A stretch of 64,000 bases of DNA from assembly GCF_000012945.1 (NCBI RefSeq), contig NC_007510.1, positions 1,984,001 to 2,048,000 of the forward strand, written 5' to 3'. The translations under genes and the position numbers were made by a program. This stretch comes from Burkholderia lata (GTDB lineage: Bacteria > Pseudomonadota > Gammaproteobacteria > Burkholderiales > Burkholderiaceae). Below, piece after piece: positions 1 to 64,000 of the stretch. The stretch's first letter is position 1, and every line of letters starts with the position of its first letter. The notes under the pieces are model-generated. The model was not told where the DNA came from, ran no database searches, and worked only from the letters and a program-made list of their open reading frames with translations.

Positions 1-854
1 TGGACGAACGGTGCCCGCGTGGCGAGGACCAACTGAGAGAAGACGGCAGGCAGCCGTTCGCTCGCGAGTTGCCTTAGACTCGCAACCGAGTCGTTCGAAA
101 GCTGACCGGGGTGAATCGACCCATGATGGATCGTTCCCGTCTGATCGGTCAAATGACGACGCAACGCATCCGGGTTCGTTTCGTTGCGATACCAGAGCCA
201 GTTAAAGCGCCGCGCGCCCGGTTCGAGCGAGCCGTCAAGTGCAGGGATCAGAAACGCCATGAACAGCTCACCCGGTGCCTTGTGGAGTGTCATGTTCTCG
301 ACCAGCGTCGCGATCGCTGCGGCGTCGAAATCAGCCTCGTCGACAATGCCACGCCAGGCGATGTAGCCGGCGAACGACGGCACATAATCGGGAAAGATGT
401 GGGCACGCAGGGCCGATCCCATTCCATCCGCCGCAATGAGGACGTCAGCACGAACCTGTCGACCGTCGATATGAATGTTGACGCCATCGGCATCTTGCTC
501 GAAGCCAGTGACGGCATGGCCATAATGGATCTGCCCGTGAGGCAACGTGCTGCAGAGTGAGCGGTAGACCGCATCCCATGACGAGAACGGCAGCATCTCC
601 GGCTCGTCTCGCGTGACAACGCCGTCACGGTCGATCCATTGTCTGCGTCGTGTTGGCACGCTGATCATGGCGCGGCAATGATGTCCATGCTGTTCGAGAA
701 ATGCCATCATGCGCCTAAGGACGGCTACGCCACCGCCTTGTCCTCGCAACGGAGTAGGCGAGCGCTCATAGATCTCTACATCGTGCCCGATGCAATCAAG
801 AGTCAGAGCGGCTGAGAGACCGGCGATCGAACCACCCGCAACGACTACTTTCAT
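1..854 (-). CDS. FAD-dependent aromatic monooxygenase (3' end outside window)
   Basis: The reading frame starts at the ATG at 854 and stays open to the window edge (about 284 residues seen), so the C-terminus is missing. The protein opens with MKVVVAGGSIAGLSAA, the dinucleotide-binding GxGxxG-like loop of the PHBH-fold flavoprotein hydroxylases. Near residue 140 there is a VLIAADGMGS segment, the second FAD/NADPH-contact motif (DG) of this family. The GYIAWRG and RRFNWLWYR segments are shared with the intact monooxygenase at 3142-4368, so the two are paralogues. The overall look is closest to hydroxypyridine-type monooxygenases, which hydroxylate a ring carbon using NAD(P)H and O2; the substrate here is inferred only. 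A GGGAG ribosome site lies about 10 bases before the start. It is codirectional with the symporter genes upstream. Confidence 0.85.
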   Translation of the reverse strand, partial: MKVVVAGGSIAGLSAALTLDCIGHDVEIYERSPTPLRGQGGGVAVLRRMMAFLEQHGHHCRAMISVPTRRRQWIDRDGVVTRDEPEMLPFSSWDAVYRSLCSTLPHGQIHYGHAVTGFEQDADGVNIHIDGRQVRADVLIAADGMGSALRAHIFPDYVPSFAGYIAWRGIVDEADFDAAAIATLVENMTLHKAPGELFMAFLIPALDGSLEPGARRFNWLWYRNETNPDALRRHLTDQTGTIHHGSIHPGQLSNDSVASLRQLASERLPAVFSQLVLATRAPFV

Positions 855-1075
855 CTTCGCTTACTCCCGTGCGCGGCAGGTGTGAAGTACCACGGATTGA
901 ATGTCGGTCTTTCCCGCCGGCGTGCGTTTGCCGCGGCTGAGAGCGCGTTGGCGGGTGAGTCAGCCACCAACGCGTATGCCGTATTGCAACGTCCCACGGT
1001 GTTGTCAGATCGGAGATCGAATGATGCCACTATCGATCTGGTTTTGCTCGGGCGGTGTGGGGATTTGATCGGAAA

Positions 1076-2710
1076 TCAACCGTGCCGCGTCCCCCCCAAT
1101 TCGCACTCGACGAGCTGCGTGTCAAATCGTGCGCGCTCCTGTCGGGCCCGGGCCGAGTTGTCCGCAACGGAAATCACGACAATGCCGGCGAACGCGACAG
1201 CCATCGAAAAGAGTGCGGGGTATTCGTACGGGTAGAGAGCATGCGCGTGGCCAAGAACCTGTACCCATACTGTCGGACTCAATACGGTCAGCACAACGGC
1301 GGTGATGAGACCGAGCATGCCACCGATGACAGCGCCGCGCGTGGTCAGGCCGCGCCAATAGATCGAGAGCAGTAGGACCGGGAAGTTTGAGCTGGCCGCA
1401 ATCGAAAACGTAAGACTGACAATGAAGGCGATGTTTTGCTTCTCGAAGGCGATACCGAGGAGCACTGCCAGGACGCCCAGGACGAGCGTGGTTATACGGG
1501 CCACGCGCATTTCATCGCGATCAGACGCATTGCCACGGCGCAGGACATTCGCGTACAGGTCATGCGAGATCGCGGACGATCCAGCCAGGGTCAGGCCGGC
1601 TACCACTGCAAGAATGGTCGAGAATGCGACTGCGCAGATGAATCCGAGGAACACGTTTCCCCCCACCGCGTGCGCGAGATGGATCGCTACCATGTTCACG
1701 CCGCCGATCACGGAACCTGACGAATTGTGATACTCCGGATTTGACGCAACGAGTGCGATTGTCCCGAAGCCAATGATGATGATCAATGCGTAGCCGACGC
1801 CGACGATACCCGTGGCGTAAAGAATGCTCTTGCGCGCAGCCTTGACGTTGCCGACCGTGAAGAATCGCATCAGGATATGGGGCAGCCCGGCCGTGCCGAA
1901 GATCAGCGCGAGGCCGAGCGATACAGCGGAAACCGGATCCGAGACAAGCCCGCCTGGGCGCATGATGGCATCGTGCTTCGAATGCACGAGAACCGCCTGC
2001 GTGAAAAGGGCGTTCAGGCTGAAGCCGAAATGACTCAGCACCATGAGTGCCATGAATGCTGCGCCGGCGAGTAGCAGGACGGCCTTGACGATCTGAATCC
2101 ACGTCGTTGCCAGCATTCCGCCGAAGAATACGTAGACGACCATCAGCAGGCCGACGATCAGTACCGCAATGGTGTAATTCAGGCCGAACAGCAATTCGAC
2201 CAGCTTGCCCGCGCCAACCATCTGCGACACGAGATACAGCAGCACGATGACGATCGAGCTCGAAGCCGCAAAGGCCCGGATTGGCCGTTGCTGGAGCCGG
2301 TAGGACACCACGTCTGCCAGTGTGTATTTGCCGAGGTTGCGCAACGGCTCGGCGATCAGGAACAGGATGATGGGCCAGCTCGCGAGAAATCCGATGGAAT
2401 AGATCAGCCCATCGTAACCGCTTGTGAACACGAGCGCCGAGATGCCGAGCAGAGATGCCGCCGACATGTAGTCACCGGCAATCGCCCATCCGTTCTGGAA
2501 CGCAGTAATCTTGCCTCCGGCGGCATAGTGATCAGCGACGCTGTGGTTTTTGCGGGCCGCCCAGCGGGTGATCAGGAGTGTCGATGCCACAAACAACAAG
2601 AACATGCCGATTGCGACCGGATTATGGCCGTGCGTGAGCGATCCAGGTTGGGCCGCGACTGCTGGCAATGCTTCGATCGCGATGAGCGACGCGAGTAGTA
2701 CACGCTTCAT
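1076..2710 (-). CDS. actP: Sodium:solute symporter, cation/acetate permease type (ActP-like)
   Basis: A 544-residue inner-membrane protein with an N-terminal signal-like segment ([20 protein letters not shown]) and then about 13 hydrophobic spans. The stretch near residue 70, with [20 protein letters not shown], is characteristic of the ActP branch of the SSS family, which uses a sodium gradient to take up acetate and other short monocarboxylates. The length is that of the family. The start overlaps the stop of the upstream DUF485 gene by 4 bases (ATGA), the usual yjcH-actP pairing. No acetyl-CoA synthetase gene is next to it; instead it is flanked by two aromatic monooxygenases. I infer that it may import an aromatic or carboxylic acid fed to that pathway, but acetate is the safe family call. 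Confidence 0.88.
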
Positions 2711-3069
2711 TGATCGTCCCCTTGACGGATCGACGCGACGATCGCGTCATAGACGGAATTGGCCCGGTACACGTATACAGCGACCAGTGCAAATGTCAGG
2801 GCGAACATGCCGAAACCGACGGGGATACCCCACGTAGTCGGTTGGCCTTGAACGATCTGTTGTCCGAGCAACTGCGGGAAGAACGCGAGAGTAAGGATGA
2901 ACGCGAAATAGATCGCGAGCATCGCGATCGTCATCGACCAGGCAAAAGTGCGGCGCCGTTTGACCAGGTCACGAAAGCGCACGTCGCTCAGCAACGGATG
3001 CTGCGTTACCGTAGCGGACGCCTCTGTGTTCAGGGCAACGCCTTCGGTGGCCGAAATTGGGTGATCCAC
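2707..3069 (-). CDS. DUF485 small membrane protein (YjcH-like partner of ActP)
   Basis: A 120-residue protein with two hydrophobic spans (about residues 41-62 and 78-100) and an arginine-rich cytoplasmic stretch between residues 28 and 38, as in the DUF485/YjcH family. These small proteins are nearly always co-transcribed with an acetate-type SSS permease and are thought to assist it. The GTG at 3069 is chosen as start because AAGGAG sits 5 bases before it; a longer open frame reaching 3129 has no comparable site. Its stop overlaps the permease start by 4 bases, implying translational coupling. There is a 72-base gap to the monooxygenase gene upstream, so the four genes could form one transcript. 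Confidence 0.85.
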
Positions 3070-3141
3070 GATGTCTCCTTCGTGTTGTGTCTGTTGTAAC
3101 GCTAGGCGGGAGCGACCGACGACAGGCACTCCCGTTCACGA

Positions 3142-4368
3142 TCAGAAGTGCGGTGGAACGGCGGTTTCCCGCATGACAACCTCTGGTGTCCGGTAACGTT
3201 CAGCCATTTCGCGTTCAGTGTCGTTCTTGAGCTGTGCCTGCATGTAGGCGCCAAGGTGGCGCGCATGTTGCACGATAGCGATGCCGAACTGCGTGCGTAT
3301 CTGGCTGTATTCGGACAGGGCATCGAGCGTATCGGTGCGCGTCGCGAGGGCGGTGACGAGCGCCATTGCGTCGCCCGCAGCTTTCGCGACACCCATTCCA
3401 CAATGCGGTCGTGCCACAAACGCGGCATCGCCGAGCAGGGCAATGCGGCCGAATGCCATTTGCGGCACTTCAAGATCAAAGATCGGCTGGAACAGCGGCT
3501 GGGTTGCCCGCGAGACGACTTCTGCAAACTGGGGCGCCAGGAGTGCCTGCGCTGCTTCTTCGACATCGGCGATCACTTCGCGGCGGATGAACGTTGGGGG
3601 AATGCCGCCCTCCCAAAGTTTTCCGGTGGCGTCGGTCAGCAGGTTGGGTAAATCTTCCTCTTCGCTAGCGGGTCGGTACCAGACAAAGTTGTAGCGTCGC
3701 TCGCCGGGCTTTGTGCTGTTGCCATGCCCCGCGACTGGATAGCCAAGAATTTGTTCTCGTGGAGGCAGGCCAAACGCGAAATTTTCGAATAGCGCCGCAT
3801 GGGTGGAGTCCGACAGGCTGAGTTCGTCGGCAAGGCCACGCCATGCGACATATCCAGCGTACTGGAGCGGGGTACCCGGCAGGAATTTTTCGCGCACTGC
3901 CGAGCGGAACCCGTCAGCGGCGATGACCAGGTCAGCATGTACCACCGAGCCGTCCGAAAGCATGACGGACGCGCGGTCCGACCCATCGGTGACACTGGTC
4001 ACGACTGCTCCGGAATGGTAGTGCTGGTCCGGCAATGCAGAGCGAAGCACGTGATACATCTTGCTCCACGCAGTGAGCGTCTGGGGTAACCGGTGTTCGG
4101 AGACGATCGTGCCATCCTGACCAAGCGTAATCCGTGATTCAACCTTTACGCCGATCGTCTCGTCGAGGCGAACGCCTGCAGCGAGCATCACTTCAAACAA
4201 CTCAGGGTGTGTGACGATGCCGGCACCGCGGCCGGACAGCTCTTCAGGTACGCGCTCGAAAACGTCAACGTCCCAACCATTGCGCAGAAGAAGGTTCGCG
4301 GCAAAGAGCCCGCCCAGCGAGCCGCCGACGATGACGGCCTTCCGGTTCGCCGATGTACTGTTGTTCAT
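3142..4368 (-). CDS. FAD-dependent monooxygenase (PHBH-fold hydroxylase)
   Basis: A 408-residue flavoprotein. The N-terminal AVIVGGSLGGLFAANLL is the FAD-binding Rossmann loop, VIAADGFRSAVREKF is the DG motif, and GRIALLGDAAFVARP is the GD motif that contacts the flavin ribityl chain, all in the expected order. The segments GYVAWRG and RRYNFVWYR match the partial enzyme at 1-854. It should add one oxygen atom to an aromatic or N-heteroaromatic ring using NAD(P)H; substrate unknown. The start at 4368 is preferred over the one 13 codons upstream because GGAG stands 7 bases ahead and because it follows the VOC gene stop with one base between (TGAAATG). It is therefore coupled to the VOC gene. 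Confidence 0.9.
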   Translation of the reverse strand: MNNSTSANRKAVIVGGSLGGLFAANLLLRNGWDVDVFERVPEELSGRGAGIVTHPELFEVMLAAGVRLDETIGVKVESRITLGQDGTIVSEHRLPQTLTAWSKMYHVLRSALPDQHYHSGAVVTSVTDGSDRASVMLSDGSVVHADLVIAADGFRSAVREKFLPGTPLQYAGYVAWRGLADELSLSDSTHAALFENFAFGLPPREQILGYPVAGHGNSTKPGERRYNFVWYRPASEEEDLPNLLTDATGKLWEGGIPPTFIRREVIADVEEAAQALLAPQFAEVVSRATQPLFQPIFDLEVPQMAFGRIALLGDAAFVARPHCGMGVAKAAGDAMALVTALATRTDTLDALSEYSQIRTQFGIAIVQHARHLGAYMQAQLKNDTEREMAERYRTPEVVMRETAVPPHF

Positions 4369-4369
4369 T

Positions 4370-4852
4370 TCAGTCTCCGTTGGTTCCGGCGGCTTGCTCG
4401 GTAGCACCCGGCACAGTCAGGTGAGCAACCTCAGCGGCGGGGTAATTGAGTTCGATGGTGACGCCCGACGGATCTTCGATGAACACCTGATGCAACCCAA
4501 GGCTCGGCACTGTCCGGTCGCGCCAGACGATGTTTTCTGCACGTAACGTGTCCCAAAGCGCTTCGACGCCAGTGGCCAAGAACGCAATGTGGTCAACGGT
4601 TCCCGTACCGGTGGTCGGTACGTCCTTGTCGCCGAGATAGGCGGCGAGACCGGCGGGGTTATCGGGGTCAACCCCGACGATGTGGACCGTTCCGTAGTCG
4701 GCCTCGTCGTCCCCCTTGTAGAGCCACACGCCAGGGAAATCGAATGGAGGACGGTAGCCGCGACTGAAGCCGAGTACGCGCTCATAGAACCGGCACGATT
4801 TCTCGAGATCGAGTGTACGGATCGAGTAGTGGGCAAGTCTGGTAACAGGCAT
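4370..4852 (-). CDS. VOC-family (glyoxalase/extradiol dioxygenase fold) protein
   Basis: A 160-residue protein with two beta-alpha-beta-beta-beta modules. It opens with RLAHYSIRTLDLEKSCRFY, including the metal-ligand His8, and the second module has DHIAF (His near 88) and a final Glu in VTIELNY (near 133), fitting a 2-His-1-Glu metal site. This family includes ring-cleaving dioxygenases, glyoxalases and epimerases. Being first in a cluster with two aromatic hydroxylases, a ring-cleavage or isomerase step on a hydroxylated product is plausible but not shown. The translational start has GGAGCG just before it. It lies directly downstream of the tandem dyad operator and is probably the first gene of the operon. 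Confidence 0.85.
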   Translation of the reverse strand: MPVTRLAHYSIRTLDLEKSCRFYERVLGFSRGYRPPFDFPGVWLYKGDDEADYGTVHIVGVDPDNPAGLAAYLGDKDVPTTGTGTVDHIAFLATGVEALWDTLRAENIVWRDRTVPSLGLHQVFIEDPSGVTIELNYPAAEVAHLTVPGATEQAAGTNGD

Positions 4853-4867
4853 CGGGCGCTCCTTAAT

Positions 4868-4896
4868 TTATCAGTCGATAAGTTATCGTTCGATAA
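4868..4896. promoter_or_regulatory. Tandem dyad operator upstream of the VOC/monooxygenase operon
   Basis: Two 14-base elements stand one base apart: TTATCAGTCGATAA at 4868-4881 and TTATCGTTCGATAA at 4883-4896. Each has TTATC/GATAA inverted arms. They lie 16-44 bases upstream of the VOC start, where they would overlap the promoter, as expected for a MarR- or TetR-type repressor site. No such regulator gene lies next to it in the window. Confidence 0.6.
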
Positions 4897-5197
4897 ATTG
4901 TAGCCGAAAATTCCGTGAGGACAAGAAGGAGGCTGGGCCGTGTTAACCCTTGATCAAAAAAGATGCCGCGTGCGATCGCCGGATGGGGTTGGGGTCCGCA
5001 AGCAGGTGTGTGTTGGCGCCGACAATGCGGAATGAAAGACGTCGAATCGCAGGGATTGCGCAGCTAACGTTGGTAGAACGTAAGAGTGACTCGAAGACCG
5101 AACACGGCGAGCGGTTCAACGAAATGCACGTGCCTAACCGAGTTGCCTCGATGTGCAATTAGCCGGCCTTGGCGATCATCGATGATGTGTCCCAACC
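4897..5197. other. Intergenic region, no convincing gene
   Basis: This stretch between the catabolic operon and the zinc-finger gene holds only short frames (for example 70 codons at 4950-5162, plus strand) without a recognisable domain or a ribosome site. It presumably carries the promoter for the VOC operon and downstream sequence of the zinc-finger gene. Confidence 0.5.
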
Positions 5198-5470
5198 TCA
5201 AGGGTCTATCTCACCGGCGATAGTTTTGTCCTCGTAGCACCATACCCAATGCTCGCCGGGTTCGATCGATCGAGCAAGGCGATGGCCGGTCTCCAGATAG
5301 TGTTTGCTTGCATGACGATTCGGAGATGAGTCGCAGCAGCCGACGCGTCCGCATGTCAGACACAAACGGAGATGTACCCAACGATCCCCGGATTTGACGC
5401 ATTCTTCGCAGTAGTCTATCTCGGTGGTCAGGATGCGAGCTTCGCCGAGGTGAGTACATTTCGTGTTCAT
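5198..5470 (-). CDS. UBP-type zinc-finger domain protein
   Basis: A 90-residue protein made almost entirely of a zf-UBP fold. Cys5 and His7 are followed by a YCEEC pair, LCLTCGRVGCCD, NRHASKHYLETGH and HWVWCYED, giving the Cys/His series that binds zinc in this family. In eukaryotes the domain recognises free ubiquitin C-termini; bacterial stand-alone versions have no settled function. The start at 5470 is chosen because GGAGT lies 6 bases upstream; a longer frame to 5689 lacks any domain in its extra part. The gene is divergent from the thioredoxin-reductase-like gene at 5865-7136. I recall the two types as frequent neighbours in Burkholderia, suggesting a common redox or zinc role, which is inference. 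Confidence 0.85.
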   Translation of the reverse strand: MNTKCTHLGEARILTTEIDYCEECVKSGDRWVHLRLCLTCGRVGCCDSSPNRHASKHYLETGHRLARSIEPGEHWVWCYEDKTIAGEIDP

Positions 5471-5737
5471 CGTCGACTCCGTGAACATGTTTGGATGTTG
5501 GTTGGCATACCCCAACGCGACAACAGACGAGCGGGGCATCTCGATGCTTCCGTCGGCCACGAATCGAACAATAGGAAACGCCACGTGCAATCGACGTTGA
5601 CGCGTGGCATTGTTCCGCAGGATTCTTGCACGGTTGATACGGTCGTTCGGGAGATTGTGCAAGAATGAACCGGCAGTGCCATTTTGCACGACCTCTCCGC
5701 AGCAGAGTCTGAATACTTATTAAACGATCCAAATCAT

Positions 5738-5771
5738 GTCATGTCGCTCGGAGTGGTCCGAGCGACATGAC
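5738..5771. repeat. Perfect 15-bp-arm inverted repeat in a 5' leader
   Basis: GTCATGTCGCTCGGA (5738-5752), then loop GTGG, then its exact reverse complement (5757-5771). It lies 94-127 bases upstream of the flavoprotein start and in the divergent spacer with the zinc-finger gene. There is no T-run after it, so it is not a classical terminator. It could be a leader hairpin or a protein-binding site. Confidence 0.7.
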
Positions 5772-5864
5772 GATTCATCGACCGAGGAGACTGCCGCGTT
5801 GCTCGATATGCTCAGATTGCATCGAGCGAACGTTGCACGATCTGGCGAACAAACGGAGGTTCTT

Positions 5865-7136
5865 ATGACTCAATCCTCGCACGTCAAGGTGATCGGTCTG
5901 CCGCACAGCAAGGATGCTTACGCAATTCGTGACTTTCTGAAGCGTGGTGTGGTTGAGTATGAGTGGTGCGAGTTGACTTCCGACAACGACTGCATGCGAG
6001 AACTCGGCATCACACCGCTGAGAGACGTTCGGTTACCGGCCGTCATCTTCCCGGACGGATCGTGCCTATTTCAACCCACGCTGTCGGAGATTGCGACGAA
6101 GCTGGGTTGGGTCGTTCGACCACGCTTCGTCGAATATGACGTCTCTATCTATGGCGCGGGTCCGGCCGGTTTGTCAGCGGCCGTATATGCAGCCTCTGAA
6201 GGTCTGAGAGCGGTCGTGATCGAGCGCAATGCTGTTGGTGGGCAAGCGGGCACGAGTTCTCTTATCGAGAACTATATGGGTTTCCCGGAGGGCATCCCCG
6301 GAGCGGAGCTCACGGAGCGCGCGCGTCAGCAAGCCGTCAAGTTCGGCGTCGAGCTTTTAATGATGCGTGAGGGCGTTCATGCATCGTTCGTCGATGGCAA
6401 GATCCGCGTCGATCTTGCCGACGGTTCGATCCTGACGGCAAGATCGAACATTTGTGCGACAGGGATTGAATATCGCAGCCTCAATGTTCCCGATGAGCAG
6501 AAGTTTCTCAATGCAGGCCTGTTTTACGGTGCTGGATCAAGTGAAGCGCCGATGTGTGAAGGGAAGGAAGTGTTCATCGTCGGCGGCGGAAACTCGGCTG
6601 GGCAAGCAGCAATGAACTTCTCAAGGCATGCGACCGAAGTCACGTTGATCGTGAGAGGAGCGTCGCTCGCGGCAACACTCTCGCAGTACTTGATCGAAAG
6701 ACTGGAGAAAACCGACAACATCAAGGTTCGCTACGGTTCAAAAGTGACGGCGCTCCACGGTGAAGGGACGCTCGAGGCAATCGAAATCCAATCGGAGCGA
6801 GGCGAGAGCGAGGTGGTTCGGACAAGCCACTTGTTCGTTTGTATCGGTGGTGCGCCGAACACGGAATGGGCGAAGGATACAAGCATCATCCGCAACCCGG
6901 ATGGCTATTTGGTCACGGGAAGCGATTTGTATGAACACCCATCGTTCGAGAAGGTATGGCCGCTGGAACGGCGACCTTATTTTCTGGAGACAAGTGTCCC
7001 AGGGTCGTTCGCAGCGGGCGACGTGCGATCGGGGTCGGTCAAGCGGGTCGCGTCGGCGGTAGGCGAGGGGGCAATGGCCGTGACCTTTGTACACCGATTT
7101 CTTGCGGAAAATTCCCCAGGCCCGGTGAGCACGTGA
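5865..7136 (+). CDS. Thioredoxin-reductase-like FAD oxidoreductase with N-terminal thioredoxin-fold domain
   Basis: A 423-residue flavoprotein. Residues 1-80 resemble a glutaredoxin/thioredoxin-like module (VKVIGLPHSKDAYAIRDFL) without an active CXXC. From about residue 92 comes a class II pyridine nucleotide reductase: SIYGAGPAGLSAAVYAA binds FAD, GGQAGTSSLIENYMGFP is typical of thioredoxin reductases, VFIVGGGNSAGQAAM binds NADPH, and FAAGDVRSGSVKRVASAVGEG is the C-terminal FAD motif. The CATC redox pair of true thioredoxin reductases is absent, so it cannot reduce thioredoxin in the standard way. Longer homologues can carry a cyclic-nucleotide-binding domain, which this one lacks. The ATG at 5865 has a strong ACGGAGG site 7 bases upstream; a longer frame to 5736 runs through the leader hairpin and is rejected. 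Confidence 0.85.
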   Translation: MTQSSHVKVIGLPHSKDAYAIRDFLKRGVVEYEWCELTSDNDCMRELGITPLRDVRLPAVIFPDGSCLFQPTLSEIATKLGWVVRPRFVEYDVSIYGAGPAGLSAAVYAASEGLRAVVIERNAVGGQAGTSSLIENYMGFPEGIPGAELTERARQQAVKFGVELLMMREGVHASFVDGKIRVDLADGSILTARSNICATGIEYRSLNVPDEQKFLNAGLFYGAGSSEAPMCEGKEVFIVGGGNSAGQAAMNFSRHATEVTLIVRGASLAATLSQYLIERLEKTDNIKVRYGSKVTALHGEGTLEAIEIQSERGESEVVRTSHLFVCIGGAPNTEWAKDTSIIRNPDGYLVTGSDLYEHPSFEKVWPLERRPYFLETSVPGSFAAGDVRSGSVKRVASAVGEGAMAVTFVHRFLAENSPGPVST

Positions 7137-7245
7137 GTTCAAACGAATGTGCTGATTCTGCCCGGCAAGCGGTTTTCGGCACGCCCCGGTTCGCAGTGAC
7201 GTGACATATTAAAAATCCTGAAAATTCCTTAATTTTTTGAGTCTG

Positions 7246-8646
7246 TCATCGTGCGTCTGCTGGGACTGGCGGTATCCATCCGCCACCCAGTGCACGCACA
7301 AGGCTTACCGTCGCGACCGAGTAGGCCTGGCGGCTATGGATCCACTGGCGCTGCGCATTGAGAGCGTCCCGATCGGCGTCTATCACCTCCAGGTAACTGA
7401 CGTAGCCATGCTCGTATCGGCTCACTGACAGTCGTGCTGCGGCCTCGGTAGTACGTGCCGCGCTATCGAGGCGTGCGATCCGTTCCTTCTCGGACGCAAT
7501 GTTGTTGAGCGCATCCTGTACCTCGCGTAGCGCGCCGATTGCGATTGAGCGATAGTTCGCGTCTGCAACGGTTACCCCTGCCTGGGCGGCGGCCACTGCC
7601 GCGTCACGCTTGCCACCATCGAAGATAGTCTCGGCCATGCTCAGGCCGAAGCTCCACAGCGAACTGTTACGGTCGAGGAATGTACGCAGGTCGCGACTCG
7701 CAAAGCCACCTTGTGCGGTGAGCGACAGCGTGGGCAGCCAGGCCTTGCGGGCAATGCCAAGCTCGAGCGATGCCGCATCCACACGGCGCTCGGCTGCGAA
7801 TACATCTGGTCGATGGCCGAGCAACGCGGACGGCAAGCCGGATGGCACATCCGGCACACGGAGGTTCACCGCGGTCGGATCGATTGCGATCGCAGTTGGC
7901 GATACGCCGGTCAGGATGGCGAGCGCGTCGATGAGATTTTCACGGGTCCGCTGGCTGTCCGCAAGGTCGGCTCGCGCAGTGTCGAGATCGGCCGCTGCGC
8001 GTAGAGAATCGAGATCGCTCGCCGCGCCGGCTCGCACGCGTGCGGAGATCACATCGAGCGCTGTGTATCTCAGGTCGATCACACGAGTAAGTGCGTTGAG
8101 ATCCTGTTCAACATAATGCAGCGTCAGGTAGTCGCTCGCGACATCCGTTGCGACGCGTAGACGAACAGCGTCTCGATCTGCGATTGCCTGCAGCACATTC
8201 TCGCGTTCGATGTCGACATCTCCGCGCACGCGTCCCCACAGGTCGATTTCGTAGCTTGCTGTCACCGGGGCCGACCAGTTATGCATCATGCGTTTCGGCA
8301 GTGCGTTGTCAACGGTGCCAGAGACACGTGCGCGACTGAACGAGGGGTCGACGGTAACTGACGGCAACAGCGAGGCCTCGTGCATGCCGAGCAGCGCCTG
8401 AGCTTGATCGATCCGCGCGGATGCGGCACGGATGTCATTGTTGTGTGTGAGTGCGGCATCGACGAGTGCACTGAGTTGCGGGTCGCCGAACAGCGCGGGC
8501 CAATCGGTCAACGCGGCCTCGTGCGCAAGCGGTGTACCAGCGTGGCGGAACGTATCATGTCCGACTGGTACCGGCACGAGCGGCCGCGGGACAATCGTGC
8601 AAGAGGCCAGCGCGTACGCGGCGATCAGGGCGGATGCACGTTTCAT
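7246..8646 (-). CDS. Outer-membrane efflux lipoprotein (NodT/OprM family)
   Basis: A 466-residue outer-membrane factor. The first 16 residues (MKRASALIAAYALASC) form a lipoprotein signal with Cys16 as the acylated residue. Two repeats of the TolC-type OEP domain follow, including SYEIDLWGRVRGDVDIERE and DALAILTGVSPTAIAIDP, hallmarks of the NodT subfamily. It forms the outer-membrane channel for a tripartite drug pump. The start overlaps the stop of the HlyD gene by 4 bases, so the two are coupled. A much longer open frame exists upstream to 8943 but runs inside the HlyD gene and lacks the lipobox at its start. The inner-membrane partner is the divergent MFS gene at 9755. Confidence 0.92.
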   Translation of the reverse strand: MKRASALIAAYALASCTIVPRPLVPVPVGHDTFRHAGTPLAHEAALTDWPALFGDPQLSALVDAALTHNNDIRAASARIDQAQALLGMHEASLLPSVTVDPSFSRARVSGTVDNALPKRMMHNWSAPVTASYEIDLWGRVRGDVDIERENVLQAIADRDAVRLRVATDVASDYLTLHYVEQDLNALTRVIDLRYTALDVISARVRAGAASDLDSLRAAADLDTARADLADSQRTRENLIDALAILTGVSPTAIAIDPTAVNLRVPDVPSGLPSALLGHRPDVFAAERRVDAASLELGIARKAWLPTLSLTAQGGFASRDLRTFLDRNSSLWSFGLSMAETIFDGGKRDAAVAAAQAGVTVADANYRSIAIGALREVQDALNNIASEKERIARLDSAARTTEAAARLSVSRYEHGYVSYLEVIDADRDALNAQRQWIHSRQAYSVATVSLVRALGGGWIPPVPADAR

Positions 8647-9674
8647 GGCGAATGACGTCCGCGTTGCAGCGTGACGACGACCGACAGCCCGGGGTGGATG
8701 CGAGGTTCGATTGCCGCTCGGCCGTCCAGCAGGATTTTGACTGGCACCCGCTGCGTGACCTTCGTGAAATTGCCTGTTGCGTTGTCCGGTGGCAATAATG
8801 AAAACTGTGACCCCGTTGCCGGTGACTGGCTGTCGATGTGACCGACAAACTCCACGTCCGGAAGCGCATCGAAGTGAAGTCGTACCGGCTCGCCCACGCG
8901 AACATGCCGAAGCTGGGTCTCGCGGAAATTTGCGACGACCCATGGATGAGGTTCGACGATCGTGAGCAGTGCCTGGCCGGGCGCGACGTGCTCGCCTGTT
9001 TCCACGGTCTTCTTGCCAACATAGCCGTCCGAAGGCGCGATGACTGTTGTGTACTCGCGCTGAAGCAGCGCGTCGCGCAGCTCTGCATCGTTCTGTCCCG
9101 ATACGGCATCTGCCGCCTGCGCTGCGGCCCGTGTGCTACGGAGTTGCGCGTCGGCCGCGACGATCCTCGCGCGCGCAGACTTGCGCGCGGCGTCAGCTGC
9201 ATCGTATTCCTGCTTGGAAAGCCCCCGCGGCGTCTCGCGGGTCAACTCATTTGCTCTTGCGTAATCGAGCTCTGCCTTGTCGGCATCGGCTTGCGCCGAT
9301 ATTCGTGTCGCGACCGCCTGTTCGACGAGTGCGCGTGCACGGGCGGCGTCGGACTGCGCTTGTGCAACGCGCGAACGTTGCAATGCGACGCGTACGTCGA
9401 AATCTCGCGGATCAAGAAGTGTGAGCGGATCCCCGGCGTGCACGAATTGATTGTCGTTCACCAGAACACGCTCGACGGTACCGCTGACACGTGGAGAGAT
9501 CACATGCAGATGGCCGGTCACATAAGCGTCGTCGGTACTGAGGTCTCGAACTTCGAACTCGTAAATCAGTACCGTCACGAGCAGAATCGCGAACATGGCG
9601 ATCAGTACGATCGGCAACCGGCGACCGCGCTCGGGCGGCTCCGATGGAGTGTCCTGGGGCGTCTGCGTCACCAT
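8643..9674 (-). CDS. HlyD/EmrA-family membrane fusion protein
   Basis: A 343-residue periplasmic adaptor. A single N-terminal transmembrane span lies at about residues 22-40, followed by STDDAYVTGHLHVISPRVSGTV, the first half of the biotinyl-lipoyl domain seen in EmrA proteins. A helical hairpin (about 90-185, rich in Ala/Arg/Gln) comes next. The second lipoyl half is APSDGYVGKKTVETGEHVAPGQ, and the C-terminal part is beta-barrel. It links the inner-membrane MFS pump to the outer-membrane channel, and the gene order HlyD then OMF with a 4-base overlap supports one operon. The likely inner-membrane partner begins 80 bases away on the opposite strand, so the regulatory site for both is probably in 9675-9754. 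Confidence 0.92.
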   Translation of the reverse strand: MVTQTPQDTPSEPPERGRRLPIVLIAMFAILLVTVLIYEFEVRDLSTDDAYVTGHLHVISPRVSGTVERVLVNDNQFVHAGDPLTLLDPRDFDVRVALQRSRVAQAQSDAARARALVEQAVATRISAQADADKAELDYARANELTRETPRGLSKQEYDAADAARKSARARIVAADAQLRSTRAAAQAADAVSGQNDAELRDALLQREYTTVIAPSDGYVGKKTVETGEHVAPGQALLTIVEPHPWVVANFRETQLRHVRVGEPVRLHFDALPDVEFVGHIDSQSPATGSQFSLLPPDNATGNFTKVTQRVPVKILLDGRAAIEPRIHPGLSVVVTLQRGRHSP

Positions 9675-9754
9675 CTGTTTTCTCCATCATGCAGGCAGGA
9701 TTCAGGACGTCGCGGTATGCTTGCGCAAACGTCCTGCGCGGGAGTTGTTCGACA

Positions 9755-11344
9755 ATGAGTACCATGCTCGTCGCCGGCGGTGGTACGCCGGAAGCCTCTC
9801 CCGTTCCAGGCGCCACCGTGCCGCCATTTCGTTCGATCGCTGCGATTGCTGCCGTGCTGTTCGGGGCAGTGATATCGACACTGACATCGCGCATCACATC
9901 GCTCGGATTGGCGGATTTACGCGGGGCACTCGGTATCGGCTTCGACGAAGGGGCGTGGATCAACACGGCGTTCATTGCGTCACAGATGTTCATAGGTCCG
10001 CTAGCGATCGCAGCCGCGTTCTTGCTCGGCACACGGCGCGTGCTTCTTGCAGGAGCCGTTGTATTCCTTGTCGCCGAGAGCGTATTGCCGCTTTGTCCGG
10101 GATTCGGCTCACTCATCATCTGCCAGAGCGTTGCCGGGCTTGCATCCGGCGTGTTCGTACCGCTGACCGTTGGCTTCATCGTACGCACATTGCCGTCGCG
10201 TTTCATTCCATTCGGCATCGCCGCGTATGCGATGAACCTCGAGATGTCATTGAACTTGTCAGCTACCCTCGAAGGTTGGTATAGCGAGCACCTGAACTGG
10301 CGCTGGCTATTCTGGCAAAACGCACTGATGACCATCCCGTTCATCGTCTGCCTGCTTTTGTCATTGTCCAATGAGCCGATCAAGCGCTTCGCGTCTGGTG
10401 CCGACTACCGGGGCATGCTACTCGGTGCAAGTGGATTTACCTGTCTGTGCATCGCACTCGACCAGGGAGAGCGCCTGTTTTGGCTGGAGTCGCCGCTGAT
10501 CGTTACGCTACTTTGCATCAGTATCGTGACGATCTCCACCTTTCTTGTCCACGAACTCGTTTCGAAGCAAGCGGGCCTCAATCTGGGTTACCTGGTCCGG
10601 CCGAACGTACTGCTGCTCATGCTGCTCGTCGGTCTCGTGCGCTTTACCGTTCTCAACACCAGCTTCATTCCGTCGCTCTTTCTTGCGAGTACGTATGGAC
10701 TCCGGCCGCTGCAGATCGGCGATACGCTGCGCTGGATCGCGATGCCGCAGTTCCTGTTTGCGCCGTGTGTCGCATTGTTGCTGCAACGGTTCGACTCGCG
10801 TCGGCTGATCGTGATCGGCTTCGTGATGGTCGCGATTGCTTTCGCGCTTGGATCGCGTTTGACTTCCGTATGGGCCGAACCTGACTTCATTCCGTCTCAG
10901 TTGCTTCAGGCGCTGGGCCAGACAATGGCGCTTACGTCGGTCATATTTTTCTTCGGAAAGCACGTCACTGCTGAGCACGCGCTGACATTCGGCGCCGTCG
11001 TGCAGACGACGCGTCTGCTCGGTGGGCAGCTTGGTACAACGTCGATCGCTGTAGTCCAACGCATCATGGAGGCAACACATTCCAATCGCGTCGGCCTGCA
11101 TGTGGCATTGTCCGATCCGGTGACGCTCGAGCGCCTGCGCGTTGGCGCCGCGTCGCTCGTCACGCATGGCGCGACATTCGCAACTGGAGACAGTGGTACG
11201 TATGTGCTCCTTGATCGAGCGGTCCGCGTACAGGCGACGACGCTCGCGCTTGCGGACAATTTCCGCGTGGCAATGACGTGCGCGATGGTTGGCGCATTGA
11301 TCGGAATGATGCTCAGGCCGGTGCGAGCGCCCCGATCGTCGTGA
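9755..11344 (+). CDS. MFS multidrug transporter, DHA2/EmrB type
   Basis: A 529-residue protein with about 14 hydrophobic spans. The first half contains RITSLGLADLRGALGIGFDEGAWI and a WRWLFWQNA segment (motif C/D area) typical of the 14-TM DHA2 family. These proteins use the proton gradient to push drugs into a periplasmic adaptor. It is divergent from the HlyD and OMF genes at 8643-9674 and completes a tripartite EmrAB-TolC-like pump. The open frame begins at 9644, inside the HlyD gene. I use the ATG at 9755 because GGGAG stands 10 bases upstream and the residue run before it looks non-coding. No dedicated regulator gene is adjacent. Confidence 0.9.
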   Translation: MSTMLVAGGGTPEASPVPGATVPPFRSIAAIAAVLFGAVISTLTSRITSLGLADLRGALGIGFDEGAWINTAFIASQMFIGPLAIAAAFLLGTRRVLLAGAVVFLVAESVLPLCPGFGSLIICQSVAGLASGVFVPLTVGFIVRTLPSRFIPFGIAAYAMNLEMSLNLSATLEGWYSEHLNWRWLFWQNALMTIPFIVCLLLSLSNEPIKRFASGADYRGMLLGASGFTCLCIALDQGERLFWLESPLIVTLLCISIVTISTFLVHELVSKQAGLNLGYLVRPNVLLLMLLVGLVRFTVLNTSFIPSLFLASTYGLRPLQIGDTLRWIAMPQFLFAPCVALLLQRFDSRRLIVIGFVMVAIAFALGSRLTSVWAEPDFIPSQLLQALGQTMALTSVIFFFGKHVTAEHALTFGAVVQTTRLLGGQLGTTSIAVVQRIMEATHSNRVGLHVALSDPVTLERLRVGAASLVTHGATFATGDSGTYVLLDRAVRVQATTLALADNFRVAMTCAMVGALIGMMLRPVRAPRSS

Positions 11345-11630
11345 GCGTCCAGTTTGGTGTGGTGTACTGACGGCGGTAGCACCCCCACTATGAAAAGGAA
11401 CCGTCGGGAGCCGAGTTCCCGGGAATGTATTGGTGGTGAGGTCGTTGCGTTGCGCAACGGCGGGGCAATCGCGTCCACCAGGCCGGAGGCCGAATCCACG
11501 TCGCCTGGTAGCGCCCGTGACCGAAATGGCTGCGGTCGGCAAGATGGGATCGGTGCCGAAGGCTATCAGGAGGGAGTCGAGACTATGCGTCGCGCGCTGC
11601 CACCATCGGCCAGCGCGCGATGCGATGCGG

Positions 11631-12611
11631 TTACGCCTTCAGAAAGGCAAGCAACTCGGCATTAATTTGGTCCGCGTTGACGACGCACATCCCGTGCGAC
11701 CCACCCGGGATGACTTTGAGCTGCGCGTTCTTCACGATCTTCGCCGACATCCGGCCGGCATCGTCGATCGGCACGATTTGATCGTCGTCGCCGTGCAACA
11801 CCAGGGTGGGCACATCGATCTTCTTGAGATCGTCAGTGAAGTCGACCTCCGAAAACTCCTTGACGCACAGATATTGGCCGTAGACACCGCCCATCATTCC
11901 CTGCAGCCAGAACGCGTCGATCGTACCCTGCGACGGCTTTGAGTTCGGGCGGTTGAAACCGAAGAACGGCATCGCAAGATCTTTGTAAAACTGTGAGCGG
12001 TTCTCGGCGACGTTCTTGCGAATTCCGTCGAATATCTCCATCGGGAGGCCCCCCGGATTGGAAGCCGACTTCACCATCACTGGCGGCACGGCACCGATCA
12101 AAACGGCTTTGGCAACACGCTTCGTGCCATGCCGGCCGATGTAATGAGCGACTTCACCGCCACCCGTCGAGTGCCCGACAAGTGTGATTTCGCGCAAGTC
12201 GAGCGCATCGATCACCGCCGCGAGATCGTCGGCATAGGTATCCATATCGTTGCCGTGAAAGGGCTGGCCCGAACGACCGTGGCCTCGACGGTCGTGCGCG
12301 ATTACGCGATACCCGTGTTGTACGAGAAAAAGCATCTGGGGATCCCATGCGTCCGCACACAGCGGCCAGCCATGAGAGAAGACGACCGGGCGGCCCGAAC
12401 CCCAGTCTTTGTAGTAGATCTGCGTACCGTCCTTCGTGGTGATCGTGTTCATCGTATGAACTCCGTGATGGGCAGAGGCGGCGGCGTGTTTCGGCGCGCC
12501 GGTGGTTGCTGCTGCCGCGGGTAGCGCGGCCGTGGCAACGACGGTGGCACCAGCCAGCAGCATTTCTCGGCGCCGTGTCGAGGGAACAGCGTCGGTGTGC
12601 GTAGGGCGCAT
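11631..12611 (-). CDS. Alpha/beta hydrolase, non-haem chloroperoxidase type, secreted
   Basis: A 326-residue protein. Residues 10-36 carry a twin-arginine-like signal ([25 protein letters not shown]), implying export in folded form. The hydrolase domain starts near residue 54 ([20 protein letters not shown]) and has HGWPL (oxyanion region), the nucleophile elbow VGHSTGGGE (Ser in GHS), [11 protein letters not shown] (Asp) and GGSHGMCV (catalytic His). This is the order in bacterial cofactor-free haloperoxidases/esterases. In vivo these are more likely esterases or perhydrolases than halogenating enzymes. It is a single-gene unit convergent with the MFS gene; 286 bases separate the two stops and I see no gene there. 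Confidence 0.88.
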
Positions 12612-13010
12612 GGTTGCTCCTTGGGTATGCGGGGGAATGGCACCGCATCAAACGGATTGGTATAGCCGACCGGCGCACTGCAACTTGCTTCCACGTTTGC
12701 GTATGGTCGCCGACTTGATGTGAGCGAGACACCAGCGAACGCATCTCGGAGTCTATCTGCGTGTTTCATGAGTTGTACTTAAATCATGCTGAATTTCCTT
12801 AAATTCAGTAGTGCAGGCAAGTCGCCCAGTAGAGCGTAAGAAAATTTAAGTGAAGAGAATGGACTATTCCGCCGACGAAGGCTATCGTCGCTTTCAGATC
12901 GCCCAATGATGTATGTCGGCGTCGCTCCAGGCCGTGTGGGTGCGACGACAGCAACGTGAACTGGCGCACATGCGTGCCGGACCTCGCGCCAATTGCCGAG
13001 ACTCATCGCC
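12612..13010. promoter_or_regulatory. Intergenic promoter region with AT-rich dyad
   Basis: There is no supported gene in this stretch. It holds a perfect dyad, CTGAATTT-CCTT-AAATTCAG at 12789-12808, in an AT-rich patch (12775-12860), about 180 bases upstream of the hydrolase start. It may be an operator for either neighbour. A similar TTCCTTAA core occurs near 7225, in the spacer after the flavoprotein gene. Confidence 0.45.
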
Positions 13011-13430
13011 ATGAACGAATCCGATCGCTGGGAGCAGATGCTTACACTGCTCATCTCGCCGACCAAAGTAGACCACGGGGAGCTATCGATTGGTCGAAAT
13101 ACCGATCGCGCTAGCCGCCGTAACTTGGCGTCGATCCCGTCGAGCAGCAGCACATGTTGCCCAACTCCGATCGTCGCGGTCGAGCGTCAGACCGGCTCGG
13201 AGGTACTTGTATCGTGGCACGACCCGACACGCTGCAGATATGACGAGCAGCGTTGGACGAGCGCGAAGGCCCGCGGCCGTGGTACCTGTGCGCTGAGTGG
13301 ACGCCTGATCAGAATTGGCGACGAGATCTACAAGCCGCTGTGGCGGGGCGCAAAGCCTCCGGCGAATGCGTCGGCGATGATCATCGCGACCGAACTGGAG
13401 CGGTTCATCGATCGGTTACCTAGTCCTTGA
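13011..13430 (+). CDS. DUF3331 domain protein
   Basis: A 139-residue protein of unknown function. Its C-terminal half has the pattern I associate with DUF3331: a Trp-X-Asp-X3-Cys run (WHDPTRCRYDEQRW), then RGTCALSGRLIRIGDEIYKP and PANASAMIIA. Two cysteines about 25 residues apart and the GD-x-[IV]-Y-x-P turn suggest a small zinc-ribbon-like fold, which is inference. The family is essentially limited to Burkholderia and relatives and is often near regulators. The ATG at 13011 is favoured; an in-frame start six codons upstream exists, and neither has a strong ribosome site. The gene stands alone between divergent and convergent neighbours. Confidence 0.65.
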   Translation: MNESDRWEQMLTLLISPTKVDHGELSIGRNTDRASRRNLASIPSSSSTCCPTPIVAVERQTGSEVLVSWHDPTRCRYDEQRWTSAKARGRGTCALSGRLIRIGDEIYKPLWRGAKPPANASAMIIATELERFIDRLPSP

Positions 13431-13603
13431 GGGACACCTTGCATTCGGCGGTTAGCAGGCGGCGCAGGATAGTGTTTTTTTGAAGATCTCGAGGGGGTAG
13501 GAGAATATCCGGCGTTTCTTCGATACGGCTCGTTAAAGCGACGGTTGGTCGTTGTCCACGCCGGAGCGTACGCGATACACGCACGAGGCTGCCTGGAGGC
13601 AGG

Positions 13604-14245
13604 TCACTCTTTCCAATTCGAACCGAGTACTAGACCACAGAAATTCGTGCGTCGGTAGTCTGGATCCCAACGCTCGAGTACGTCGGCACCGACGCTGCCG
13701 AATGCCATCGCTTGTCGTTGTGACATCCCTTCCGCGAACGCCTCGAGGATCAAATCCTTGAAGCCTGCACCGCGAGGGAATGCTTCTAACACTGCCTCTC
13801 GCTCGAAGCGACGCACCTCGTCGAAGTGCAGGCCAAGCAAATCGGTTTCGACGCCGGCAGCGAGCAGTACCGTGAGTGGTTGCATGTATGTGTTCACGCC
13901 GAACGTTGTGTGTAAGGCGACTGCATGCCACGCATCGGCAATATCGTCCGCTGACGCACCGTGCCCGGTGAGGAACGTCCGTACGGCATCGGCACTATCG
14001 ACCTCAAAGCGCCGAGTCGAATGGTGATAGCTCGCGGTCAGCCCAATGTCATGGAACAATGCGGCTACGTATAACAGTTCGGCATCGAATTCGAGCTCTC
14101 GGCGCTGGCCGATTAACGACGCAAATACGAATACTCGCATCGAGTGTCGGTACAGGATATCCGGCTCGCTGGTGAACACCAAGTCGGCAGCTGACTGCGC
14201 GATCCGGCCATCAGGAATTGGAATACCCGCGATCACCCGGCTCAT
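13604..14245 (-). CDS. HD-domain metal-dependent phosphohydrolase-like protein
   Basis: A 213-residue protein with an HD fold. His34 in RHSMRVFVF, the His-Asp pair in ALFHDIGLT (about residues 64-65), and a later His in WHAVALHTTF give the H...HD...H metal site, with further acidic residues in VETDLLG. The closest general group is the cyanamide-hydratase/HD hydrolase class rather than cyclic-di-GMP HD-GYP enzymes, because the GYP motif is lacking. The substrate is unknown. The start at 14245 overlaps by 4 bases a weak upstream frame (14242-14556) that I do not trust as a gene. No partner genes are evident. Confidence 0.8.
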   Translation of the reverse strand: MSRVIAGIPIPDGRIAQSAADLVFTSEPDILYRHSMRVFVFASLIGQRRELEFDAELLYVAALFHDIGLTASYHHSTRRFEVDSADAVRTFLTGHGASADDIADAWHAVALHTTFGVNTYMQPLTVLLAAGVETDLLGLHFDEVRRFEREAVLEAFPRGAGFKDLILEAFAEGMSQRQAMAFGSVGADVLERWDPDYRRTNFCGLVLGSNWKE

Positions 14246-14965
14246 CGAGATGCACCTCGCACACTCCGTGGCGCGGCGAATGAGCGGTAGCTCGTGCCAG
14301 CAATGGCAAGGTCACCATGCATCGATGGCGACATTTCCACGAACAGAGGCCATTGCGCTGCCCATTGCAGGTGAACGCGTGGCGACGTACTTCTGAAGGT
14401 GGCTATCGCGGGCTGCGAGTGCAGCCTATCGGCGAAGATCAGGTTTGACGCAGCCGCGAAGATGTTCGGGAAGGACCGACTTTCACCGTTCGTCGAAATC
14501 TTGCAGATGCGAAGGGGCGAGGCTGTCATGCCCGCGTGGTCTGGCTGGGCCGTCATCTTGTGCTTCCCATGGATGCTCGCGTCGCGAACCGTGAAGGCTG
14601 GTCGACTTCATCACACCATGTTAGGCAAGCCGGAGATAAAAGTCCTGATTGGCAACTGAAATATTCTGAAAGGCAATGTTCAATCTCGGCGTCTCCGAGC
14701 AGGTGCCGTGCCGCGACCGCCCTTCATCATGTAGGTCCTCGCGAGTTTGGCGGTCGCACCGGGTGAAGGCTATCCTTGACACAAAGAATAGGTGACGGAT
14801 TCATCAGATCTTTTAATTTAGGCATTGGCACTCGTCGCATCAGTTCAAAAAATTCGATCATTGAATACAGAATATTTAAATCTTCGGGGTAGATGAATGG
14901 CGTAGGATGAGCCTCCCGGATTGCGCCCCGTTAAATTAGATCGACTTTCGGAAACCCGTCTCATC
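14246..14965. other. Intergenic region before the ATPase regulator
   Basis: About 720 bases without a gene I can support. Two frames of about 100 and 86 codons (14242-14556 minus, 14399-14659 plus) overlap each other and show no domain. The last 150 bases are AT-rich (TTTTAATTTAGG, ATATTTAAATC) and probably hold the promoter of the regulator at 14966. Confidence 0.5.
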
Positions 14966-17599
14966 ATGATCCGGATCGGACCCCTTCACGTTTTGTTAGA
15001 GAAGCGCGAGATTCGCTTGAACGGCGAACCGCTTCGCATCGGCAATCGCGCGTTCGATGTTCTCGAACTGCTAATTGAGGCCGAGGGCGAGGTGGTGTCG
15101 AAGGACGAAATCATGCGCCGCGTGTGGGCGCACACAGTCGTTGAGGAAAACAATCTCCAAGTGCAGATTGCCACGTTGCGCAAGGCTCTCGGCGCAGACC
15201 GCGGCCGGATCGTGACGGCTGCGGGGCGTGGCTATCGGCTCGTCGCCGTGCACGACGAAGATGAAACTAGTGCATTGGCACAGACCTCGCGATGCCCGGC
15301 TGAACCGCGCATCCTGTTCGACCCGTCGATGCTTGTCGGGCGGCAGTGCATGATCGAGGAAATTCTCGCCGAACTCGAGCGATCACGTGTCGTCACCCTT
15401 GTCGGCGCTGGCGGCATCGGCAAAACCCGGGCGGCTGAGGAGACAGCGGCCCGCGTTGCCGCGCAGTTTGAGGACGGTATTGCGTTTGTACCGCTAGCAT
15501 CGGTGTCGAATCCGCGTTTCGCGCTCGATGCGCTTGCGAGTGCCCTGCGTATGGCCGCGCCGGTCGGCGGCTTGTCGCTTGAAGCGATCGTTGCTCATCT
15601 GACGAATCGCCGTTTGCTTATCCTGCTTGATAACTGCGAGCACCTTATCGATGCCGCCGCGCAGATCGCGAGCACAATTACCAATGCCAATCCAGGGATA
15701 AGCGTGCTGGCGACCAGTCGCGAGGCGTTGCGCATCCCGGGCGAGCGCCTGCATCCGGTCCCGCCGCTTGATGTTCCGGCGGAAGACGACGAGTGTGATG
15801 CGATCCTGCGGACCGGGGCAGCTCAGTTGTTTGTCACGCGTGCGCGGGCATGCGACCCGCACCTTTCCCTCGATGCGTCCAGTTTGCGGATGATTGGCAG
15901 TTTGTGCCGCCGACTCGATGGCCTTCCGCTTGCCATCGAGCTTGCCGCGGCACGTGCGACCGCACTCGGGATAGAGGTACTGACTGCGCACCTCGATGAC
16001 CATTTTCGATTGCTGGCCGGAGGGTTCCGGACGGCTTTGCCGCGCCATCAAACACTGAAGGCCATGCTCGACTGGAGCTACCGACTGCTGGACGAGTCGG
16101 AACGTGGGCTGCTCCGCTTGTTGGGCGTGTTTCTCGATGGATTTTCGTTGGATGCTCTGTACCACATCGTCAATGCCCGTGGCCTCACACGGACCATGAC
16201 GCTGGACGCTCTGGGGGGGCTAGTGTCCAAATCCCTCGTGATTAGAGAGAGCATGAATGGTACGACACGTTATCGGCTCCTCGCCGTCACGCGTGCATAC
16301 GCGCTGCAACAGCTTGAGGACAATGGCGAGCGTAAGGCCGCTGCACTTGCGCATGCACGGTACTTCCGTGCGTTGTTGACTCAGGCCTCGCGCGGTAGCG
16401 ATGCATCGGCAGCCACGTCGCTGGACGCGCTTCGGCATGAACTCGGCAATTTGCGTACCGCGCTTGACTGGGCGTTTTCGCCAGAAGGAGACAAGGCCGT
16501 CGGAATCGAGCTCGCGACCATGGCGGTACCATGTCTATTCGATCTCTCGCTTGTGGATGAGTGTTGTGAACGCGCGCGCGTCGCGCTCGACGCAACGCTC
16601 GATCCAGAAGTCGTTCCGGTATCGGCCGACACGCGGATGCGACTGCTTGCAGCCTATGCGGCCTCGCTTGCCTACACATCCGGTCCGACGCAGATTGTGC
16701 ATAACGCATGGTCCGAGGTCCATGCGCTTGCGCTTGCTGAATGCGACATCGAATATGAACTGCGTGCGCTATGGGGGCACTGGACCGCCTGCCAACAGGC
16801 CGGCGACGTGCGCATCGCATTGCAGTGGGCAAACCGGTTGAGCGAGCGAGCCCGGGAACTCGCTCAACCGGCATCGCAGGTGCTGGCTCTGCGCAGCGAA
16901 GCCGTCGCGCTGCATTATGCGGGCGAGTCTGCTGCGGCTTGTAAATTGCTCGAGCAGATGCTGTGTGCTTATGAGCATGACTCGCATCGCTTGACGACGC
17001 TTGGCATACACATCGAGCAGGGCATCGTCGCGCAGGCAACACTCGCGCGTGTGCGCTGGTGTCTGGGATCCACGGAAGATGCGTTGCGGCTTGTGCAACA
17101 TGCGTATGAGAGGGCATGCGATTACGCGCACGATCTCGTGACCGGATATGTGCTCGTCGAAGGGCTGATTCCAGTCGCGTTGCTCTCGGGGGCAGTCGAC
17201 TTGGCGGCGGATGGAGTTGCCGTGTTGCGTACGTGTGCGACCCGTTCAGGATTTTCGACCTGGCTCGCCTGCTGCGACTGCTACGCCGAGTATCTTCGTG
17301 CCGATACTGACGCCGGCACGTCGCGGTTGCCGCAGTTTCGTGCCGCGCTCGATGCGTTGCGCGCAACCGGATACCACGCACCATTGACCCCACTATTGGC
17401 TCGCTACGCGCGTTGCTTGAGCGACGACGGGCGACACGTCGAAGCGGTCGAGGCGCTCGCATTCGCGCAGCAGCATGCTGACGTCAGCGGGGAGCGGTGG
17501 TTCGTCGCGCAACTCGAGGAATTGCGGATCAAGTTCGCTCAACCCGTGTATGCCGTGCCGGCCACTCGCGGTACGCTCGATGCCTGGTGGATCGCGTGA
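14966..17599 (+). CDS. Winged-helix DNA-binding / STAND-type ATPase regulator
   Basis: An 877-residue regulator in three parts. Residues 1-96 are an OmpR/CadC-type winged helix (RAFDVLELLIEAEGEVVSKDEIM, then a VEENNLQVQIATLRKAL recognition helix and GRGYRLV hairpin). Residues about 120-400 form an NB-ARC-like ATPase with P-loop GAGGIGKT (147-154) and Walker B RRLLILLDNCEH (215-226). The remaining 450 residues are helical, TPR-like. Such proteins sense a ligand or partner through the C-terminal part and activate transcription when ATP-bound. The ATG at 14966 matches the domain start; a TTG 15 codons upstream adds nothing recognisable. The stop is 5 bases from the convergent LysR gene. The target is not evident. 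Confidence 0.88.
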   Translation: MIRIGPLHVLLEKREIRLNGEPLRIGNRAFDVLELLIEAEGEVVSKDEIMRRVWAHTVVEENNLQVQIATLRKALGADRGRIVTAAGRGYRLVAVHDEDETSALAQTSRCPAEPRILFDPSMLVGRQCMIEEILAELERSRVVTLVGAGGIGKTRAAEETAARVAAQFEDGIAFVPLASVSNPRFALDALASALRMAAPVGGLSLEAIVAHLTNRRLLILLDNCEHLIDAAAQIASTITNANPGISVLATSREALRIPGERLHPVPPLDVPAEDDECDAILRTGAAQLFVTRARACDPHLSLDASSLRMIGSLCRRLDGLPLAIELAAARATALGIEVLTAHLDDHFRLLAGGFRTALPRHQTLKAMLDWSYRLLDESERGLLRLLGVFLDGFSLDALYHIVNARGLTRTMTLDALGGLVSKSLVIRESMNGTTRYRLLAVTRAYALQQLEDNGERKAAALAHARYFRALLTQASRGSDASAATSLDALRHELGNLRTALDWAFSPEGDKAVGIELATMAVPCLFDLSLVDECCERARVALDATLDPEVVPVSADTRMRLLAAYAASLAYTSGPTQIVHNAWSEVHALALAECDIEYELRALWGHWTACQQAGDVRIALQWANRLSERARELAQPASQVLALRSEAVALHYAGESAAACKLLEQMLCAYEHDSHRLTTLGIHIEQGIVAQATLARVRWCLGSTEDALRLVQHAYERACDYAHDLVTGYVLVEGLIPVALLSGAVDLAADGVAVLRTCATRSGFSTWLACCDCYAEYLRADTDAGTSRLPQFRAALDALRATGYHAPLTPLLARYARCLSDDGRHVEAVEALAFAQQHADVSGERWFVAQLEELRIKFAQPVYAVPATRGTLDAWWIA

Positions 17600-17604
17600 C
17601 GAGA

Positions 17605-18507
17605 TCAGTGGGTAAAGCGGTCGACCAGGTCGGCGTGGTTGAGTTGATCGGCCCACCAGTGCAACGCACGCCCGGCCTCGTCGTTGCGCCATGCGAGATA
17701 GCACTGAGTAGTGACACGCATCCCCGTCACCTCGCGCGCGACAAGCTTGCCATCCGCGATCGCACGTGCCGCAACACACTCCGGCAACGTCCCGACCGCG
17801 AGCCCCTCGCATTGAGCGGCTAATTTTGCAGCGAGGGTTGGTACCGCGAGATACGGTTGGCCGGCGTCAATGGCGGCGGAGCGCGGCTGCGATTCGCGCG
17901 ACGTGTCGCTGATAACTGCACCACGATGCTGGATGACCGTAGTCATCGAAAGCGGCTCAGGCAACGTGGCGAGAGGGTGGTTGGGTGCGACGACGAAGAC
18001 GTGCCTCAACGTACCGATCTCGTGCGCGACGATATTCGGTAAGACTGGTGGCTCGCCGGCGGCGCCGACGACGAGATCTGCGCGACGTGAAATCAATGCG
18101 TCCCAGGTCCCGCCAAGCACTTCGGTCGACAGGCGCAACTGCGTATCCATTTCGAGCGCGTAGAACGCACGTATGTAAGGCCAGAGTGCAGCGAATGGGA
18201 GGATCTCATCAACGCAGATTCGCAACTCCGTTTCCCAGCCTTCTTGAACGCGTCGAGCTTTCAGTTCGAGCTGCTCTGCGGCACGCAAGAGCCGACGGCC
18301 TTCCTCGACAACGACGCATCCTGCATGTGTGAGCTTCGCGCGCCTGCCACTTCGATCGAACAGTGCGACGCCGAGATCGCTTTCAAGTTTCTGCACGATG
18401 TAGCTCAAGGCGGATGGCACTCGGTGCAGAAGTTCGGCGGCCTCGGCAAAAGTGCCGGTCCGGTCAATTGCGTCCAACACCTCGAGCGCGTCGAATGACA
18501 GCCTCAT
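17605..18507 (-). CDS. LysR-family transcriptional regulator
   Basis: A 300-residue regulator. Residues 1-60 are the LysR winged helix (FDALEVLDAIDRTGTFAEAAELL, SALSYIVQKLESDLGVALFDR), followed by a linker helix and a periplasmic-binding-like effector domain (ELRICVDEILPF, LISRRADLVVGA). The family-conserved turn LTHAG is present near residue 70. The ATG at 18507 places the HTH at the usual distance from the N-terminus; an upstream ATG at 18543 would add 12 residues. It is not divergent from any gene, as LysR regulators usually are; the upstream neighbour is the decayed region at 18.9 kb, so its former target may have been lost. That is inference. Confidence 0.9.
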   Translation of the reverse strand: MRLSFDALEVLDAIDRTGTFAEAAELLHRVPSALSYIVQKLESDLGVALFDRSGRRAKLTHAGCVVVEEGRRLLRAAEQLELKARRVQEGWETELRICVDEILPFAALWPYIRAFYALEMDTQLRLSTEVLGGTWDALISRRADLVVGAAGEPPVLPNIVAHEIGTLRHVFVVAPNHPLATLPEPLSMTTVIQHRGAVISDTSRESQPRSAAIDAGQPYLAVPTLAAKLAAQCEGLAVGTLPECVAARAIADGKLVAREVTGMRVTTQCYLAWRNDEAGRALHWWADQLNHADLVDRFTH

Positions 18508-18874
18508 AACGGATTCCAAGCAAGGGGTGCGTCCAACCGTCATGCTATCGTCACGTAGCGTACCGTGGCGCTTTCTTTAGAACATTTAAGCTATAAATCC
18601 ACTGATAAAACATTGAGCATTTGAGGCTTCGGGCTTGGCCGTAGTGTCGTTGTTTTTAGTCCCGTGGTTTGTGCGGCGCGAACGGCACGGTTTGAGGCGC
18701 GCGTAGCGCGTATCAGGTTGTGTTCAGGGGATTCGTGTGGCGATCATCGTTGACCGATTGCCGGCAAAGACGAACAGTCGTAACCGATCATTACCGGCGA
18801 CTACAAAGAGGTGAGCCCCGGCGTAGCACTTGAGTCGTATGGCAAACTGGCGCCTTCCGACTCAGGAGAGCGCT

Positions 18875-19111
18875 ATGACCATCACATTTACTAGAACGGT
18901 CCACGCGATTGACTTTTCGACGCTTTCTGGTCACTAGTTCGAGCGGTTGGTATTCGCCACGCTCTTGCGAATGAGAGCGTGGCATTCGCTGAACTGGCAC
19001 GGCCAGGCGGGAGGTGATGGGGGGCGCGACATCATAGGTATTGCGACGATGATTCCGGATCGCGCTCGACGGTCGTTGTCGCGCGCGCGAACTGGAAAGC
19101 GTTCAGGCTAG
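18875..19111 (+). pseudogene. Remnant of a restriction-endonuclease-like gene (internal amber, truncated)
   Basis: Reading from the ATG at 18875 (after a GGAGAG site) gives MTITFTRTVHAIDFSTLSGH, then a TAG at 18935-18937, then FERLVFATLLRMRAWHSLNW and HGQAGGDGGRDIIG. The FE..L...L...W.GQ.GGDGGRD pattern is that of the Mrr-like/restriction-endonuclease fold, where Glu and Asp form part of the metal site. The similarity stops near 19039, after which the frame runs into unrelated residues and a stop at 19109. The gene is therefore both interrupted and truncated. It lies in a decayed region just before the IS66 element. Confidence 0.55.
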
Positions 19112-19122
19112 GAAAACCCACA

Positions 19123-19227
19123 ATGAACCAAGTCGAAGCGGCCGCACGTGCTGAAGTTGACCGGCTATTGAAGCTGTATCTTGTGTCGATCGATCATCGC
19201 GAGGTCGAGGCGATCGCATATCTGTGA
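19123..19227 (+). pseudogene. Short N-terminal fragment resembling an NTF2/SnoaL-fold protein
   Basis: A 34-codon frame reads MNQVEAAARAEVDRLLKLYL then VSIDHREVEAIAYL and stops. The pattern of a first helix followed by a D-x-x-x-x-E-A turn is what opens SnoaL/DUF4440-type NTF2-fold proteins. It has no room for the rest of the fold, so I read it as a remnant. A C-terminal fragment of the same kind of fold occurs at 23335-23655. It could also be a chance small frame. Confidence 0.3.
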
Positions 19228-19438
19228 CTACCATCTGTCAACGTCTCGTTTATCCACCCAAGAGTTCACGAACGGAGACTCGACGATGTTATGCGCAACT
19301 TCTATGGCCAACCGATGGGAGCACCTTTCCTCACACGCACATTGAGCGTCGTCGGTAAGCGACTCGACCCGACCGTTTCCCGATGCTGATTTTGTTGACG
19401 CACGATAGTCACGTTTAGATTGACGGAGACGGTCAGCT

Positions 19439-19855
19439 ATGCCGAACACAGCGCGCCCGGCCCATCGCACATATGCGCGGGAATTCAAGCAGCAAGTGAT
19501 CAGGGAAACGTTGGAGCCAGGCATGTCGGTGTCGATCGTCGCGCGGCGGCACGACATCAACGCCAACGTCGTGTTCGGGTGGCGCAAGCAATATCGGGAA
19601 GGCAAGCTGGAACTGCCACGACTGGCGCCATCGGCCATGACAGGCACGGAGTTGCGGAGCGTTGACGTGATCGATTCTATGTCGATGCTGCCGGCACCGC
19701 AGCCGACAGAAAACACGACGTCGAAGGTGATAAGCGGTGTTCTCGCACCGATCCCCGTGTGCGAAATTGAAGTGGAAGTCGGCAAACGGCTCGTGCGGAT
19801 TCGCGGGCTGTCTGTCGAGCGCGCCGAAGCATTCCTGCAGGAATGCCTGAAGTGA
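19439..19855 (+). CDS. tnpA: IS66 TnpA (OrfA), helix-turn-helix accessory protein
   Basis: A 138-residue protein. The N-terminal HTH (YAREFKQQVIRETL, then SIVARRHDINANVVFGWRKQY) is the transposase_8-type domain of IS66 OrfA, which is thought to bind the IS ends. The C-terminus (VEVGKRLVRIRGL ... FLQECLK) is also typical. The gene overlaps tnpB by 13 bases, as in other IS66 elements, implying coupled translation. Confidence 0.92.
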   Translation: MPNTARPAHRTYAREFKQQVIRETLEPGMSVSIVARRHDINANVVFGWRKQYREGKLELPRLAPSAMTGTELRSVDVIDSMSMLPAPQPTENTTSKVISGVLAPIPVCEIEVEVGKRLVRIRGLSVERAEAFLQECLK

Positions 19856-20196
19856 TCACATTGCCGGCCGGCACCCGCATCTGGCTTGCGGCGGGCGTCA
19901 CGGACATGCGCTGCGGCTTCCAGGGGCTTGCCGCGAAGGTGCAGGCGGCGCTCGAGGAGAATCCGCTGGGCGGCCACGTATTCATCTTCCGCGGATGTCG
20001 AGGCGATCTCGTGAAGTTGCTTTGGGCCACCGACGACGGGCTGTGGCTGCTGTCGAAGCGATTGGAACGCGGCCGCTTCATCTGGCCGCAGGCCGATGGC
20101 GGAAAGATCTCGCTCACGGTAGCGCAGCTGTCTATGCTTCTCGAAGGCATCGATTGGCGACAGCCCCGCCGTACGGCACCTCTGTCGATGCTGTAG
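19843..20196 (+). CDS. tnpB: IS66 TnpB (OrfB) accessory protein
   Basis: A 117-residue protein with the features of the IS66 Orf2 family: WLAAGVTDMRCGFQGLAAKV near the start, then GGHVFIFRGCRGDLVKLLWA, and the end ISLTVAQLSMLLEGIDWR. Length and motif order are complete, so it appears intact. Its biochemical role is unknown, but it is needed along with TnpA for IS66 transposition. It is followed after 39 bases by tnpC. Confidence 0.95.
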   Translation: MPEVITLPAGTRIWLAAGVTDMRCGFQGLAAKVQAALEENPLGGHVFIFRGCRGDLVKLLWATDDGLWLLSKRLERGRFIWPQADGGKISLTVAQLSMLLEGIDWRQPRRTAPLSML

Positions 20197-20235
20197 GTAT
20201 TGTAAACCGCTCGGGAGGCTCGTAAACTCCGGCAC

Positions 20236-21831
20236 ATGCCGAATCTCGACGATCTGCCCGACGATGTCGCTGCATTGAAGGCCATGCTGGCTGAGGCTCG
20301 CGCGTCGGCAATCGAAAGAGAACTCGAAATCGAGCAACTGCGCCGCGAGATTGCCGAGAGCGATCTTGAGATTGCACGGCTGAAACTCCTGATCGACAAG
20401 CTCAAGCGAATGCAGTTCGGCCGCAAGTCGGAGCAGCTCGCCCGAGAGATCGAGAGGCTTGAATTGCGGCTCGAGGATCTGAGCGCCGGGAGCAGCGTCG
20501 CCGACGTGCAGCATGCGAAGGTCCGGCGAGAAAAGCCAGCGACAGGTGGCGAGTCGTCGGCCCGGGAGCCGCTGCCGCCACATCTGCCGCGTGAAGACCG
20601 CGTGCTCAAACCGGATTCGATCTGCCCCAAGTGCGATGGCACCATGCAGAGCCTCGGCGAGGACGTCTCCGAACAGCTCGCCCGCGTCGCGGCGATGTTC
20701 AAGGTGATTCGCACGATCCGGCACAAGATGGTCTGTCCCAGCTGTGGCCACATCGAGCAGCCGTCGATGCCGGGGTTGCCGATCGAGCGTAGCATCGCCC
20801 ATCCGAGTCTGCTTGCCGACATCCTGGTATCGAAGTACGCAGATCATGCGCCGCTGTACCGCCAGTCGGAGATCGCCGCGCGCGACGGTGTGACGCTTGA
20901 TCGCGCCAGCATGGGCCGCTGGGTCGGGCAATGCGAGGCGCTCTGCCGCCCGCTGACCGACGCACTGCGCCGGTACACGATGGCGGGCACGAAGCTGCAC
21001 GCGGACGACACGCCGATCCCCGTGCTTGCGCCGGGCAACAAGAAAACGAAGACCGGACGACTCTGGGTGTACGTGCGCGACGACAGCCGTTCGGGCTCGA
21101 CGGAGCCGGCCGCGGTGTGGTTCGCGTACTCGCCCGATCGCAAAGGCATCCATCCCCAGACCCATCTCGCTGGATTCGAAGGCATCCTGCAAGCCGATGC
21201 ATATGGCGGCTTCGACGAGCTGTACGTGAACGGCAAAATCTGCGAGGCTGCGTGTTGGGACCACGCGCGGAGAAAATACTACGAGGTCCACGCTAGCACG
21301 CCGACGGACGAAACCAAGAGCTTGCTCGAAATGATCGGCGAGCTCTACAGCATCGAAGCCGACATCCGTGGCAAGCCGCCCGATGAACGAAAGCGCGTGC
21401 GGCATGAGAAAAGCAAGCCACTGCTGGAGGCCTTCGAAGCGAGGATTCGGGGCAAGCTCGCAACGCTGTCGCGCAAGTCGGAGCTGGCCGGCGCGATCCA
21501 GTACTCGTTGAATCACTGGAATGCTCTGACGTTGTTCTGCGAGGCCGGGCAAGCCGAGATCAGCAACGCGCTGGCCGAGAACGCTCTGCGCTGCGTGAGC
21601 CTTGGGAGGAAAAACTTCCTGTTTGCCGGCTCCGACAGCGGAGGCGAGCGGGCCGCCGCAATGTACAGTCTGCTTGGGACATGCAAGCTCAGCGGTATCA
21701 ACCCGCGCGCCTATCTGGAATACGTCCTGACCTACATTGCTGATCACGTCGCCAATCGCGTTGACGAACTGTTGCCCTGGAACGTGGCTGACAAACTGAG
21801 GCTAGCCACTCCGCCCAAGGCGAACATCTGA
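20236..21831 (+). CDS. tnpC: IS66 TnpC transposase
   Basis: A 531-residue transposase. An N-terminal leucine-rich coiled coil (about residues 10-85) is followed by a zinc-finger-like CPKCDGTM ... CPSCGHIEQP segment (about 133-175) and the DDE catalytic domain: Asp in LHADDTPIPVL (about 258), Asp in GILQADAYGGF (about 320), and Glu in ISNALAENALRCVSLGRKNF (about 448). The C-terminal IS66 tail (INPRAYLEYVL) is present. All key residues are seen, so the enzyme is probably active. A very long minus-strand frame across this gene is a shadow. Confidence 0.95.
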   Translation: MPNLDDLPDDVAALKAMLAEARASAIERELEIEQLRREIAESDLEIARLKLLIDKLKRMQFGRKSEQLAREIERLELRLEDLSAGSSVADVQHAKVRREKPATGGESSAREPLPPHLPREDRVLKPDSICPKCDGTMQSLGEDVSEQLARVAAMFKVIRTIRHKMVCPSCGHIEQPSMPGLPIERSIAHPSLLADILVSKYADHAPLYRQSEIAARDGVTLDRASMGRWVGQCEALCRPLTDALRRYTMAGTKLHADDTPIPVLAPGNKKTKTGRLWVYVRDDSRSGSTEPAAVWFAYSPDRKGIHPQTHLAGFEGILQADAYGGFDELYVNGKICEAACWDHARRKYYEVHASTPTDETKSLLEMIGELYSIEADIRGKPPDERKRVRHEKSKPLLEAFEARIRGKLATLSRKSELAGAIQYSLNHWNALTLFCEAGQAEISNALAENALRCVSLGRKNFLFAGSDSGGERAAAMYSLLGTCKLSGINPRAYLEYVLTYIADHVANRVDELLPWNVADKLRLATPPKANI

Positions 21832-21988
21832 TGCATAAGTCAAGACCTGAGCTCCCCGTCAGCGTCAGATCAGGTCTGAAATTACTTCGCCGTCACTTCA
21901 TCAAGGGTCGTGATCGACCCTTCAGAGACATCCGCCCGAATTCGGCAGGGCGACCGCTTCAGAGCTTGTATCGGACACTGACGACGAA

Positions 21989-22113
21989 ATGTTGGCGCAA
22001 ATCGAGGCAAAGCGCGACTCAATCGGCCAGGGGCGACGGAGTATTCATCTGTCCGGCTCCGGCGTGTGGTTACACGAAGTGAAGAGGCGCACCTAAAGTG
22101 CGCTTCTCTTTTG
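21989..22113 (+). terminator. Rho-independent terminator, after a possible 35-codon frame
   Basis: The stem 22083-22092 pairs with 22098-22107 around loop CTAAA and is followed by CTTTTGT, a plus-strand terminator. The stop of a 35-codon frame starting at 21989 (ending SGSGVWLHEVKRRT) lies in the loop, which suggests that a real gene tail once ended here. That peptide is not recognisable, and its upstream part is lost near the IS66 right end. Confidence 0.55.
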
Positions 22114-22122
22114 TCCCCCGAC

Positions 22123-22644
22123 TCAGCGATCGGCTTGCAGCTGTATGAGGTACTTGTCGAGCGCGTCCATTGTCCCGCCCCAACCTTGAGACATGCTGGC
22201 GTGCGACGCGTCGAAGGTGGCTTCCTCTGCTTCACCGGCGTCGAGCGCGCGCCACTCAAGGTGCATTAATGTGCCACCCTCGACTTCGCTGAGCGTCGTC
22301 GTCGAAAGCGTATAAAGCGGCCATTGCGCGGACATCGGATGTCGCGTCACTCCGCCTTCGGCATCACTAAACTGCACGACGACAACAATACGCGTAGGGG
22401 GCGTCAATTCGCGGAACGTCCACTTGCCCCACATAGCGGGAGCGTCGGGCACGCCGCGCGGTTTCATCGCGTAGTGAAAGACGCCACCGACACGCGCATC
22501 CACTGTGCAGTGAGACATTTCCATCCCGGGTGGACTCATCCACGTACTCAAGTGCTCAGCTTCGGTCAACGCGGCGTATACGAGTTCACGCGGCGCAGCG
22601 AAGCGGCGCTCGATGACGAAAGGCGCGGAAAGTTTGTCAGTCAT
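22123..22644 (-). CDS. SRPBCC / AHSA1-family protein
   Basis: A 173-residue protein of the START-like fold: FVIERRFAAPRELVYAALTEAEHLSTWMSPPG at the start, then WGKWTFRELTPPTRIVVVV, and the C-terminal helix SQGWGGTMDALDKYL. These are typical of the AHSA1 (CalC-like) subgroup, small hydrophobic-ligand-binding proteins. The gene overlaps the upstream ArsR-type regulator by 8 bases; this regulator-plus-SRPBCC pair is common in bacteria and the pair probably shares one promoter. The ligand is unknown. The start ATG is supported by the overlap and by a GGAAGA site. Confidence 0.9.
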   Translation of the reverse strand: MTDKLSAPFVIERRFAAPRELVYAALTEAEHLSTWMSPPGMEMSHCTVDARVGGVFHYAMKPRGVPDAPAMWGKWTFRELTPPTRIVVVVQFSDAEGGVTRHPMSAQWPLYTLSTTTLSEVEGGTLMHLEWRALDAGEAEEATFDASHASMSQGWGGTMDALDKYLIQLQADR

Positions 22645-23050
22645 GGGGGCGAGTCTTCCTGGTTCTGGTTGAGGAAACTTTAGGTGTGGCTCTCGGCGCA
22701 GCGTTTACGTTGGAGTCCTTGACAGGATGCCGCTGCAGTTGCTGCAAGTAACTGTCGAGCTGGTCGAGACGTTGTTCCCACAGGGCGCGATACTGTAGTG
22801 TCCAGTCGGCGGCCTGCTTGAGTGGCCCAGGCTCGATACGACACGGGCGAAACTGGCGGTCGCGCCCTTGAGTGATCAGGCCGGCCCTCGTGAGCACGCG
22901 CAAGTGCTTGCTGATGGCCGGCGCACTCAAATCGAAAGGGCCTGCCAAATCGCCAACCGTGGCTTCGCCTTGCGCCAGCCTCGCGAGGATGGCTCGTCGC
23001 GTAGGGTCAGCCAGCGCGGCAAATGTGACGGTGAGAGGGTCCGCTTCCAA
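22637..23050 (-). CDS. ArsR-family winged-helix repressor
   Basis: A 137-residue regulator with the ArsR fold in the first 90 residues: FAALADPTRRAILARLAQGEATVGDLAG, then the recognition helix LSAPAISKHLRVLTRAGLI. No metal-binding cysteine motif is present, so it belongs to the non-metal SdpR-like group that regulates SRPBCC neighbours. The start is a TTG at 23050, since no ATG lies before the conserved helix, with a GGGA site upstream. The last 25 residues are basic. Direct repeats at 23062-23087 just before the start are a likely autoregulatory operator. Confidence 0.9.
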   Translation of the reverse strand: MEADPLTVTFAALADPTRRAILARLAQGEATVGDLAGPFDLSAPAISKHLRVLTRAGLITQGRDRQFRPCRIEPGPLKQAADWTLQYRALWEQRLDQLDSYLQQLQRHPVKDSNVNAAPRATPKVSSTRTRKTRPHD

Positions 23051-23061
23051 TTATTTTCCCA

Positions 23062-23087
23062 ATTGGTTAATTAGCTGATTGGTTAAT
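23062..23087. promoter_or_regulatory. Direct-repeat operator at the ArsR promoter
   Basis: ATTGGTTAAT occurs at 23062-23071 and again at 23078-23087, 16 bases apart start to start, beginning 12 bases upstream of the ArsR-type start codon. The repeat sits where the -10 region should be, which fits self-repression by the adjacent regulator. Confidence 0.6.
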
Positions 23088-23334
23088 CTTGATTCAGCCG
23101 AATCCGCTTGTCAAGCCGTCCATGCAGGGGCAGCCCGATCCGGATGACTCTGGTTGGTTGCACGGCCGACATTGGAGGGTCTCGACGCGAGCGCCGACCA
23201 GCGGCGACTCGTGGCCGAACTGAGTCAGACGCTCTGACGCTGTCTGTTGGGTCTCGTCCAGCCTTATACATCCGATTGCCAGGCAAATCTGGATAGATCG
23301 TGCCCATGATCAGCGATCGTGGACACGATCTAAC

Positions 23335-23655
23335 GTGATCCACACGGAATTCTCCAAGCTCTCACATCATGCTCCACGCGCGCGTGAATCGGGGACTGGC
23401 CGCGCCGAGCCGCTTACCGTCGTCGGCGAACCGACCATTAATCTCTTCGGTACGACCTTTGCGGTGGTGGAATTCGATTGGGATTTCATGGCGGTCAGGC
23501 GGTCGAACGGGGGCAAGCTTCATTCGACAGGACGCGAAAGCCATGTATACATTCATGTCGACGATCACGGCTGGCGGCTGTTACACGTGCATTACTCGGA
23601 ACCAACTGTCGCGGGGGGAGGGGGCGAGCGAAGGGTGGCCCTGAACCAGAATTAG
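23335..23655 (+). pseudogene. C-terminal fragment of an NTF2/DUF4440-fold protein
   Basis: The frame has 106 codons but only its second half is recognisable: FGTTFAVVEFDWDFMAVRR, then LHSTGRESHVYIHVDDHGW and RLLHVHYSEP, the closing beta strands of SnoaL_3/DUF4440-type NTF2-fold proteins (a W-R-L-x-H-V-H-Y ending is typical). The first 30 codons (MIHTEFSKLSHHAPRARESG) do not fit the fold and lack a good ribosome site. I read it as a 5'-truncated gene. A matching N-terminal piece is at 19123. About 280 bases after it (to 23937) hold nothing recognisable. Confidence 0.45.
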
Positions 23656-23937
23656 TCCCGGTCGGACGTGGAGATTTCCGGCTTGTGGCCGTGAACCTAA
23701 GTTAGGAAACTCCCTAGATATCGGGTTACGGCCATCTAGGAGCGTGACTCGAGTGGATGCGCGTCTCGTTAACGTAAGCAAGCTCTTTATTCGAGTAGAG
23801 TCGGTGATGTCGCGCCGACGGTGATAGAGCTGCTCATCGCGGCGTTCTTCGTCTGTGAGTTGGCGGAGTCACGAGTCCGCAATCACTATGTACGCTAGTG
23901 TGACAAAGATTGGCCTTGCACACAAAACACTACCGCT

Positions 23938-24219
23938 TTAGAGACCAGAGCTTTTCAGAAGCTTCGATGGCGAAATATTCAGAGCGTCAGCGATTCGGAT
24001 GAGGTTGAGGATGGTCAAATTGCGCTGGCCTCTTTCGATGCGGCCCATGTGACTTCGATCGATTCCGGTGAGAAGGGCAAGCGCTTCCTGCGAGACGCCA
24101 AACTCCAGCCGACGAGCACGGACCGTCGCGCCAATCGCGGCCAGATGTCCTGCGTCGTCCCGTTTGCCAGATACCCTTTGCATCCGGTGATGGTCGCGGT
24201 ATGATGCTCGTTTGGCCAC
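23938..24219 (-). CDS. XRE-family helix-turn-helix regulator
   Basis: A 93-residue protein almost wholly composed of a Cro/C1-type HTH: AAIGATVRARRLEFGVSQEALALLTGIDRSHMGRIERGQRNLTI, then LIRIADALNISPSKLL. Small single-domain XRE proteins of this kind often control mobile-element or restriction genes. The annotated start is the GTG at 24219; an ATG at 24183 would remove 12 N-terminal residues and leave the HTH whole. It is divergent from the unknown gene at 24274, with 54 bases between them, so it may regulate that gene. Confidence 0.85.
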   Translation of the reverse strand: MAKRASYRDHHRMQRVSGKRDDAGHLAAIGATVRARRLEFGVSQEALALLTGIDRSHMGRIERGQRNLTILNLIRIADALNISPSKLLKSSGL

Positions 24220-24273
24220 GGCATTTACGACCCATTTTCTCGGGCGCGGCCAGTTTCTCTAGCTGCAAGGCAT

Positions 24274-24729
24274 ATGTTTTTGATTCAGGATGGGAACCGT
24301 CTACCGCTACAGTCGGCGATGGCCGGTGCAGCTGTGTGGGCTGTTATGGAACAGTGGACACCTGGCGACTTACTGGTTCTACGGGTGTCTGAAAAGCGAG
24401 CACGCGGGATTCCCTGCGTGATTTGGACGGACCTCACATCGGGAGCGGCATCGCTGAAGCAGTTTCTCGACGGTAGTAACGTGCTGCGAGGGGCGGCGGT
24501 GGTCAGCACGCGCCGTGCGCGTCAGGTAGATGACTGGTATTTGGATCCACTGAGCGAAATCCGAGTCGGGGCGACCGAGCTCAGCGACGACGATCGCACA
24601 CTGCTGACGGTGACGCAGTTCACAACGGTGACGGGGCGAAAGTTTTCCGTACCGAGTGGTTTCGCGACGCGCTACGCCCGCGGAAGGCGGGTATGGCAGG
24701 CGCATCGGTCGCGCTCGGACTCAGCATAG
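24274..24729 (+). CDS. Hypothetical protein
   Basis: A 151-residue soluble protein that I do not recognise. It has no membrane span or signal. The middle contains WTPGDLLVLRVSEKRARGIP and a VVSTRRARQVDDWYLDPLSE run, and the C-terminus is basic (YARGRRVWQAHRSRSD). Codon use is like its neighbours, and it is divergent from the XRE regulator with a short spacer, which supports a real gene. It ends 113 bases before the exonuclease gene on the same strand, so both could be one transcript in this accessory region. Confidence 0.5.
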   Translation: MFLIQDGNRLPLQSAMAGAAVWAVMEQWTPGDLLVLRVSEKRARGIPCVIWTDLTSGAASLKQFLDGSNVLRGAAVVSTRRARQVDDWYLDPLSEIRVGATELSDDDRTLLTVTQFTTVTGRKFSVPSGFATRYARGRRVWQAHRSRSDSA

Positions 24730-24842
24730 TGACCGAGCGGGGGGCTTTCCGATGGACAGGCCATGTGTGCGGCTTTGGCTCTCGTAATGAGACGGGAGGA
24801 AGTCCAAGTGTTCTGTGCTGAATATGCCCAGGGTGAGCGACT

Positions 24843-25361
24843 ATGACGGATACACGCTTCCAAAACGGACCGACCTGGTCGGTACCTTCCAGCGGCCGTA
24901 GCAGTTGGAAAAATCGTTTCTTCGTCGACACCGAGTTCACGGACTTCGAGGCGCCTCAACTCATTAGTTTGGCCATCGTTGGGGAAAACGGGGCTGAATT
25001 CTACGGCGAATGCACGGACTACGATGCAACGCGCTGCAGTGACTTCGTTCGGGCCGTGGTGCTGCCGCAACTGGGGCGACTCAAGGGCCGTGCGATGCCA
25101 TTTGATCAACTGAGTCAAGCGCTACAGGCTTGGGGCGAGAGCATCCCGACGACCTCGAAGCCGGTGCTTTGCTACGACCTTCAAACAGACTTAGATCTGC
25201 TGCGATCCCTGCTTGGTGGCTCGTTCCCCGAGGGATGGGCGCGTGAGGATGTCCGTGGCCAAATCGATCTTCGGCGGCTCGCCGAATACTTCGCGCGACA
25301 CGGCGGCGAGCACCACGCGTTGCACGATGCTCGCGCAAACGCATACGCCTATATTGGTTGA
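24843..25361 (+). CDS. DEDDh-type 3'-5' exonuclease (exoribonuclease-like)
   Basis: A 172-residue protein. The acidic motif FVDTEF gives Asp29 and Glu31, YDLQTDLDLL gives Asp112/Asp116, and the C-terminal EHHALHDARAN gives His157 and Asp162, with the His-x4-Asp spacing of the DEDDh RNase T superfamily. The opening FFVDTEFTDF with ISLAIVGENG is close to the small 3'-5' exoribonucleases of the Rv2179c-like group. GGGTGAG stands 6 bases before the start. Its place beside an XRE regulator and integrases suggests cargo of a mobile element; a defence role is possible but unsupported. Confidence 0.8.
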   Translation: MTDTRFQNGPTWSVPSSGRSSWKNRFFVDTEFTDFEAPQLISLAIVGENGAEFYGECTDYDATRCSDFVRAVVLPQLGRLKGRAMPFDQLSQALQAWGESIPTTSKPVLCYDLQTDLDLLRSLLGGSFPEGWAREDVRGQIDLRRLAEYFARHGGEHHALHDARANAYAYIG

Positions 25362-25442
25362 ACGACCCGATCGAAGCCGTTGCATGTTGGCCTGTATTTC
25401 ATCCAATCGTGCCGTCTCTTTTGTCTCAGACGTTTTGCCCAG

Positions 25443-27209
25443 TTATCGGGTTCCACGGGACGTGTCTCGATGTTGTGATCGGCGGGGCTGGCGCTGGAAG
25501 GCTGCACCCACCTGACGCGCGCGCTTAGCCTCTTCCCCATGGAGATAGGTCGACGTGGTCGCCACCGAGGCGTGACGCAGGTTGTCTCGCACGATAACCA
25601 GCTCCACGCCGGCGTCTAGTGCATGGGTGGCATGTGTATGACGTAGCCAGTGGGGACTGGCATGCAGTAGCTTCTCGGCAAGCGGGGGATTGCGGGTGCT
25701 CACGCGCTCGGCCGTGTCCCGAAAACACTCACCTAACACCTGCCGCAACCGCGCTGCACTGATGCCGGCGTGGCGTTTCCCGCGACGCTCTGAATTGAGT
25801 GCGGTGACCAACGGTGTCGCCGGATGCCAGCGAGTGCGCATGACCGGCAGACCCCGCGCCTTCAGTGCGCGCCGCAGCGCGTCTCGCGCGAGGGGCGGCA
25901 GGGCCACGCGCCCCGATTTCGCCCCTTTTCCTGTTACCTGCAGCCATAACGCGCCGCGGGCGTCCGCCGTGATGTCGCCCAGCGTCGCCGCCACTAGCTC
26001 CTGTGCCCGCAGGCCCGTCGCATAGCCAAAATCCAGTACAAAGCGCAGCCGCTCTGCGGCCGGTGCGGTCCAGCCGGTCCGCTCGAGCTGGTCGGCTGCA
26101 GCCCGCACGATCTTCCACTCTCGACCATTCAACGCCCGCCCGGTATCAAACGGTGCACGGGCTGCGCCGCCACGCACTGTCACGCCTGCAAACGGATTGA
26201 GCACGACGTAATGCTGGTCAACGAGCCACCCGAAGAGGGCGCGCAGGACGGCCAGCGCATACGCGGTTGACCGCGCCGTCAGGTGTCCCGTGAACGGACG
26301 CCACGCGGGCGTCGTGCGCGGGCGCGGTGGACCGATCCAGCGGGCGGCGGGCGTCGGGTGGCGCAGGAAAGCCCGATAGGCGATCGCGTCGTCGGTGGTG
26401 AGCGACGAGAGGGGCTGGCGGCGCTCGACAATGGCCCACAACAACAGCCGTTCGGCCTCGCGCCGGTAGGCTCGCACCGTATGGGTGCCCTCGTGGAGTG
26501 CCAGCCATGCCTCGACCGCCTGGTGGTCGTTGGCGGCGGCGAGGCCGCAGGTGTCGTGCGGGGCCCGGAAGCGGCCCCGCGAACCGTCGAGGTCGGCGGG
26601 CAGCGCATCCAGGGACCATCGCGGGGCCAACTGAGCGGTCGCTGCCTCGTAAGGAACCAGCGTGGCGGCGCGCCGGCTCAGGTCCGGGTGTTGGGAGAGG
26701 AAGGCTTCGACGCGGTGTGCACCCTGGCCCCCCAGCCCCGGAATCGAACGCCACCAGCCCGGGCGGTGGACCCTCCGCACCAGCAGGTCGCCGAACGAGT
26801 CGATGCCGGCGACGCCGAGTGCGCGTACGATGCGCGGCGGCAGCCAGCGGGCCACCGGGTCGGTCGGCTGTGGCACCGGGATGGGGGCAGTCCGCAGGAC
26901 GTCGAGCGCGGTGATGACCTGCGCCGCATGACGGGTACGGTCGGCGGCTGGGTGGGTGAACAACGGGATCAAGTCGTCGCGCTGGCGGGCGATCGCGCAC
27001 GCGACGAGTTGGCGGCGGATCTGCCCCAGGAGCCCGCGTGACGACTGGCCGTCGGCCCTGCGGTGCGGCAGATAGCGCTCGACCGCCGCGCGGGCCGTGA
27101 GCCCGGCGTGCCAGGCGCGCAGGGCGGCCAACGAGGCGAGATTGGGCAGGGCGGTCGCTGGGAGATTTCCGTCGTCCGACCCTGCGGAGGAGGTCGATGC
27201 AGTACCCAT
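25443..27209 (-). CDS. Tyrosine recombinase with N-terminal DUF3701-type domain
   Basis: A 588-residue site-specific recombinase. The first 190 residues (ALRAWHAGLTARAAVERYLPHR ... HRPGWWRSIPGLGGQGAHRV) resemble the Phage_integ_N/DUF3701 domain. A SAM-like core-binding domain follows (about 230-340: EAWLALHEGTHTVRAYRREAERLLLWA). The catalytic domain shows the first Arg in YATGLRAQEL, His-x-x-Arg in HWLRHTHATHAL, and the nucleophile Tyr in ATTSTYLHGE. All key residues are present. GC is higher than that of the genes on either side, suggesting separate acquisition. Palindromic sequence at 27241-27365 lies directly upstream of its start and may be its operator or target site. Confidence 0.9.
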   Translation of the reverse strand: MGTASTSSAGSDDGNLPATALPNLASLAALRAWHAGLTARAAVERYLPHRRADGQSSRGLLGQIRRQLVACAIARQRDDLIPLFTHPAADRTRHAAQVITALDVLRTAPIPVPQPTDPVARWLPPRIVRALGVAGIDSFGDLLVRRVHRPGWWRSIPGLGGQGAHRVEAFLSQHPDLSRRAATLVPYEAATAQLAPRWSLDALPADLDGSRGRFRAPHDTCGLAAANDHQAVEAWLALHEGTHTVRAYRREAERLLLWAIVERRQPLSSLTTDDAIAYRAFLRHPTPAARWIGPPRPRTTPAWRPFTGHLTARSTAYALAVLRALFGWLVDQHYVVLNPFAGVTVRGGAARAPFDTGRALNGREWKIVRAAADQLERTGWTAPAAERLRFVLDFGYATGLRAQELVAATLGDITADARGALWLQVTGKGAKSGRVALPPLARDALRRALKARGLPVMRTRWHPATPLVTALNSERRGKRHAGISAARLRQVLGECFRDTAERVSTRNPPLAEKLLHASPHWLRHTHATHALDAGVELVIVRDNLRHASVATTSTYLHGEEAKRARQVGAAFQRQPRRSQHRDTSRGTR

Positions 27210-27240
27210 GCAACCAGTTTAGGTCGCTGGGAAAGTACTC

Positions 27241-27365
27241 GCGATAAGACTATTTATCGCAAATTACCTATTTGCACATCCGGTCGTGAGGTGACATTTC
27301 ACGACAGCAAGATGTGGATAGCAAGTCGAGCACGGCCGCAGCCACAGACGATTGCGCAAATAGGT
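27241..27365. repeat. Palindrome and inverted repeat upstream of the recombinase
   Basis: GCGATAA (27241-27247) and its inverse TTATCGC (27254-27260) form a tight dyad. Farther on, ACCTATTTGC (27266-27275) is inverted as GCAAATAGGT (27356-27365). The area is AT-rich against a GC-rich gene. It lies within the first 160 bases upstream of the recombinase start, a normal place for a promoter/operator or an attachment site. Confidence 0.55.
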
Positions 27366-27436
27366 AAATCAGCTCGCCCAGACTCTAGCGAGGGTAGGCG
27401 ACGCAATACCTAGCGAATCACCCGTGTCGACAAGCA

Positions 27437-27518
27437 GATGTTTGCCAGATTGGATTCCTGATCGTTCCTTCTGCGGTGGCCCGCTCTGAATCCAATGTGC
27501 TGGTCAAGCTGGCACATC
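27437..27518. repeat. Inverted repeats downstream of the recombinase quartet
   Basis: ATTGGATTC (27449-27457) is inverted exactly as GAATCCAAT (27488-27496). The flanks extend the symmetry: GATGTTTGCCAG before the first arm and CTGGCACATC after the second. The structure lies between the two recombinase loci, about 70-150 bases beyond the last gene of the quartet, and could be a crossover or arm site. Confidence 0.5.
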
Positions 27519-27584
27519 CTGACGCCGCGCGAATCTTCATCACGGATCCACAACTTGTCGTCTGGGATGAACGACTGCTCACGG

Positions 27585-28091
27585 TCAACGTTTCTCCTGT
27601 CTGATTGTCGACCGGCGATTTTTTGATTTTTCCGTCGGCAAGGAATCGACAGTCGCGGAAGGTACAGCACCGATACCAACGAGCTTATCCCGAGCGTCCC
27701 GGTACGCTTCATAGAATTTTGCCCACTTGCTGAAGCCGCCTAGTTCGCCGACAGCGCGCAACATAGCGAGGTGTGACGCGGTAAGCAACTGCACGGTAGC
27801 TTCGAGCTCGGCGATCCTGATATCCTTGTCCGCAAGCGACGCGGCGGTGTCAGTTCCAGACCGCTTCGCGACGCGGCCACGCCACCGCCGGTATTCGGAC
27901 TGGCGCTGCTGATACTCGGCAAGTAAGCGACTGCGAGACTCACTGCGGGTAATCGACGAGGCCGCTTTGATCGATGGATGAAGCCGTGCAACAGCACGCG
28001 CCGTGATGTTTTCGTCGTCGGCCAGCAGCACATCAAGAATCTCGCGCATTGGCTCGTCGCCAGCTGATACCATTTCGTTCTTGTCAGTCAT
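27585..28091 (-). CDS. Small protein of the recombinase operon (GinD-like)
   Basis: A 168-residue, highly charged protein. It opens with MTDKNEMVSAGDEPMREILD, has an HTH-like stretch (NITARAVARLHPSIKAASSITR), and a long helix near residues 50-110 ending in DIRIAELEATVQLLTASHLA that looks like a coiled coil. The tail is basic. The start at 28091 overlaps the preceding recombinase stop by 8 bases, so it is the fourth gene of the operon. Its place and size match GinD of GInt islands and also recall TnpC of Tn554-type elements, both accessory factors for multi-recombinase systems. The assignment rests on layout more than on sequence. Confidence 0.6.
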   Translation of the reverse strand: MTDKNEMVSAGDEPMREILDVLLADDENITARAVARLHPSIKAASSITRSESRSRLLAEYQQRQSEYRRWRGRVAKRSGTDTAASLADKDIRIAELEATVQLLTASHLAMLRAVGELGGFSKWAKFYEAYRDARDKLVGIGAVPSATVDSLPTEKSKNRRSTIRQEKR

Positions 28092-30408
28092 CAAGTACTC
28101 CACGTGGCGGCGGCAGTGCGAGATCAAGGCCATCGGGGAACGGATGGTCGCCTGGCTGCGTTGCGAGCAGTTTCTGAACGCCCGCAAGCCGCTTTTCCGC
28201 ATGTTCGAGCTGGTTCTTCCAGCCGATGCTCGTTGAAGGCCGAACTTTAATCGTCTCCAGCGCCAGCGAGAGCTTGCCTTCGAGCCGGATGAGATTCTGC
28301 CGGTGCTCAGGGAGATCGGTCGCCGAGAGGTGACGGCAGCCGGCGAAGCACTCGAGATGCTTCGGGCAAGGGTCGACGGTGAACGAGTTCAGGCAATGCC
28401 CGTACGGAGTGGCATGGAATCCGTCGGCTTCGGCACGCAGGTATTCGTATGCAGCTGCGTCGCCATCTGCGGCCTGGATGCGACGGAATGCATCGACGAT
28501 TGGACCGCTAGCTTTGCCGCCCTTGATGAGCCTAGCAACGGTGGTCGCTTTCGCGCCGAGCATGATCTCGATATCCTGCGGAATCTCGATCTGCTCGAGT
28601 TCCTCGGCCAAGCTGCGATGATCGTACTCGTAGCTTTGCGCGACACTGCGCCGGTTGAAGCGCTTCGAGATGATCGTGTCGGCCACGCCCAGCCGGAACA
28701 GCTCTGTATTCTGGAGATGGCGTAGCATGTGAGACTCCATGCGCAACGCCCGGTCGTCATCGGTCAGCCCATATTTCTCGAACAACGTGACACACGTTGG
28801 ATGCTCTCCCAGCGCCAAACCGATAAGATCATGCGCAGGCCGTCGCACGGACATATATCGGCTAATGTCACACAGCAATTCGTTGCGCTCCTCAGCAAGC
28901 GAGCGCTTGGGCAGCGTGAACAGAAATTCCCAAGGTTGAATCACGCCGCTTTCCAGTGGCAACGGCGCAGTATCAGATGCCTTCGTCGGCGTCGCGAGCC
29001 GGATGTGCTCCTCGAGTTCGCCGACGCGCAGATACGCCGCATGCCATTCCATTCGTTCGAGCCGCTCAATTGGCGAACCGTCGCCGTGGCGGAAGCATAG
29101 ACTGGTCTCGCCCTCAAGCATCGCTGTCTTCAGGCGATTCCCGAATTTGTAGACGGCCATGTCGAGCCGCAGGTCGCCACTGCGTCGCCGCTCATGCTGG
29201 TATTCGTGTAGTTCAGCAAGGACGGCGGGATCGAAGCCATTCCGATAGCGTTCGATGAACGCTTCCCGTTCAATTTTCAGCCAGAACGGATTGCCCATGA
29301 GGCGTGTATAGACTTCGATGACGGGCACGAGTCCGTCAACTGGATACCATGGCAGCAACCGACCCGTTTCGCACTGCAGCTTCAACGTCGCACGCAGGGG
29401 TTCGGTGATCCGACCCACATGATCAAGTGTTTCTGTCAACAGCGTCCGGAACATCTCAGGCACGGGCTGGGTCGCTTGACGCAGCACCCGACTGTCCGTC
29501 TCTTCCTCCTGCTGCTTTTCCGCGAAGTGGCGGACCATCAAGGATGTCGAGATACCGCCGGAGTCACCGGCCGGTCGTCCCTTCGAATCCAGGTACGTTC
29601 GCTCCCGCTTCCAGTCAACCGGCAGCAGTGCGACTTCGCCCGCACGCATGCCGGTCACAATCATCGTGCGTATCGCAGCGAACCGCAGATCGTCCACGAA
29701 CGTCCGCGGCTGTTCGGTCATCACGATTCGCGTCAGCTCCCAGAACGCCCTGCGCTCCGGCAGACGCTCACCACGCTTGCGTGCTTCGAGGTCGTCGCGA
29801 AGCTCGTCCGATGACCACGTGTGTTTTGCCTTGATCGCGCTTTTACCTTTCATGCGCGGAACAGCAAGCGCCGGGTATAACGGACCCGCGTCGCAGATGT
29901 GCTGGGCATCAAGCACCGCCTTGACGATGCCGACCACCAGGTCCCCTAGCTTCCCGGTGGCCTGGATAGCCTTGCCAATGCGCACAGCAACGTGCATGTC
30001 ATCGACGGTCAACTCCCAAGGCTCCTTGCTCACGCACGTAGCAACCACGCGTAACGGGCGAGCGATATTCTGAGCCACATGTCCAGTCGTGTTCCTCCTG
30101 AACAGCAACTGCTCGGCGACTGCCGCCTTAATCAGGTCCTGCCATGCAAAGGAGAGCGGCCGTCTGGCGAGTGGAATCAGGCCGCGCTCGACACGCTCTG
30201 CATTGACGATGGCCAATGCCTTCACTTCGGTGCCGAAGTCTCGTAGATAGTAGGTCGGAGGTGGCACATCGCTAACAGCGGTCGTCAGATTCCAGCCAAC
30301 ACCGTCTTGAGCGGAGCCTGACGGGTCAAGAGGTATTTCCCAGCACATCCCCTTTTCACGCGCGAGCGTTTTACCCAGTTCAATGAATGCAGAGTAGTGC
30401 GGATTCAT
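28084..30408 (-). CDS. Large tyrosine recombinase, third gene of the quartet (GinC-like)
   Basis: A 774-residue protein. Its catalytic domain has Arg255 in VTGMRAGEVALLP, a His-x-x-Arg-His in SHMLRHLQNTEL (about residue 575), and a candidate Tyr in RRSVAQSYEYDHRS. After the catalytic part comes a Cys/His cluster (SFTVDPCPKHLECFAGCRHL) that could bind zinc. The start overlaps the upstream recombinase stop by 4 bases. Large recombinases with this architecture occur as the third enzyme of ginABCD operons, where all four genes are needed for island excision and integration. Here all motifs look intact. Confidence 0.8.
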   Translation of the reverse strand: MNPHYSAFIELGKTLAREKGMCWEIPLDPSGSAQDGVGWNLTTAVSDVPPPTYYLRDFGTEVKALAIVNAERVERGLIPLARRPLSFAWQDLIKAAVAEQLLFRRNTTGHVAQNIARPLRVVATCVSKEPWELTVDDMHVAVRIGKAIQATGKLGDLVVGIVKAVLDAQHICDAGPLYPALAVPRMKGKSAIKAKHTWSSDELRDDLEARKRGERLPERRAFWELTRIVMTEQPRTFVDDLRFAAIRTMIVTGMRAGEVALLPVDWKRERTYLDSKGRPAGDSGGISTSLMVRHFAEKQQEEETDSRVLRQATQPVPEMFRTLLTETLDHVGRITEPLRATLKLQCETGRLLPWYPVDGLVPVIEVYTRLMGNPFWLKIEREAFIERYRNGFDPAVLAELHEYQHERRRSGDLRLDMAVYKFGNRLKTAMLEGETSLCFRHGDGSPIERLERMEWHAAYLRVGELEEHIRLATPTKASDTAPLPLESGVIQPWEFLFTLPKRSLAEERNELLCDISRYMSVRRPAHDLIGLALGEHPTCVTLFEKYGLTDDDRALRMESHMLRHLQNTELFRLGVADTIISKRFNRRSVAQSYEYDHRSLAEELEQIEIPQDIEIMLGAKATTVARLIKGGKASGPIVDAFRRIQAADGDAAAYEYLRAEADGFHATPYGHCLNSFTVDPCPKHLECFAGCRHLSATDLPEHRQNLIRLEGKLSLALETIKVRPSTSIGWKNQLEHAEKRLAGVQKLLATQPGDHPFPDGLDLALPPPRGVLDD

Positions 30409-31943
30409 CGGCCCTCGCTTTCCAACTCATCGATGACCGTCTGTATTTCGGCGACCGTGCGCTGCAACTGCAGGTAGGTCGGAGACCGGGTGTCGCCTCG
30501 AGAACTCTGCTCAAAGAACACGACCACCTCGCGCATCGAGGCCAGTACGCTCTCGTGCATCACCTTGTCATGCAATGGCATGAACTTCCTACACCCGTAG
30601 CACGACGTCACCGGGTTATAGGGGCACGCAGGCTGTCCCGATGTACAACCGCCGATGCCCGCGATCGGAATGCCGTGAGGCACGCCAGCAATCTGCTGTT
30701 CATCTTTAAGTAAGGTGAGCTCTTCCGGGGAGATGAACCGGTCGTGCGCGATCTTTGCCACGCGTCGGTAGATGTCCGATGCTCCTAGCGCGCGGTTGAC
30801 CCGTTCAGCGTGGGAGGCCGACGTCGAGAAGTACACCAGTCCGGTCTGGACGTACGAATGCCCCATGAACTCGGCAAGCTCTTCGTGGCTCGCTCCGGCG
30901 TCAACAAGCCGCTGGGCCGCAGTATGCCGCAGATCGGTAGCTGTGCCGAGTTCATCGGAACCAATCAGCTTGCGCACAAGTGCAGCGATGCGAGCCCCAG
31001 CCTCGTAGTTTGACTGAACATTGAAGAAGTGTGCGTCGCCAGTGGCTCCGCCGACCCGCCGCCATTTTTCGAGCGCAACAAACAGGGGCGCCCACTCGCG
31101 CTTGACTCGACGCGTAAGGGGACGCTGCTTGGCTTTACCGCGCTGTTTGGCCATATGGAACGTCAGATGCACGGTTGGCAAGCCGTCTTGGGCATCGTGC
31201 CAGATGCGGACGTTTCGCATATTCAGCATCGCAATCTGGATGGGACGCATGGCAAACTGGTAGGCACACAGCAGCATCCCCGTATCGCAAAGCACCTCGT
31301 TTGAAACCAATGCCGGGGAGGTAAGGGCAGTGACGGTCTCGTCCAGATGCCGCACGACCGCGGCCTCCTCATCCGCGTTCAGAAACACATCACCCGAGTG
31401 AACACCCATGTAGGCATCGCGGGCCGGTAAGGGTAGGGTATTCGTGATGTAGGAACTGTAGGAGTCGGACCAATCTTGCAGCCGGTGACGGCACAGTAGC
31501 CGAAGCAGCGACTTTGCCAGGATGTAGGCCGCGAGAGGCATTTCCCGCACGCGCAACCCAGCCCAGACAGCCGCTATTCCCAAAGGCCCTGCGCGCACGA
31601 TGTCAGCGATATCTTTCAGCGACATGTGTGTCGCCGCGATCAAGTAGTTCGCAGCGGTGGAAACGGTGAGATCCACGCTCAGGAGATACAGGAAGACGTG
31701 CTTTAACAGCAGGGCGTGCCTTTTCTCATGCCGAGTGAAGTCGACCCTGATCGTTCGGCCGTTGATTGCCAGTTCAAACAGCATCGCACTGGCAGGATCG
31801 TGAATCGAGTGTTGGGTGTCGTCAAAGTCATCGTAGTAACGAATGAATGGTGGCAAGACCGGCAGCGCCGCCAGGACACGATCGATGACATCGCCGGCGA
31901 ATCGCGGCTCCGAAGACAGCCCTGAACTATGTGGCTTTCCCAA
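30405..31943 (-). CDS. Tyrosine recombinase, second gene of the quartet (GinB-like)
   Basis: A 512-residue protein if started at the TTG at 31943, which has CGGAG 7 bases upstream and follows the previous stop with one base between. An ATG at 31988 is the alternative (44-base overlap). The open frame continues to 32174 but that part is a shadow of the upstream gene. Catalytic residues: Arg in YQFAMRPIQIAML, the DLRHTAAQRL box, and FMGHSYVQTGLVYFS with the candidate Tyr. A C-terminal cysteine cluster (GCTSGQPACPYNPVTSCYGC) resembles a zinc ribbon, as in the GinC-like protein. It overlaps that gene by 4 bases. Confidence 0.8.
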   Translation of the reverse strand: MGKPHSSGLSSEPRFAGDVIDRVLAALPVLPPFIRYYDDFDDTQHSIHDPASAMLFELAINGRTIRVDFTRHEKRHALLLKHVFLYLLSVDLTVSTAANYLIAATHMSLKDIADIVRAGPLGIAAVWAGLRVREMPLAAYILAKSLLRLLCRHRLQDWSDSYSSYITNTLPLPARDAYMGVHSGDVFLNADEEAAVVRHLDETVTALTSPALVSNEVLCDTGMLLCAYQFAMRPIQIAMLNMRNVRIWHDAQDGLPTVHLTFHMAKQRGKAKQRPLTRRVKREWAPLFVALEKWRRVGGATGDAHFFNVQSNYEAGARIAALVRKLIGSDELGTATDLRHTAAQRLVDAGASHEELAEFMGHSYVQTGLVYFSTSASHAERVNRALGASDIYRRVAKIAHDRFISPEELTLLKDEQQIAGVPHGIPIAGIGGCTSGQPACPYNPVTSCYGCRKFMPLHDKVMHESVLASMREVVVFFEQSSRGDTRSPTYLQLQRTVAEIQTVIDELESEGR

Positions 31944-31944
31944 A

Positions 31945-33168
31945 TCAGCTCCGAAGAGGTAAGGCGCGAAGCAGCGCAACCCGGTCATCGAAGGCGTCAT
32001 TCCATACGCCGGCCAGCCTGTCCTCAAACACCGCACGTGCGTACCGGGACGCCATGGCCGATGTCTTGGACCAACCAAAGAATGTTCGCATCTTCTGGAG
32101 TGCTTCATCCATTGCATCGCCGTGCTCAAGCAACTGGTGCAATCGAACGACAGCGCAGGTATGGCGCAGATCATGGGGCGTTATCGCATCCTTGCCAGTG
32201 CGATTCTTCAGTTCCGCGAGTACTTCACGCGGCAGGCGGCAAGATATCCGCGCGAATATCTTGGTCAGCGCTTCGGTCGACAGAGGCGTATCACACTGGG
32301 AGTTCAGCAGATAGGAATGAGAAGGTCGGCCGCGATAGTTCTCGACGTAACGTTGGACCACGCCGGCTGTCAGCTCGCTAACAGGAACCTGCCGAACCGA
32401 ATGCGCGTTCTTGATGCCCGGCTTCGAGTAGCGAGGGTCAACCTCCGAATCCTCGTATTCGTTTTCCTGGACGTTGAGCCAGTATCGCGTTCGCTGCTGC
32501 CTGTGGTCGTAAGCGCTTTTCACCGCGTCGGCCGGCAGAAGCAACGCTTCGCCTCGGCGTAGCCCTTGGTGCAACATCAACACAAAGGCAACAAAAACGC
32601 GCCAGCGCGTCCGTTCGCGTGCAAACGGATTTCGCCGGGAATCCGGGTCAAGCAACAGGTACAGCGCTTCAACAATGCTGGCGGGCAACGAGCGCACCAT
32701 CTCGACGGAATTGTCCCTGCGCACGTGAAGCTGGCTGTAAAGCCCGGCGAGCCTGTGTAGCCGCGGTTCGATTTGTCTCAGCCGGTCATTGGCGGCTTCG
32801 CTTTTCGATAGCCACGTAACCACGGATGACACGAATTCAAGGCCCGTCTGCCAGCGCTTTTCATCGGCACCGGTCACCACAGACTGATTGCGGATCGAAA
32901 CGAACCACGATTCGAGGATTTCAGCCAGTGCTTCGTGGTTTAACGTTCCCAGCGCGTCATCCAAGGCATTTGGACCGCCTAGCACGGCTGCATGCCGATA
33001 CAAGTCTTCCAGATACCGGAGCTTTTTCGTGTGCGTGGACACGGCTAACTGAGAAGACGACATCGTAGACCAGACCGCCGCCCAATAACGCGGCAACCCG
33101 GTGTCATCAAGCAGCAGTGGGCCACGGAGCGACGGCGGAACCGCAACGCCGAACAGTTGTTGAAACAC
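31945..33168 (-). CDS. Tyrosine recombinase, first gene of the quartet (GinA-like)
   Basis: A 407-residue recombinase. A core-binding domain occupies about residues 35-140; the catalytic domain has Arg204 in LHQGLRRGEALLLP, His332/Arg335 in TPHDLRHTCAVV, a Trp-x-x-Thr box in FFGWSKTSAM and Tyr376 in ASRYARAVF, so the catalytic set is complete. It is first in a tightly overlapped operon of three different recombinases and a small protein. Direct repeats at 33187-33278 lie directly upstream of its start, a fitting place for recombinase binding or autoregulation. Confidence 0.82.
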   Translation of the reverse strand: MFQQLFGVAVPPSLRGPLLLDDTGLPRYWAAVWSTMSSSQLAVSTHTKKLRYLEDLYRHAAVLGGPNALDDALGTLNHEALAEILESWFVSIRNQSVVTGADEKRWQTGLEFVSSVVTWLSKSEAANDRLRQIEPRLHRLAGLYSQLHVRRDNSVEMVRSLPASIVEALYLLLDPDSRRNPFARERTRWRVFVAFVLMLHQGLRRGEALLLPADAVKSAYDHRQQRTRYWLNVQENEYEDSEVDPRYSKPGIKNAHSVRQVPVSELTAGVVQRYVENYRGRPSHSYLLNSQCDTPLSTEALTKIFARISCRLPREVLAELKNRTGKDAITPHDLRHTCAVVRLHQLLEHGDAMDEALQKMRTFFGWSKTSAMASRYARAVFEDRLAGVWNDAFDDRVALLRALPLRS

Positions 33169-33186
33169 GGCAGCCGTCCGTTAAAA

Positions 33187-33278
33187 GACGCAACGGCTAA
33201 AGATACCATTAATTGTATGACGTATTGCACTGAAAGACCGGTTTGGGCCGCCTGGACGCAACGGCTCCAAACATACCA
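33187..33278. repeat. Direct repeats upstream of the recombinase operon
   Basis: GACGCAACGGCT occurs at 33187-33198 and again at 33255-33266 (68 bases apart), and ATACCA follows each copy (33203-33208 and 33273-33278). The first copy ends 19 bases before the GinA-like start codon. In addition GGTTTGGG near 33240 is inverted as CCCAAACC near 33323. The spacer 33279-33386 has no gene. The set could be recombinase arm sites at an island end, or operators. Confidence 0.6.
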
Positions 33279-33386
33279 GTCCTGTCGATAACTATGATTA
33301 TGTCAAATACGATATTCCAGCCCCAAACCCCGCGGCAAGCGGCCCCCAACCGACCGCTGCCGCACTTTTGAGCGCCTCCGAAACGC

Positions 33387-34034
33387 TCAGGCAACCGGAT
33401 TCATCCACTCGGTCAGCCCTTCACGCGCATTCAATTCCAGGAACGTCGGCGTCCCGCGAAGGTGCTGGATATAGCGCACCAGATTCGGCCACGTCGTTGC
33501 CGGGCGCGGCATGTTTCGCGTCCAGCGCATGAGCATCAGCGCCAGGAAGTCGACCGTATTCAACCGGTCGTTGATCAAATACGTCCGACCGTCGGACAGC
33601 AGATTGTCGAGATGCGCCATCGACGCCTCGACTTGCCCGCGCGAAAACACCTTCACCATTTCAGCACATCGCGGATCACCATCCTTCTCCGCATAAAACC
33701 AGTTTCGCATTGCCGGCAAGACGGAATTGGCGAGATAGATCATCATCTCGAACCACTCGGGACGTTCAGGCGCGCCCGGATGCGGAGCCAGGCCCGGCTC
33801 CGGATGACGTTCGGCAAGCAGCATCAGCAAGGCGGCCGATTCGGTCCGCGGGATGCCGTCGACGACCAGCGTCGGCACTCGGCCGGCGGGATTCAGCCGC
33901 AGGTACTCGGAATCGTGCTGCGCCCCCGTATCGATATCGACGAGCCGCGTTTCGAACGGCACGCCGAGTTCGATCAGCATCCAGTGCACGGCCATGCTTG
34001 CCGCGCCGGGCGAGTAATACAGAACGTAGGACAT
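33387..34034 (-). CDS. Glutathione S-transferase
   Basis: A 215-residue GST. The N-terminal thioredoxin-like domain begins YVLYYSPGAASMAVHWMLIELGVPFE, with the cis-proline region NPAGRVPTLVVDG and a TESAALLMLLAERHP glutathione-contact motif (Glu-Ser). The C-terminal helical domain follows (LINDRLNTVDFLALML, the N-capping motif of GSTs). It catalyses glutathione conjugation or related thiol chemistry; the substrate is unknown. It is codirectional with the biosynthetic operon upstream, 120 bases beyond the MFS stop, and may be a tailoring or resistance gene of that cluster or an unrelated neighbour. It lies on the other side of the recombinase promoter. Confidence 0.9.
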   Translation of the reverse strand: MSYVLYYSPGAASMAVHWMLIELGVPFETRLVDIDTGAQHDSEYLRLNPAGRVPTLVVDGIPRTESAALLMLLAERHPEPGLAPHPGAPERPEWFEMMIYLANSVLPAMRNWFYAEKDGDPRCAEMVKVFSRGQVEASMAHLDNLLSDGRTYLINDRLNTVDFLALMLMRWTRNMPRPATTWPNLVRYIQHLRGTPTFLELNAREGLTEWMNPVA

Positions 34035-34154
34035 GGTCTGAGTTCGTCTCTTTGAGTTGAGTCGTATGCACGACGATCCTATGTCATCAATGCAAGATAA
34101 TCAGCCGGAAGCCGGAAGCGTTGCCCCCTGCCGCCCGTCGTCCGTTGGCCGCAC

Positions 34155-35404
34155 TCATTCGAACGTCGCGCTTCGTGGTTCATCGGATCCGATCGCCACG
34201 CCATCAGAAATTTGCCGCTGAAGTTGCCGGTGCGCAATCAGAATGAACGGCACAAAGACCGCACTCACGGCCGCAATCACGAGATAAGTGCCGGGAATGG
34301 CAAAGCGGTCGGCCAGCAAACCGCCGGCAAACGAACCGACGGGATACCCCCCATATACGATTACCCGAAAAAAGCCGTTCACGCCCCCGAGCAAATGCTG
34401 CGGCACCAACTCTTGCCGCATCGTGATAACGATGGATGACCAGATCGTCGCGCCGATTCCGGTCAGGAACAAGGCTGCTCCAACGATGACAGGCGCTTTC
34501 GTGACGCTGGAGATCAGTATCAGGAAGAGAATGCCGGCGGCGTCGACGAACAGCAGCATCAGGTTGTTCTTGTCGATCCGTATTCTTTCCAGCACCAATG
34601 CAGCAGCCACCGCCCCGCTGGCGAGCACCGCCATCATAAAACCGTACGAGCCTTTCGTCAGGGTTCTGGGAACGGCTTCTATCAGGTAATACGGCTCGAG
34701 GGAAAGCCACGCTCCCCAGGCGACAGACATGCCGAAACCCACCGCAGCCAACGGCGCCAGCACCCTGCTCCTCAGCAGCCAGACCACTGGATCGAGCAGG
34801 GATTTCGGAATGGAGCGCCGGGTGACATGCTCCGGGACAGCCGGTCGCGCGCCCCTGAGTAAAAACGACAGCAAGCCTGCCGATACGGCATAAGACAAAG
34901 CGATGATCGCAAGACCCAGCACCGGTCGGAAAAGACTGAGAGTCGACCCGAGAACCGGCCCAAGAAATTCCGAGCAAACCGTATGCGTAACCGCCAGTCG
35001 CGTATTGCTTCTGACGCGATTCTCGGCCGTCGTCAGATCCAGCACCAGCTTCGGCAACGACACTTCGAATAGCACATCGAACAATCCATATACGAACGCA
35101 GCGAAATAGAGATGGTAGAGCCCCAGCCGGCCGTGTAACGCAACGATTGCGAGATAGGCAAGACGCCACGGACAAGATGACACCAGAATGGCACCGACCT
35201 GACTTGCAGACGATCAACCAGCACACCCGAGAGCAAGCCGAACAGCGGCCAGCCGAGCGTCAGGAAAGTGAACACGTAGGCGACGTCGCTGGGCGCGATC
35301 GCGAGGGACAGCGCAACGAACGGGAGAAAAATCTTCTGGCTGCCATCCGTGAAATTGGACAGCGCAACCGATCGCCAGAGTTGCCTGAACCGAGCTCCGC
35401 TCAT
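34155..35404 (-). pseudogene. MFS exporter of the biosynthetic operon, frameshifted
   Basis: Two frames together make one MFS protein of about 415 residues. The first (35404 down to about 35165) reads MSGARFRQLWRSVALSNF through GLLSGVLVDRLQVRSV and has the first two or three spans. The second (from about 35183 to 34155) continues LAYLAIVALHGRLGLYHLYF and holds the remaining spans. The change of frame falls around 35157-35180 and needs one missing or two extra bases; no slippery heptamer is visible. The start overlaps the ATP-grasp gene stop by 4 bases. Both halves keep good coding character, so the lesion is recent or a sequencing error. The role would be export of the cluster product. Confidence 0.8.
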
Positions 35405-36795
35405 GTCGGCTCACCTCCAAGGTCGCGTTCGGAATGGGTGCCGCCGCCACTGTCCATGCGCGTTGTTTCCGAAATCGACGTACGTCGCGGAGATCCATTT
35501 GTCACGAACGTCGGACGAAGCGCTCCACTCTTGCCGACATTGACGACCGGGTCATGCGATGCCCGGCATAGAAATCCAGCCGGCTCCCCGCCGACCATAT
35601 ACAGCCCCATGTCCGTGTATGCCGCAAAGCGGCCGGGGTCATCGAATACAGGGTTCAGCACCTCTTGCCGATCGAGTTCGACCCACTCCTGCACGATATA
35701 CCGGTCGAGTGTGGGCGACGCAACGAGTTCACGCCATTCGGCATCCGAGGTATGGCGACCGATGTGAACACCCCGCCCGCGGGATTCGATCACCTGCTTG
35801 AGCACGCACTGGTTCTTTTCATGCAACAGTCGTTCCCGTCCGCCGAATTGCTGCAGGCCATCTGCGCTCAGCGACCAGGTTCGCGCAACGAGACGTTTGA
35901 TCGCGTCGACTTCCGGGCTCGATAGATGGCGCTGGACTCGCTCGGTATGCAGCATCGCAAGCATCCGCTTGTTCTCGGCCAGCAATTGCGAGGCAAACGA
36001 GTTGACGTATTTAAAGGCACCATCACGGACCGCTTCGAGGAACGGTTGGCGCACGGCTTCCGGGCCATAAATCCCGAGATCCATGTCGCCGGCCTCCGTC
36101 ACGACAGCATCGAATTTCAGATAGGCAACCGTGACCGGCGTTCCTTTGTGCGTAAGTTGCCTGCCGTCGTAGTCCAGATCCTGCACGTCGCAGCGGATTG
36201 CCCCATATCCACGCTCCTGCGCCAATTCGGTCAGCCGGTCCAGATCCGTGACAATGCGACGGTGCTTGCTGCTGATGAACGCCATGTTCAACGGCGCACC
36301 GCGATCGACGAGCGACGCCAGATAGTCAACAAAATAGAACTTGTTATCGACGGTCAAAGGGACATGAGTACCGGCGATATGTGCGTTGAAGAATGCCGAC
36401 GCACGGAATGCCTGATTGATGTCGCCCACCGTCGTCAGTGCTCCCGGGCACCCCGCATTCGTCTCCATCATCCTGACCCCGCCTCCCTTGACGATCGCGA
36501 GATCAAATCTCGCGAGATCGATCAATCTCGACGTCGATCCCGGGAAACGAACCAGGTCTTCCAATCCGTGAAGCTCGGGGAAATGGCGCCATAGCGAGCC
36601 ATCGCTGCTGACTATTCCGATCGCCTTCTCGAGCGCGACCAGAACTTGTCTCGCGTCTCGACAAATCTCGTCGTATTCCCGCTCGGGAATCAGCAGAGGC
36701 GTAGGAGATACCGGAAACGGGCGATTCTTGTCGAGGAAGGTCACGCTATTGTGCATGGCCGCCCTCAGGGCGCTATAGTCGTCGGACATGGACAC
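35401..36795 (-). CDS. Circularly permuted ATP-grasp-type ligase (first of two)
   Basis: A 464-residue protein. The motif METNAGCPGALTTVGDIN (about residues 110-127) resembles the E-x-N-x-x-P metal/nucleotide segment of circularly permuted ATP-grasp enzymes such as the glutathionylspermidine-synthase group. Later come FASQLLAENKRMLAML, CVLKQVIESRGRGVHIGRH (Lys and glycine-rich nucleotide loop) and DRYIVQEWVELDRQEVLNP. ATP-grasp ligases activate a carboxylate as acyl phosphate and join it to an amine or thiol. A weaker relative (454 residues) lies two genes upstream. Its stop overlaps the MFS start by 4 bases, and a 20-base gap separates it from the KAS III gene. Function in the cluster is inferred from the family only. 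Confidence 0.7.
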   Translation of the reverse strand: MSMSDDYSALRAAMHNSVTFLDKNRPFPVSPTPLLIPEREYDEICRDARQVLVALEKAIGIVSSDGSLWRHFPELHGLEDLVRFPGSTSRLIDLARFDLAIVKGGGVRMMETNAGCPGALTTVGDINQAFRASAFFNAHIAGTHVPLTVDNKFYFVDYLASLVDRGAPLNMAFISSKHRRIVTDLDRLTELAQERGYGAIRCDVQDLDYDGRQLTHKGTPVTVAYLKFDAVVTEAGDMDLGIYGPEAVRQPFLEAVRDGAFKYVNSFASQLLAENKRMLAMLHTERVQRHLSSPEVDAIKRLVARTWSLSADGLQQFGGRERLLHEKNQCVLKQVIESRGRGVHIGRHTSDAEWRELVASPTLDRYIVQEWVELDRQEVLNPVFDDPGRFAAYTDMGLYMVGGEPAGFLCRASHDPVVNVGKSGALRPTFVTNGSPRRTSISETTRMDSGGGTHSERDLGGEPT

Positions 36796-36815
36796 GATCC
36801 CTTATTGCGAATACG

Positions 36816-37805
36816 TCAGAATTCCAGCAGGAGCGATCCCCATGACAGCCCCACTCCGAAGCCGGTCAACAAAACCTTGCGTCCGGCGAGCGCTCGCTCT
36901 TGCATGATTCGACCAAGCGCGAGGGGAATGCTGGACGAAGTGGTGTTCCCTCCGTCCTGAAGGAGGACCGGCACCTCGGTGTTAACGCCGAACGGCAGGC
37001 GCTCGATCAATAGCTCAAGCATCGGGCGAGAAGCTTGGTGCAATACGACAATATCGACATCGCTCGGTTGCACACCGTTCGACGCAAGGCATTTCGTCAT
37101 GCTTTCCGGCACACGTTTGCTGAAATAGCTCGCCAGCTTTGCACCATTCATCCGGACCGAATGCGCGTCGGCCTCCGGAACGGGCGTATCGTCCAGCAAA
37201 TGGCTGGTGCGCCGCGCATCTCGCCACTGCGGTGTATGAAGCGCGCGCCACTCGCCTCCGTCGGTCCCGAAATCCCCGACACAGATTGCCCCGCCGCGAT
37301 CGCGTTCAAGCAGCGTGGCTGTCGCCGCGTCGCCGAAAATGGCGGCGGTCTTCGGTTGATCGAGTGTCAGGAGACGGGAATAAGGATCGTTCGTGACGAT
37401 CACCGCCCGATTCCAGTTCTGCGCTTCCAGCATTCCCCGACACAACGACAAAACATAGGGAAACGCAGAACACCCCAGCGATACATCGAATGCGGCCGGA
37501 TGGCCCTGATATGACAACATGCCGAGCAACTGCGCTGCACTGTGCGGCATACTGCGGCCCGGGTTCTGCGTGACATAAACGAGGAGATCGATATCGCCGT
37601 CGCCAAAACCGGTCTGCGCCTGCAACTTGGCAAAAGCATCTCTCGCCAGTGGAAGCTCGCACTGGTCACGCTCCAGTAAAAACCGGCGACGAATACCTGT
37701 CTTGGCCAGTACCTGTTCCTCGGTTAGCCCAACTCTGCTGCCGTAAGCCTGAGCCGTTAGCATCGTCTCCGGAAATGCCCAGGCGATTGACGATACGCCG
37801 ATCAT
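36816..37805 (-). CDS. Beta-ketoacyl-ACP synthase III (FabH-like)
   Basis: A 329-residue thiolase-fold enzyme. Cys112 in SLGCSAFPYVLS, His256 in VVLHQASRPM and Asn287 in DGGNTTSSSIPLAL form the Cys-His-Asn triad at positions matching FabH. The C-terminal GKVLLTGFGVGLSWGSLLLEF-like end (FGVGLSWG) is typical. KAS III enzymes start fatty-acid chains by condensing an acyl-CoA with malonyl-ACP; dedicated copies in gene clusters make short beta-keto acyl-ACPs or act as acyltransferases. The start overlaps the upstream ATP-grasp gene by 4 bases (ATGA); the longer open frame to 38264 is a shadow. With the ACP two genes upstream it probably supplies or transfers the acyl unit. Confidence 0.88.
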   Translation of the reverse strand: MIGVSSIAWAFPETMLTAQAYGSRVGLTEEQVLAKTGIRRRFLLERDQCELPLARDAFAKLQAQTGFGDGDIDLLVYVTQNPGRSMPHSAAQLLGMLSYQGHPAAFDVSLGCSAFPYVLSLCRGMLEAQNWNRAVIVTNDPYSRLLTLDQPKTAAIFGDAATATLLERDRGGAICVGDFGTDGGEWRALHTPQWRDARRTSHLLDDTPVPEADAHSVRMNGAKLASYFSKRVPESMTKCLASNGVQPSDVDIVVLHQASRPMLELLIERLPFGVNTEVPVLLQDGGNTTSSSIPLALGRIMQERALAGRKVLLTGFGVGLSWGSLLLEF

Positions 37806-39166
37806 GTCGACACCCCTTTTAGCGTATCGACGGCGGCAACCGTGGTCAGGCCGATATTGCCGTCGGTCGGCAACGCGAAAACGGCATCGTCGTCTGCCTG
37901 AGCACCTTGAATCCTGACAAGCCAGCCGTCCGGCTGATCTCCGAACACGAAAGGGCCAGCAGTCCCACTGCAATGCCTGAGTCCCAGGCTGCCGTCGTGA
38001 TCGCGAAACCAAAGAGGAAACTTGTCGGCGACGACAAATCGCTGCACGACCCAATCCTCTCCATCGTCCCGCTTCATCTTGGTGCGGGAAATGATGTCGT
38101 CCCAAATGGCATCGTCGGTCCGGCTGCCGATGAATACCTGCTTGCCTACGTGCGACGCGCAGCGCTTCAGGACCAGCGTGCCTTTTTGCGCTCTGACGAA
38201 CTTCTCCAGATCCACGATCTCGCCATCGACCGTCGTGACCTTCCTGTCCATCAAACGTGTCCATGGCACAAGTGCCTTGAGTCGACCGAGTTCCGGGTCG
38301 TCTTGCGACTGCTGGTCGAGGAACTCGCTCACCAGTGCCAGCGCGCCCTTGTCGTCGACGCCGATATCCAGCGGATCACCGAGCGTGATCGTCCGTGTCG
38401 AGCGGGCCGCGTTCAACGCCTGTGCCATGCCTGCAAGCAAGATCGGCTCGTGAAGGAAACAGGCGTCCCGATAGAAAATGCCATATTCCGTTTGACCGTC
38501 GGTGAGCCACTCCCCTTGCCGGAGCGCCTCCGGAAAAACCGTTCTCGCTGGAACGCCCAAACGAGCACTGATCCGAGCGGCCAGATGATCGGATTGGTCC
38601 AGATAGAATCGGCTGAAATCGGCGAGTGGCGTGATGCACACCGATTGCCGTGATGCCTTGGTCAACTGGTTTTGAATGAAACCCAGTTGACTCTCGAAAG
38701 GATTCTGCAATTCGTACGCGAGAAGACTGCCAAGACCTGAATCGAGGTAACCGTCCGTCAATACGCCGACCTCCTGAATCCCCCCCATTCCGGAATCCAT
38801 ATTGAACTCCAGGACCCGGAGCTTGCCCCCTGCCAGAATGCAGTCGGGACGCCCCATCAGCGGCTGCCTTTCCGCATCCCTGTATCGTTCCACGATCGAA
38901 CGGTCGTGCGCCCTGATTGGCGCACGGTCGTCGAGATGTGCAAGCGACACTGCTCGGGCAAGCTGCATGAGCACGCGCAAGTCGTGTGACGCCTGTTTCA
39001 GGAACGCGGCCTCCATCAACACGGGTGCAATCGGGATATCGCCGTACTCGTAGCAAAATCCGAATTCCGCGTAAGCAGCGAGGAGCGCATCGTGCCAGCC
39101 CAAATCCGTGTGCAGGCACTGTGCCTCATTCGCTTTCAGTTCGATGAGGGGGCTCGCGGAACTCAT
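37802..39166 (-). CDS. ATP-grasp-like ligase (second of two)
   Basis: A 454-residue protein distantly related to the one at 35401. It has LRVLEFNMDSGMGGIQEVG (about residues 115-133) in the place of the E-x-N motif, FVRAQKGTLVLKRCASHVGKQVFIG (Lys plus nucleotide loop) and DWVVQRFVVADKFPLWF near the end. I take it as a circularly permuted ATP-grasp enzyme. Two such ligases in one operon suggest two successive amide or ester bonds, or a heteromeric enzyme. The gene overlaps both neighbours by 4 bases. It is less clear than the first ligase because the glycine-rich loop is altered, and it could be a non-catalytic partner. Confidence 0.6.
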   Translation of the reverse strand: MSSASPLIELKANEAQCLHTDLGWHDALLAAYAEFGFCYEYGDIPIAPVLMEAAFLKQASHDLRVLMQLARAVSLAHLDDRAPIRAHDRSIVERYRDAERQPLMGRPDCILAGGKLRVLEFNMDSGMGGIQEVGVLTDGYLDSGLGSLLAYELQNPFESQLGFIQNQLTKASRQSVCITPLADFSRFYLDQSDHLAARISARLGVPARTVFPEALRQGEWLTDGQTEYGIFYRDACFLHEPILLAGMAQALNAARSTRTITLGDPLDIGVDDKGALALVSEFLDQQSQDDPELGRLKALVPWTRLMDRKVTTVDGEIVDLEKFVRAQKGTLVLKRCASHVGKQVFIGSRTDDAIWDDIISRTKMKRDDGEDWVVQRFVVADKFPLWFRDHDGSLGLRHCSGTAGPFVFGDQPDGWLVRIQGAQADDDAVFALPTDGNIGLTTVAAVDTLKGVST

Positions 39167-40386
39167 AGAAGGCCAATGCTCCGTCCCACTTCCGCGAAAG
39201 TGACAAGCGCGCTCGAGATATCCGATTCCGTCAGCGACGCGCTGGCGTTGACGCGGATGCGGGCGCGATTCATCGCAACCGCCGGGTAACAGATCGGATT
39301 AACGAAGACGCCGCGCTCATGCATGCCGCGCGCGAAATTGAAGGCGGTCGCCCGATCAGGCATCGCGAGCGGGATGATCGGCGTCTCGCTATGCATCACG
39401 TCGAAGCCGACTTCCCGCAATCCGTCGCGAATCTGCCGCTCGTTCCTGTGCAGCCGCACCTGGATGTCGGGTTCGCTTTCGAGTATTTCGACCGCCTTGA
39501 TCAAGCCACCGGCAACCGAAGGCGGAATGGACGCCGAGAAAATGTAGCCGTTGGAGCCGTAGCGAAGCAGTTCGCCGATTTCCTCGCTGGCACACGCAAA
39601 CCCGCCCACTCCCGGCAGTCCTTTGCTCAAACTGCCGATCAGGACGTCCACCTCCTTCTCGAGTCCGAAGTGCGCCAAGGTTCCTCGTCCGTTCGGCCCG
39701 CAGGACGCCGTCCCGTGGGCGTCGTCGACGATAACGAACGCGCGATATCTCTTTGCCAGCTCGACAATCTGCGGCAACGGCGCAAAGTCGCCGTCCATGC
39801 TGAATACGCCATCGGTAATGATGAACTTGCGATCCGAGAGCGGCGCGGATCGCAACAACCCTTCGAGCTGTGCAACGTCCTTGTGCGAATACTTCACCTG
39901 CTTCGCCCGCGACAGCCGAATACCGTCAGCGATCGATGCGTGATTGAGCTCGTCGCTGTAAATAACGTCCGTTTCGCCTGCCAGTGTCGAGATCACGGCG
40001 AGATTCGCTACATATGCGCTTGAGTACGTTACGCACGATTCGAAGCGCGTAAACGCCGCCAGCGCGTTTTCCAGATCGAGATGCAACGCGGTAGTTCCGT
40101 TCAGGATCCGCACCCCGCTGGTCGTCGCACCGTGACGATCCAGCGCCTCGCGTGCGGCATCAACGACTTCATGCCGGTCGTTCAGCCCCGAGTAGTTATA
40201 GGAGCCGAAATGAATCTGCGGCACATCCGGATGATCGCCATGCGAGAGCCGTGCAGTCACTGTCCTGCCCGGCACGCCGGAACACACCCGGCTCCAGACC
40301 TGCTTGTTGCCGCTTTGTGTCAACCATTCGTTCAGTTTATTGAGCGCCCGAACCCGGGTGGAGCCGTCAAAGATATTCAACGTCAT
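39163..40386 (-). CDS. PLP-dependent alpha-oxoamine synthase (BioF/Kbl family)
   Basis: A 407-residue fold-type I enzyme. GSYNYSGLND and GVRILNGTTALHLDLENALA are the substrate-binding segments of 8-amino-7-oxononanoate/2-amino-3-ketobutyrate synthases; DDAHG (221-225) holds the PLP-pyridine Asp, and GSLSKGLPGVGGF holds Lys255, the Schiff-base lysine. These enzymes condense an acyl-CoA or acyl-ACP with an amino acid with loss of CO2, giving an alpha-amino ketone. With an ACP gene overlapping by 4 bases, an acyl-ACP substrate is likely here. It is not biotin biosynthesis, as no other bio genes are near. Confidence 0.9.
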   Translation of the reverse strand: MTLNIFDGSTRVRALNKLNEWLTQSGNKQVWSRVCSGVPGRTVTARLSHGDHPDVPQIHFGSYNYSGLNDRHEVVDAAREALDRHGATTSGVRILNGTTALHLDLENALAAFTRFESCVTYSSAYVANLAVISTLAGETDVIYSDELNHASIADGIRLSRAKQVKYSHKDVAQLEGLLRSAPLSDRKFIITDGVFSMDGDFAPLPQIVELAKRYRAFVIVDDAHGTASCGPNGRGTLAHFGLEKEVDVLIGSLSKGLPGVGGFACASEEIGELLRYGSNGYIFSASIPPSVAGGLIKAVEILESEPDIQVRLHRNERQIRDGLREVGFDVMHSETPIIPLAMPDRATAFNFARGMHERGVFVNPICYPAVAMNRARIRVNASASLTESDISSALVTFAEVGRSIGLL

Positions 40387-40643
40387 TCGACTTCCCCGTT
40401 CGCGTTCGCCTCATTGGTAATGCGGTCAGCAATTCTTCCGATGCTTTTCAGCCGTCCCACCTGCTCCTCATCTATCTCGACGCCAAAGGTGTCTTCAATG
40501 AATATTGTCAACTCGAGAACAGTGAAAGAATCGATCGCCCCATCCGCAAAAATTTCCGCATCCGCATCGAACTCTCCGGCCTTGATTCCTCCATGCTTGA
40601 CCAGAAAATCCACGATCTTTTGCGCAATCTCATGCTGCTGCAT
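40383..40643 (-). CDS. Stand-alone acyl carrier protein
   Basis: An 86-residue acidic carrier protein. Ser39 in FADGAIDSFTVLELTIFIED is the phosphopantetheine site (D-S-F/L motif), followed by the acidic recognition helix (FGVEIDEEQVGRLKSIGRIADRI). It carries the growing or activated acyl group. It lies one base after the diiron gene stop and overlaps the alpha-oxoamine synthase start by 4 bases, so its product is made next to the enzyme that most likely uses it. A phosphopantetheinyl transferase is not encoded nearby and must come from the host. Confidence 0.92.
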   Translation of the reverse strand: MQQHEIAQKIVDFLVKHGGIKAGEFDADAEIFADGAIDSFTVLELTIFIEDTFGVEIDEEQVGRLKSIGRIADRITNEANANGEVE

Positions 40644-40644
40644 A

Positions 40645-41580
40645 TCAGATTTCCTTTCGGTTATAGTTGCCGATCAATGTCCGTATGGTGTTGGCGGTCT
40701 GCTGGTGAACCTCATCAAATGCCGCGCGCAGCACATCTGGATCCCGACCTGCATCCATCATCCCGCCAAGCAAATGTGCGGAATATCGGATATGAAATTT
40801 CTCGTCGTTGTAGATGGCAGAAAACGTGTCGTTAAGCCGACTCATCAAGGGATCATTGAACGCGGCTGTAATGTGCAAAACATGCTGAACGTAGAACATC
40901 GTCCGGACTTCAGCGGCATGAATAAAGCACATGAACCGATAAAGATCGCCACCCCATTTTTCATGCAGATCCATATAGTAAGGATCGATGTAGTCTGGCG
41001 GGCCGAGCATTTCATCAGGGGCATAGTGACCAAGATCCCTGAGCAGCTTCAAAAAAAGCATCCCGTGACGCTCTTCGTCTTCAGCATGGCTGATCAGGAT
41101 TTTCCGATGCTCCCCGCCCCGCTCCTCCGCAACCAGCCGCACCCAACGCCCTCCGTGATTTTCCGTGAACGCGTGCTCTGTCAGCTTATCTTTGAGCTCG
41201 ATGGAATCGATCATCATGACCGCATTGGCAGCCATCAGATCAACCTTCGCATACTGAGCACCGTCGCTGGCTTTCGCCAGAACCCGCCAGAAAACATCGG
41301 GGATCTTCATGCGCTTTTCGTCAGCCAGCGTACGCACCAATGCGACAGACGAGCCTTCGATACGGGGAGGCACGAACATTTCAATTCCCGGAATATGAGA
41401 TATTTCGATGCGACTGGAACGGATATCGAGAATCCGTAGTTCACAAAACTTGAAACCGGCGTTCTTTTCGATTCGTTCTACAAAAAATGGAACTCGATCA
41501 ATTTCTTGCTCATTACATCCAGCATCACAACATACCTGCACCCGAAACGATCGAATTCTTTCAAAAACCATTCGATCCAT
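40645..41580 (-). CDS. Ferritin-like diiron oxidase/oxygenase
   Basis: A 311-residue helical protein. Two Glu-x-x-His motifs, EERH (169-172) and EKFH (260-263), with further Glu residues in TEHAFTENH and IHAAEVRTM (Glu224), fit the diiron site of ferritin-like oxygenases such as AurF-type N-oxygenases or fatty-acyl oxidases. About 110 N-terminal residues have no recognised domain. As first gene of the operon and next to the ACP, it may act on an ACP-bound intermediate or on an amino group. The start ATG at 41580 has no strong ribosome site; an ATG three codons later is the alternative. Confidence 0.75.
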   Translation of the reverse strand: MDRMVFERIRSFRVQVCCDAGCNEQEIDRVPFFVERIEKNAGFKFCELRILDIRSSRIEISHIPGIEMFVPPRIEGSSVALVRTLADEKRMKIPDVFWRVLAKASDGAQYAKVDLMAANAVMMIDSIELKDKLTEHAFTENHGGRWVRLVAEERGGEHRKILISHAEDEERHGMLFLKLLRDLGHYAPDEMLGPPDYIDPYYMDLHEKWGGDLYRFMCFIHAAEVRTMFYVQHVLHITAAFNDPLMSRLNDTFSAIYNDEKFHIRYSAHLLGGMMDAGRDPDVLRAAFDEVHQQTANTIRTLIGNYNRKEI

Positions 41581-41974
41581 AAATCACAAAATAAATTACC
41601 TCTCCAGCCTTCCAAGAACAAGCTGTCAATCCTCCCAGTACGAACTCGTGAAAGCACTCAATTCGTGCGTGTAATTAATAAAAATTTCCCACACAACGAC
41701 GGAATCGCAATACGAACGAAAAGAAGCGGGACCCTGTCGAATGACAGATAGCTGGCCGCCCCATCGGGAGCGGCCGACAACGGAAAATGCGTCATGCGGT
41801 GAAAATGAAAGGGAGCGGATTACCCTGGCGAGTCGTTCGAGTTCACAGCGCCGAATCAAGCGTCACTGCAAACCGTCCTGTGCACCCGAAATGACACGGC
41901 CTCGTGGTGATTGACGGGGCCGCTGAGACCATTGGCAAGGAGTGCCGGGAGGCGACTTCCTTCTTCAACCCAAG
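41581..41974. promoter_or_regulatory. Promoter region of the biosynthetic operon
   Basis: There is no supported gene here. The part next to the operon (41581-41720) is AT-rich for this genome. At 41734-41747 there is a dyad CTGTC-GAAT-GACAG, 154 bases upstream of the first gene. It resembles quorum-sensing boxes, but its spacing is two bases short of the usual lux-box spacing. The GC-rich RND gene ends at 41975, so this gap also marks a sharp change in base composition. Confidence 0.4.
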
Positions 41975-44900
41975 TCACTCCCCCACCGCCTCCGCCTGCC
42001 GATCCTCCCGCTTCGCCACCGCCACACGCCGTCCCCGTCGCCCAACCGACGCCACGACCCGAAACGCCACCGGCGCGAACACGAGCCCGAACACCGTCGC
42101 CGCCAGCACGCCTCCGAACGCGCCCGTGCCGATCGACCGCCGGCTTTCCGCCCCCGCGCCCGTTGCCAGCACGAGCGGCACGACGCCCAGCAAGAACGCC
42201 ATCGACGTCATCACGATCGGCCGGAATCGCGCCGCGGCCGCATCGACCACGGCCTGCCGCAACGGCACGCCGTGCCCGGCCAGGTCACGTGCATACTGCA
42301 CGATCAGGATCGCGTTCTTCGCCGCCAGCCCGACCACGGTAATCATCCCGACCTTGAAGTACACGTCGTTCGGCATGCCGCGCGCAAGCGCTGCGGCGAT
42401 CGCGCCGATCATGCCGAGCGGCACGATCGTCAGCACGGACAGCGGAATCGTCCAGCTTTCGTACAGCGCGGCCAGCGCCATGAAGACCGCGAGCACCGAC
42501 AACCCGACGAGCAGCGGCGTCTGCCGCGCGGCGACCTGCTCCTCGCGCGCCGCATCGACCCAGTCGAAGCCGATCCCGGCCGGCAGCGCACCGGCAAGCC
42601 GCTCCATCTCCGCCATCGCCGCGCCCGAACTCGTGCCGGTCGCCGCCCGGCCGCTGATGTCGAGCGACGGATAGCCGTTGTACCGGTTCAGCATCACCGG
42701 CCCGATCGTCCAGTGCGGCGCGGCAATGGCCGACAGCGGCACCATGTCGCCGGTACGGTTCGGTACGGTCAGCGCCATCAGTTGCGTATCGGTCGCGCGT
42801 GCGACCGGATCGGCCTCGATGATCACCCGCCGCATCCGGCCCGACGCCGGGAAGTCGTTGATGTAGTTCGAGCCGAACGTGCCGCCCAGGAGCCCCGCAA
42901 TCCGCTCGAACGGTACGCCGAGCGCATACGCCTTCGCACGATCGACATCAAGCTCGATACGCGGCGCGTCCGGCAGGTCCTCGAAATGCACGGCGGACAG
43001 CAACGGATCCGCCTTCGCGCGTTCGGCAAGCTGCTCGCGGGCCGCTTTCAGCGCGTCGAGCCCGACCCCGCCGCGATCCTCGAGCCGGAACGTGAAGCCG
43101 TCCGAATGTCCGATGCCGCGCACCGAAGGCGGCAGCGCCGCCTCGACGTCGCCGTCGAGGATCGCGCCGAACCGCCCGTTGAGCCGGTCGCGCAACGCCA
43201 TCGCGTCGACGTCGCGCTTCGCCCAGTCCTTCAATTCCACGAACGCCATCCCGACGTTCTGCCCGCTGCCGACGAAACTCCAGCCGATCACGCTCGTCAC
43301 GTTCGCAATCGCCGGCTCCCCGTGCAGGATCGCCTCCACACGCTCGACGACCGCGAGCGTACGCGCCTGCGTGGCGCCGGCCGGCAACTGGATCATCACC
43401 TGCAGTTGCCCCTGATCTTCGGTCGGCAGGAAGCCGCCCGGCATCATCCAGTACAGCAGCCCGCATCCGATCACGAGCGCGACATAGACGGCCACGACCA
43501 TGCCGGTGCGGCGCACGGCAAACACGGCGACGCGACGATAACCGGTTTCGGCGCGCGCGAAGGCCGCGCCGAACCGGTCGGCCAGACGCGCGCCGATGCC
43601 GCGTCGCCGCGCACGGCCGGTGCCGCCATCGTGTCGCGCGACCGGCTTCAGCAGGTTCGCACACAGCGCGGGCGTGAGCGACAGCGCCATGAACGACGAC
43701 ACCAGCATCGACGCGATCATCGCCACCGCGAACTGCCGGTAGATGCCGCCGACGCTGCCCGGGAAAAACGCCATCGGCACGAACACGGCGGTCAGCACCG
43801 CGGTCACGCCGACGATCGCCCCGCCGATCCGCTTCATCGCCCGGCGCGTGGCATCGCGCGGCGACACGCCCTCCTCCATCACGCGGTGCACGCTCTCGAC
43901 GACGACGATCGCATCGTCGACCAGGATGCCGATCGCCAGCACGAGGCCGAACATCGTGAACACGTTGATCGACAGCCCGAACGCCCACATCGCGACGAAC
44001 GCGCCCATCAGCGTGACCGGGATCACGACGGTCGGCACCAGCGTGTAGCGCAGGTCGCGCAGGAACAGCCACATCACGCAGAACACCAGCACGACGGCCT
44101 CGACGAGCGTCAGCACGACTTCGTGGATCGCGATCTTGACGAAGTGCGCACCGTCGAACGGAATCTCGACCGCGACGCCCGGCGGCAATGTACGCGACAG
44201 CTCGGCGAGCCGTGCGCGGATTGCATTCGACGTTTCGAGCGCGTTGCCGCGCGGGCCGAGCTGGATGCCGACCGTCGCGGCCGGCCGGCCGTTCAGCCGC
44301 GAATAGAACGAATAGTCGTCACGGCCGATCTCGACGCGCGCGACATCCGCGACGCGCACCACCGAGCCGTCCTGTTTCGACTTCAGCACGATCCGGCCGA
44401 ACTCCTCGGGCGACGTAAGCTGCCCCTTGACCACGACCGTCGCGGTGAGCTGCTGGCCGCGCACGAACGGCGCGTCGCCGATCGCGCCGGCCGTGACCGT
44501 CGCGTTCTGCGCGCTGATTGCCGCGATCACGTCGTCGGCGCCGAGATCGTATTCGCGCAACTTGGCTGGATCGAGCCAGACCCGCAGCGCCTCGTCGGCA
44601 TCCCACAGCTCGGCGGCGCCTACCCCCGGCGCACGCTTCAGCTCGCGCAGCACGTAGCGGTTCAGGTAATCGCCGAGCTGCGCGGAATCGCGCGCGCCGT
44701 CGGTCGACGTCAGCGTGACGAGCATCAGGAACGTGTTCGCCGCCTTGAACACGCCGATCCCCTGCTGGACGACCTGCTGCGGCAGCCGCGGCTCGACCTG
44801 CTTCAAGCGGTTGTTGACGTCGACGAGCGCGATGTCCGGATCGGTGCTCGGCGAAAACGTCACGTCGATCTCGAGGTTGCCGTGGCCGTCGCTGCTCGTC

Positions 44901-45142
44901 TCGTAGTAGAGCAGCCCGTCGGCGCCGTCGAGGCTTTCCTCGATGATGCTGCCGACGTCGGCATCGACCGTCTCGGTCGACGCGCCCGGATAGGACGCGG
45001 TGATCACGACCCGCGGCGGCGCCAGGCGCGGGTACTGCGCGATCGGCAACTGCGGAATGGCCAGCACGCCCGCGACGACGATCGCGAGCGCGACGATCCA
45101 CGCAAAGACGGGACGGTCGATGAAGAATGACGGCATCGGCAA
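41975..45142 (-). CDS. RND-family efflux permease (HAE1/AcrB type)
   Basis: A 1055-residue inner-membrane pump. The start MPMPSFFIDRPVFAWIVALA is the typical cytoplasmic lip and TM1; TM4 has LAIGILVDDAIVVVE with the two proton-relay Asp residues, and VGLAAKNAILIVQYA in TM10 holds the relay Lys. Periplasmic porter and docking domains are complete, so the transporter belongs to the hydrophobic/amphiphilic drug group. Unusually, no membrane fusion protein or outer-membrane factor is adjacent; the gene follows the TldE-like gene by 15 bases in the same direction and looks like the last gene of the peptide-import operon. A plus-strand frame of 1062 codons across it is a shadow. Confidence 0.92.
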   Translation of the reverse strand: MPMPSFFIDRPVFAWIVALAIVVAGVLAIPQLPIAQYPRLAPPRVVITASYPGASTETVDADVGSIIEESLDGADGLLYYETSSDGHGNLEIDVTFSPSTDPDIALVDVNNRLKQVEPRLPQQVVQQGIGVFKAANTFLMLVTLTSTDGARDSAQLGDYLNRYVLRELKRAPGVGAAELWDADEALRVWLDPAKLREYDLGADDVIAAISAQNATVTAGAIGDAPFVRGQQLTATVVVKGQLTSPEEFGRIVLKSKQDGSVVRVADVARVEIGRDDYSFYSRLNGRPAATVGIQLGPRGNALETSNAIRARLAELSRTLPPGVAVEIPFDGAHFVKIAIHEVVLTLVEAVVLVFCVMWLFLRDLRYTLVPTVVIPVTLMGAFVAMWAFGLSINVFTMFGLVLAIGILVDDAIVVVESVHRVMEEGVSPRDATRRAMKRIGGAIVGVTAVLTAVFVPMAFFPGSVGGIYRQFAVAMIASMLVSSFMALSLTPALCANLLKPVARHDGGTGRARRRGIGARLADRFGAAFARAETGYRRVAVFAVRRTGMVVAVYVALVIGCGLLYWMMPGGFLPTEDQGQLQVMIQLPAGATQARTLAVVERVEAILHGEPAIANVTSVIGWSFVGSGQNVGMAFVELKDWAKRDVDAMALRDRLNGRFGAILDGDVEAALPPSVRGIGHSDGFTFRLEDRGGVGLDALKAAREQLAERAKADPLLSAVHFEDLPDAPRIELDVDRAKAYALGVPFERIAGLLGGTFGSNYINDFPASGRMRRVIIEADPVARATDTQLMALTVPNRTGDMVPLSAIAAPHWTIGPVMLNRYNGYPSLDISGRAATGTSSGAAMAEMERLAGALPAGIGFDWVDAAREEQVAARQTPLLVGLSVLAVFMALAALYESWTIPLSVLTIVPLGMIGAIAAALARGMPNDVYFKVGMITVVGLAAKNAILIVQYARDLAGHGVPLRQAVVDAAAARFRPIVMTSMAFLLGVVPLVLATGAGAESRRSIGTGAFGGVLAATVFGLVFAPVAFRVVASVGRRGRRVAVAKREDRQAEAVGE

Positions 45143-45157
45143 GAGTGGGCGAACGCG

Positions 45158-46519
45158 CTACAGCGTGAGCTCGAACGAGCGCGCAAGCAGCCCCGGCAGC
45201 TGCGCGCCTCCGGTGGCGCGCTCGCCGTACGTGTCGTCGTTCGCGAGTAGCACCGGCGCCGCGCCGAGTTGCTCGAGCTCCGCCCCGAACAGCCGGTAGA
45301 AGCTGTCGTCGAACCGCATCGCGTCGATAGGTGCGACGATGCGCCCGCCTTCGACCCAGAACGTCGCGAACCGCGTCATCCCCGTCATCCGGCACGCGAT
45401 CGGGTCCGAGAAGTTCAGGTACCAGAGGTTGCCGACGTAGAGCCCCGTGTCGAGCGCGGCCAGCACGTCGGCATCGGCGAGCGTACCGCCCGCGATCGTC
45501 AGCGACTGCGGCGATTCGCCGTTGTCCGCGCCGTTCGGCGTGCCGCCTTGCTCGCGCGCGGTGCGTGCGCAGACGAGCTGCCCGGCGCCCCGCCCTTCGA
45601 CGACGAGCGGCACGCTGTCACGCCGGTAGCCGTCCGCGTTGAACGCCGGCGCGATACCCAGCGAGAAGTCCTCGGTGATCGACACACGCGGATCGAGCGC
45701 GACTTCGCCGGCGTACAGGCGATGCAGCGGGCTGCGGGCGCTCGCCACCGCACGCGCCGAAAAGCCGCTCCAGCCGAGCAGGCTCGTCATCTCGTGGACG
45801 GCGTCCGGCGCGAAATACGCGCGGTAGTGCCCGGGCGCAAGCGCCTTCGGCGTGCGGCCGAGCACGGGCAGCCGCGCGGCGGCCGCGTCGACCTTCGCCG
45901 CGAATGCCGCGTCGCTCCAGTCGTCGCCCGCATAGACGGTCTTGATCGCGCGACCGCTCGGGTCGTACAGCGACCAGCTGAAGTTGAAATTCTCGACCTC
46001 GTACCAGCCGCGGCTGCCGGTCGACGACGCGAAGCCGCGCGCCAGCGTGCCGCCTGCGTAAAAGCCGACGAAGTCGAGCCCGCGCGCGCATTCGGCCACG
46101 ATTCGCGCGAGCCCGTCCGCATTCGGCAGGCGCCCGGTGCGGCGCGTTTCCTGCAGCCACGACGAGGTATCGAACAGCAGGTGCGGATCGTCCTGCGCAT
46201 CGCGCAGGCCGTCGCGCAACACGGCAACCGCGTCTGCCAGTTCGCGCAGGTCGGCCGCCGGATCGCCGCAGACGGTCAGCGCCGAGTGCGCCTGCCGCGC
46301 CCCGTCGACGAGCCGCACGGACAGCCGCCCCTGCGTGACGCGCCCGGTCTGGCGAATCTTGCCGCCATTGAAGCGGATGAAGTCGGACGTTTCGCTGGAG
46401 AAACCGAGCAGCACGGTTTCGGTCGGCGTCGTCAGCCGTTGCGCGTCGTCGGCGAGCCGGGTGAAATGCGCGTGCCAGTCGATTCCGGCCTGGCGTGCCA
46501 TCGGATTGAATCCCGTCAT
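45158..46519 (-). CDS. TldE/PmbA-family protein (metalloprotease partner)
   Basis: A 453-residue protein of the TldD/PmbA family without the HExxxH site, as expected for the TldE subunit. Segments ETSDFIRFNGGKIRQTGRV, GFASSTGSRGWYEVENFNFSW and LWYLNFSDPIACRMTGMTRFATFWVEGG are family hallmarks. In E. coli TldD and TldE form a heterodimer that degrades unfolded peptides, for example microcin B17 precursor and the antitoxin CcdA. The start at 46519 overlaps the TldD-like stop by one base (TGATG). The open frame extends to 47686 but that part is antisense-frame noise. This pair is probably additional to the housekeeping one. Confidence 0.85.
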   Translation of the reverse strand: MTGFNPMARQAGIDWHAHFTRLADDAQRLTTPTETVLLGFSSETSDFIRFNGGKIRQTGRVTQGRLSVRLVDGARQAHSALTVCGDPAADLRELADAVAVLRDGLRDAQDDPHLLFDTSSWLQETRRTGRLPNADGLARIVAECARGLDFVGFYAGGTLARGFASSTGSRGWYEVENFNFSWSLYDPSGRAIKTVYAGDDWSDAAFAAKVDAAAARLPVLGRTPKALAPGHYRAYFAPDAVHEMTSLLGWSGFSARAVASARSPLHRLYAGEVALDPRVSITEDFSLGIAPAFNADGYRRDSVPLVVEGRGAGQLVCARTAREQGGTPNGADNGESPQSLTIAGGTLADADVLAALDTGLYVGNLWYLNFSDPIACRMTGMTRFATFWVEGGRIVAPIDAMRFDDSFYRLFGAELEQLGAAPVLLANDDTYGERATGGAQLPGLLARSFELTL

Positions 46520-47970
46520 CACGCGCCTCCGAATACGTCGACGCCGGCGAACACGCAGGCCGGCGCGGCGTGGCCGACACGGATGATCTGCGCGGGCTCG
46601 CCCTTCCCGCAATAAGGCGTGCCGTAGATGCCGAACGTGCTCGCATCGCCGACCGCGCGCAGGCTGCGCCAGAACTGAGCGGAGATGCCGCGGTAGTTCG
46701 GGCGCTTGACGACCTGCGTGAGCCGGCCGTTCTCGATCAGTTGCCCGAATTCGCAGCCGAACTGGAATTTGTTGCGGTGGTCGTCGATCGACCAGGACGT
46801 GTTGGTGCGCATCAGGATCCCGTGCTCGGTGCCCGCGATCAGCGCACCGAGCGACTGGTCGCCGGGTTCGACGTTCAGGTTCGCCATCCGGTCGATCGGC
46901 GCGCGGTTCCAGCTCGACGCGCGCGAGTTGGCGACGCCCGGCAGGCCCGCGCGTTGCTGCGACAGCGCCCCGCCGAGCAACCGTTCGAGCACGCCGTTGC
47001 GAATCAGGTACTGCTTGCGCGCCGGCGTACCGTCGTCGTCGAACGCGTAGGACGCGGCTTCGGCCGCCGGCTCCGGATCGAACGTGACGTTCAGCAGCGG
47101 CGAGCCGTACTGATAGTGGCCGACCATCTCCGGCCTGACGAAGCTCGACCCGGCGAAGTTGCGCTCGTCGCCGAGAATCCGGTCGAGTTCGAGCGGATGA
47201 CCGATCGACTCGTGGATCTGCAGCATCATCTGGTCCGGCATCAGCAGCAGATCGCGCCGGCCGGTCGGGCAGTTCGGCGCGGCGAGCAACTGCAGCGCCT
47301 CGTCGGCGACGCGTGCGCCGGCGCCGTCGAAGCCGTAGCGCGCCAGCACGTCGATGCCGCCCTGCGCGAGCGTGCCCGATTGACCGAGCGAGCGCGTCTG
47401 CGTGTCGCCGTCGCCGTGCGCGACGGCCTGCAGTTCGGGCATCAGGAAGCGGAAGCGCTGGTCGATCCGCACGCCGTCGCTCGTCACGTAACACTGCTCG
47501 GTGTGCACGATCATCACGCTCGCGGCGCGCTCGACGATGCGCGCGCCGAGGTTCGCCGCCGCGCATTCGTGCGCAAGGCGCTCGATCCATTCCGCGCGCG
47601 ACGGCAGCGCCGCATCGACATCGGGCGACGCATACGTGCCGCTCGCCTGCGGGCGCGCGGCCTGGCGATGATCGACCAGCGCCCACGGCGCGCTGGCCCG
47701 CGCCCGCGCGGTCGCGATGTCGAGCGCTGCCTGCAGCCCGGCCGGGGACAGGTCGGGCGTCGCCGCATAGCCCGCGCCCGTGCCGGCCCAGGCCGTCAGC
47801 ATCGCACCACGCTCGCGCGTGCGCGAAAACGGCTGCGCGACGTCGTTGCGCACCGCATGTTCGTCGATCGTCTCGTCGACGATGCGCAGCGACCAGAAAT
47901 CGGCGTCGCTGCGCAACGCTTTCGCGGCTTGCACCGCTCGGGCGCCCGGCGCCCGGCTCTCGTCAATCAT
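46519..47970 (-). CDS. TldD-family zinc metalloprotease
   Basis: A 483-residue protein. His253-Glu-Ser-Ile-Gly-His258 is the HExxxH zinc motif of TldD, and TFGIYGTPYCGKGEPAQII carries the downstream Cys ligand; SFVRPEMVGHYQYGSPLLNV and NRAPIDRMANLNVEPG are typical of the family. With its TldE partner directly downstream it should form a chambered heterodimeric protease that threads unfolded peptides. The start overlaps the YejF-type ATPase stop by 8 bases, which places peptide import and peptide cleavage on one transcript. This is the strongest hint that the imported substrate is a peptide to be processed in the cytoplasm. Confidence 0.88.
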   Translation of the reverse strand: MIDESRAPGARAVQAAKALRSDADFWSLRIVDETIDEHAVRNDVAQPFSRTRERGAMLTAWAGTGAGYAATPDLSPAGLQAALDIATARARASAPWALVDHRQAARPQASGTYASPDVDAALPSRAEWIERLAHECAAANLGARIVERAASVMIVHTEQCYVTSDGVRIDQRFRFLMPELQAVAHGDGDTQTRSLGQSGTLAQGGIDVLARYGFDGAGARVADEALQLLAAPNCPTGRRDLLLMPDQMMLQIHESIGHPLELDRILGDERNFAGSSFVRPEMVGHYQYGSPLLNVTFDPEPAAEAASYAFDDDGTPARKQYLIRNGVLERLLGGALSQQRAGLPGVANSRASSWNRAPIDRMANLNVEPGDQSLGALIAGTEHGILMRTNTSWSIDDHRNKFQFGCEFGQLIENGRLTQVVKRPNYRGISAQFWRSLRAVGDASTFGIYGTPYCGKGEPAQIIRVGHAAPACVFAGVDVFGGA

Positions 47971-49606
47971 CGGTTCTCTCTTGCCTCTCCTGCGGGCCGC
48001 GCTCCGGCGCCAGCATGGACGACGCGAGCAACGCTCGCGTATACGGATGGGATGGCGCGTGCAGCACGTCGAGCGTCTCGCCTGCCTCGACCACGCGCCC
48101 CGCCTTCATCACGATGACCCGGTGAGCCATCGCGCGCATCACCGCCAGATCGTGGGTGATGAACAGGTAGCTGAGTTTGTACTTCTTTTGGAGATTCGTC
48201 AGCAGATTCAGCACCTGCTTCTGGATCGACACGTCGAGCGCACTCGTCGGCTCGTCGAGCACCAGCAGTTCCGGCTCCACCGCCAGCGCCCGCGCGATCG
48301 CGATCCGCTGCCGCTGCCCGCCGGAAAACTCGTGCGGATAGCGCAGCATCGCTTCGGGCGGCAGGCCCACCTCCTGCAACAGCGCGGCGATCCGCGCCCG
48401 CCGCGCGTCGCCGGCCACCTGCGGCCGGTGCACACCCAGCCCTTCGCCGACGATCTGCTCGACCGTCATGCGCGGCGACAGCGAGCCGAACGGATCCTGG
48501 AACACCACCTGCATGCGCCCGTACAGCGTGCGCCGGCCCTGCGTCGTGCACAGCGACGCCAGCGGCATGCCGTCGATCTCGATCCCGCCCGACGTCGGCC
48601 GCTGCAGGCCGAGCACGGCCGACGCGAGCGTCGATTTCCCCGAGCCCGACTCGCCGACGATCCCGAGCGTTTCGCCGCGCTTCAGGCTCAACTGCACGTC
48701 GTGCACGGCGCGGAACGTCGTCTTGCCGAGCACCGAGCGCCAACCCTTTGCCGCGATCCGGTAGTCGACCGCGAGGTGCTGCACGTCGAGGATCGTCTGC
48801 GCGCCGGCGGCGACCGGCTCGACCGCCCGTTGCGGCGCGCTGTCGAGCAGCCGGCGCGTATACGGATGCTGCGGCGCCGCGAACAGGGCGGCGGTCGTGT
48901 TGGTCTCCACCAGCACGCCCTTCTCCATCACCGCCACGCGCTGCGCGAAGCGCCGCACGAGGTTCAGGTCGTGCGTGATCAGCAGCACGGCCATCCCGCG
49001 CGCGGCGGCCTCCTGCTCCTGCAGCTCGATCAGCAGGTCGACGATCTGCTGGCGCACCGTCACGTCGAGCGCGGTGGTCGGCTCGTCCGCAAGCAGCAGC
49101 CGCGGCCGGCACGCCAGCGCCATCGCGATCATCGCGCGTTGCCGCTGCCCGCCCGACAGTTGGTGCGGAAAACTGTCGATGCGACGCTCCGGCTCCGGAA
49201 TCCCGGTGCGCCGCAGCAGCGCGATCCCGCGCTCGCGAGCTTCGCCCGGGCGCAGCCCCTCGTGCAGCCGCAGGCTCTCGGCGATCTGCTTGCCGATCGT
49301 ATACAGCGGATTGAGCGCGGTCATCGGCTCCTGGAACACCATCGCGATATCGGCACCGCGAATCCCGCGCATCTGCTGCTCGGTCTTTGCGAGCAAATCC
49401 TCGCCGTCGAACAGCATCCGCCCCGACAGCGTCGCGTGCTGCGCAAGCCGCAGGATCGACAGTGCGGTCACGCTCTTGCCCGACCCTGATTCGCCGACGA
49501 GCGCCACGCGCTCGCCGCGACCGATCGACAGGCTCAGGTCCTGTACGGCCGCGTTCGCGCCGAAATGCGCGGAAAACCCGTCGATCTGCAGCAACGGTCG
49601 CGTCAT
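47963..49606 (-). CDS. yejF: Peptide ABC transporter ATPase, double-domain (YejF-like)
   Basis: A 547-residue protein with two nucleotide-binding domains. Each has a Walker A GESGSGKS (about residues 39-46 and 324-331), a signature SGGQRQR, and a Walker B LLADEPTTALD or LVLDEPTSALD. The fused arrangement and C-terminal oligopeptide-binding tails (HPYTRRLL, HPYTRALL) are those of YejF, which powers uptake of peptides including microcin C in enterics. The start at 49606 shares bases with the YejE stop (TGATG). A longer open frame to 50665 is not coding for this gene. It acts at the cytoplasmic face of the YejB-YejE channel. Confidence 0.92.
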   Translation of the reverse strand: MTRPLLQIDGFSAHFGANAAVQDLSLSIGRGERVALVGESGSGKSVTALSILRLAQHATLSGRMLFDGEDLLAKTEQQMRGIRGADIAMVFQEPMTALNPLYTIGKQIAESLRLHEGLRPGEARERGIALLRRTGIPEPERRIDSFPHQLSGGQRQRAMIAMALACRPRLLLADEPTTALDVTVRQQIVDLLIELQEQEAAARGMAVLLITHDLNLVRRFAQRVAVMEKGVLVETNTTAALFAAPQHPYTRRLLDSAPQRAVEPVAAGAQTILDVQHLAVDYRIAAKGWRSVLGKTTFRAVHDVQLSLKRGETLGIVGESGSGKSTLASAVLGLQRPTSGGIEIDGMPLASLCTTQGRRTLYGRMQVVFQDPFGSLSPRMTVEQIVGEGLGVHRPQVAGDARRARIAALLQEVGLPPEAMLRYPHEFSGGQRQRIAIARALAVEPELLVLDEPTSALDVSIQKQVLNLLTNLQKKYKLSYLFITHDLAVMRAMAHRVIVMKAGRVVEAGETLDVLHAPSHPYTRALLASSMLAPERGPQERQERTDD

Positions 49607-50718
49607 CACCGCCCTCCGCCGAATGCCGAACCGCGCGTGCGCGTGTCGAGCGCGTTGCGCAGCGCATCGCCCATGAAGGTGAGCAGCAGCAGCGTCACCA
49701 CCAGCGCCGCGAATGCCGCAATCGAGATCCACCACGCATCCAGGTTGTTCTTGCCCTCCTGCAGCAGTTCGCCGAGGCTCGGCGTTGGCGGCGGCACGCC
49801 GAGGCCGAGGAAATCGAGGCTCGTCAGCGACAGGATCGCCGCGCTCATCCGGAACGGCAGGAACGTGATCACCGGCGTGAGGCTGTTCGGCAGCACGTGG
49901 CGCCAGATGATCTGTGTGTTCGTCAGCCCCATCGTGCGTGCCGCTTTCACGTAGTCGAGCCCGCGGTTGCGCAGGAATTCGGCGCGCACGTAGTCGGACA
50001 GCACGAGCCAGCCGAACATCGACAGCAGGATGAACAGCAGCCACAGCGACGGCGTGAAGATCGACGCGAAGATGATCAGCAGGTACAAGTCCGGCAGCGC
50101 GCTCCAGATCTCGATCAGCCGCTGCCCGACCAGATCCGTGCGGCCGCCGTAGAACCCTTGCAGCGCGCCCGTCAGCACGCCGACCAGCACGCCCGATACC
50201 GTCAGCGCGAACGCCATCAGCACCGACAGCCGGAACCCGTACAGCAATCGCGCGAGCACGTCGCGCCCGAACTGGTCGGTGCCGAGCCAGTTGCTCGACG
50301 ACGGCGGCGCCGGATACGGCCGCGACGCGAAATAGTCGATCGTGTCGTAGCGGTAGCGGTTCGGCGGATAGATCGCGAAATTGCCGTGCGACTCGATCTT
50401 CGTGCGGATATACGGATCGAGATAGTTCGTCATCGCGGGAAAGTCGCCGCCGAACAAGGTCTCCGGATAGTCCTTCACGATCGGGAAGTAATAGTGCCCG
50501 TCGTAGCGCACGATCAGCGGCCGGTCGTTCGACAGCAGGTTTGCGCCGAGGCTGAGCGCGAACAGCACCGTGAAGATCACGAGGCTCCAGTAGCCGAGCG
50601 GCTGTGCACGAAAGCGCAGCCACGTGCGCCGCCACGGCGACGGCGAGGCCGCGCACGCGGCGCACGCCTGGTCAGTGGTCCAGGCGGTTGAACTGGATAC
50701 GGGGGTCGACGAGGACAT
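49606..50718 (-). CDS. yejE: Peptide ABC transporter permease (YejE-like)
   Basis: A 370-residue permease. A long N-terminal extension with one span (about residues 42-60) precedes a periplasmic loop (YYFPIVKDYPETLFGGDFPAMTNYLDPYI) characteristic of YejE, then NWLGTDQFGRDVLARLLYGFR and five more spans. The ATPase-contact EAA loop is YVRAEFLRNRGLDYVKAARTMGLTNTQII. It forms half of the inner-membrane channel. The start overlaps yejB by 47 bases, which is long; no better start exists downstream before conserved sequence. The first 30 residues (rich in Ser, Thr, Ala) are unlike other YejE proteins and may not all be translated. Confidence 0.92.
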   Translation of the reverse strand: MSSSTPVSSSTAWTTDQACAACAASPSPWRRTWLRFRAQPLGYWSLVIFTVLFALSLGANLLSNDRPLIVRYDGHYYFPIVKDYPETLFGGDFPAMTNYLDPYIRTKIESHGNFAIYPPNRYRYDTIDYFASRPYPAPPSSSNWLGTDQFGRDVLARLLYGFRLSVLMAFALTVSGVLVGVLTGALQGFYGGRTDLVGQRLIEIWSALPDLYLLIIFASIFTPSLWLLFILLSMFGWLVLSDYVRAEFLRNRGLDYVKAARTMGLTNTQIIWRHVLPNSLTPVITFLPFRMSAAILSLTSLDFLGLGVPPPTPSLGELLQEGKNNLDAWWISIAAFAALVVTLLLLTFMGDALRNALDTRTRGSAFGGGR

Positions 50719-51724
50719 AGCAGATATCCGCGATGAGTTTGGTCAGCAGGCCGATCAGCGTGAACAGGAACAGCGAACCGAGCACGACCGGATAGTCGCG
50801 GCGGATCACCGAGTCGTACGACAGTTGCCCCATGCCGTCGAGCGAGAACAGCGTCTCGATCAGCAGGTTGCCGTTCAGGAACGCACCGACGAACGCGGCC
50901 GGCAGCCCGGTGAGCAACGGGATCGCCGCGTTGCGCAGCACGTGCTTCCACAGCACGTCGCGCTCCGGCGCCCCCTTCGCGCGTGCAGTCAGCACGTACT
51001 GTCGGCCGATTTCCTCGAGGAACGTGTTCTTCGTCAGGATCGTGACGATCGCGAAGTTGCCGATGACCGACGCCGTCACCGGCATCACGATGTGCCACAG
51101 ATAGTCGAGCGCCTTGCCGATCAGCGTCAGGTCGTCGAAGTTGTCGGACGTGAGCCCGCGCATCGGGAACAGCTGCCAGAACGTGCCGCCGCCGAACAGC
51201 ATCAGCAGCAGCACGCCGAGCACGAAGCCCGGCACCGCGTAGCCGGCCAGCACCAGCACGCTCGTCACGGTGTCGAACCGCGACCCGTTGCGCACCGCCT
51301 TCGCGATGCCGAGCGGCACCGACACCAGGTACGTGAGAATCACCGTCCACATCCCGAGCGTGATCGACACCGGCAGCTTCGAACGGATCACCGCCCACAC
51401 GCTGCGATGCGCGAAATAGGACTGGCCGAGGTCGAACGTCGCATAGCTTTTCAACATCAGCACGTAGCGTTCGAGCGGCGGCTTGTCGAAGCCGAACTGC
51501 TTGCGGATCTGCTCGATCTGCTGCGGGTCGACGCCCTGGCTGCCGTGGTAGCCGCCGCCTCCGCCGCCCGCCTCCCCGCCGCGCGCACTGCCGTGGCGCA
51601 GCTGCGCGAGCACCTGTTCGACCGGGCCGCCCGGCACGAACTGCGTGACCGCGAACGTGATCGTCACCACGCCGATCAGCGTCGGGATCATCAGCAGCAA
51701 TCGCCTGAGTATGTATGCCAGCAT
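50672..51724 (-). CDS. yejB: Peptide ABC transporter permease (YejB-like)
   Basis: A 350-residue permease. The start MLAYILRRLLLMIPTLIGVVTITFAVTQFVPGGP is the DppB/YejB N-terminal span. A Gly-rich insert (about residues 47-60, GGEAGGGGGGYHG) precedes the QFGFDKPPLERYVLMLK loop. The EAA loop for contact with YejF is YVLTARAKGAPERDVLWKHVLRNA. It pairs with YejE to form the channel. It begins 13 bases after the binding-protein stop, so the order yejA-yejB-yejE-yejF equals that in E. coli. Confidence 0.93.
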   Translation of the reverse strand: MLAYILRRLLLMIPTLIGVVTITFAVTQFVPGGPVEQVLAQLRHGSARGGEAGGGGGGYHGSQGVDPQQIEQIRKQFGFDKPPLERYVLMLKSYATFDLGQSYFAHRSVWAVIRSKLPVSITLGMWTVILTYLVSVPLGIAKAVRNGSRFDTVTSVLVLAGYAVPGFVLGVLLLMLFGGGTFWQLFPMRGLTSDNFDDLTLIGKALDYLWHIVMPVTASVIGNFAIVTILTKNTFLEEIGRQYVLTARAKGAPERDVLWKHVLRNAAIPLLTGLPAAFVGAFLNGNLLIETLFSLDGMGQLSYDSVIRRDYPVVLGSLFLFTLIGLLTKLIADICYVLVDPRIQFNRLDH

Positions 51725-51737
51725 CGTCGTTCCTCCG

Positions 51738-53660
51738 TCAGGCCGCCGGCGCGGGTTTCGCCGCCGGCTGCTTCACGTACCAGTAGTCGATGATCCAGTC
51801 CTCGTACTGATAGGAATCCGGCACGATCGCCGGGTGGCCGAGCGTCGCCTTGTATGCGATCCGCGCATTCGGCAGGTAGTACTGCGGGATCAGCGCGTAC
51901 AGGTTGATCAGCACTCGGTCGAGCGCGTGCGTGGCCGTCTCGAGATCGTCGAGCGTGTCGGCCGCGAGCGCCGCATGGATCAGTGCATCGACGGCCTTCG
52001 ACTTCACGCCCGGATAGTTCTCGGAGCCCGGCTGCGATGCGGCCGCGCTGCCGAATCGTCGCGTCAGCTCCGCCCCCGGGATCGTCACCGGCAGGTAGAT
52101 GTACGTCGTCATGTCGTACTCGAAATTGTCGAGGCGCTTCAGGTAGACCGCACTGTCGATCTCGCGCAGGTAGGCCTGGATGCCGAGCATCGCGAGCGCC
52201 TGCGTGTACGGCAGGATCAGGCGGTCCATGCCGGGCTGGTCGTCGATGATCTCGATCGTCATCGGCGTGCCGTTCGCGTCGCGCAGCGCGCCGTCGCGGT
52301 AATGCCAGCCGGCCTGCGCGAGCAGGTCGCGCGCTTCCTTCAGGTTCGCGCGCAACGAGTTCGGCGGCAGCGTCGACGGCTGCTGGACCATCGGGCCGAA
52401 TACCTCGGGTGGCAGCGTCGAACGGAACGGTTCGAGCAGCGCGAGCTCCTTCTCGCTCGGCATGCCGGATGCCGCGAACGGGCTTGCCTCCCAGAAGCTG
52501 TTGGTCCGGCGGTATTGCCCGTAAAACATCATCCGGCTCATCCAGTCGAAGTCGAACGCCAGCGCAAGCGCGTGCCGCACCCGCACGTCCTGGAACATCG
52601 GCTTGCGCATGTTCATCAGGAAGCCCTGCATCTGCGCGGGGCCGTCGGGAAACTCGCCGCGCTTCAGCATGCCGTTGCGAAAATTCTTGCCGACGTACTT
52701 GCGCGCCCACTGCGTCGCGCTGTATTCCATGCGCGCGTCGATGTCGCCGGCCTTGAACGCTTCGAGCGCCGTGTACTGGTCCAGGTACAGCTTGAACGAC
52801 ACGTGCGCGAAGCGGAACATGCCGCGTCGCGACGGCAGGTTCGCTGCCCAGTAGTGCGGGTCGCGCACGTAGCTGATCTGCTTGTCGTTCTTGCGCTGGT
52901 CGATCAGGTACGGGCCGCTCGCGATCGGCGGCACGTTCGCGATCTGGTCGAACGGCGGGCGCGTGCCGTCCGCGCGCTGCCCCCACTTCGGCGAGAACAC
53001 CGGCAGGTCGCCCGCGATCAGTGCGGCGTCGCGCTCCGCGTGCTTGAACTCGAAGCGCACCGTGTGGCCGTCGACGGCCACCGCACGCTTGATGATCGCG
53101 AACTGCGCGTTGTACAGCGGCGACGCCTGCGGGCTCGTCAGCGTGTCGAACGAATATTTCACGTCGGCCGCGGTGATCGGGTCGCCGTTCGAAAAGCGTG
53201 CGGCCGGGTTGATGTGGAACGTCGCCGACAGCCCGTCGGGCGCAACGTCGACGTCGTCGGCGATCAGCGCGTATTCGGAAGCGAGCTCGTCCCAACTGCG
53301 CTGCATCAGCGTGTCGAACATCAGGTTCTTGATATCCGGTGCGGGCGCGCCGCGCACGAGAAACGGGTTCAGCGAGTCGTAGCTCTGCGCTTCGTCGTAG
53401 TTTTCGAACTGGAGCGTGCCGCTGTCCGGCGCCTCCGCATTCGCGTAGTCGAAGTGCGTGAAACCCGGCGGATATTTCGGATGGTCGTATTGCGAGATCG
53501 CCGGCACGGCGAGCGCGGCCTGCGGCACGACGCCGCCCGACACGAACCACGCGGCGCACGCAAGCAGCGCGGCGCGCGTGGCGGCGCGCATCCGCATGTG
53601 CGGGCGCTTCAGGTGCGAGTGGCGCGGCACGCGTGCCCGTCGCCCATTCAACAGTCTCAT
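51738..53660 (-). CDS. yejA: Peptide ABC transporter substrate-binding protein (YejA-like)
   Basis: A 640-residue periplasmic binding protein of family 5. With the start at 53660 the signal peptide is long; an internal Met-Arg-Met-Arg start at 53597 gives a more usual one (RMRAATRAALLACAAWFVSG). The mature part opens AISQYDHPKYPPGFTHFDYANAEAPDSG and has FENYDEAQSYDSLNPFLVRG and DGLSATFHINPAARFSNGDPITAADVKYSFD, hallmarks of YejA/OppA-type peptide binders. It should deliver oligopeptides or peptide-like antibiotics to YejBEF. A terminator-like hairpin at 53823-53866 separates it from the receptor gene, so it may have its own promoter in 53661-53822. Confidence 0.9.
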   Translation of the reverse strand: MRLLNGRRARVPRHSHLKRPHMRMRAATRAALLACAAWFVSGGVVPQAALAVPAISQYDHPKYPPGFTHFDYANAEAPDSGTLQFENYDEAQSYDSLNPFLVRGAPAPDIKNLMFDTLMQRSWDELASEYALIADDVDVAPDGLSATFHINPAARFSNGDPITAADVKYSFDTLTSPQASPLYNAQFAIIKRAVAVDGHTVRFEFKHAERDAALIAGDLPVFSPKWGQRADGTRPPFDQIANVPPIASGPYLIDQRKNDKQISYVRDPHYWAANLPSRRGMFRFAHVSFKLYLDQYTALEAFKAGDIDARMEYSATQWARKYVGKNFRNGMLKRGEFPDGPAQMQGFLMNMRKPMFQDVRVRHALALAFDFDWMSRMMFYGQYRRTNSFWEASPFAASGMPSEKELALLEPFRSTLPPEVFGPMVQQPSTLPPNSLRANLKEARDLLAQAGWHYRDGALRDANGTPMTIEIIDDQPGMDRLILPYTQALAMLGIQAYLREIDSAVYLKRLDNFEYDMTTYIYLPVTIPGAELTRRFGSAAASQPGSENYPGVKSKAVDALIHAALAADTLDDLETATHALDRVLINLYALIPQYYLPNARIAYKATLGHPAIVPDSYQYEDWIIDYWYVKQPAAKPAPAA

Positions 53661-53822
53661 GGTCAGTCTGTCCGGAAGCGTGCGGGCGAGATGCCTGCGC
53701 GCGGTCGTTACCTGTGCCGGACGCCGCGTGCCGACCGCGTCCCGCGGAGGGTTCGTGCTGGTCACGATCGGATAAGCTGCACCGCCGCGCGTCCCGGTTG
53801 CGGGCCGTCGTGGCGCCAGGCG

Positions 53823-53866
53823 AAAAAAGGCCGCCCCGAAAAGGGGGTAGTGGACGTGGAGCGGCC
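53823..53866 (-). terminator. Rho-independent terminator after the TonB-dependent receptor
   Basis: On the minus strand GGCCGC (53866-53861) pairs with GCGGCC (53834-53829), with further GC pairing inside, and is followed by TTTTTT (53828-53823). It lies 34 bases beyond the receptor stop codon and should end or reduce transcription into yejA. Confidence 0.75.
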
Positions 53867-53899
53867 GGTCTAAAGCCTGTCAGTGCATCGCGATCGCCG

Positions 53900-56707
53900 T
53901 CAGAACTTGTACGTCGCGCCGATCTGCGCGAACCGGCCGATGTACGAATACACCGACGTGTCGTACCCGCTCTGGTCCAGCGTGCCGTTCGCGAAGATCG
54001 GGTCGTACGGCGGCGTGCGGTTGAAGAGGTTGTTGATGCCGCCGTAGATCGTCCAGTTCTTGAAGCCCGTGTACGACATCATCAGGTTGAACTGGCTGTA
54101 CGAACCGACCTTCGACGGCGCGGGCGCCGGCGTGAGGTTCTGCGCGTACGGGCCCGTGAACTGCCACGTGAGCGCCGCATCGAACTTCCGGTAGTTCCAG
54201 TCCAGCGTCGTGTTGCCGCGCCAGCGCGGGAAGCTGCCGCCGAACGGCTGCGTGATCGTGAAGTTGTTGCCCGCGCCGTTGACCGGCGTGCCGCCCGGGA
54301 AGCCGATCTTGTAGCTGTTGATGTACGCCCAGTCGCCCGACAGCGTGACCGTGCCCCAGCCCTTGAGCGGCAGGCCCTGGCGGAACGTGCCTTCGAAGCC
54401 GTTGGTGTCGAGGTAGCCGAGGTTCTGGTACGGGATCACCTTGTACAGCAGCTGGCCCGTCGTCGGGTCGGTCGCGATCTGCGACGGCGTGCCCTGGCCG
54501 ATCACGTTGTCGATGCGGATCTTGTACCAGTCGAAGCCGATATCCGTGTACCGGCTCGGCGACACCTGGAAGCCGATGTTGAAGTTGCGCGTGCGTTCCG
54601 GCGCGAGGTTCGGGTTGCCGACGGTGATCGACGTGTAGTTCTGGCCGGTGGCCGGGTCGATCTGGATGCCGAGCGTCTGCGACTTGCTGTCCTCGACGAA
54701 GGTCGGCGCGCGGAAGCCGCGGTTGTACGACGTATACAGCGTCAGTGCCTTGATCGGCTGGTAACGCAACGCGAAGCGCGGCGAGAAGGCGCCGCCCACG
54801 TCCGTGTAGTGGTCGTAGCGGCCCGCCTGGCTGAACGTCAGGTTCTCGAGGATCGGCACGTTGATCTGGTAATAGACGGCCGCGACGTTGCGCTGGCCAT
54901 CCACCGTCTCGAGGTCCGGCGTGATGACGGCCCCGCTCAGGTATTCGGAGCCCGGTGTCAGCGTTTCGCTCTGGTGCGTGAACTGTGCACCGAAGCCGAT
55001 GCCGACGTCGCCCGCCGGCAGGTGGAACAGGTTCGGCGTCGATACCGTCGCGTCGATCGTGTCGAGCTTCGAGATGCCGAGGTTGTTCGCCTCCTGATAA
55101 AGCCCGTTGAACGCGTTCGGCGTTGCCGCCGGGTTCGCGAAGTTCAGCGTGCCGTTCTGGTAGATGTTGTTCAGCGCGTTGACGTTCAGCTGGTTCGTGA
55201 ACACGTTCGACACCGTGCTCTGCGAATGGCTGACCGACGTCGCCCAGTCCCAGTCACCGTACGGCAGCGTAAACGACCCCTTGATGCCGGCGGCCGCACG
55301 CCAGTAGTTGGCCCAGGTCTTCTGCGCGACCGTGTTCGGAAATGCGTAAGTAAGCGGCGTGGCCGCGCCTGTCGTGTTGTACGGGTTGCTGACCGGTACC
55401 GTGAAATTGAACGGTGACAGCAGCTTCGTCTGCGGATTCCAGACGAGCGCCGGGTTCTGCGAATTGCCGATCACGTTGTTCCACAAGCCGTCGTTGGTCG
55501 TGGTCGTGTTGTAGCTCTCGAGAAAATCCGCGAACGCGGTCGTCTTGTCGTCGATCTTGAAGTCCGCATGGAGCTTCGCGTTCAGGCGCTCGGTCATCGG
55601 CAGAATCGACGTGCTTTCAGCCGTGTTGTACCCGCAGACCGTGCCCGGCGACCCGGCCGACAGCGAATTCGACACCGCGGGATGCACCGAGCCGCCGAAC
55701 GGGCAGCCGCCGCTCAGCGCCTGCGCGACGCCGCCGGGCATGTTCCAGTACGACGGCGCGAGCAGCGAGAAGCCGCCCGGCTTGCCCGTGAAGTCCTGGT
55801 TGCGCGTCGAATCGCGGTCGGCGAGCGTGAAGCCGTTCGACTTGTAGTAGCTCAGCGCGGCCGTCACGTTGAAGCGGTCCGCGTTCAGGTCGCCGAAACC
55901 GCCGAGCACGCCGAACTTCACCGTGCCGTCGCCGTTACCGGCGTTGATCGCGCTGCCGAGGCTGCCGTCGAGCTGCAGCCCGCGGAAATTGTGTTTCGTG
56001 ATGATGTTGACGACACCGCCGATCGCGTCCGAACCATACTGCGACACGGCGCCCGTCTTCACGATTTCGATTCGCTCGATATCGTTGAGCGGGATCGTGT
56101 TGAGGTCGAAGAACGAATCGACGCTGTTCGAAAAGAATGCGTACGGTGCGACGCGCTGGCCGTCGACCATCACGAGCGTGTACTTCTCGGACAGGCCGCG
56201 CAGCGCGATGCCGGCCGCGCCTGCCGCAAAGTTGCCCGATTGCCCTTCACCCCAGCTGTTCGCCGAGTTCGCCGCCGCGTCGCGCAGGAAGTCGGTGACG
56301 GTCACCGCGCCGCTGGCCTGGATTTCCTTCGGCGTGATCGTCTGCACCTGCTGGAAGCCGGTCTTGTCGGCCTGCCGGATCAGCGAACCCGTCACTTCGA
56401 ATCGCTTGATCTGCGCGACCTTGCCCTGGCCGTTCGCACCCGGTGCGGCGGGCGTCACCTCGGCTGCCGCGCCGGCCGCTGCGTCAGGTGCCGCGGGCGC
56501 CGCGGTGCCCGTGGCAGCCGCGGCACCCGGCGTGCCGCCCGCCTGTGCAACGGTCACGGGCGCGCCGCTCGCGACCGCATCCGCGATCGCGACGGCGCCC
56601 GGCGCCGGCTGGCTCTGGGCGAACGCCGGCGGCGCCAGTGCGGCCGTCAGCGCCAGTTCCGCCCAGACTATCCTCTTGATGGCCAACGCCAAAACTCTCT
56701 GCTTCAT
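53900..56707 (-). CDS. TonB-dependent outer-membrane receptor
   Basis: A 935-residue receptor. The signal peptide ends near residue 30 (AALAPPAFAQ), followed by a long Ala/Pro/Gly-rich linker (31-95). A TonB-box-like VAQIKRFEVTGSLIRQ comes next, then the plug (TITPKEIQASGAVTVTDFLRD, VDGQRVAPYAF, IERIEIVKTGAVSQYGSDAIGGVVNIIT) and a 22-strand barrel with TSYNRGFRAPTFVED and a C-terminal Phe. The group is the one often used for peptides or oligomers rather than siderophores, but the ligand is not known. The start at 56707 has GAGGGA 6 bases upstream. A shared element at 56883 upstream also occurs before the regulator gene. Confidence 0.93.
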   Translation of the reverse strand: MKQRVLALAIKRIVWAELALTAALAPPAFAQSQPAPGAVAIADAVASGAPVTVAQAGGTPGAAAATGTAAPAAPDAAAGAAAEVTPAAPGANGQGKVAQIKRFEVTGSLIRQADKTGFQQVQTITPKEIQASGAVTVTDFLRDAAANSANSWGEGQSGNFAAGAAGIALRGLSEKYTLVMVDGQRVAPYAFFSNSVDSFFDLNTIPLNDIERIEIVKTGAVSQYGSDAIGGVVNIITKHNFRGLQLDGSLGSAINAGNGDGTVKFGVLGGFGDLNADRFNVTAALSYYKSNGFTLADRDSTRNQDFTGKPGGFSLLAPSYWNMPGGVAQALSGGCPFGGSVHPAVSNSLSAGSPGTVCGYNTAESTSILPMTERLNAKLHADFKIDDKTTAFADFLESYNTTTTNDGLWNNVIGNSQNPALVWNPQTKLLSPFNFTVPVSNPYNTTGAATPLTYAFPNTVAQKTWANYWRAAAGIKGSFTLPYGDWDWATSVSHSQSTVSNVFTNQLNVNALNNIYQNGTLNFANPAATPNAFNGLYQEANNLGISKLDTIDATVSTPNLFHLPAGDVGIGFGAQFTHQSETLTPGSEYLSGAVITPDLETVDGQRNVAAVYYQINVPILENLTFSQAGRYDHYTDVGGAFSPRFALRYQPIKALTLYTSYNRGFRAPTFVEDSKSQTLGIQIDPATGQNYTSITVGNPNLAPERTRNFNIGFQVSPSRYTDIGFDWYKIRIDNVIGQGTPSQIATDPTTGQLLYKVIPYQNLGYLDTNGFEGTFRQGLPLKGWGTVTLSGDWAYINSYKIGFPGGTPVNGAGNNFTITQPFGGSFPRWRGNTTLDWNYRKFDAALTWQFTGPYAQNLTPAPAPSKVGSYSQFNLMMSYTGFKNWTIYGGINNLFNRTPPYDPIFANGTLDQSGYDTSVYSYIGRFAQIGATYKF

Positions 56708-56882
56708 CTTGTTCCCTCTCGCTCGTAGTAAGACCCCACCTGCTGCGCGCCGGAACCTTGTGAATTCCTTGCGCGTCCTGGGTGCCCGTGTACCGGAACC
56801 CGCGATTGCCACGCTTTCGACTGCCACGACTCGAACGGATCGGCCTCGGGTCACCCGCACCATCCGGCATCACCGTCGTTTT

Positions 56883-56906
56883 CTATTTTGATTCGTCATA
56901 CTAAAC
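56883..56906. promoter_or_regulatory. Shared regulatory element, receptor copy
   Basis: CTATTTTGATTCG followed by TCATACTAAAC lies 176 bases upstream of the receptor start. It matches the element at 57784-57804 upstream of the XRE/cupin gene in three blocks, CTATTT, ATTCG and TACTAA, with one base of length difference. It is an AT-rich island in GC-rich DNA. It could be the operator of the XRE/cupin regulator, or a shared promoter. Confidence 0.55.
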
Positions 56907-57043
56907 ACCTACATTGAGCGCATTGCCTGCTTCTTCCCGATTCGACCGACAGCGTGTTTTGCATATGGCGAGCCCGTGCGCGCGCCGTACTGCGCACCGT
57001 CTGCCGTCGATCGGGTACTTCCCCCTCCTGCCGACCGCCTTCG

Positions 57044-57619
57044 CTAGAACAGCCGGGGCGTGCCGACCCAGACGATCACCGCCTCTTCGTCGGCCGTGTT
57101 GCGCCACGCATGCGGCATCGTCGATTCGTAATGCGCGGTATCGCCCTCGTTCAGCGTGAACGTGCAATCCTCGAGCGTCAGCGCCACCTGCCCGCGCAAC
57201 ACGTAGACGAACTCCTCGCCCGCATGCGTCGTCATCTCGGACGACAGCTGCCCGGCCGGCATCCGGACAAGAATCGCATCGAGCTTGCGGCCGTCCACCA
57301 GGTTCGTCAGCCTCGCGAACCGGCTGGCCGAGTTCGTGAACTGGAAATACTGCAGCGCGTTGCCACGGCATACCGAGCGCGCTTCCGTCGGCGTGTCGAT
57401 GAAGTACTGCATCGTCACGCCCAGCGCCTTCGCGATCCGCACCAGCGACGTGATCGACGGCGTCGCCCGCCCGCGCTCGACCTGCGACAGGAACGGCTTC
57501 GAAATGCCGGCGATCGTCGACGTTTCGTCGAGCGTGAGTTTCAGGCGCTGGCGCAGCGCCCGGATCTTGTTGCCTAGCGACATGGCGACGAGCACCGACT
57601 CATCAGGGGGCAAAACCAT
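57044..57619 (-). CDS. XRE-cupin transcriptional regulator
   Basis: A 191-residue regulator. The HTH domain (about residues 13-70) reads LGNKIRALRQRLKLTLDETSTIAGISKPFLSQVERGRATPSITSL, followed by a cupin_2 domain (about 110-185) with MTTHAGEEFVYVLRGQVALTLED and ESTMPHAWRN, the small-molecule-sensing barrel. Such regulators repress or activate uptake and catabolic genes in response to a ligand bound in the cupin. The start at 57619 is taken; an ATG at 57583 would begin right at the HTH. It lies 336 bases upstream of the receptor gene on the same strand and is its obvious regulator candidate, supported by the shared element before both genes. Confidence 0.88.
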   Translation of the reverse strand: MVLPPDESVLVAMSLGNKIRALRQRLKLTLDETSTIAGISKPFLSQVERGRATPSITSLVRIAKALGVTMQYFIDTPTEARSVCRGNALQYFQFTNSASRFARLTNLVDGRKLDAILVRMPAGQLSSEMTTHAGEEFVYVLRGQVALTLEDCTFTLNEGDTAHYESTMPHAWRNTADEEAVIVWVGTPRLF

Positions 57620-57783
57620 GGAAAGACGGACCCTCGCAGTCGAAATCGGTTTGATGTCGTCAAGCCTCGACCGGTGCCGTGACACACCCGGCCCGGCGCG
57701 ATCCCCCGCTGCACGCTGTCGCGGCGCGCACGCCACGCGCGGTGCGGCACGGCAGCCGCGTCGCGCGGCCCCGCAGCACTCGC

Positions 57784-57804
57784 CTATTTCATTCGGTTTA
57801 CTAA
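57784..57804. promoter_or_regulatory. Shared regulatory element, regulator copy
   Basis: CTATTTCATTCGG followed by TTTACTAA lies 165 bases upstream of the XRE/cupin start. Together with the copy at 56883-56906 it suggests autoregulation plus control of the receptor gene. The spacer from 57620 to 57921 holds no gene. Confidence 0.55.
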
Positions 57805-57921
57805 TTAACAAGGATGCCCCTTTTCATCGGCTGACCTGCCCGTCGTGCATCGGTGCGATCGCGGCGGCACACCGCTTGCCGACCGCGTCCGCGTTGCGCG
57901 CCGTCGTGCCCTTCCGTTGCG

Positions 57922-59112
57922 TTACCGGGATGCCACCACCGTCCAGAGGCGTGCCAGGTCAGCGGAACCGTCGGCCCCCTTGACCGTGCGCAGCACCTGG
58001 ACCGCACGCGCCTTCTGGCCGGCCACGTAATACGCCTCGCCGAGCCGCAGCCGTGCCGCATCGGGATGCTCGAGTCCGCCCTTTGCGATCGCCTGCTCCA
58101 TCATCGGCAGCCCTTGCTGCGCACGGCCCTCGAAGACGAGGTTCATGCCCGCGTCGATCGGCGCGGCCGGCGTCGTGGCGTCGCCGCCCGATTGCGCGCG
58201 CTTCGCGGCGAGTGCCTGCAGCCGCTTCTCGCGGTCGGCCTGCGCGTCCTTGCCGAGTACGCCGGATGCGAACCCCTGGTCGATCACCTGCTTGCCTTCG
58301 GCGGGCGACCCCGCGACCAGCGCAAGCTGAGTCATCTCCATGTATGCGTTGGCCGACGCAAGCGAGCCCGTTGCCCGGCGCAACCGGTAGATATCGAGGT
58401 CGAGCGACGGCAGATAGCCGGGGTTGCCGCGAATGGCCGTGACCATCTCGTCCCAGTACGCGGGGCTCGGATGGTAGGCCACCAGCAACCCGAGCGCACC
58501 GCGATACGCATTGCCGTCCTTCACCTTCTGCGCGCAGGTCGCCAGCATCTGCAACTGCCCTTCGTCCGGTGCGTGTCCGCCATTCGCCTGCGCGTCGGTG
58601 CTCGCTTTCAGCTGGCTCACGAGCGGTGCGCAATCGTTTGACAGGTAGTAAGACTGCGTGAGCAGCGTGCGCATTTCCGGATCCGAGCCACCGGCCTTCA
58701 GATAACGCTGCGCGACCCGGATCGCCAGCGGGTAGTTCTTCTGCTGGAAGTAGATGCCGGCCAGCGCCGCCGTGGTCCGCTGCTCGTCCTCGCCCGACAG
58801 CCGCCCCGAGTTCAGCACGCTCTCGTAGGCTTGCGCGGCCGTGCCCGAGTCACCGGCCGCCATCGCTGCCGCACCGCGCATCTCTTCCACCATATAGGTT
58901 TCGTACGGCGTCCGGTTCGGCACGGCAGCTGCCTGCGCGATCTTGCCCAGCGCATCGCGATACTTGTGCGCCCGATACAGCTCCTGTGCGGCCGCCAACG
59001 GTTTCGCCACGTCCGGCCGCAGCGCGTCCGCCGGCAGCGCCGGGCGACCGAGCAGGCCTGCCGCGCCGAGCGCCGTCACCGCCATCATCCGTTTCCATCG
59101 TCGCTGGTTCAT
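57922..59112 (-). CDS. Exported TPR-repeat protein of the TonB operon
   Basis: A 396-residue protein with a signal-like N-terminus (MNQRRWKRMMAVTALGAAGLLGRPALPADA) and helical repeats through most of its length: KPLAAAQELYRAHKYRDALGKI, AALAGIYFQQKNYPLAIRVAQRY, and a C-terminal DAARLRLGEAYYVAGQKARAVQVL. These are TPR-type. It is the last gene of the tonB-exbB-exbD-exbD operon, 16 bases after the second exbD. TPR proteins occur with some TonB systems, such as the Vibrio TonB2 type where a partner protein is needed, so a periplasmic scaffolding role is reasonable but inferred. Confidence 0.85.
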   Translation of the reverse strand: MNQRRWKRMMAVTALGAAGLLGRPALPADALRPDVAKPLAAAQELYRAHKYRDALGKIAQAAAVPNRTPYETYMVEEMRGAAAMAAGDSGTAAQAYESVLNSGRLSGEDEQRTTAALAGIYFQQKNYPLAIRVAQRYLKAGGSDPEMRTLLTQSYYLSNDCAPLVSQLKASTDAQANGGHAPDEGQLQMLATCAQKVKDGNAYRGALGLLVAYHPSPAYWDEMVTAIRGNPGYLPSLDLDIYRLRRATGSLASANAYMEMTQLALVAGSPAEGKQVIDQGFASGVLGKDAQADREKRLQALAAKRAQSGGDATTPAAPIDAGMNLVFEGRAQQGLPMMEQAIAKGGLEHPDAARLRLGEAYYVAGQKARAVQVLRTVKGADGSADLARLWTVVASR

Positions 59113-59128
59113 CGGCTCGTCCGTGTCG

Positions 59129-59560
59129 TCATTGCATGAACTGTTCGTTACCGATCAGGCCGATCTTGGTCGCGCCCACGCGTTGCGCGGATGCGAGCAC
59201 GGCGGCCACGTCCTTGTACGGCACCAGCTTGTTGGGGCGCAGATGGATCTCGGCCTGCACGGGCTCCGCCGCCACCTGGGTCAGTTTCGACTCGAGCGCC
59301 GCGCGGTCCGGCACCGGTGCGCCGTTCCATGTCGTCGTGCCGTCGAAGTCGATATCGATCTGCACGATTTCCGGCGGCGTGGCCGGCGGCGGCGGATTCC
59401 CCACCGGCAGGTCCATCTTTACCGAATGCATCTGAATCGGGATCGTGATGATCAGCATGATCAGCAACACCAGCATCACGTCGATCAGCGGCGTCGTGTT
59501 GATGTCGACCATCACTTCCGGTTCGGCATTGCTCCCGCCCGAAGGCACATTCATTCCCAT
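59129..59560 (-). CDS. exbD: ExbD-family proton-channel subunit (second copy)
   Basis: A 143-residue ExbD. A short cytoplasmic tail (MVDINTTPLIDVMLVLLIMLIITIP) includes the conserved Asp of the transmembrane helix (LIDVML), which relays protons. The periplasmic domain has the usual ending GATKIGLIGNEQF. It differs from the upstream ExbD by a Pro-rich segment (VGNPPPPATPPE). AGGAG stands 6 bases before the start. Paired different ExbD proteins are known from Xanthomonas, where exbD2 is needed for some functions but not for iron uptake. Confidence 0.9.
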   Translation of the reverse strand: MGMNVPSGGSNAEPEVMVDINTTPLIDVMLVLLIMLIITIPIQMHSVKMDLPVGNPPPPATPPEIVQIDIDFDGTTTWNGAPVPDRAALESKLTQVAAEPVQAEIHLRPNKLVPYKDVAAVLASAQRVGATKIGLIGNEQFMQ

Positions 59561-59687
59561 CGTTGACTCCTGTCGACCTGCGTTAGTGCCTGAGCACTTA
59601 CGCCGATCCCACCGTTCTCGGTCAACCAGCGTCAGCGCGCCAACACTTGCCGCCGGCCCCCTGTTCCACCACGATTCCCGCGCGCGA

Positions 59688-60110
59688 CTACCCCCCGCGC
59701 GCCGGCGGCTCCGTAATGAACGACAGCTTCGCGATCCCCGCGCGCTCGCACATCGTGACCACCCGTCCGATGAACTCGTAGCGCGTGTTCTGGTCGCCCC
59801 GCACATGGACACTCGGCTGCGGCTGCTGCTGCGACACGCCCTTCAGCTTCGCGAGCAGCGTCTGTGCATCCACCAGCTGCTCGCCCCAGAAGAAATCGCC
59901 GTCGCGGTTCACCGCGATCTCGATGCTCTTCGGCGTCGTCTGCAGCGGCTGCACCGTCTCCTTCGGCAACTGAAGCTGGATCGTGTGCGTCACGACCGGG
60001 ATCGTGATCAGGAAGATGATCAGCAACACCAGCATCACGTCGACGAGCGGCGTCGTGTTGATGTTGGCGATCACCTCGTCGCTATCGTCCTGCCCGACGT
60101 TCATGGCCAT
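59688..60110 (-). CDS. exbD: ExbD-family proton-channel subunit (first copy)
   Basis: A 140-residue ExbD. INTTPLVDVMLVLLIIFLITIP contains the essential membrane Asp; the periplasmic part (SIEIAVNRDGDFFWGEQLVDAQ, YEFIGRVVTMCERAGIAKLSFIT) is standard. It starts 20 bases after the exbB stop. A 127-base gap separates it from the second exbD, longer than the other gaps, and contains no gene or clear terminator. Confidence 0.92.
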   Translation of the reverse strand: MAMNVGQDDSDEVIANINTTPLVDVMLVLLIIFLITIPVVTHTIQLQLPKETVQPLQTTPKSIEIAVNRDGDFFWGEQLVDAQTLLAKLKGVSQQQPQPSVHVRGDQNTRYEFIGRVVTMCERAGIAKLSFITEPPARGG

Positions 60111-60130
60111 CGCGCGTCTCCGTCAGCCGT

Positions 60131-61045
60131 TCAGTTCGCGAGCGACGCGGCTGCCGGCGACGACGCCGCGCGTACCGGGCGCCGATTGCCGGCCAGCAGC
60201 ACGGTATGGAGTTGCGCGCCGAAGTTGCGGACCCGCTCCATCACCGACTTGTTGCGGCGGACCAGGAAGTTGTAGCCGAGCACCGCCGGCACCGCGACGG
60301 CGAGGCCGATCGCGGTCATGATGAGCGCCTCGCCCACCGGGCCCGCGACCTTGTCGATCGACGCCTGGCCGGCGATGCCGATGGCCGTCAGCGCGTGATA
60401 GATACCCCAGACCGTGCCGAACAGCCCGACGAACGGCGCGGTGGAGCCCACCGTGGCCAGGAACGCGAGCCCGTCCTGCATCCGGTTCGACACGTTCGTG
60501 ATCGAGCGCTCGACCGACACGTCGATCCACGTGTTGCGGTCCACCGCCTCCAGCAGCGCGTCTTCATGATGCTCGCCGGCCTCGATCGCCGTTTCGGCGA
60601 TGAACCGGAACGGCGACGCCTCGTCGAGCAGCCTGGCGCCTTCTGCCAGCGACGGCGCGGTCCAGAGCTGCGCGTCCGCCAGCTTCGCGCGGCGATTCGC
60701 GCGCAACTGCTCCAGGAACTTCGTGATCATGATGTACCAGCTGCCCATCGACATGATCACCAGCAGGATCAGCACGAAACGGGCGACGAAATCGCCGTTC
60801 TTCCATAGCGCGCCAAGCCCGTACGGATTCTCGACTGCCTCCGTCGTGGCCGGCGCGGGCGGCGGAGCCGGCTCGGCGGCGGCCGGAACCGGGGCCGGTG
60901 CAGCCGACGGTGCCGCGGCCGGTGCCGATGTGCCGGCCGCGCCGCTTGCCTGCGCGTGGGCGAGTTGCGGTGCAACGAACCCGTCGATTGCGGCGACGGA
61001 CATCAGGATGCTTGCCGCCAGCGCGGCCAGTGAACGCTTCGTCAT
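60131..61045 (-). CDS. exbB: ExbB/TolQ-family proton-channel subunit
   Basis: A 304-residue protein with a cleavable N-terminal signal (ending near AHAQ) and an Ala/Pro linker (about residues 33-70), the long form of ExbB. TM1 is FVARFVLILLVIMSMGSWYIM; the C-terminal MotA/ExbB domain has FLATVGSTAPFVGLFGTVWGIYHAL and GEALIMTAIGLAVAVPAVLGYN, with the Thr residues of the proton path. It forms the pentameric channel around the ExbD dimer and drives TonB. The start is 86 bases after the tonB stop; a GC-rich hairpin lies in that gap. Confidence 0.93.
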   Translation of the reverse strand: MTKRSLAALAASILMSVAAIDGFVAPQLAHAQASGAAGTSAPAAAPSAAPAPVPAAAEPAPPPAPATTEAVENPYGLGALWKNGDFVARFVLILLVIMSMGSWYIMITKFLEQLRANRRAKLADAQLWTAPSLAEGARLLDEASPFRFIAETAIEAGEHHEDALLEAVDRNTWIDVSVERSITNVSNRMQDGLAFLATVGSTAPFVGLFGTVWGIYHALTAIGIAGQASIDKVAGPVGEALIMTAIGLAVAVPAVLGYNFLVRRNKSVMERVRNFGAQLHTVLLAGNRRPVRAASSPAAASLAN

Positions 61046-61101
61046 ACCCCACTCCAGTTATTTCGGTGAACTTAATACGTCAGTTCGGGATGGTTTTTCC
61101 C

Positions 61102-61121
61102 GGCCCGGATCGCACCGGGCC
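61102..61121. repeat. GC-rich hairpin between tonB and exbB
   Basis: GGCCCGG and CCGGGCC pair with loop ATCGCA in the tonB-exbB gap. There is no T-run on the minus strand after it, so it may be a stability or processing element in the operon mRNA rather than a terminator. Confidence 0.5.
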
Positions 61122-61131
61122 GCCCACTGCA

Positions 61132-61839
61132 TCAATTCAGATTGAACGAGAACGGAACCTGGACCCGTACCGACTGGCCCTGCGCGACGCACTTGAATCG
61201 TTTCACGGTGTTGTAGGCCGCGCGATCGAGGATCGGGTCCGCCGACTGCGCCACGCGTTCGTTCGTGATGTTCCCTTCCGCATCCACGACGAATTCGATC
61301 GTCACGTCGCCCGTGATGTTGTTTTCCTGCGCTTCCTTCGGGTACTGGATCGACGCGCGCAACGTGTCCGAATTCGGGCAGACCACCCCCACGTCATGGC
61401 TGACGGGCTTGGCCGGCGCCGGGGGCGCCACGACCGGCGCCTGCACGGCCGGTGCGGACGGCACTGGAGCCGACTGGTGCGTGATCGTCGCCTGCGGCGG
61501 CGCCTGCACCGGTACTTCCGGCGGCGGGACGAACGGCGGTGGCGGCGGCGCGAATTTCGGCGGCGGGAGTTTGACCACGGGCATCGGCGGTGGCGGCGGT
61601 GGCTTGACCGGCTCGATGATGCGGGTTTCGATCGGGTGCTGGATCACCTGCACGACTTTCGTCGCGAGGCCGTTGAGCAGCGCGTAGATCAGCACTGCAT
61701 GCAGCACCAGGACGATTCCGATGCCGCCGAACCGGCGTACCGGATTCTGTTGCTTCTTGCCGAACTCCCGCGGACGGCCCAGCGTAGCCAGTCCGCTGTT
61801 CGACGTAGCCAGATGTTCTTCGACTTTCATGCCCACCAT
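61132..61839 (-). CDS. tonB: TonB-family energy transducer
   Basis: A 235-residue protein. One membrane span lies near residues 38-60 (IGIVLVLHAVLIYALLNGL, with the conserved His of the TonB helix), then a Pro-rich rod (about 70-140, runs of Pro with PPEVPVQAPP), and a C-terminal TonB_C domain (LRASIQYPKEAQENNITGDV, FVVDAEGNITNERVAQS). It transmits energy from ExbBD to outer-membrane receptors, and the likely partner is the receptor at 53900. The start is placed at 61839; an ATG three codons later is equally possible. The 15 codons of open frame before it seem untranslated. Confidence 0.9.
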   Translation of the reverse strand: MVGMKVEEHLATSNSGLATLGRPREFGKKQQNPVRRFGGIGIVLVLHAVLIYALLNGLATKVVQVIQHPIETRIIEPVKPPPPPPMPVVKLPPPKFAPPPPPFVPPPEVPVQAPPQATITHQSAPVPSAPAVQAPVVAPPAPAKPVSHDVGVVCPNSDTLRASIQYPKEAQENNITGDVTIEFVVDAEGNITNERVAQSADPILDRAAYNTVKRFKCVAQGQSVRVQVPFSFNLN

Positions 61840-62655
61840 CCATCCCCCAAGCGATTCGCCCAGTTTCGGATCGCTGCCGGCGGCAAAGCCAGGTCGGCAT
61901 CGCCACCGCATCAACCCGAACATTTCATTTCAAATTCAATTAGCAATCCGAACTGAAAGAATTACATTCGAATTCCAATTCATTCTTTTTCAAGGAATCG
62001 TTCCGGCCGGCGCGGCCCGGTGTCTCTCCGGAAAACCACGCGCCTGCACGTTCAGGCAATTGTCAGCTGAGCGGGCGGCACCTTACATTTCGTATGACGA
62101 TCCGCCGTTCGTTACACGGTGATGTCATTTGCGCCGTTCACTTGGGTGCAGAAGATAGCAAGGAAAAAATTTTGACGTCAAACTTTATTTGATACCCGAA
62201 TACAAAGTTTGGAGGGTTTATTCAAATAATATTCCGGTAAGCACAAATCAAACTTTTATTATTAAAACGGTAATTGAATTGTATGGATATATGTGAAAAC
62301 GGATATTAAGTTGTTTCAACATAAATAGGCGCATATTTCCTGCACTGCATCAAAAACAGCCGCCACGGAAGCAACCGGGACGGTGCGCCCCCTCCTCTCG
62401 TCAACGTCAGCATCGGTCGCGCAATGCGCTGTTCAACCACCTCGAGCTGGCCGAACGGCGATTCCTTGAAAGATCCAACACACCCTGGATATCCGAACGG
62501 TTAATCCGGAATGCGATTGAAAATTACGGACGATACGCCGACCAACGATCGACACGATAATTTCGCACATCGAATTAACTGTCGCCACCATACCCACTGC
62601 CGCGACACACAACCGTGTCTCACGGGCACCGGCCAGCGCCGACGCACCACGCGCG
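61840..62655. promoter_or_regulatory. AT-rich intergenic region upstream of the tonB operon
   Basis: No gene is supported. The part 62150-62340 is very AT-rich for this genome (for instance GAAAAAATTTTGACG, TTTATTATTAAAACGG). It should contain the promoter of the tonB operon and perhaps sites for H-NS-like or global regulators. A perfect palindrome TTCGAATTCCAATTC-like patch near 61966 is imperfect on inspection. No Fur-box-like 19-mer was recognised. Confidence 0.45.
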
Positions 62656-63141
62656 TCAGGAGTGCATGCCCTGCATCTTGTGCGAGAAATGCGCGCGTTC
62701 GGCCGTCTCCATCAGCATCAGGAATTCATCCTGCATCATGTGGATCAGCGCCTCGTGATCGCCGGCCTCGAAATAGACTTCCGGCTGCTGCGCGAGACGT
62801 TCCTCGAGAAACGTCTTCATCCCGTACGCCATGCACACCGGCGGCAACGCGCCCATGTCGCAATCCTTGAACAACTCGCGCAGCTCGACCTCCCGGGCGA
62901 GCACGAGATGGCGTCCCGTCTTCACCCAGAGATCCGACAGGCGCACGGCGTACGTGGTCGGCAATACGGCGGCGACGTAGCCTTCGTCGTCTTCGAGGAG
63001 CACGGTTTTCGCGAGGCGATCGCCGGGAATATGCGCGGCGGCGGCCGTCTCCATGCTCGTATGGCTATAGGGGTGGTACACCACTTCGTACCGCGATGAC
63101 TTCTGACGCAGGCAATCCTGCAGGGTGGCTGACACAGGCAT
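62656..63141 (-). CDS. YbaK/ProX-type aminoacyl-tRNA deacylase family protein
   Basis: A 161-residue protein of the YbaK fold. KTVLLEDDEGYVAAVLPTTYAV contains the catalytic Lys region, and GALPPVCMAYGMKTFLEERLA is the G-x-x-P-P segment that selects the aminoacyl group. These enzymes hydrolyse mischarged tRNAs in trans. The ATG at 63141 has GAGGTG 5 bases upstream, so the 14 codons of open frame before it are excluded. It is codirectional with the cysteine-synthase gene upstream (124 bases between), which is interesting because YbaK acts on Cys-tRNAPro, but a functional link is only a suggestion. Confidence 0.85.
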   Translation of the reverse strand: MPVSATLQDCLRQKSSRYEVVYHPYSHTSMETAAAAHIPGDRLAKTVLLEDDEGYVAAVLPTTYAVRLSDLWVKTGRHLVLAREVELRELFKDCDMGALPPVCMAYGMKTFLEERLAQQPEVYFEAGDHEALIHMMQDEFLMLMETAERAHFSHKMQGMHS

Positions 63142-63265
63142 GGCACACCTCGTCTGGGCGAAACGGGCGAACGGCGTTCGCACCGGATTCGTTCAGCATA
63201 GGTCGCATTCCGGCGGATGGAAATCCTCACCGCTCCCGCACCTCGCACGCGCTCAACGCACGGGT

Positions 63266-64000
63266 TCAGTCCCCCGGATCCAGGCCCTTTTCGCGCAGCC
63301 ATTCCCGATTGAAAAGCCGCGCGCGATAGATGTCGCCACGATCGCACAGCAAGGTCACGATCGTGTGCCCCGGGCCCATCCGGCGGGCCAACCAGACCGC
63401 TGCCGCGACGTTGATGCCGCTCGATCCGCCGACATACAGCCCTTCCTCGCGCAGCAGCCGGTAGACCATCGTCACGCACTGCTGATCGTCGATCCGCACC
63501 GCGTCGTCGATCGGCGTGCCCGCGAGGTTCATGGTGACGCGCGTCGATCCGATGCCTTCGGTGATCGAGCTGCCTTCTGCGCCGAGGTCGCCCGTTTTCA
63601 CGTACCCATAGAGCCCGCTGCCGCACGGGTCGGCCAGCACGATCCGGACGTCCGGATTCTGCTCTTTCAGATAGCGGCTCACGCCGGCCAGCGTGCCGCC
63701 CGTTCCGGTCGCGCAGACGAACGCATCGATCGTGCCCGCCGTATCGCGCCAGATTTCGGGCCCGGTCGTCTCGTAGTGCGCCTGACGATTGACGACGTTG
63801 TCGAACTGATTGGCCCACACCGCGTTGTCGAGTTCGTCCGCGAGCCGCCCGGCAATCTTCTGATAGTTGTTCGGGTCACGGTAAGGCGCCGCCGGCACCG
63901 GGCGCACCTCGGCGCCGAGCGTGCGCAGGATCGCCAGCTTGTCCGGCGATTGTGTGTCAGGAATCACGATCACGCAGCGATAGCCGCGCGCCGCGCAGAT
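63266..64000 (-). CDS. Cysteine synthase / PLP-dependent beta-synthase family (5' end outside window)
   Basis: The C-terminal 244 residues of a fold-type II PLP enzyme. CATGTGGTLAGVSRYLKEQNPDVRIVLADP is the phosphate-binding glycine loop of the CysK/CBS family, and EGLYVGGSSGINVAAAVWLA is the substrate-cofactor Ser motif near the C-terminus. The frame is open to the window edge, so the N-terminus with the catalytic Lys is not seen. The enzyme uses O-acetylserine or serine and a thiol or sulfide to make cysteine or cystathionine. The SGLYGYVKTGDL insert is like the CBS-type group. It precedes the YbaK-like gene in the same direction. Confidence 0.88.
   Translation of the reverse strand: MCAARGYRCVIVIPDTQSPDKLAILRTLGAEVRPVPAAPYRDPNNYQKIAGRLADELDNAVWANQFDNVVNRQAHYETTGPEIWRDTAGTIDAFVCATGTGGTLAGVSRYLKEQNPDVRIVLADPCGSGLYGYVKTGDLGAEGSSITEGIGSTRVTMNLAGTPIDDAVRIDDQQCVTMVYRLLREEGLYVGGSSGINVAAAVWLARRMGPGHTIVTLLCDRGDIYRARLFNREWLREKGLDPGD

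What the first reader, a model, noticed from the sequence alone, without database searches (positions are those of the whole stretch)
34155..41580. Compact seven-gene biosynthetic operon with no NRPS or modular PKS
Seven genes read in one direction with 4-base overlaps or gaps of at most 20 bases: diiron oxidase, ACP, alpha-oxoamine synthase, ATP-grasp ligase, KAS III, second ATP-grasp ligase, MFS exporter. All key residues (ACP Ser39, synthase Lys255, KAS triad Cys112/His256/Asn287, two ExxH motifs) are visible. Family knowledge: alpha-oxoamine synthases join an acyl thioester to an amino acid with CO2 loss to give alpha-amino ketones, and ATP-grasp enzymes add amide bonds. I infer a small lipid-amino-ketone decorated with one or two amino acids, possibly oxidised at nitrogen or carbon by the diiron enzyme. 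Free alpha-amino ketones can dimerise to pyrazines, another possible product. I know no described cluster with this exact gene set.
Basis: partly seen in the sequence, partly recalled or inferred. Interest (0 to 1): 0.85.

Follow-up and report, generated by a model that had tools for sequence, protein, structure and literature searches.

The report
Compact peptide-like aminoketone gene cassette
A very rare, self-contained seven-gene cassette, inserted whole into a Burkholderia-like chromosome, appears to build a small peptide-like aminoketone without the usual giant assembly-line enzymes, although the exporter gene is broken in this genome and the product is unknown.

Summary
The operon is real. 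Its residue and spacing claims hold, with two corrections. The MFS exporter is split over two reading frames, so it is not intact as assembled. The diiron gene probably starts near 41379, because four relatives lack the upstream extension.

The operon lies in a discrete insert of about 7.9 kb (34061-41974) between a GST gene and an RND gene. Four relatives have these genes 45-85 bases apart. I saw no other gene of note in the insert, so the seven look like the whole cassette.

It is very rare. The first ATP-grasp ligase (AG1) has 10 close relatives in a 5.8-billion-protein search and occurs in 1 of 398 sampled family genomes. Two metagenome contigs appear to carry diiron, AG1 and AG2 relatives together; two other long ones do not.

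AG1 has the glutathione/glutathionylspermidine synthetase fold, as does E-64's ligase Cp1B.

Best reading: KAS III and ACP supply an acyl thioester, the oxoamine synthase joins it to a small amino acid, two ligases add amide bonds, the diiron enzyme oxidises. Product and order are inferred: a new variant of NRPS-free pseudopeptide pathways.

The parts
34061..41974 (.). Discrete insert (7,914 bases by these ends; the left end may lie up to 35 bases further right) between a GST gene and an RND efflux gene; holds the whole operon; GC 57.3% against 67.2% for 42-62 kb
   Evidence: Four relatives (G011, G018, G043, G049) have the GST and RND matches 45-85 bases apart; break seen by blastn in G011, G043 (34060/41975) and G018 (34095/41975) (sequences); GC
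40645..41379 (-). Putative ferritin-like diiron oxidase, 244 aa from the likely start; ExxH at residues 102 and 193, further conserved acids E73, E86, E157
   Evidence: no Pfam match at E<=0.001; weak Rubrerythrin/Haem_oxygenas_2/AurF signals only
41380..41580 (-). Upstream extension of the diiron ORF, probably not coding: absent from four relatives, though the database's own call keeps most of it
40383..40643 (-). Discrete acyl carrier protein, 86 aa, attachment Ser39
   Evidence: PF00550 27.2 bits, cut-off 20.8; Ser39
39163..40386 (-). PLP-dependent alpha-oxoamine synthase, 407 aa; Lys255, DDAH, Arg378; Val92 aligns with ThAOS Val79
   Evidence: ThAOS residue roles from passages of PMC11906848
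37802..39166 (-). AG1: ATP-grasp ligase with glutathione/glutathionylspermidine-synthetase fold, 454 aa; EFN at residue 120
36816..37805 (-). KAS III (beta-ketoacyl synthase III), 329 aa; Cys112/His256/Asn287 intact
   Evidence: PF08541/PF08545 over cut-off; triad
35401..36795 (-). AG2: second ATP-grasp ligase, distant paralogue of AG1, GTG start; ETN at residue 111
   Evidence: GSP_synth 22.7 bits, below cut-off 29.3; HHalign AG1 family to AG2 family probability 99.5, E 1.3e-21
35033..35404 (-). N-terminal piece of the MFS exporter frame
   Evidence: MFS_3 E 4.3e-4, below cut-off; frame break
34155..35183 (-). C-terminal piece of the MFS exporter, in a different frame
   Evidence: MFS_1 49.3 bits, cut-off 33.4
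41581..41974 (-). Upstream stretch of the insert, likely promoter region; no sigma-70 consensus found there

Best explanation
A horizontally acquired, self-contained operon for an NRPS-free, pseudopeptide-like alpha-aminoketone. Shown: seven genes in one insert; catalytic residues present in ACP, AOS and KAS III; AG1 has the glutathionylspermidine/glutathione synthetase fold and AG2 is its distant paralogue. Inferred: (1) KAS III and the dedicated ACP make or load an acyl (probably beta-ketoacyl) thioester; (2) the AOS condenses it with a small amino acid (Gly, Ala or Ser) with loss of CO2, releasing an alpha-aminoketone; (3) AG1 and AG2 activate carboxylates as acyl phosphates and form two amide bonds, one capping the reactive amine; (4) the diiron enzyme oxidises the chain or the peptide; (5) the MFS protein exports the product, a step that is broken in this assembly.
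For: Insert boundaries coincide with the operon. Domains and residues. AG1 fold; AG2 paralogy. Co-occurrence of diiron, AG1 and AG2 relatives (58-62% identical by the search tables) is inferred from shared contig lengths 7641 (source lgn) and 76279 (source ena). Precedents seen as passages: E-64 ligase Cp1B (PMC12568646), mangotoxin with two ATP-grasp ligases plus a diiron oxidase (PMC13185094), ketomemicin AOS KtmB with ATP-grasp KtmD (PMC11943689; KtmB also PMC11906848); linked ligases often make successive ligations (PMC4431377). Small amino acid: Val92 matches ThAOS Val79 and a Val in KBL 1fc4, and wild-type ThAOS uses Gly, Ala, Ser and Aba.
Against: No product, substrate or expression data. 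The exporter frame is broken, so the pathway may be inactive here. Of four contigs over 7 kb that carry a close AG1 relative (own genome left out), two (37,964 and 31,488 bases) show no diiron or AG2 relative. ACP, AOS and KAS III could not be checked on the metagenome contigs. AG1 has no Pfam match at E<=0.001 and AG2 is below its cut-off. The diiron model failed (pLDDT 44.7), so its chemistry is open.
Confidence: 0.55

Rival explanations
1. Hydroxypyrrole or pyrrolinone route. KAS III makes a beta-ketoacyl-ACP, the AOS condenses it with an amino acid, and the amino-diketone cyclises to a 3-hydroxypyrrole (as recalled for PigH in prodigiosin synthesis), which is then oxidised and ligated.
For: KAS III keeps the Cys-His-Asn triad that fits decarboxylative elongation, and ACP and AOS overlap by 4 bases. 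The PigH precedent is recalled, not read.
Against: No ring-forming or methylating partner among the seven genes; two ligases would have no obvious role; PigH-type enzymes (recalled) are fusions with ACP domains.
Confidence: 0.2
2. Sphingolipid-like or other long-chain lipid aminoketone: the AOS acts as a serine palmitoyltransferase on an acyl-ACP and the ligases decorate the base.
For: Stretches LNGT and FVNP shared with the solved SPT 3a2b; a PKS-linked AOS with SPT activity is known and its homologues are mostly in Burkholderia (PMC12134224 passages).
Against: All three NCBIfam SPT models fall far below cut-off (334 of 640, 301 of 500, 257 of 670 bits); Val92 where SPT 3a2b has Ser; no reductase or ceramide synthase recognised in the insert.
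Confidence: 0.12
3. Free alpha-aminoketones are released and dimerise to pyrazines.
For: Chemistry of free alpha-aminoketones (recalled).
Against: Two amide ligases in one transcription unit argue for capping the amine; no tool result supports a pyrazine.
Confidence: 0.05
4. A decaying, non-functional relic of such an operon in this strain.
For: MFS exporter split over two frames; found in 1 of 65 genus genomes by KAS III at E<=1e-60.
Against: The six enzyme/carrier genes are open, with the key residues of ACP, AOS and KAS III intact; a single frame break may be an assembly error. This can be true together with the best explanation.
Confidence: 0.25

Closest known systems
Ketomemicin pathway (ktmA-F), Salinispora/Streptomyces/Micromonospora
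   Same: [quoted passage not shown] KtmB as an AOS in PMC11906848 passages)
   Different: ktm also has aldolase, dehydratase, dehydrogenase and amidinotransferase, and the listed genes include no ACP, KAS III or diiron enzyme; here two ligases of the glutathione-synthetase fold
E-64 pathway, ligase Cp1B (fungi; distant cyanobacterial clusters)
   Different: Uses an epoxysuccinate warhead enzyme and an ANL-type amide bond synthetase; no AOS, ACP or KAS III in the passages read
Mangotoxin pathway (mboA-F), Pseudomonas (genus recalled)
   Same: Two ATP-grasp ligases plus a diiron oxidase, no NRPS, tripeptide intermediate (PMC13185094 passages)
   Different: Oxidase MboA is of the heme-oxygenase-like fold, not shown here; no AOS, ACP or KAS III in the passages read
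ThAOS / KBL / SPT alpha-oxoamine synthases
   Same: Aligned over residues 57-406 with e.g. 7poa at E 1e-84; Lys255 and Arg378 regions conserved
   Different: Reaches none of the NCBIfam curated cut-offs of the 12 families listed, KBL, BioF, SPT, ALAS and CAI-1 type among them
SgaAB PKS/AOS sphingolipid clusters
   Same: AOS fed by a ketosynthase/carrier system, homologues mainly in Burkholderia (PMC12134224 passages)
   Different: Monomodular PKS instead of discrete ACP and KAS III; no ATP-grasp or diiron partner in the passages read

Membership tests
Ketomemicin (ktm) type cluster | AOS-family C-acyltransferase plus ATP-grasp ligase | tested here: met
   AOS; ligase fold. Met only at the level of enzyme class; no Ktm sequence was compared
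Ketomemicin (ktm) type cluster | Aldolase, dehydratase, dehydrogenase and amidinotransferase genes | tested here: not met
   No such family among the operon's proteins
E-64 (cp1) type cluster | Glutathione-synthetase-fold ATP-grasp ligase | tested here: met
   [not shown]
E-64 (cp1) type cluster | Fe/2-oxoglutarate epoxidase and ANL-type amide synthetase | tested here: not met
   No such Pfam match in any operon protein
Mangotoxin type (HDO plus two ATP-grasp) | Heme-oxygenase-like diiron oxidase | tested here: inconclusive
   Haem_oxygenas_2 in 2 of 5 members, best E 0.012; Rubrerythrin in 4 of 5, best E 0.0031; model too poor; no link to the HDO-like protein of L044
Mangotoxin type (HDO plus two ATP-grasp) | Two ATP-grasp ligases | tested here: met
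   AG1 by fold; AG2 by homology to AG1 and sub-threshold GSP_synth
Glutathione/glutathionylspermidine synthetase superfamily (AG1, AG2) | Fold (AG1) and E-x-N metal motif (motif recalled) | tested here: met
   EFN at 120 in AG1, ETN at 111 in AG2. AG2 itself was not folded
Glutathione/glutathionylspermidine synthetase superfamily (AG1, AG2) | Curated Pfam cut-off | tested here: not met
   AG2 22.7 bits of 29.3; AG1 no match at E<=0.001; 8 of 10 AG1-family members match CP_ATPgrasp_2 at E<=10, best 5.2e-6, own member none
Serine palmitoyltransferase | NCBIfam SPT cut-offs | tested here: not met
   334.1/640, 301.5/500, 257.1/670 bits
KBL / BioF / ALAS / CAI-1 synthase | NCBIfam cut-offs | tested here: not met
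   379/460 and 324/493 (KBL), 360/426, 245/339, 201/428 bits
KAS III | Pfam KAS III domains and Cys-His-Asn triad | tested here: met
   (NCBIfam KAS III models below their cut-offs)
Ferritin-like diiron oxidase | Two ExxH motifs plus further carboxylates in a helical bundle | tested here: inconclusive
   ExxH at 102 (5 of 5 rows) and 193 (4 of 4 rows that reach it), E73 and E157 conserved; fold not confirmed
PigH-type hydroxypyrrole synthase | AOS fused to two ACP domains | tested here: not met
   Stand-alone AOS and ACP; definition recalled

The most novel reading that the evidence does not exclude
A new class of minimal natural-product assembly line. A discrete KAS III/ACP pair feeds an alpha-oxoamine synthase, whose aminoketone is capped by two glutathione-synthetase-fold ligases and oxidised by a new diiron family, giving a ketone pseudopeptide from a movable 7.9-kb cassette found almost only in metagenomes.
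Probability: 0.35. Interest if true: 0.75.

Novelty: new variant of a known kind. Interest (0 to 1): 0.55.

Why it matters
ATP-grasp, NRPS-free pathways are a growing source of protease inhibitors and antimetabolites. This cassette would add a carbon-carbon bond-forming core (KAS III, ACP and AOS) to that logic within about 7 kb of coding DNA, and it brings a diiron family and a ligase subfamily with almost no relatives in the genomes searched. The natural boundaries of the insert make the gene set unusually well defined for reconstitution.

Tried and rejected
Nothing found: AG1 in plasmids, in IMG/VR and in GTDB genome contigs; the last two test only two peptide patterns each, and these tools may leave out the window's own genome. 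PDB sequence searches for diiron, AG1 and AG2 gave only weak, unrelated hits. The diiron AlphaFold model was too poor to use and its Foldseek list, with nothing at E<=0.001, is not used. Paper searches for the gene set or parts of it listed nothing that matches it; HKI0874 gave none. PMC3268129 (amidoligase survey) is not held. PEARL enzymes, which resemble the same fold (PMC10979984 passages), were considered and not pursued. The VIA-align list for AG1 covers only Foldseek's top 1000, so families absent there are not excluded.

Looked at and set aside. AG2-like loci L041-L052: by tblastn none of the 12 carries a relative of AOS, KAS III, ACP or diiron; five (L042, L044-L047) also gave weak AG1 hits on the same AG2-like gene, and L041 and L042 have an MFS relative nearby. 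In 398 phylum genomes 8 match the AG2 profile at E<=1e-5, own included, best other E 1e-12. Best AOS relative outside the genus, G515 at 47%: a 7.3-kb contig with no other operon relative above chance. G1091 (L068) has an AG2-like gene beside a GntB-like hydroxylase (below cut-off), a PRK07505-type PLP enzyme and a MATE exporter: an analogue, not a relative of the whole. Antisense ORF 40081-41439 (+): treated as chance because it overlaps genes with homologues; not searched. Repeats at the insert ends: two overlapping shared 9-mers only.

An earlier count said no AG2-like locus had AG1 relatives; the five weak AG1 hits above correct it.
Full report
Observation. Junctions are +1, -4, -4, -4, +20 and -4 bases, which fits translational coupling. 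ACP Ser39, AOS Lys255, KAS III Cys112/His256/Asn287 and two ExxH motifs were located by script. Long frames are common in this DNA (longest 519 codons; 200 Markov controls mean 244, maximum 490), so the case rests on homology and on the insert, not on frame length.

Corrections. The exporter is in two frames: 35404-35033 and 35183-34155. GC at third codon positions moves to another frame at about 35.18 kb. I searched the pieces apart and did not rejoin them. The diiron ORF is listed from 41580, but four relatives begin at the residue matching Met68 or one residue later, so 41379 is the likelier start; the database's own call for this gene keeps most of the extension (P0020, 308 aa).

A discrete insert. 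The RND gene that ends at 41975 and the GST gene at 33387-34034 are neighbours in relatives. In G011, G018, G043 and G049 the matches to the two flanks lie 45-85 bases apart (coordinates). Blastn of fetched stretches shows the break at 34060 and 41975 in L077 (G011) and L079 (G043) and at 34095 and 41975 in L080 (G018); a fourth stretch, L078 (G008), keeps only 87 bases of GST-region similarity (sequences). G000 has about 7.9 kb there, GC 57.3% against 67.2% for 42-62 kb. All 65 genus genomes have a match to the RND query, many of them only at the level of paralogues, but 12 of 65, the own genome included, match the GST query at E<=1e-40. For the other seven of these the listed coordinates do not put the two genes together; that list is cut, and some genomes are fragmented. 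I saw no regulator or further enzyme in the insert, although ORFs of 77-88 aa at 41.4-41.9 kb were not searched, so the cassette is probably complete. No repeats of note mark its ends. The host is most likely Burkholderia: of 97 plasmid records matched by 42-62 kb, the best-covering one is B. stagnalis (64% of the query at 82.9%), with Caballeronia and Paraburkholderia next. The species is not identified.

Rarity. AG1: 19 proteins at E<=0.001 in a search of 5.8 billion (7,998 candidates scored, the cap), of which 11, the window's own included, are 55-100% identical; 1 of 398 sampled genomes of the family; none by pattern in GTDB contigs or IMG/VR, none in plasmids. Diiron: 5 proteins, own included, among 1,059 candidates. 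AG2: 9, of which 8 at 45% or more, own included (7,993 candidates scored, the cap). AOS: no match above 43% in the 64 other genus genomes; 5 of 369 class genomes pass E<=1e-84, own included, best other 47%. KAS III: 1 of 65 at E<=1e-60, the own genome.

Conserved unit? The contig lengths are shared. The contigs of 7,641 bases (source lgn) and 76,279 bases (source ena) each appear for a diiron, an AG1 and an AG2 relative, at 58-62% identity in the search tables. This is indirect but specific. Against it, AG1 relatives on contigs of 37,964 bases (P0003, 70%) and 31,488 bases (P0011, 55%) have no diiron or AG2 counterpart in those searches.

Mechanism. I commit to KAS III/ACP supplying an acyl or beta-ketoacyl thioester, AOS condensation with a small amino acid, two amide ligations and an oxidation (confidence 0.55 for the class of product; the order of steps is guesswork). 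Published analogues cover parts of it: ketomemicin (AOS plus ATP-grasp, PMC11943689), E-64 (same ligase fold, PMC12568646) and mangotoxin (diiron plus two ATP-grasp, PMC13185094). Linked ligases are said often to make successive ligations (PMC4431377). I saw passages and the start of abstracts of these, not whole texts. None of the six paper searches aimed at the gene set or parts of it listed a paper with the full set, within an open-licence library only.

Verdict. Real, rare and well delimited; a new variant of NRPS-free pseudopeptide pathways rather than a new kind. The broken exporter lowers the chance that this strain makes the compound.

Noticed in passing
window 27585-33168: Three or four tandem genes just left of the GST gene; two of them (30405-32174, 31945-33168) have integrase/recombinase matches below NCBIfam cut-off, the others were not searched. 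The sequence left of 33282 differs from the aligned relatives too, so this looks like a second, separate insertion at one hot spot.
   Followed up: partly
L044:7194-17878 and L045 (P. fluorescens HKI0874, Photorhabdus thracensis): A cluster, annotated by Pfam in L044, with a heme-oxygenase-like/cupin protein, aminotransferase class III fused to a sub-threshold GSP_synth-like ligase, ThiF, TauD, GNAT, two more ATP-grasp proteins and an MFS exporter. In L045 the neighbouring frames look alike, by their first residues only.
   Followed up: partly
   Followed up: partly
L041:6292-11227 (Streptomyces sp. A108): A YcaO protein, an MFS relative and an AG2-like ligase in a row.
   Followed up: no
   Followed up: no
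G000:C2:791893-794550: Carrier-domain frame of 2,546 aa followed by an AOS, which may be the SgaAB-type PKS/AOS pair reported to be common in Burkholderia.
   Followed up: no
window 41626-41859 (-): A 77-aa TTG-start ORF upstream of the diiron gene, inside the insert; probably chance, not searched.
   Followed up: no
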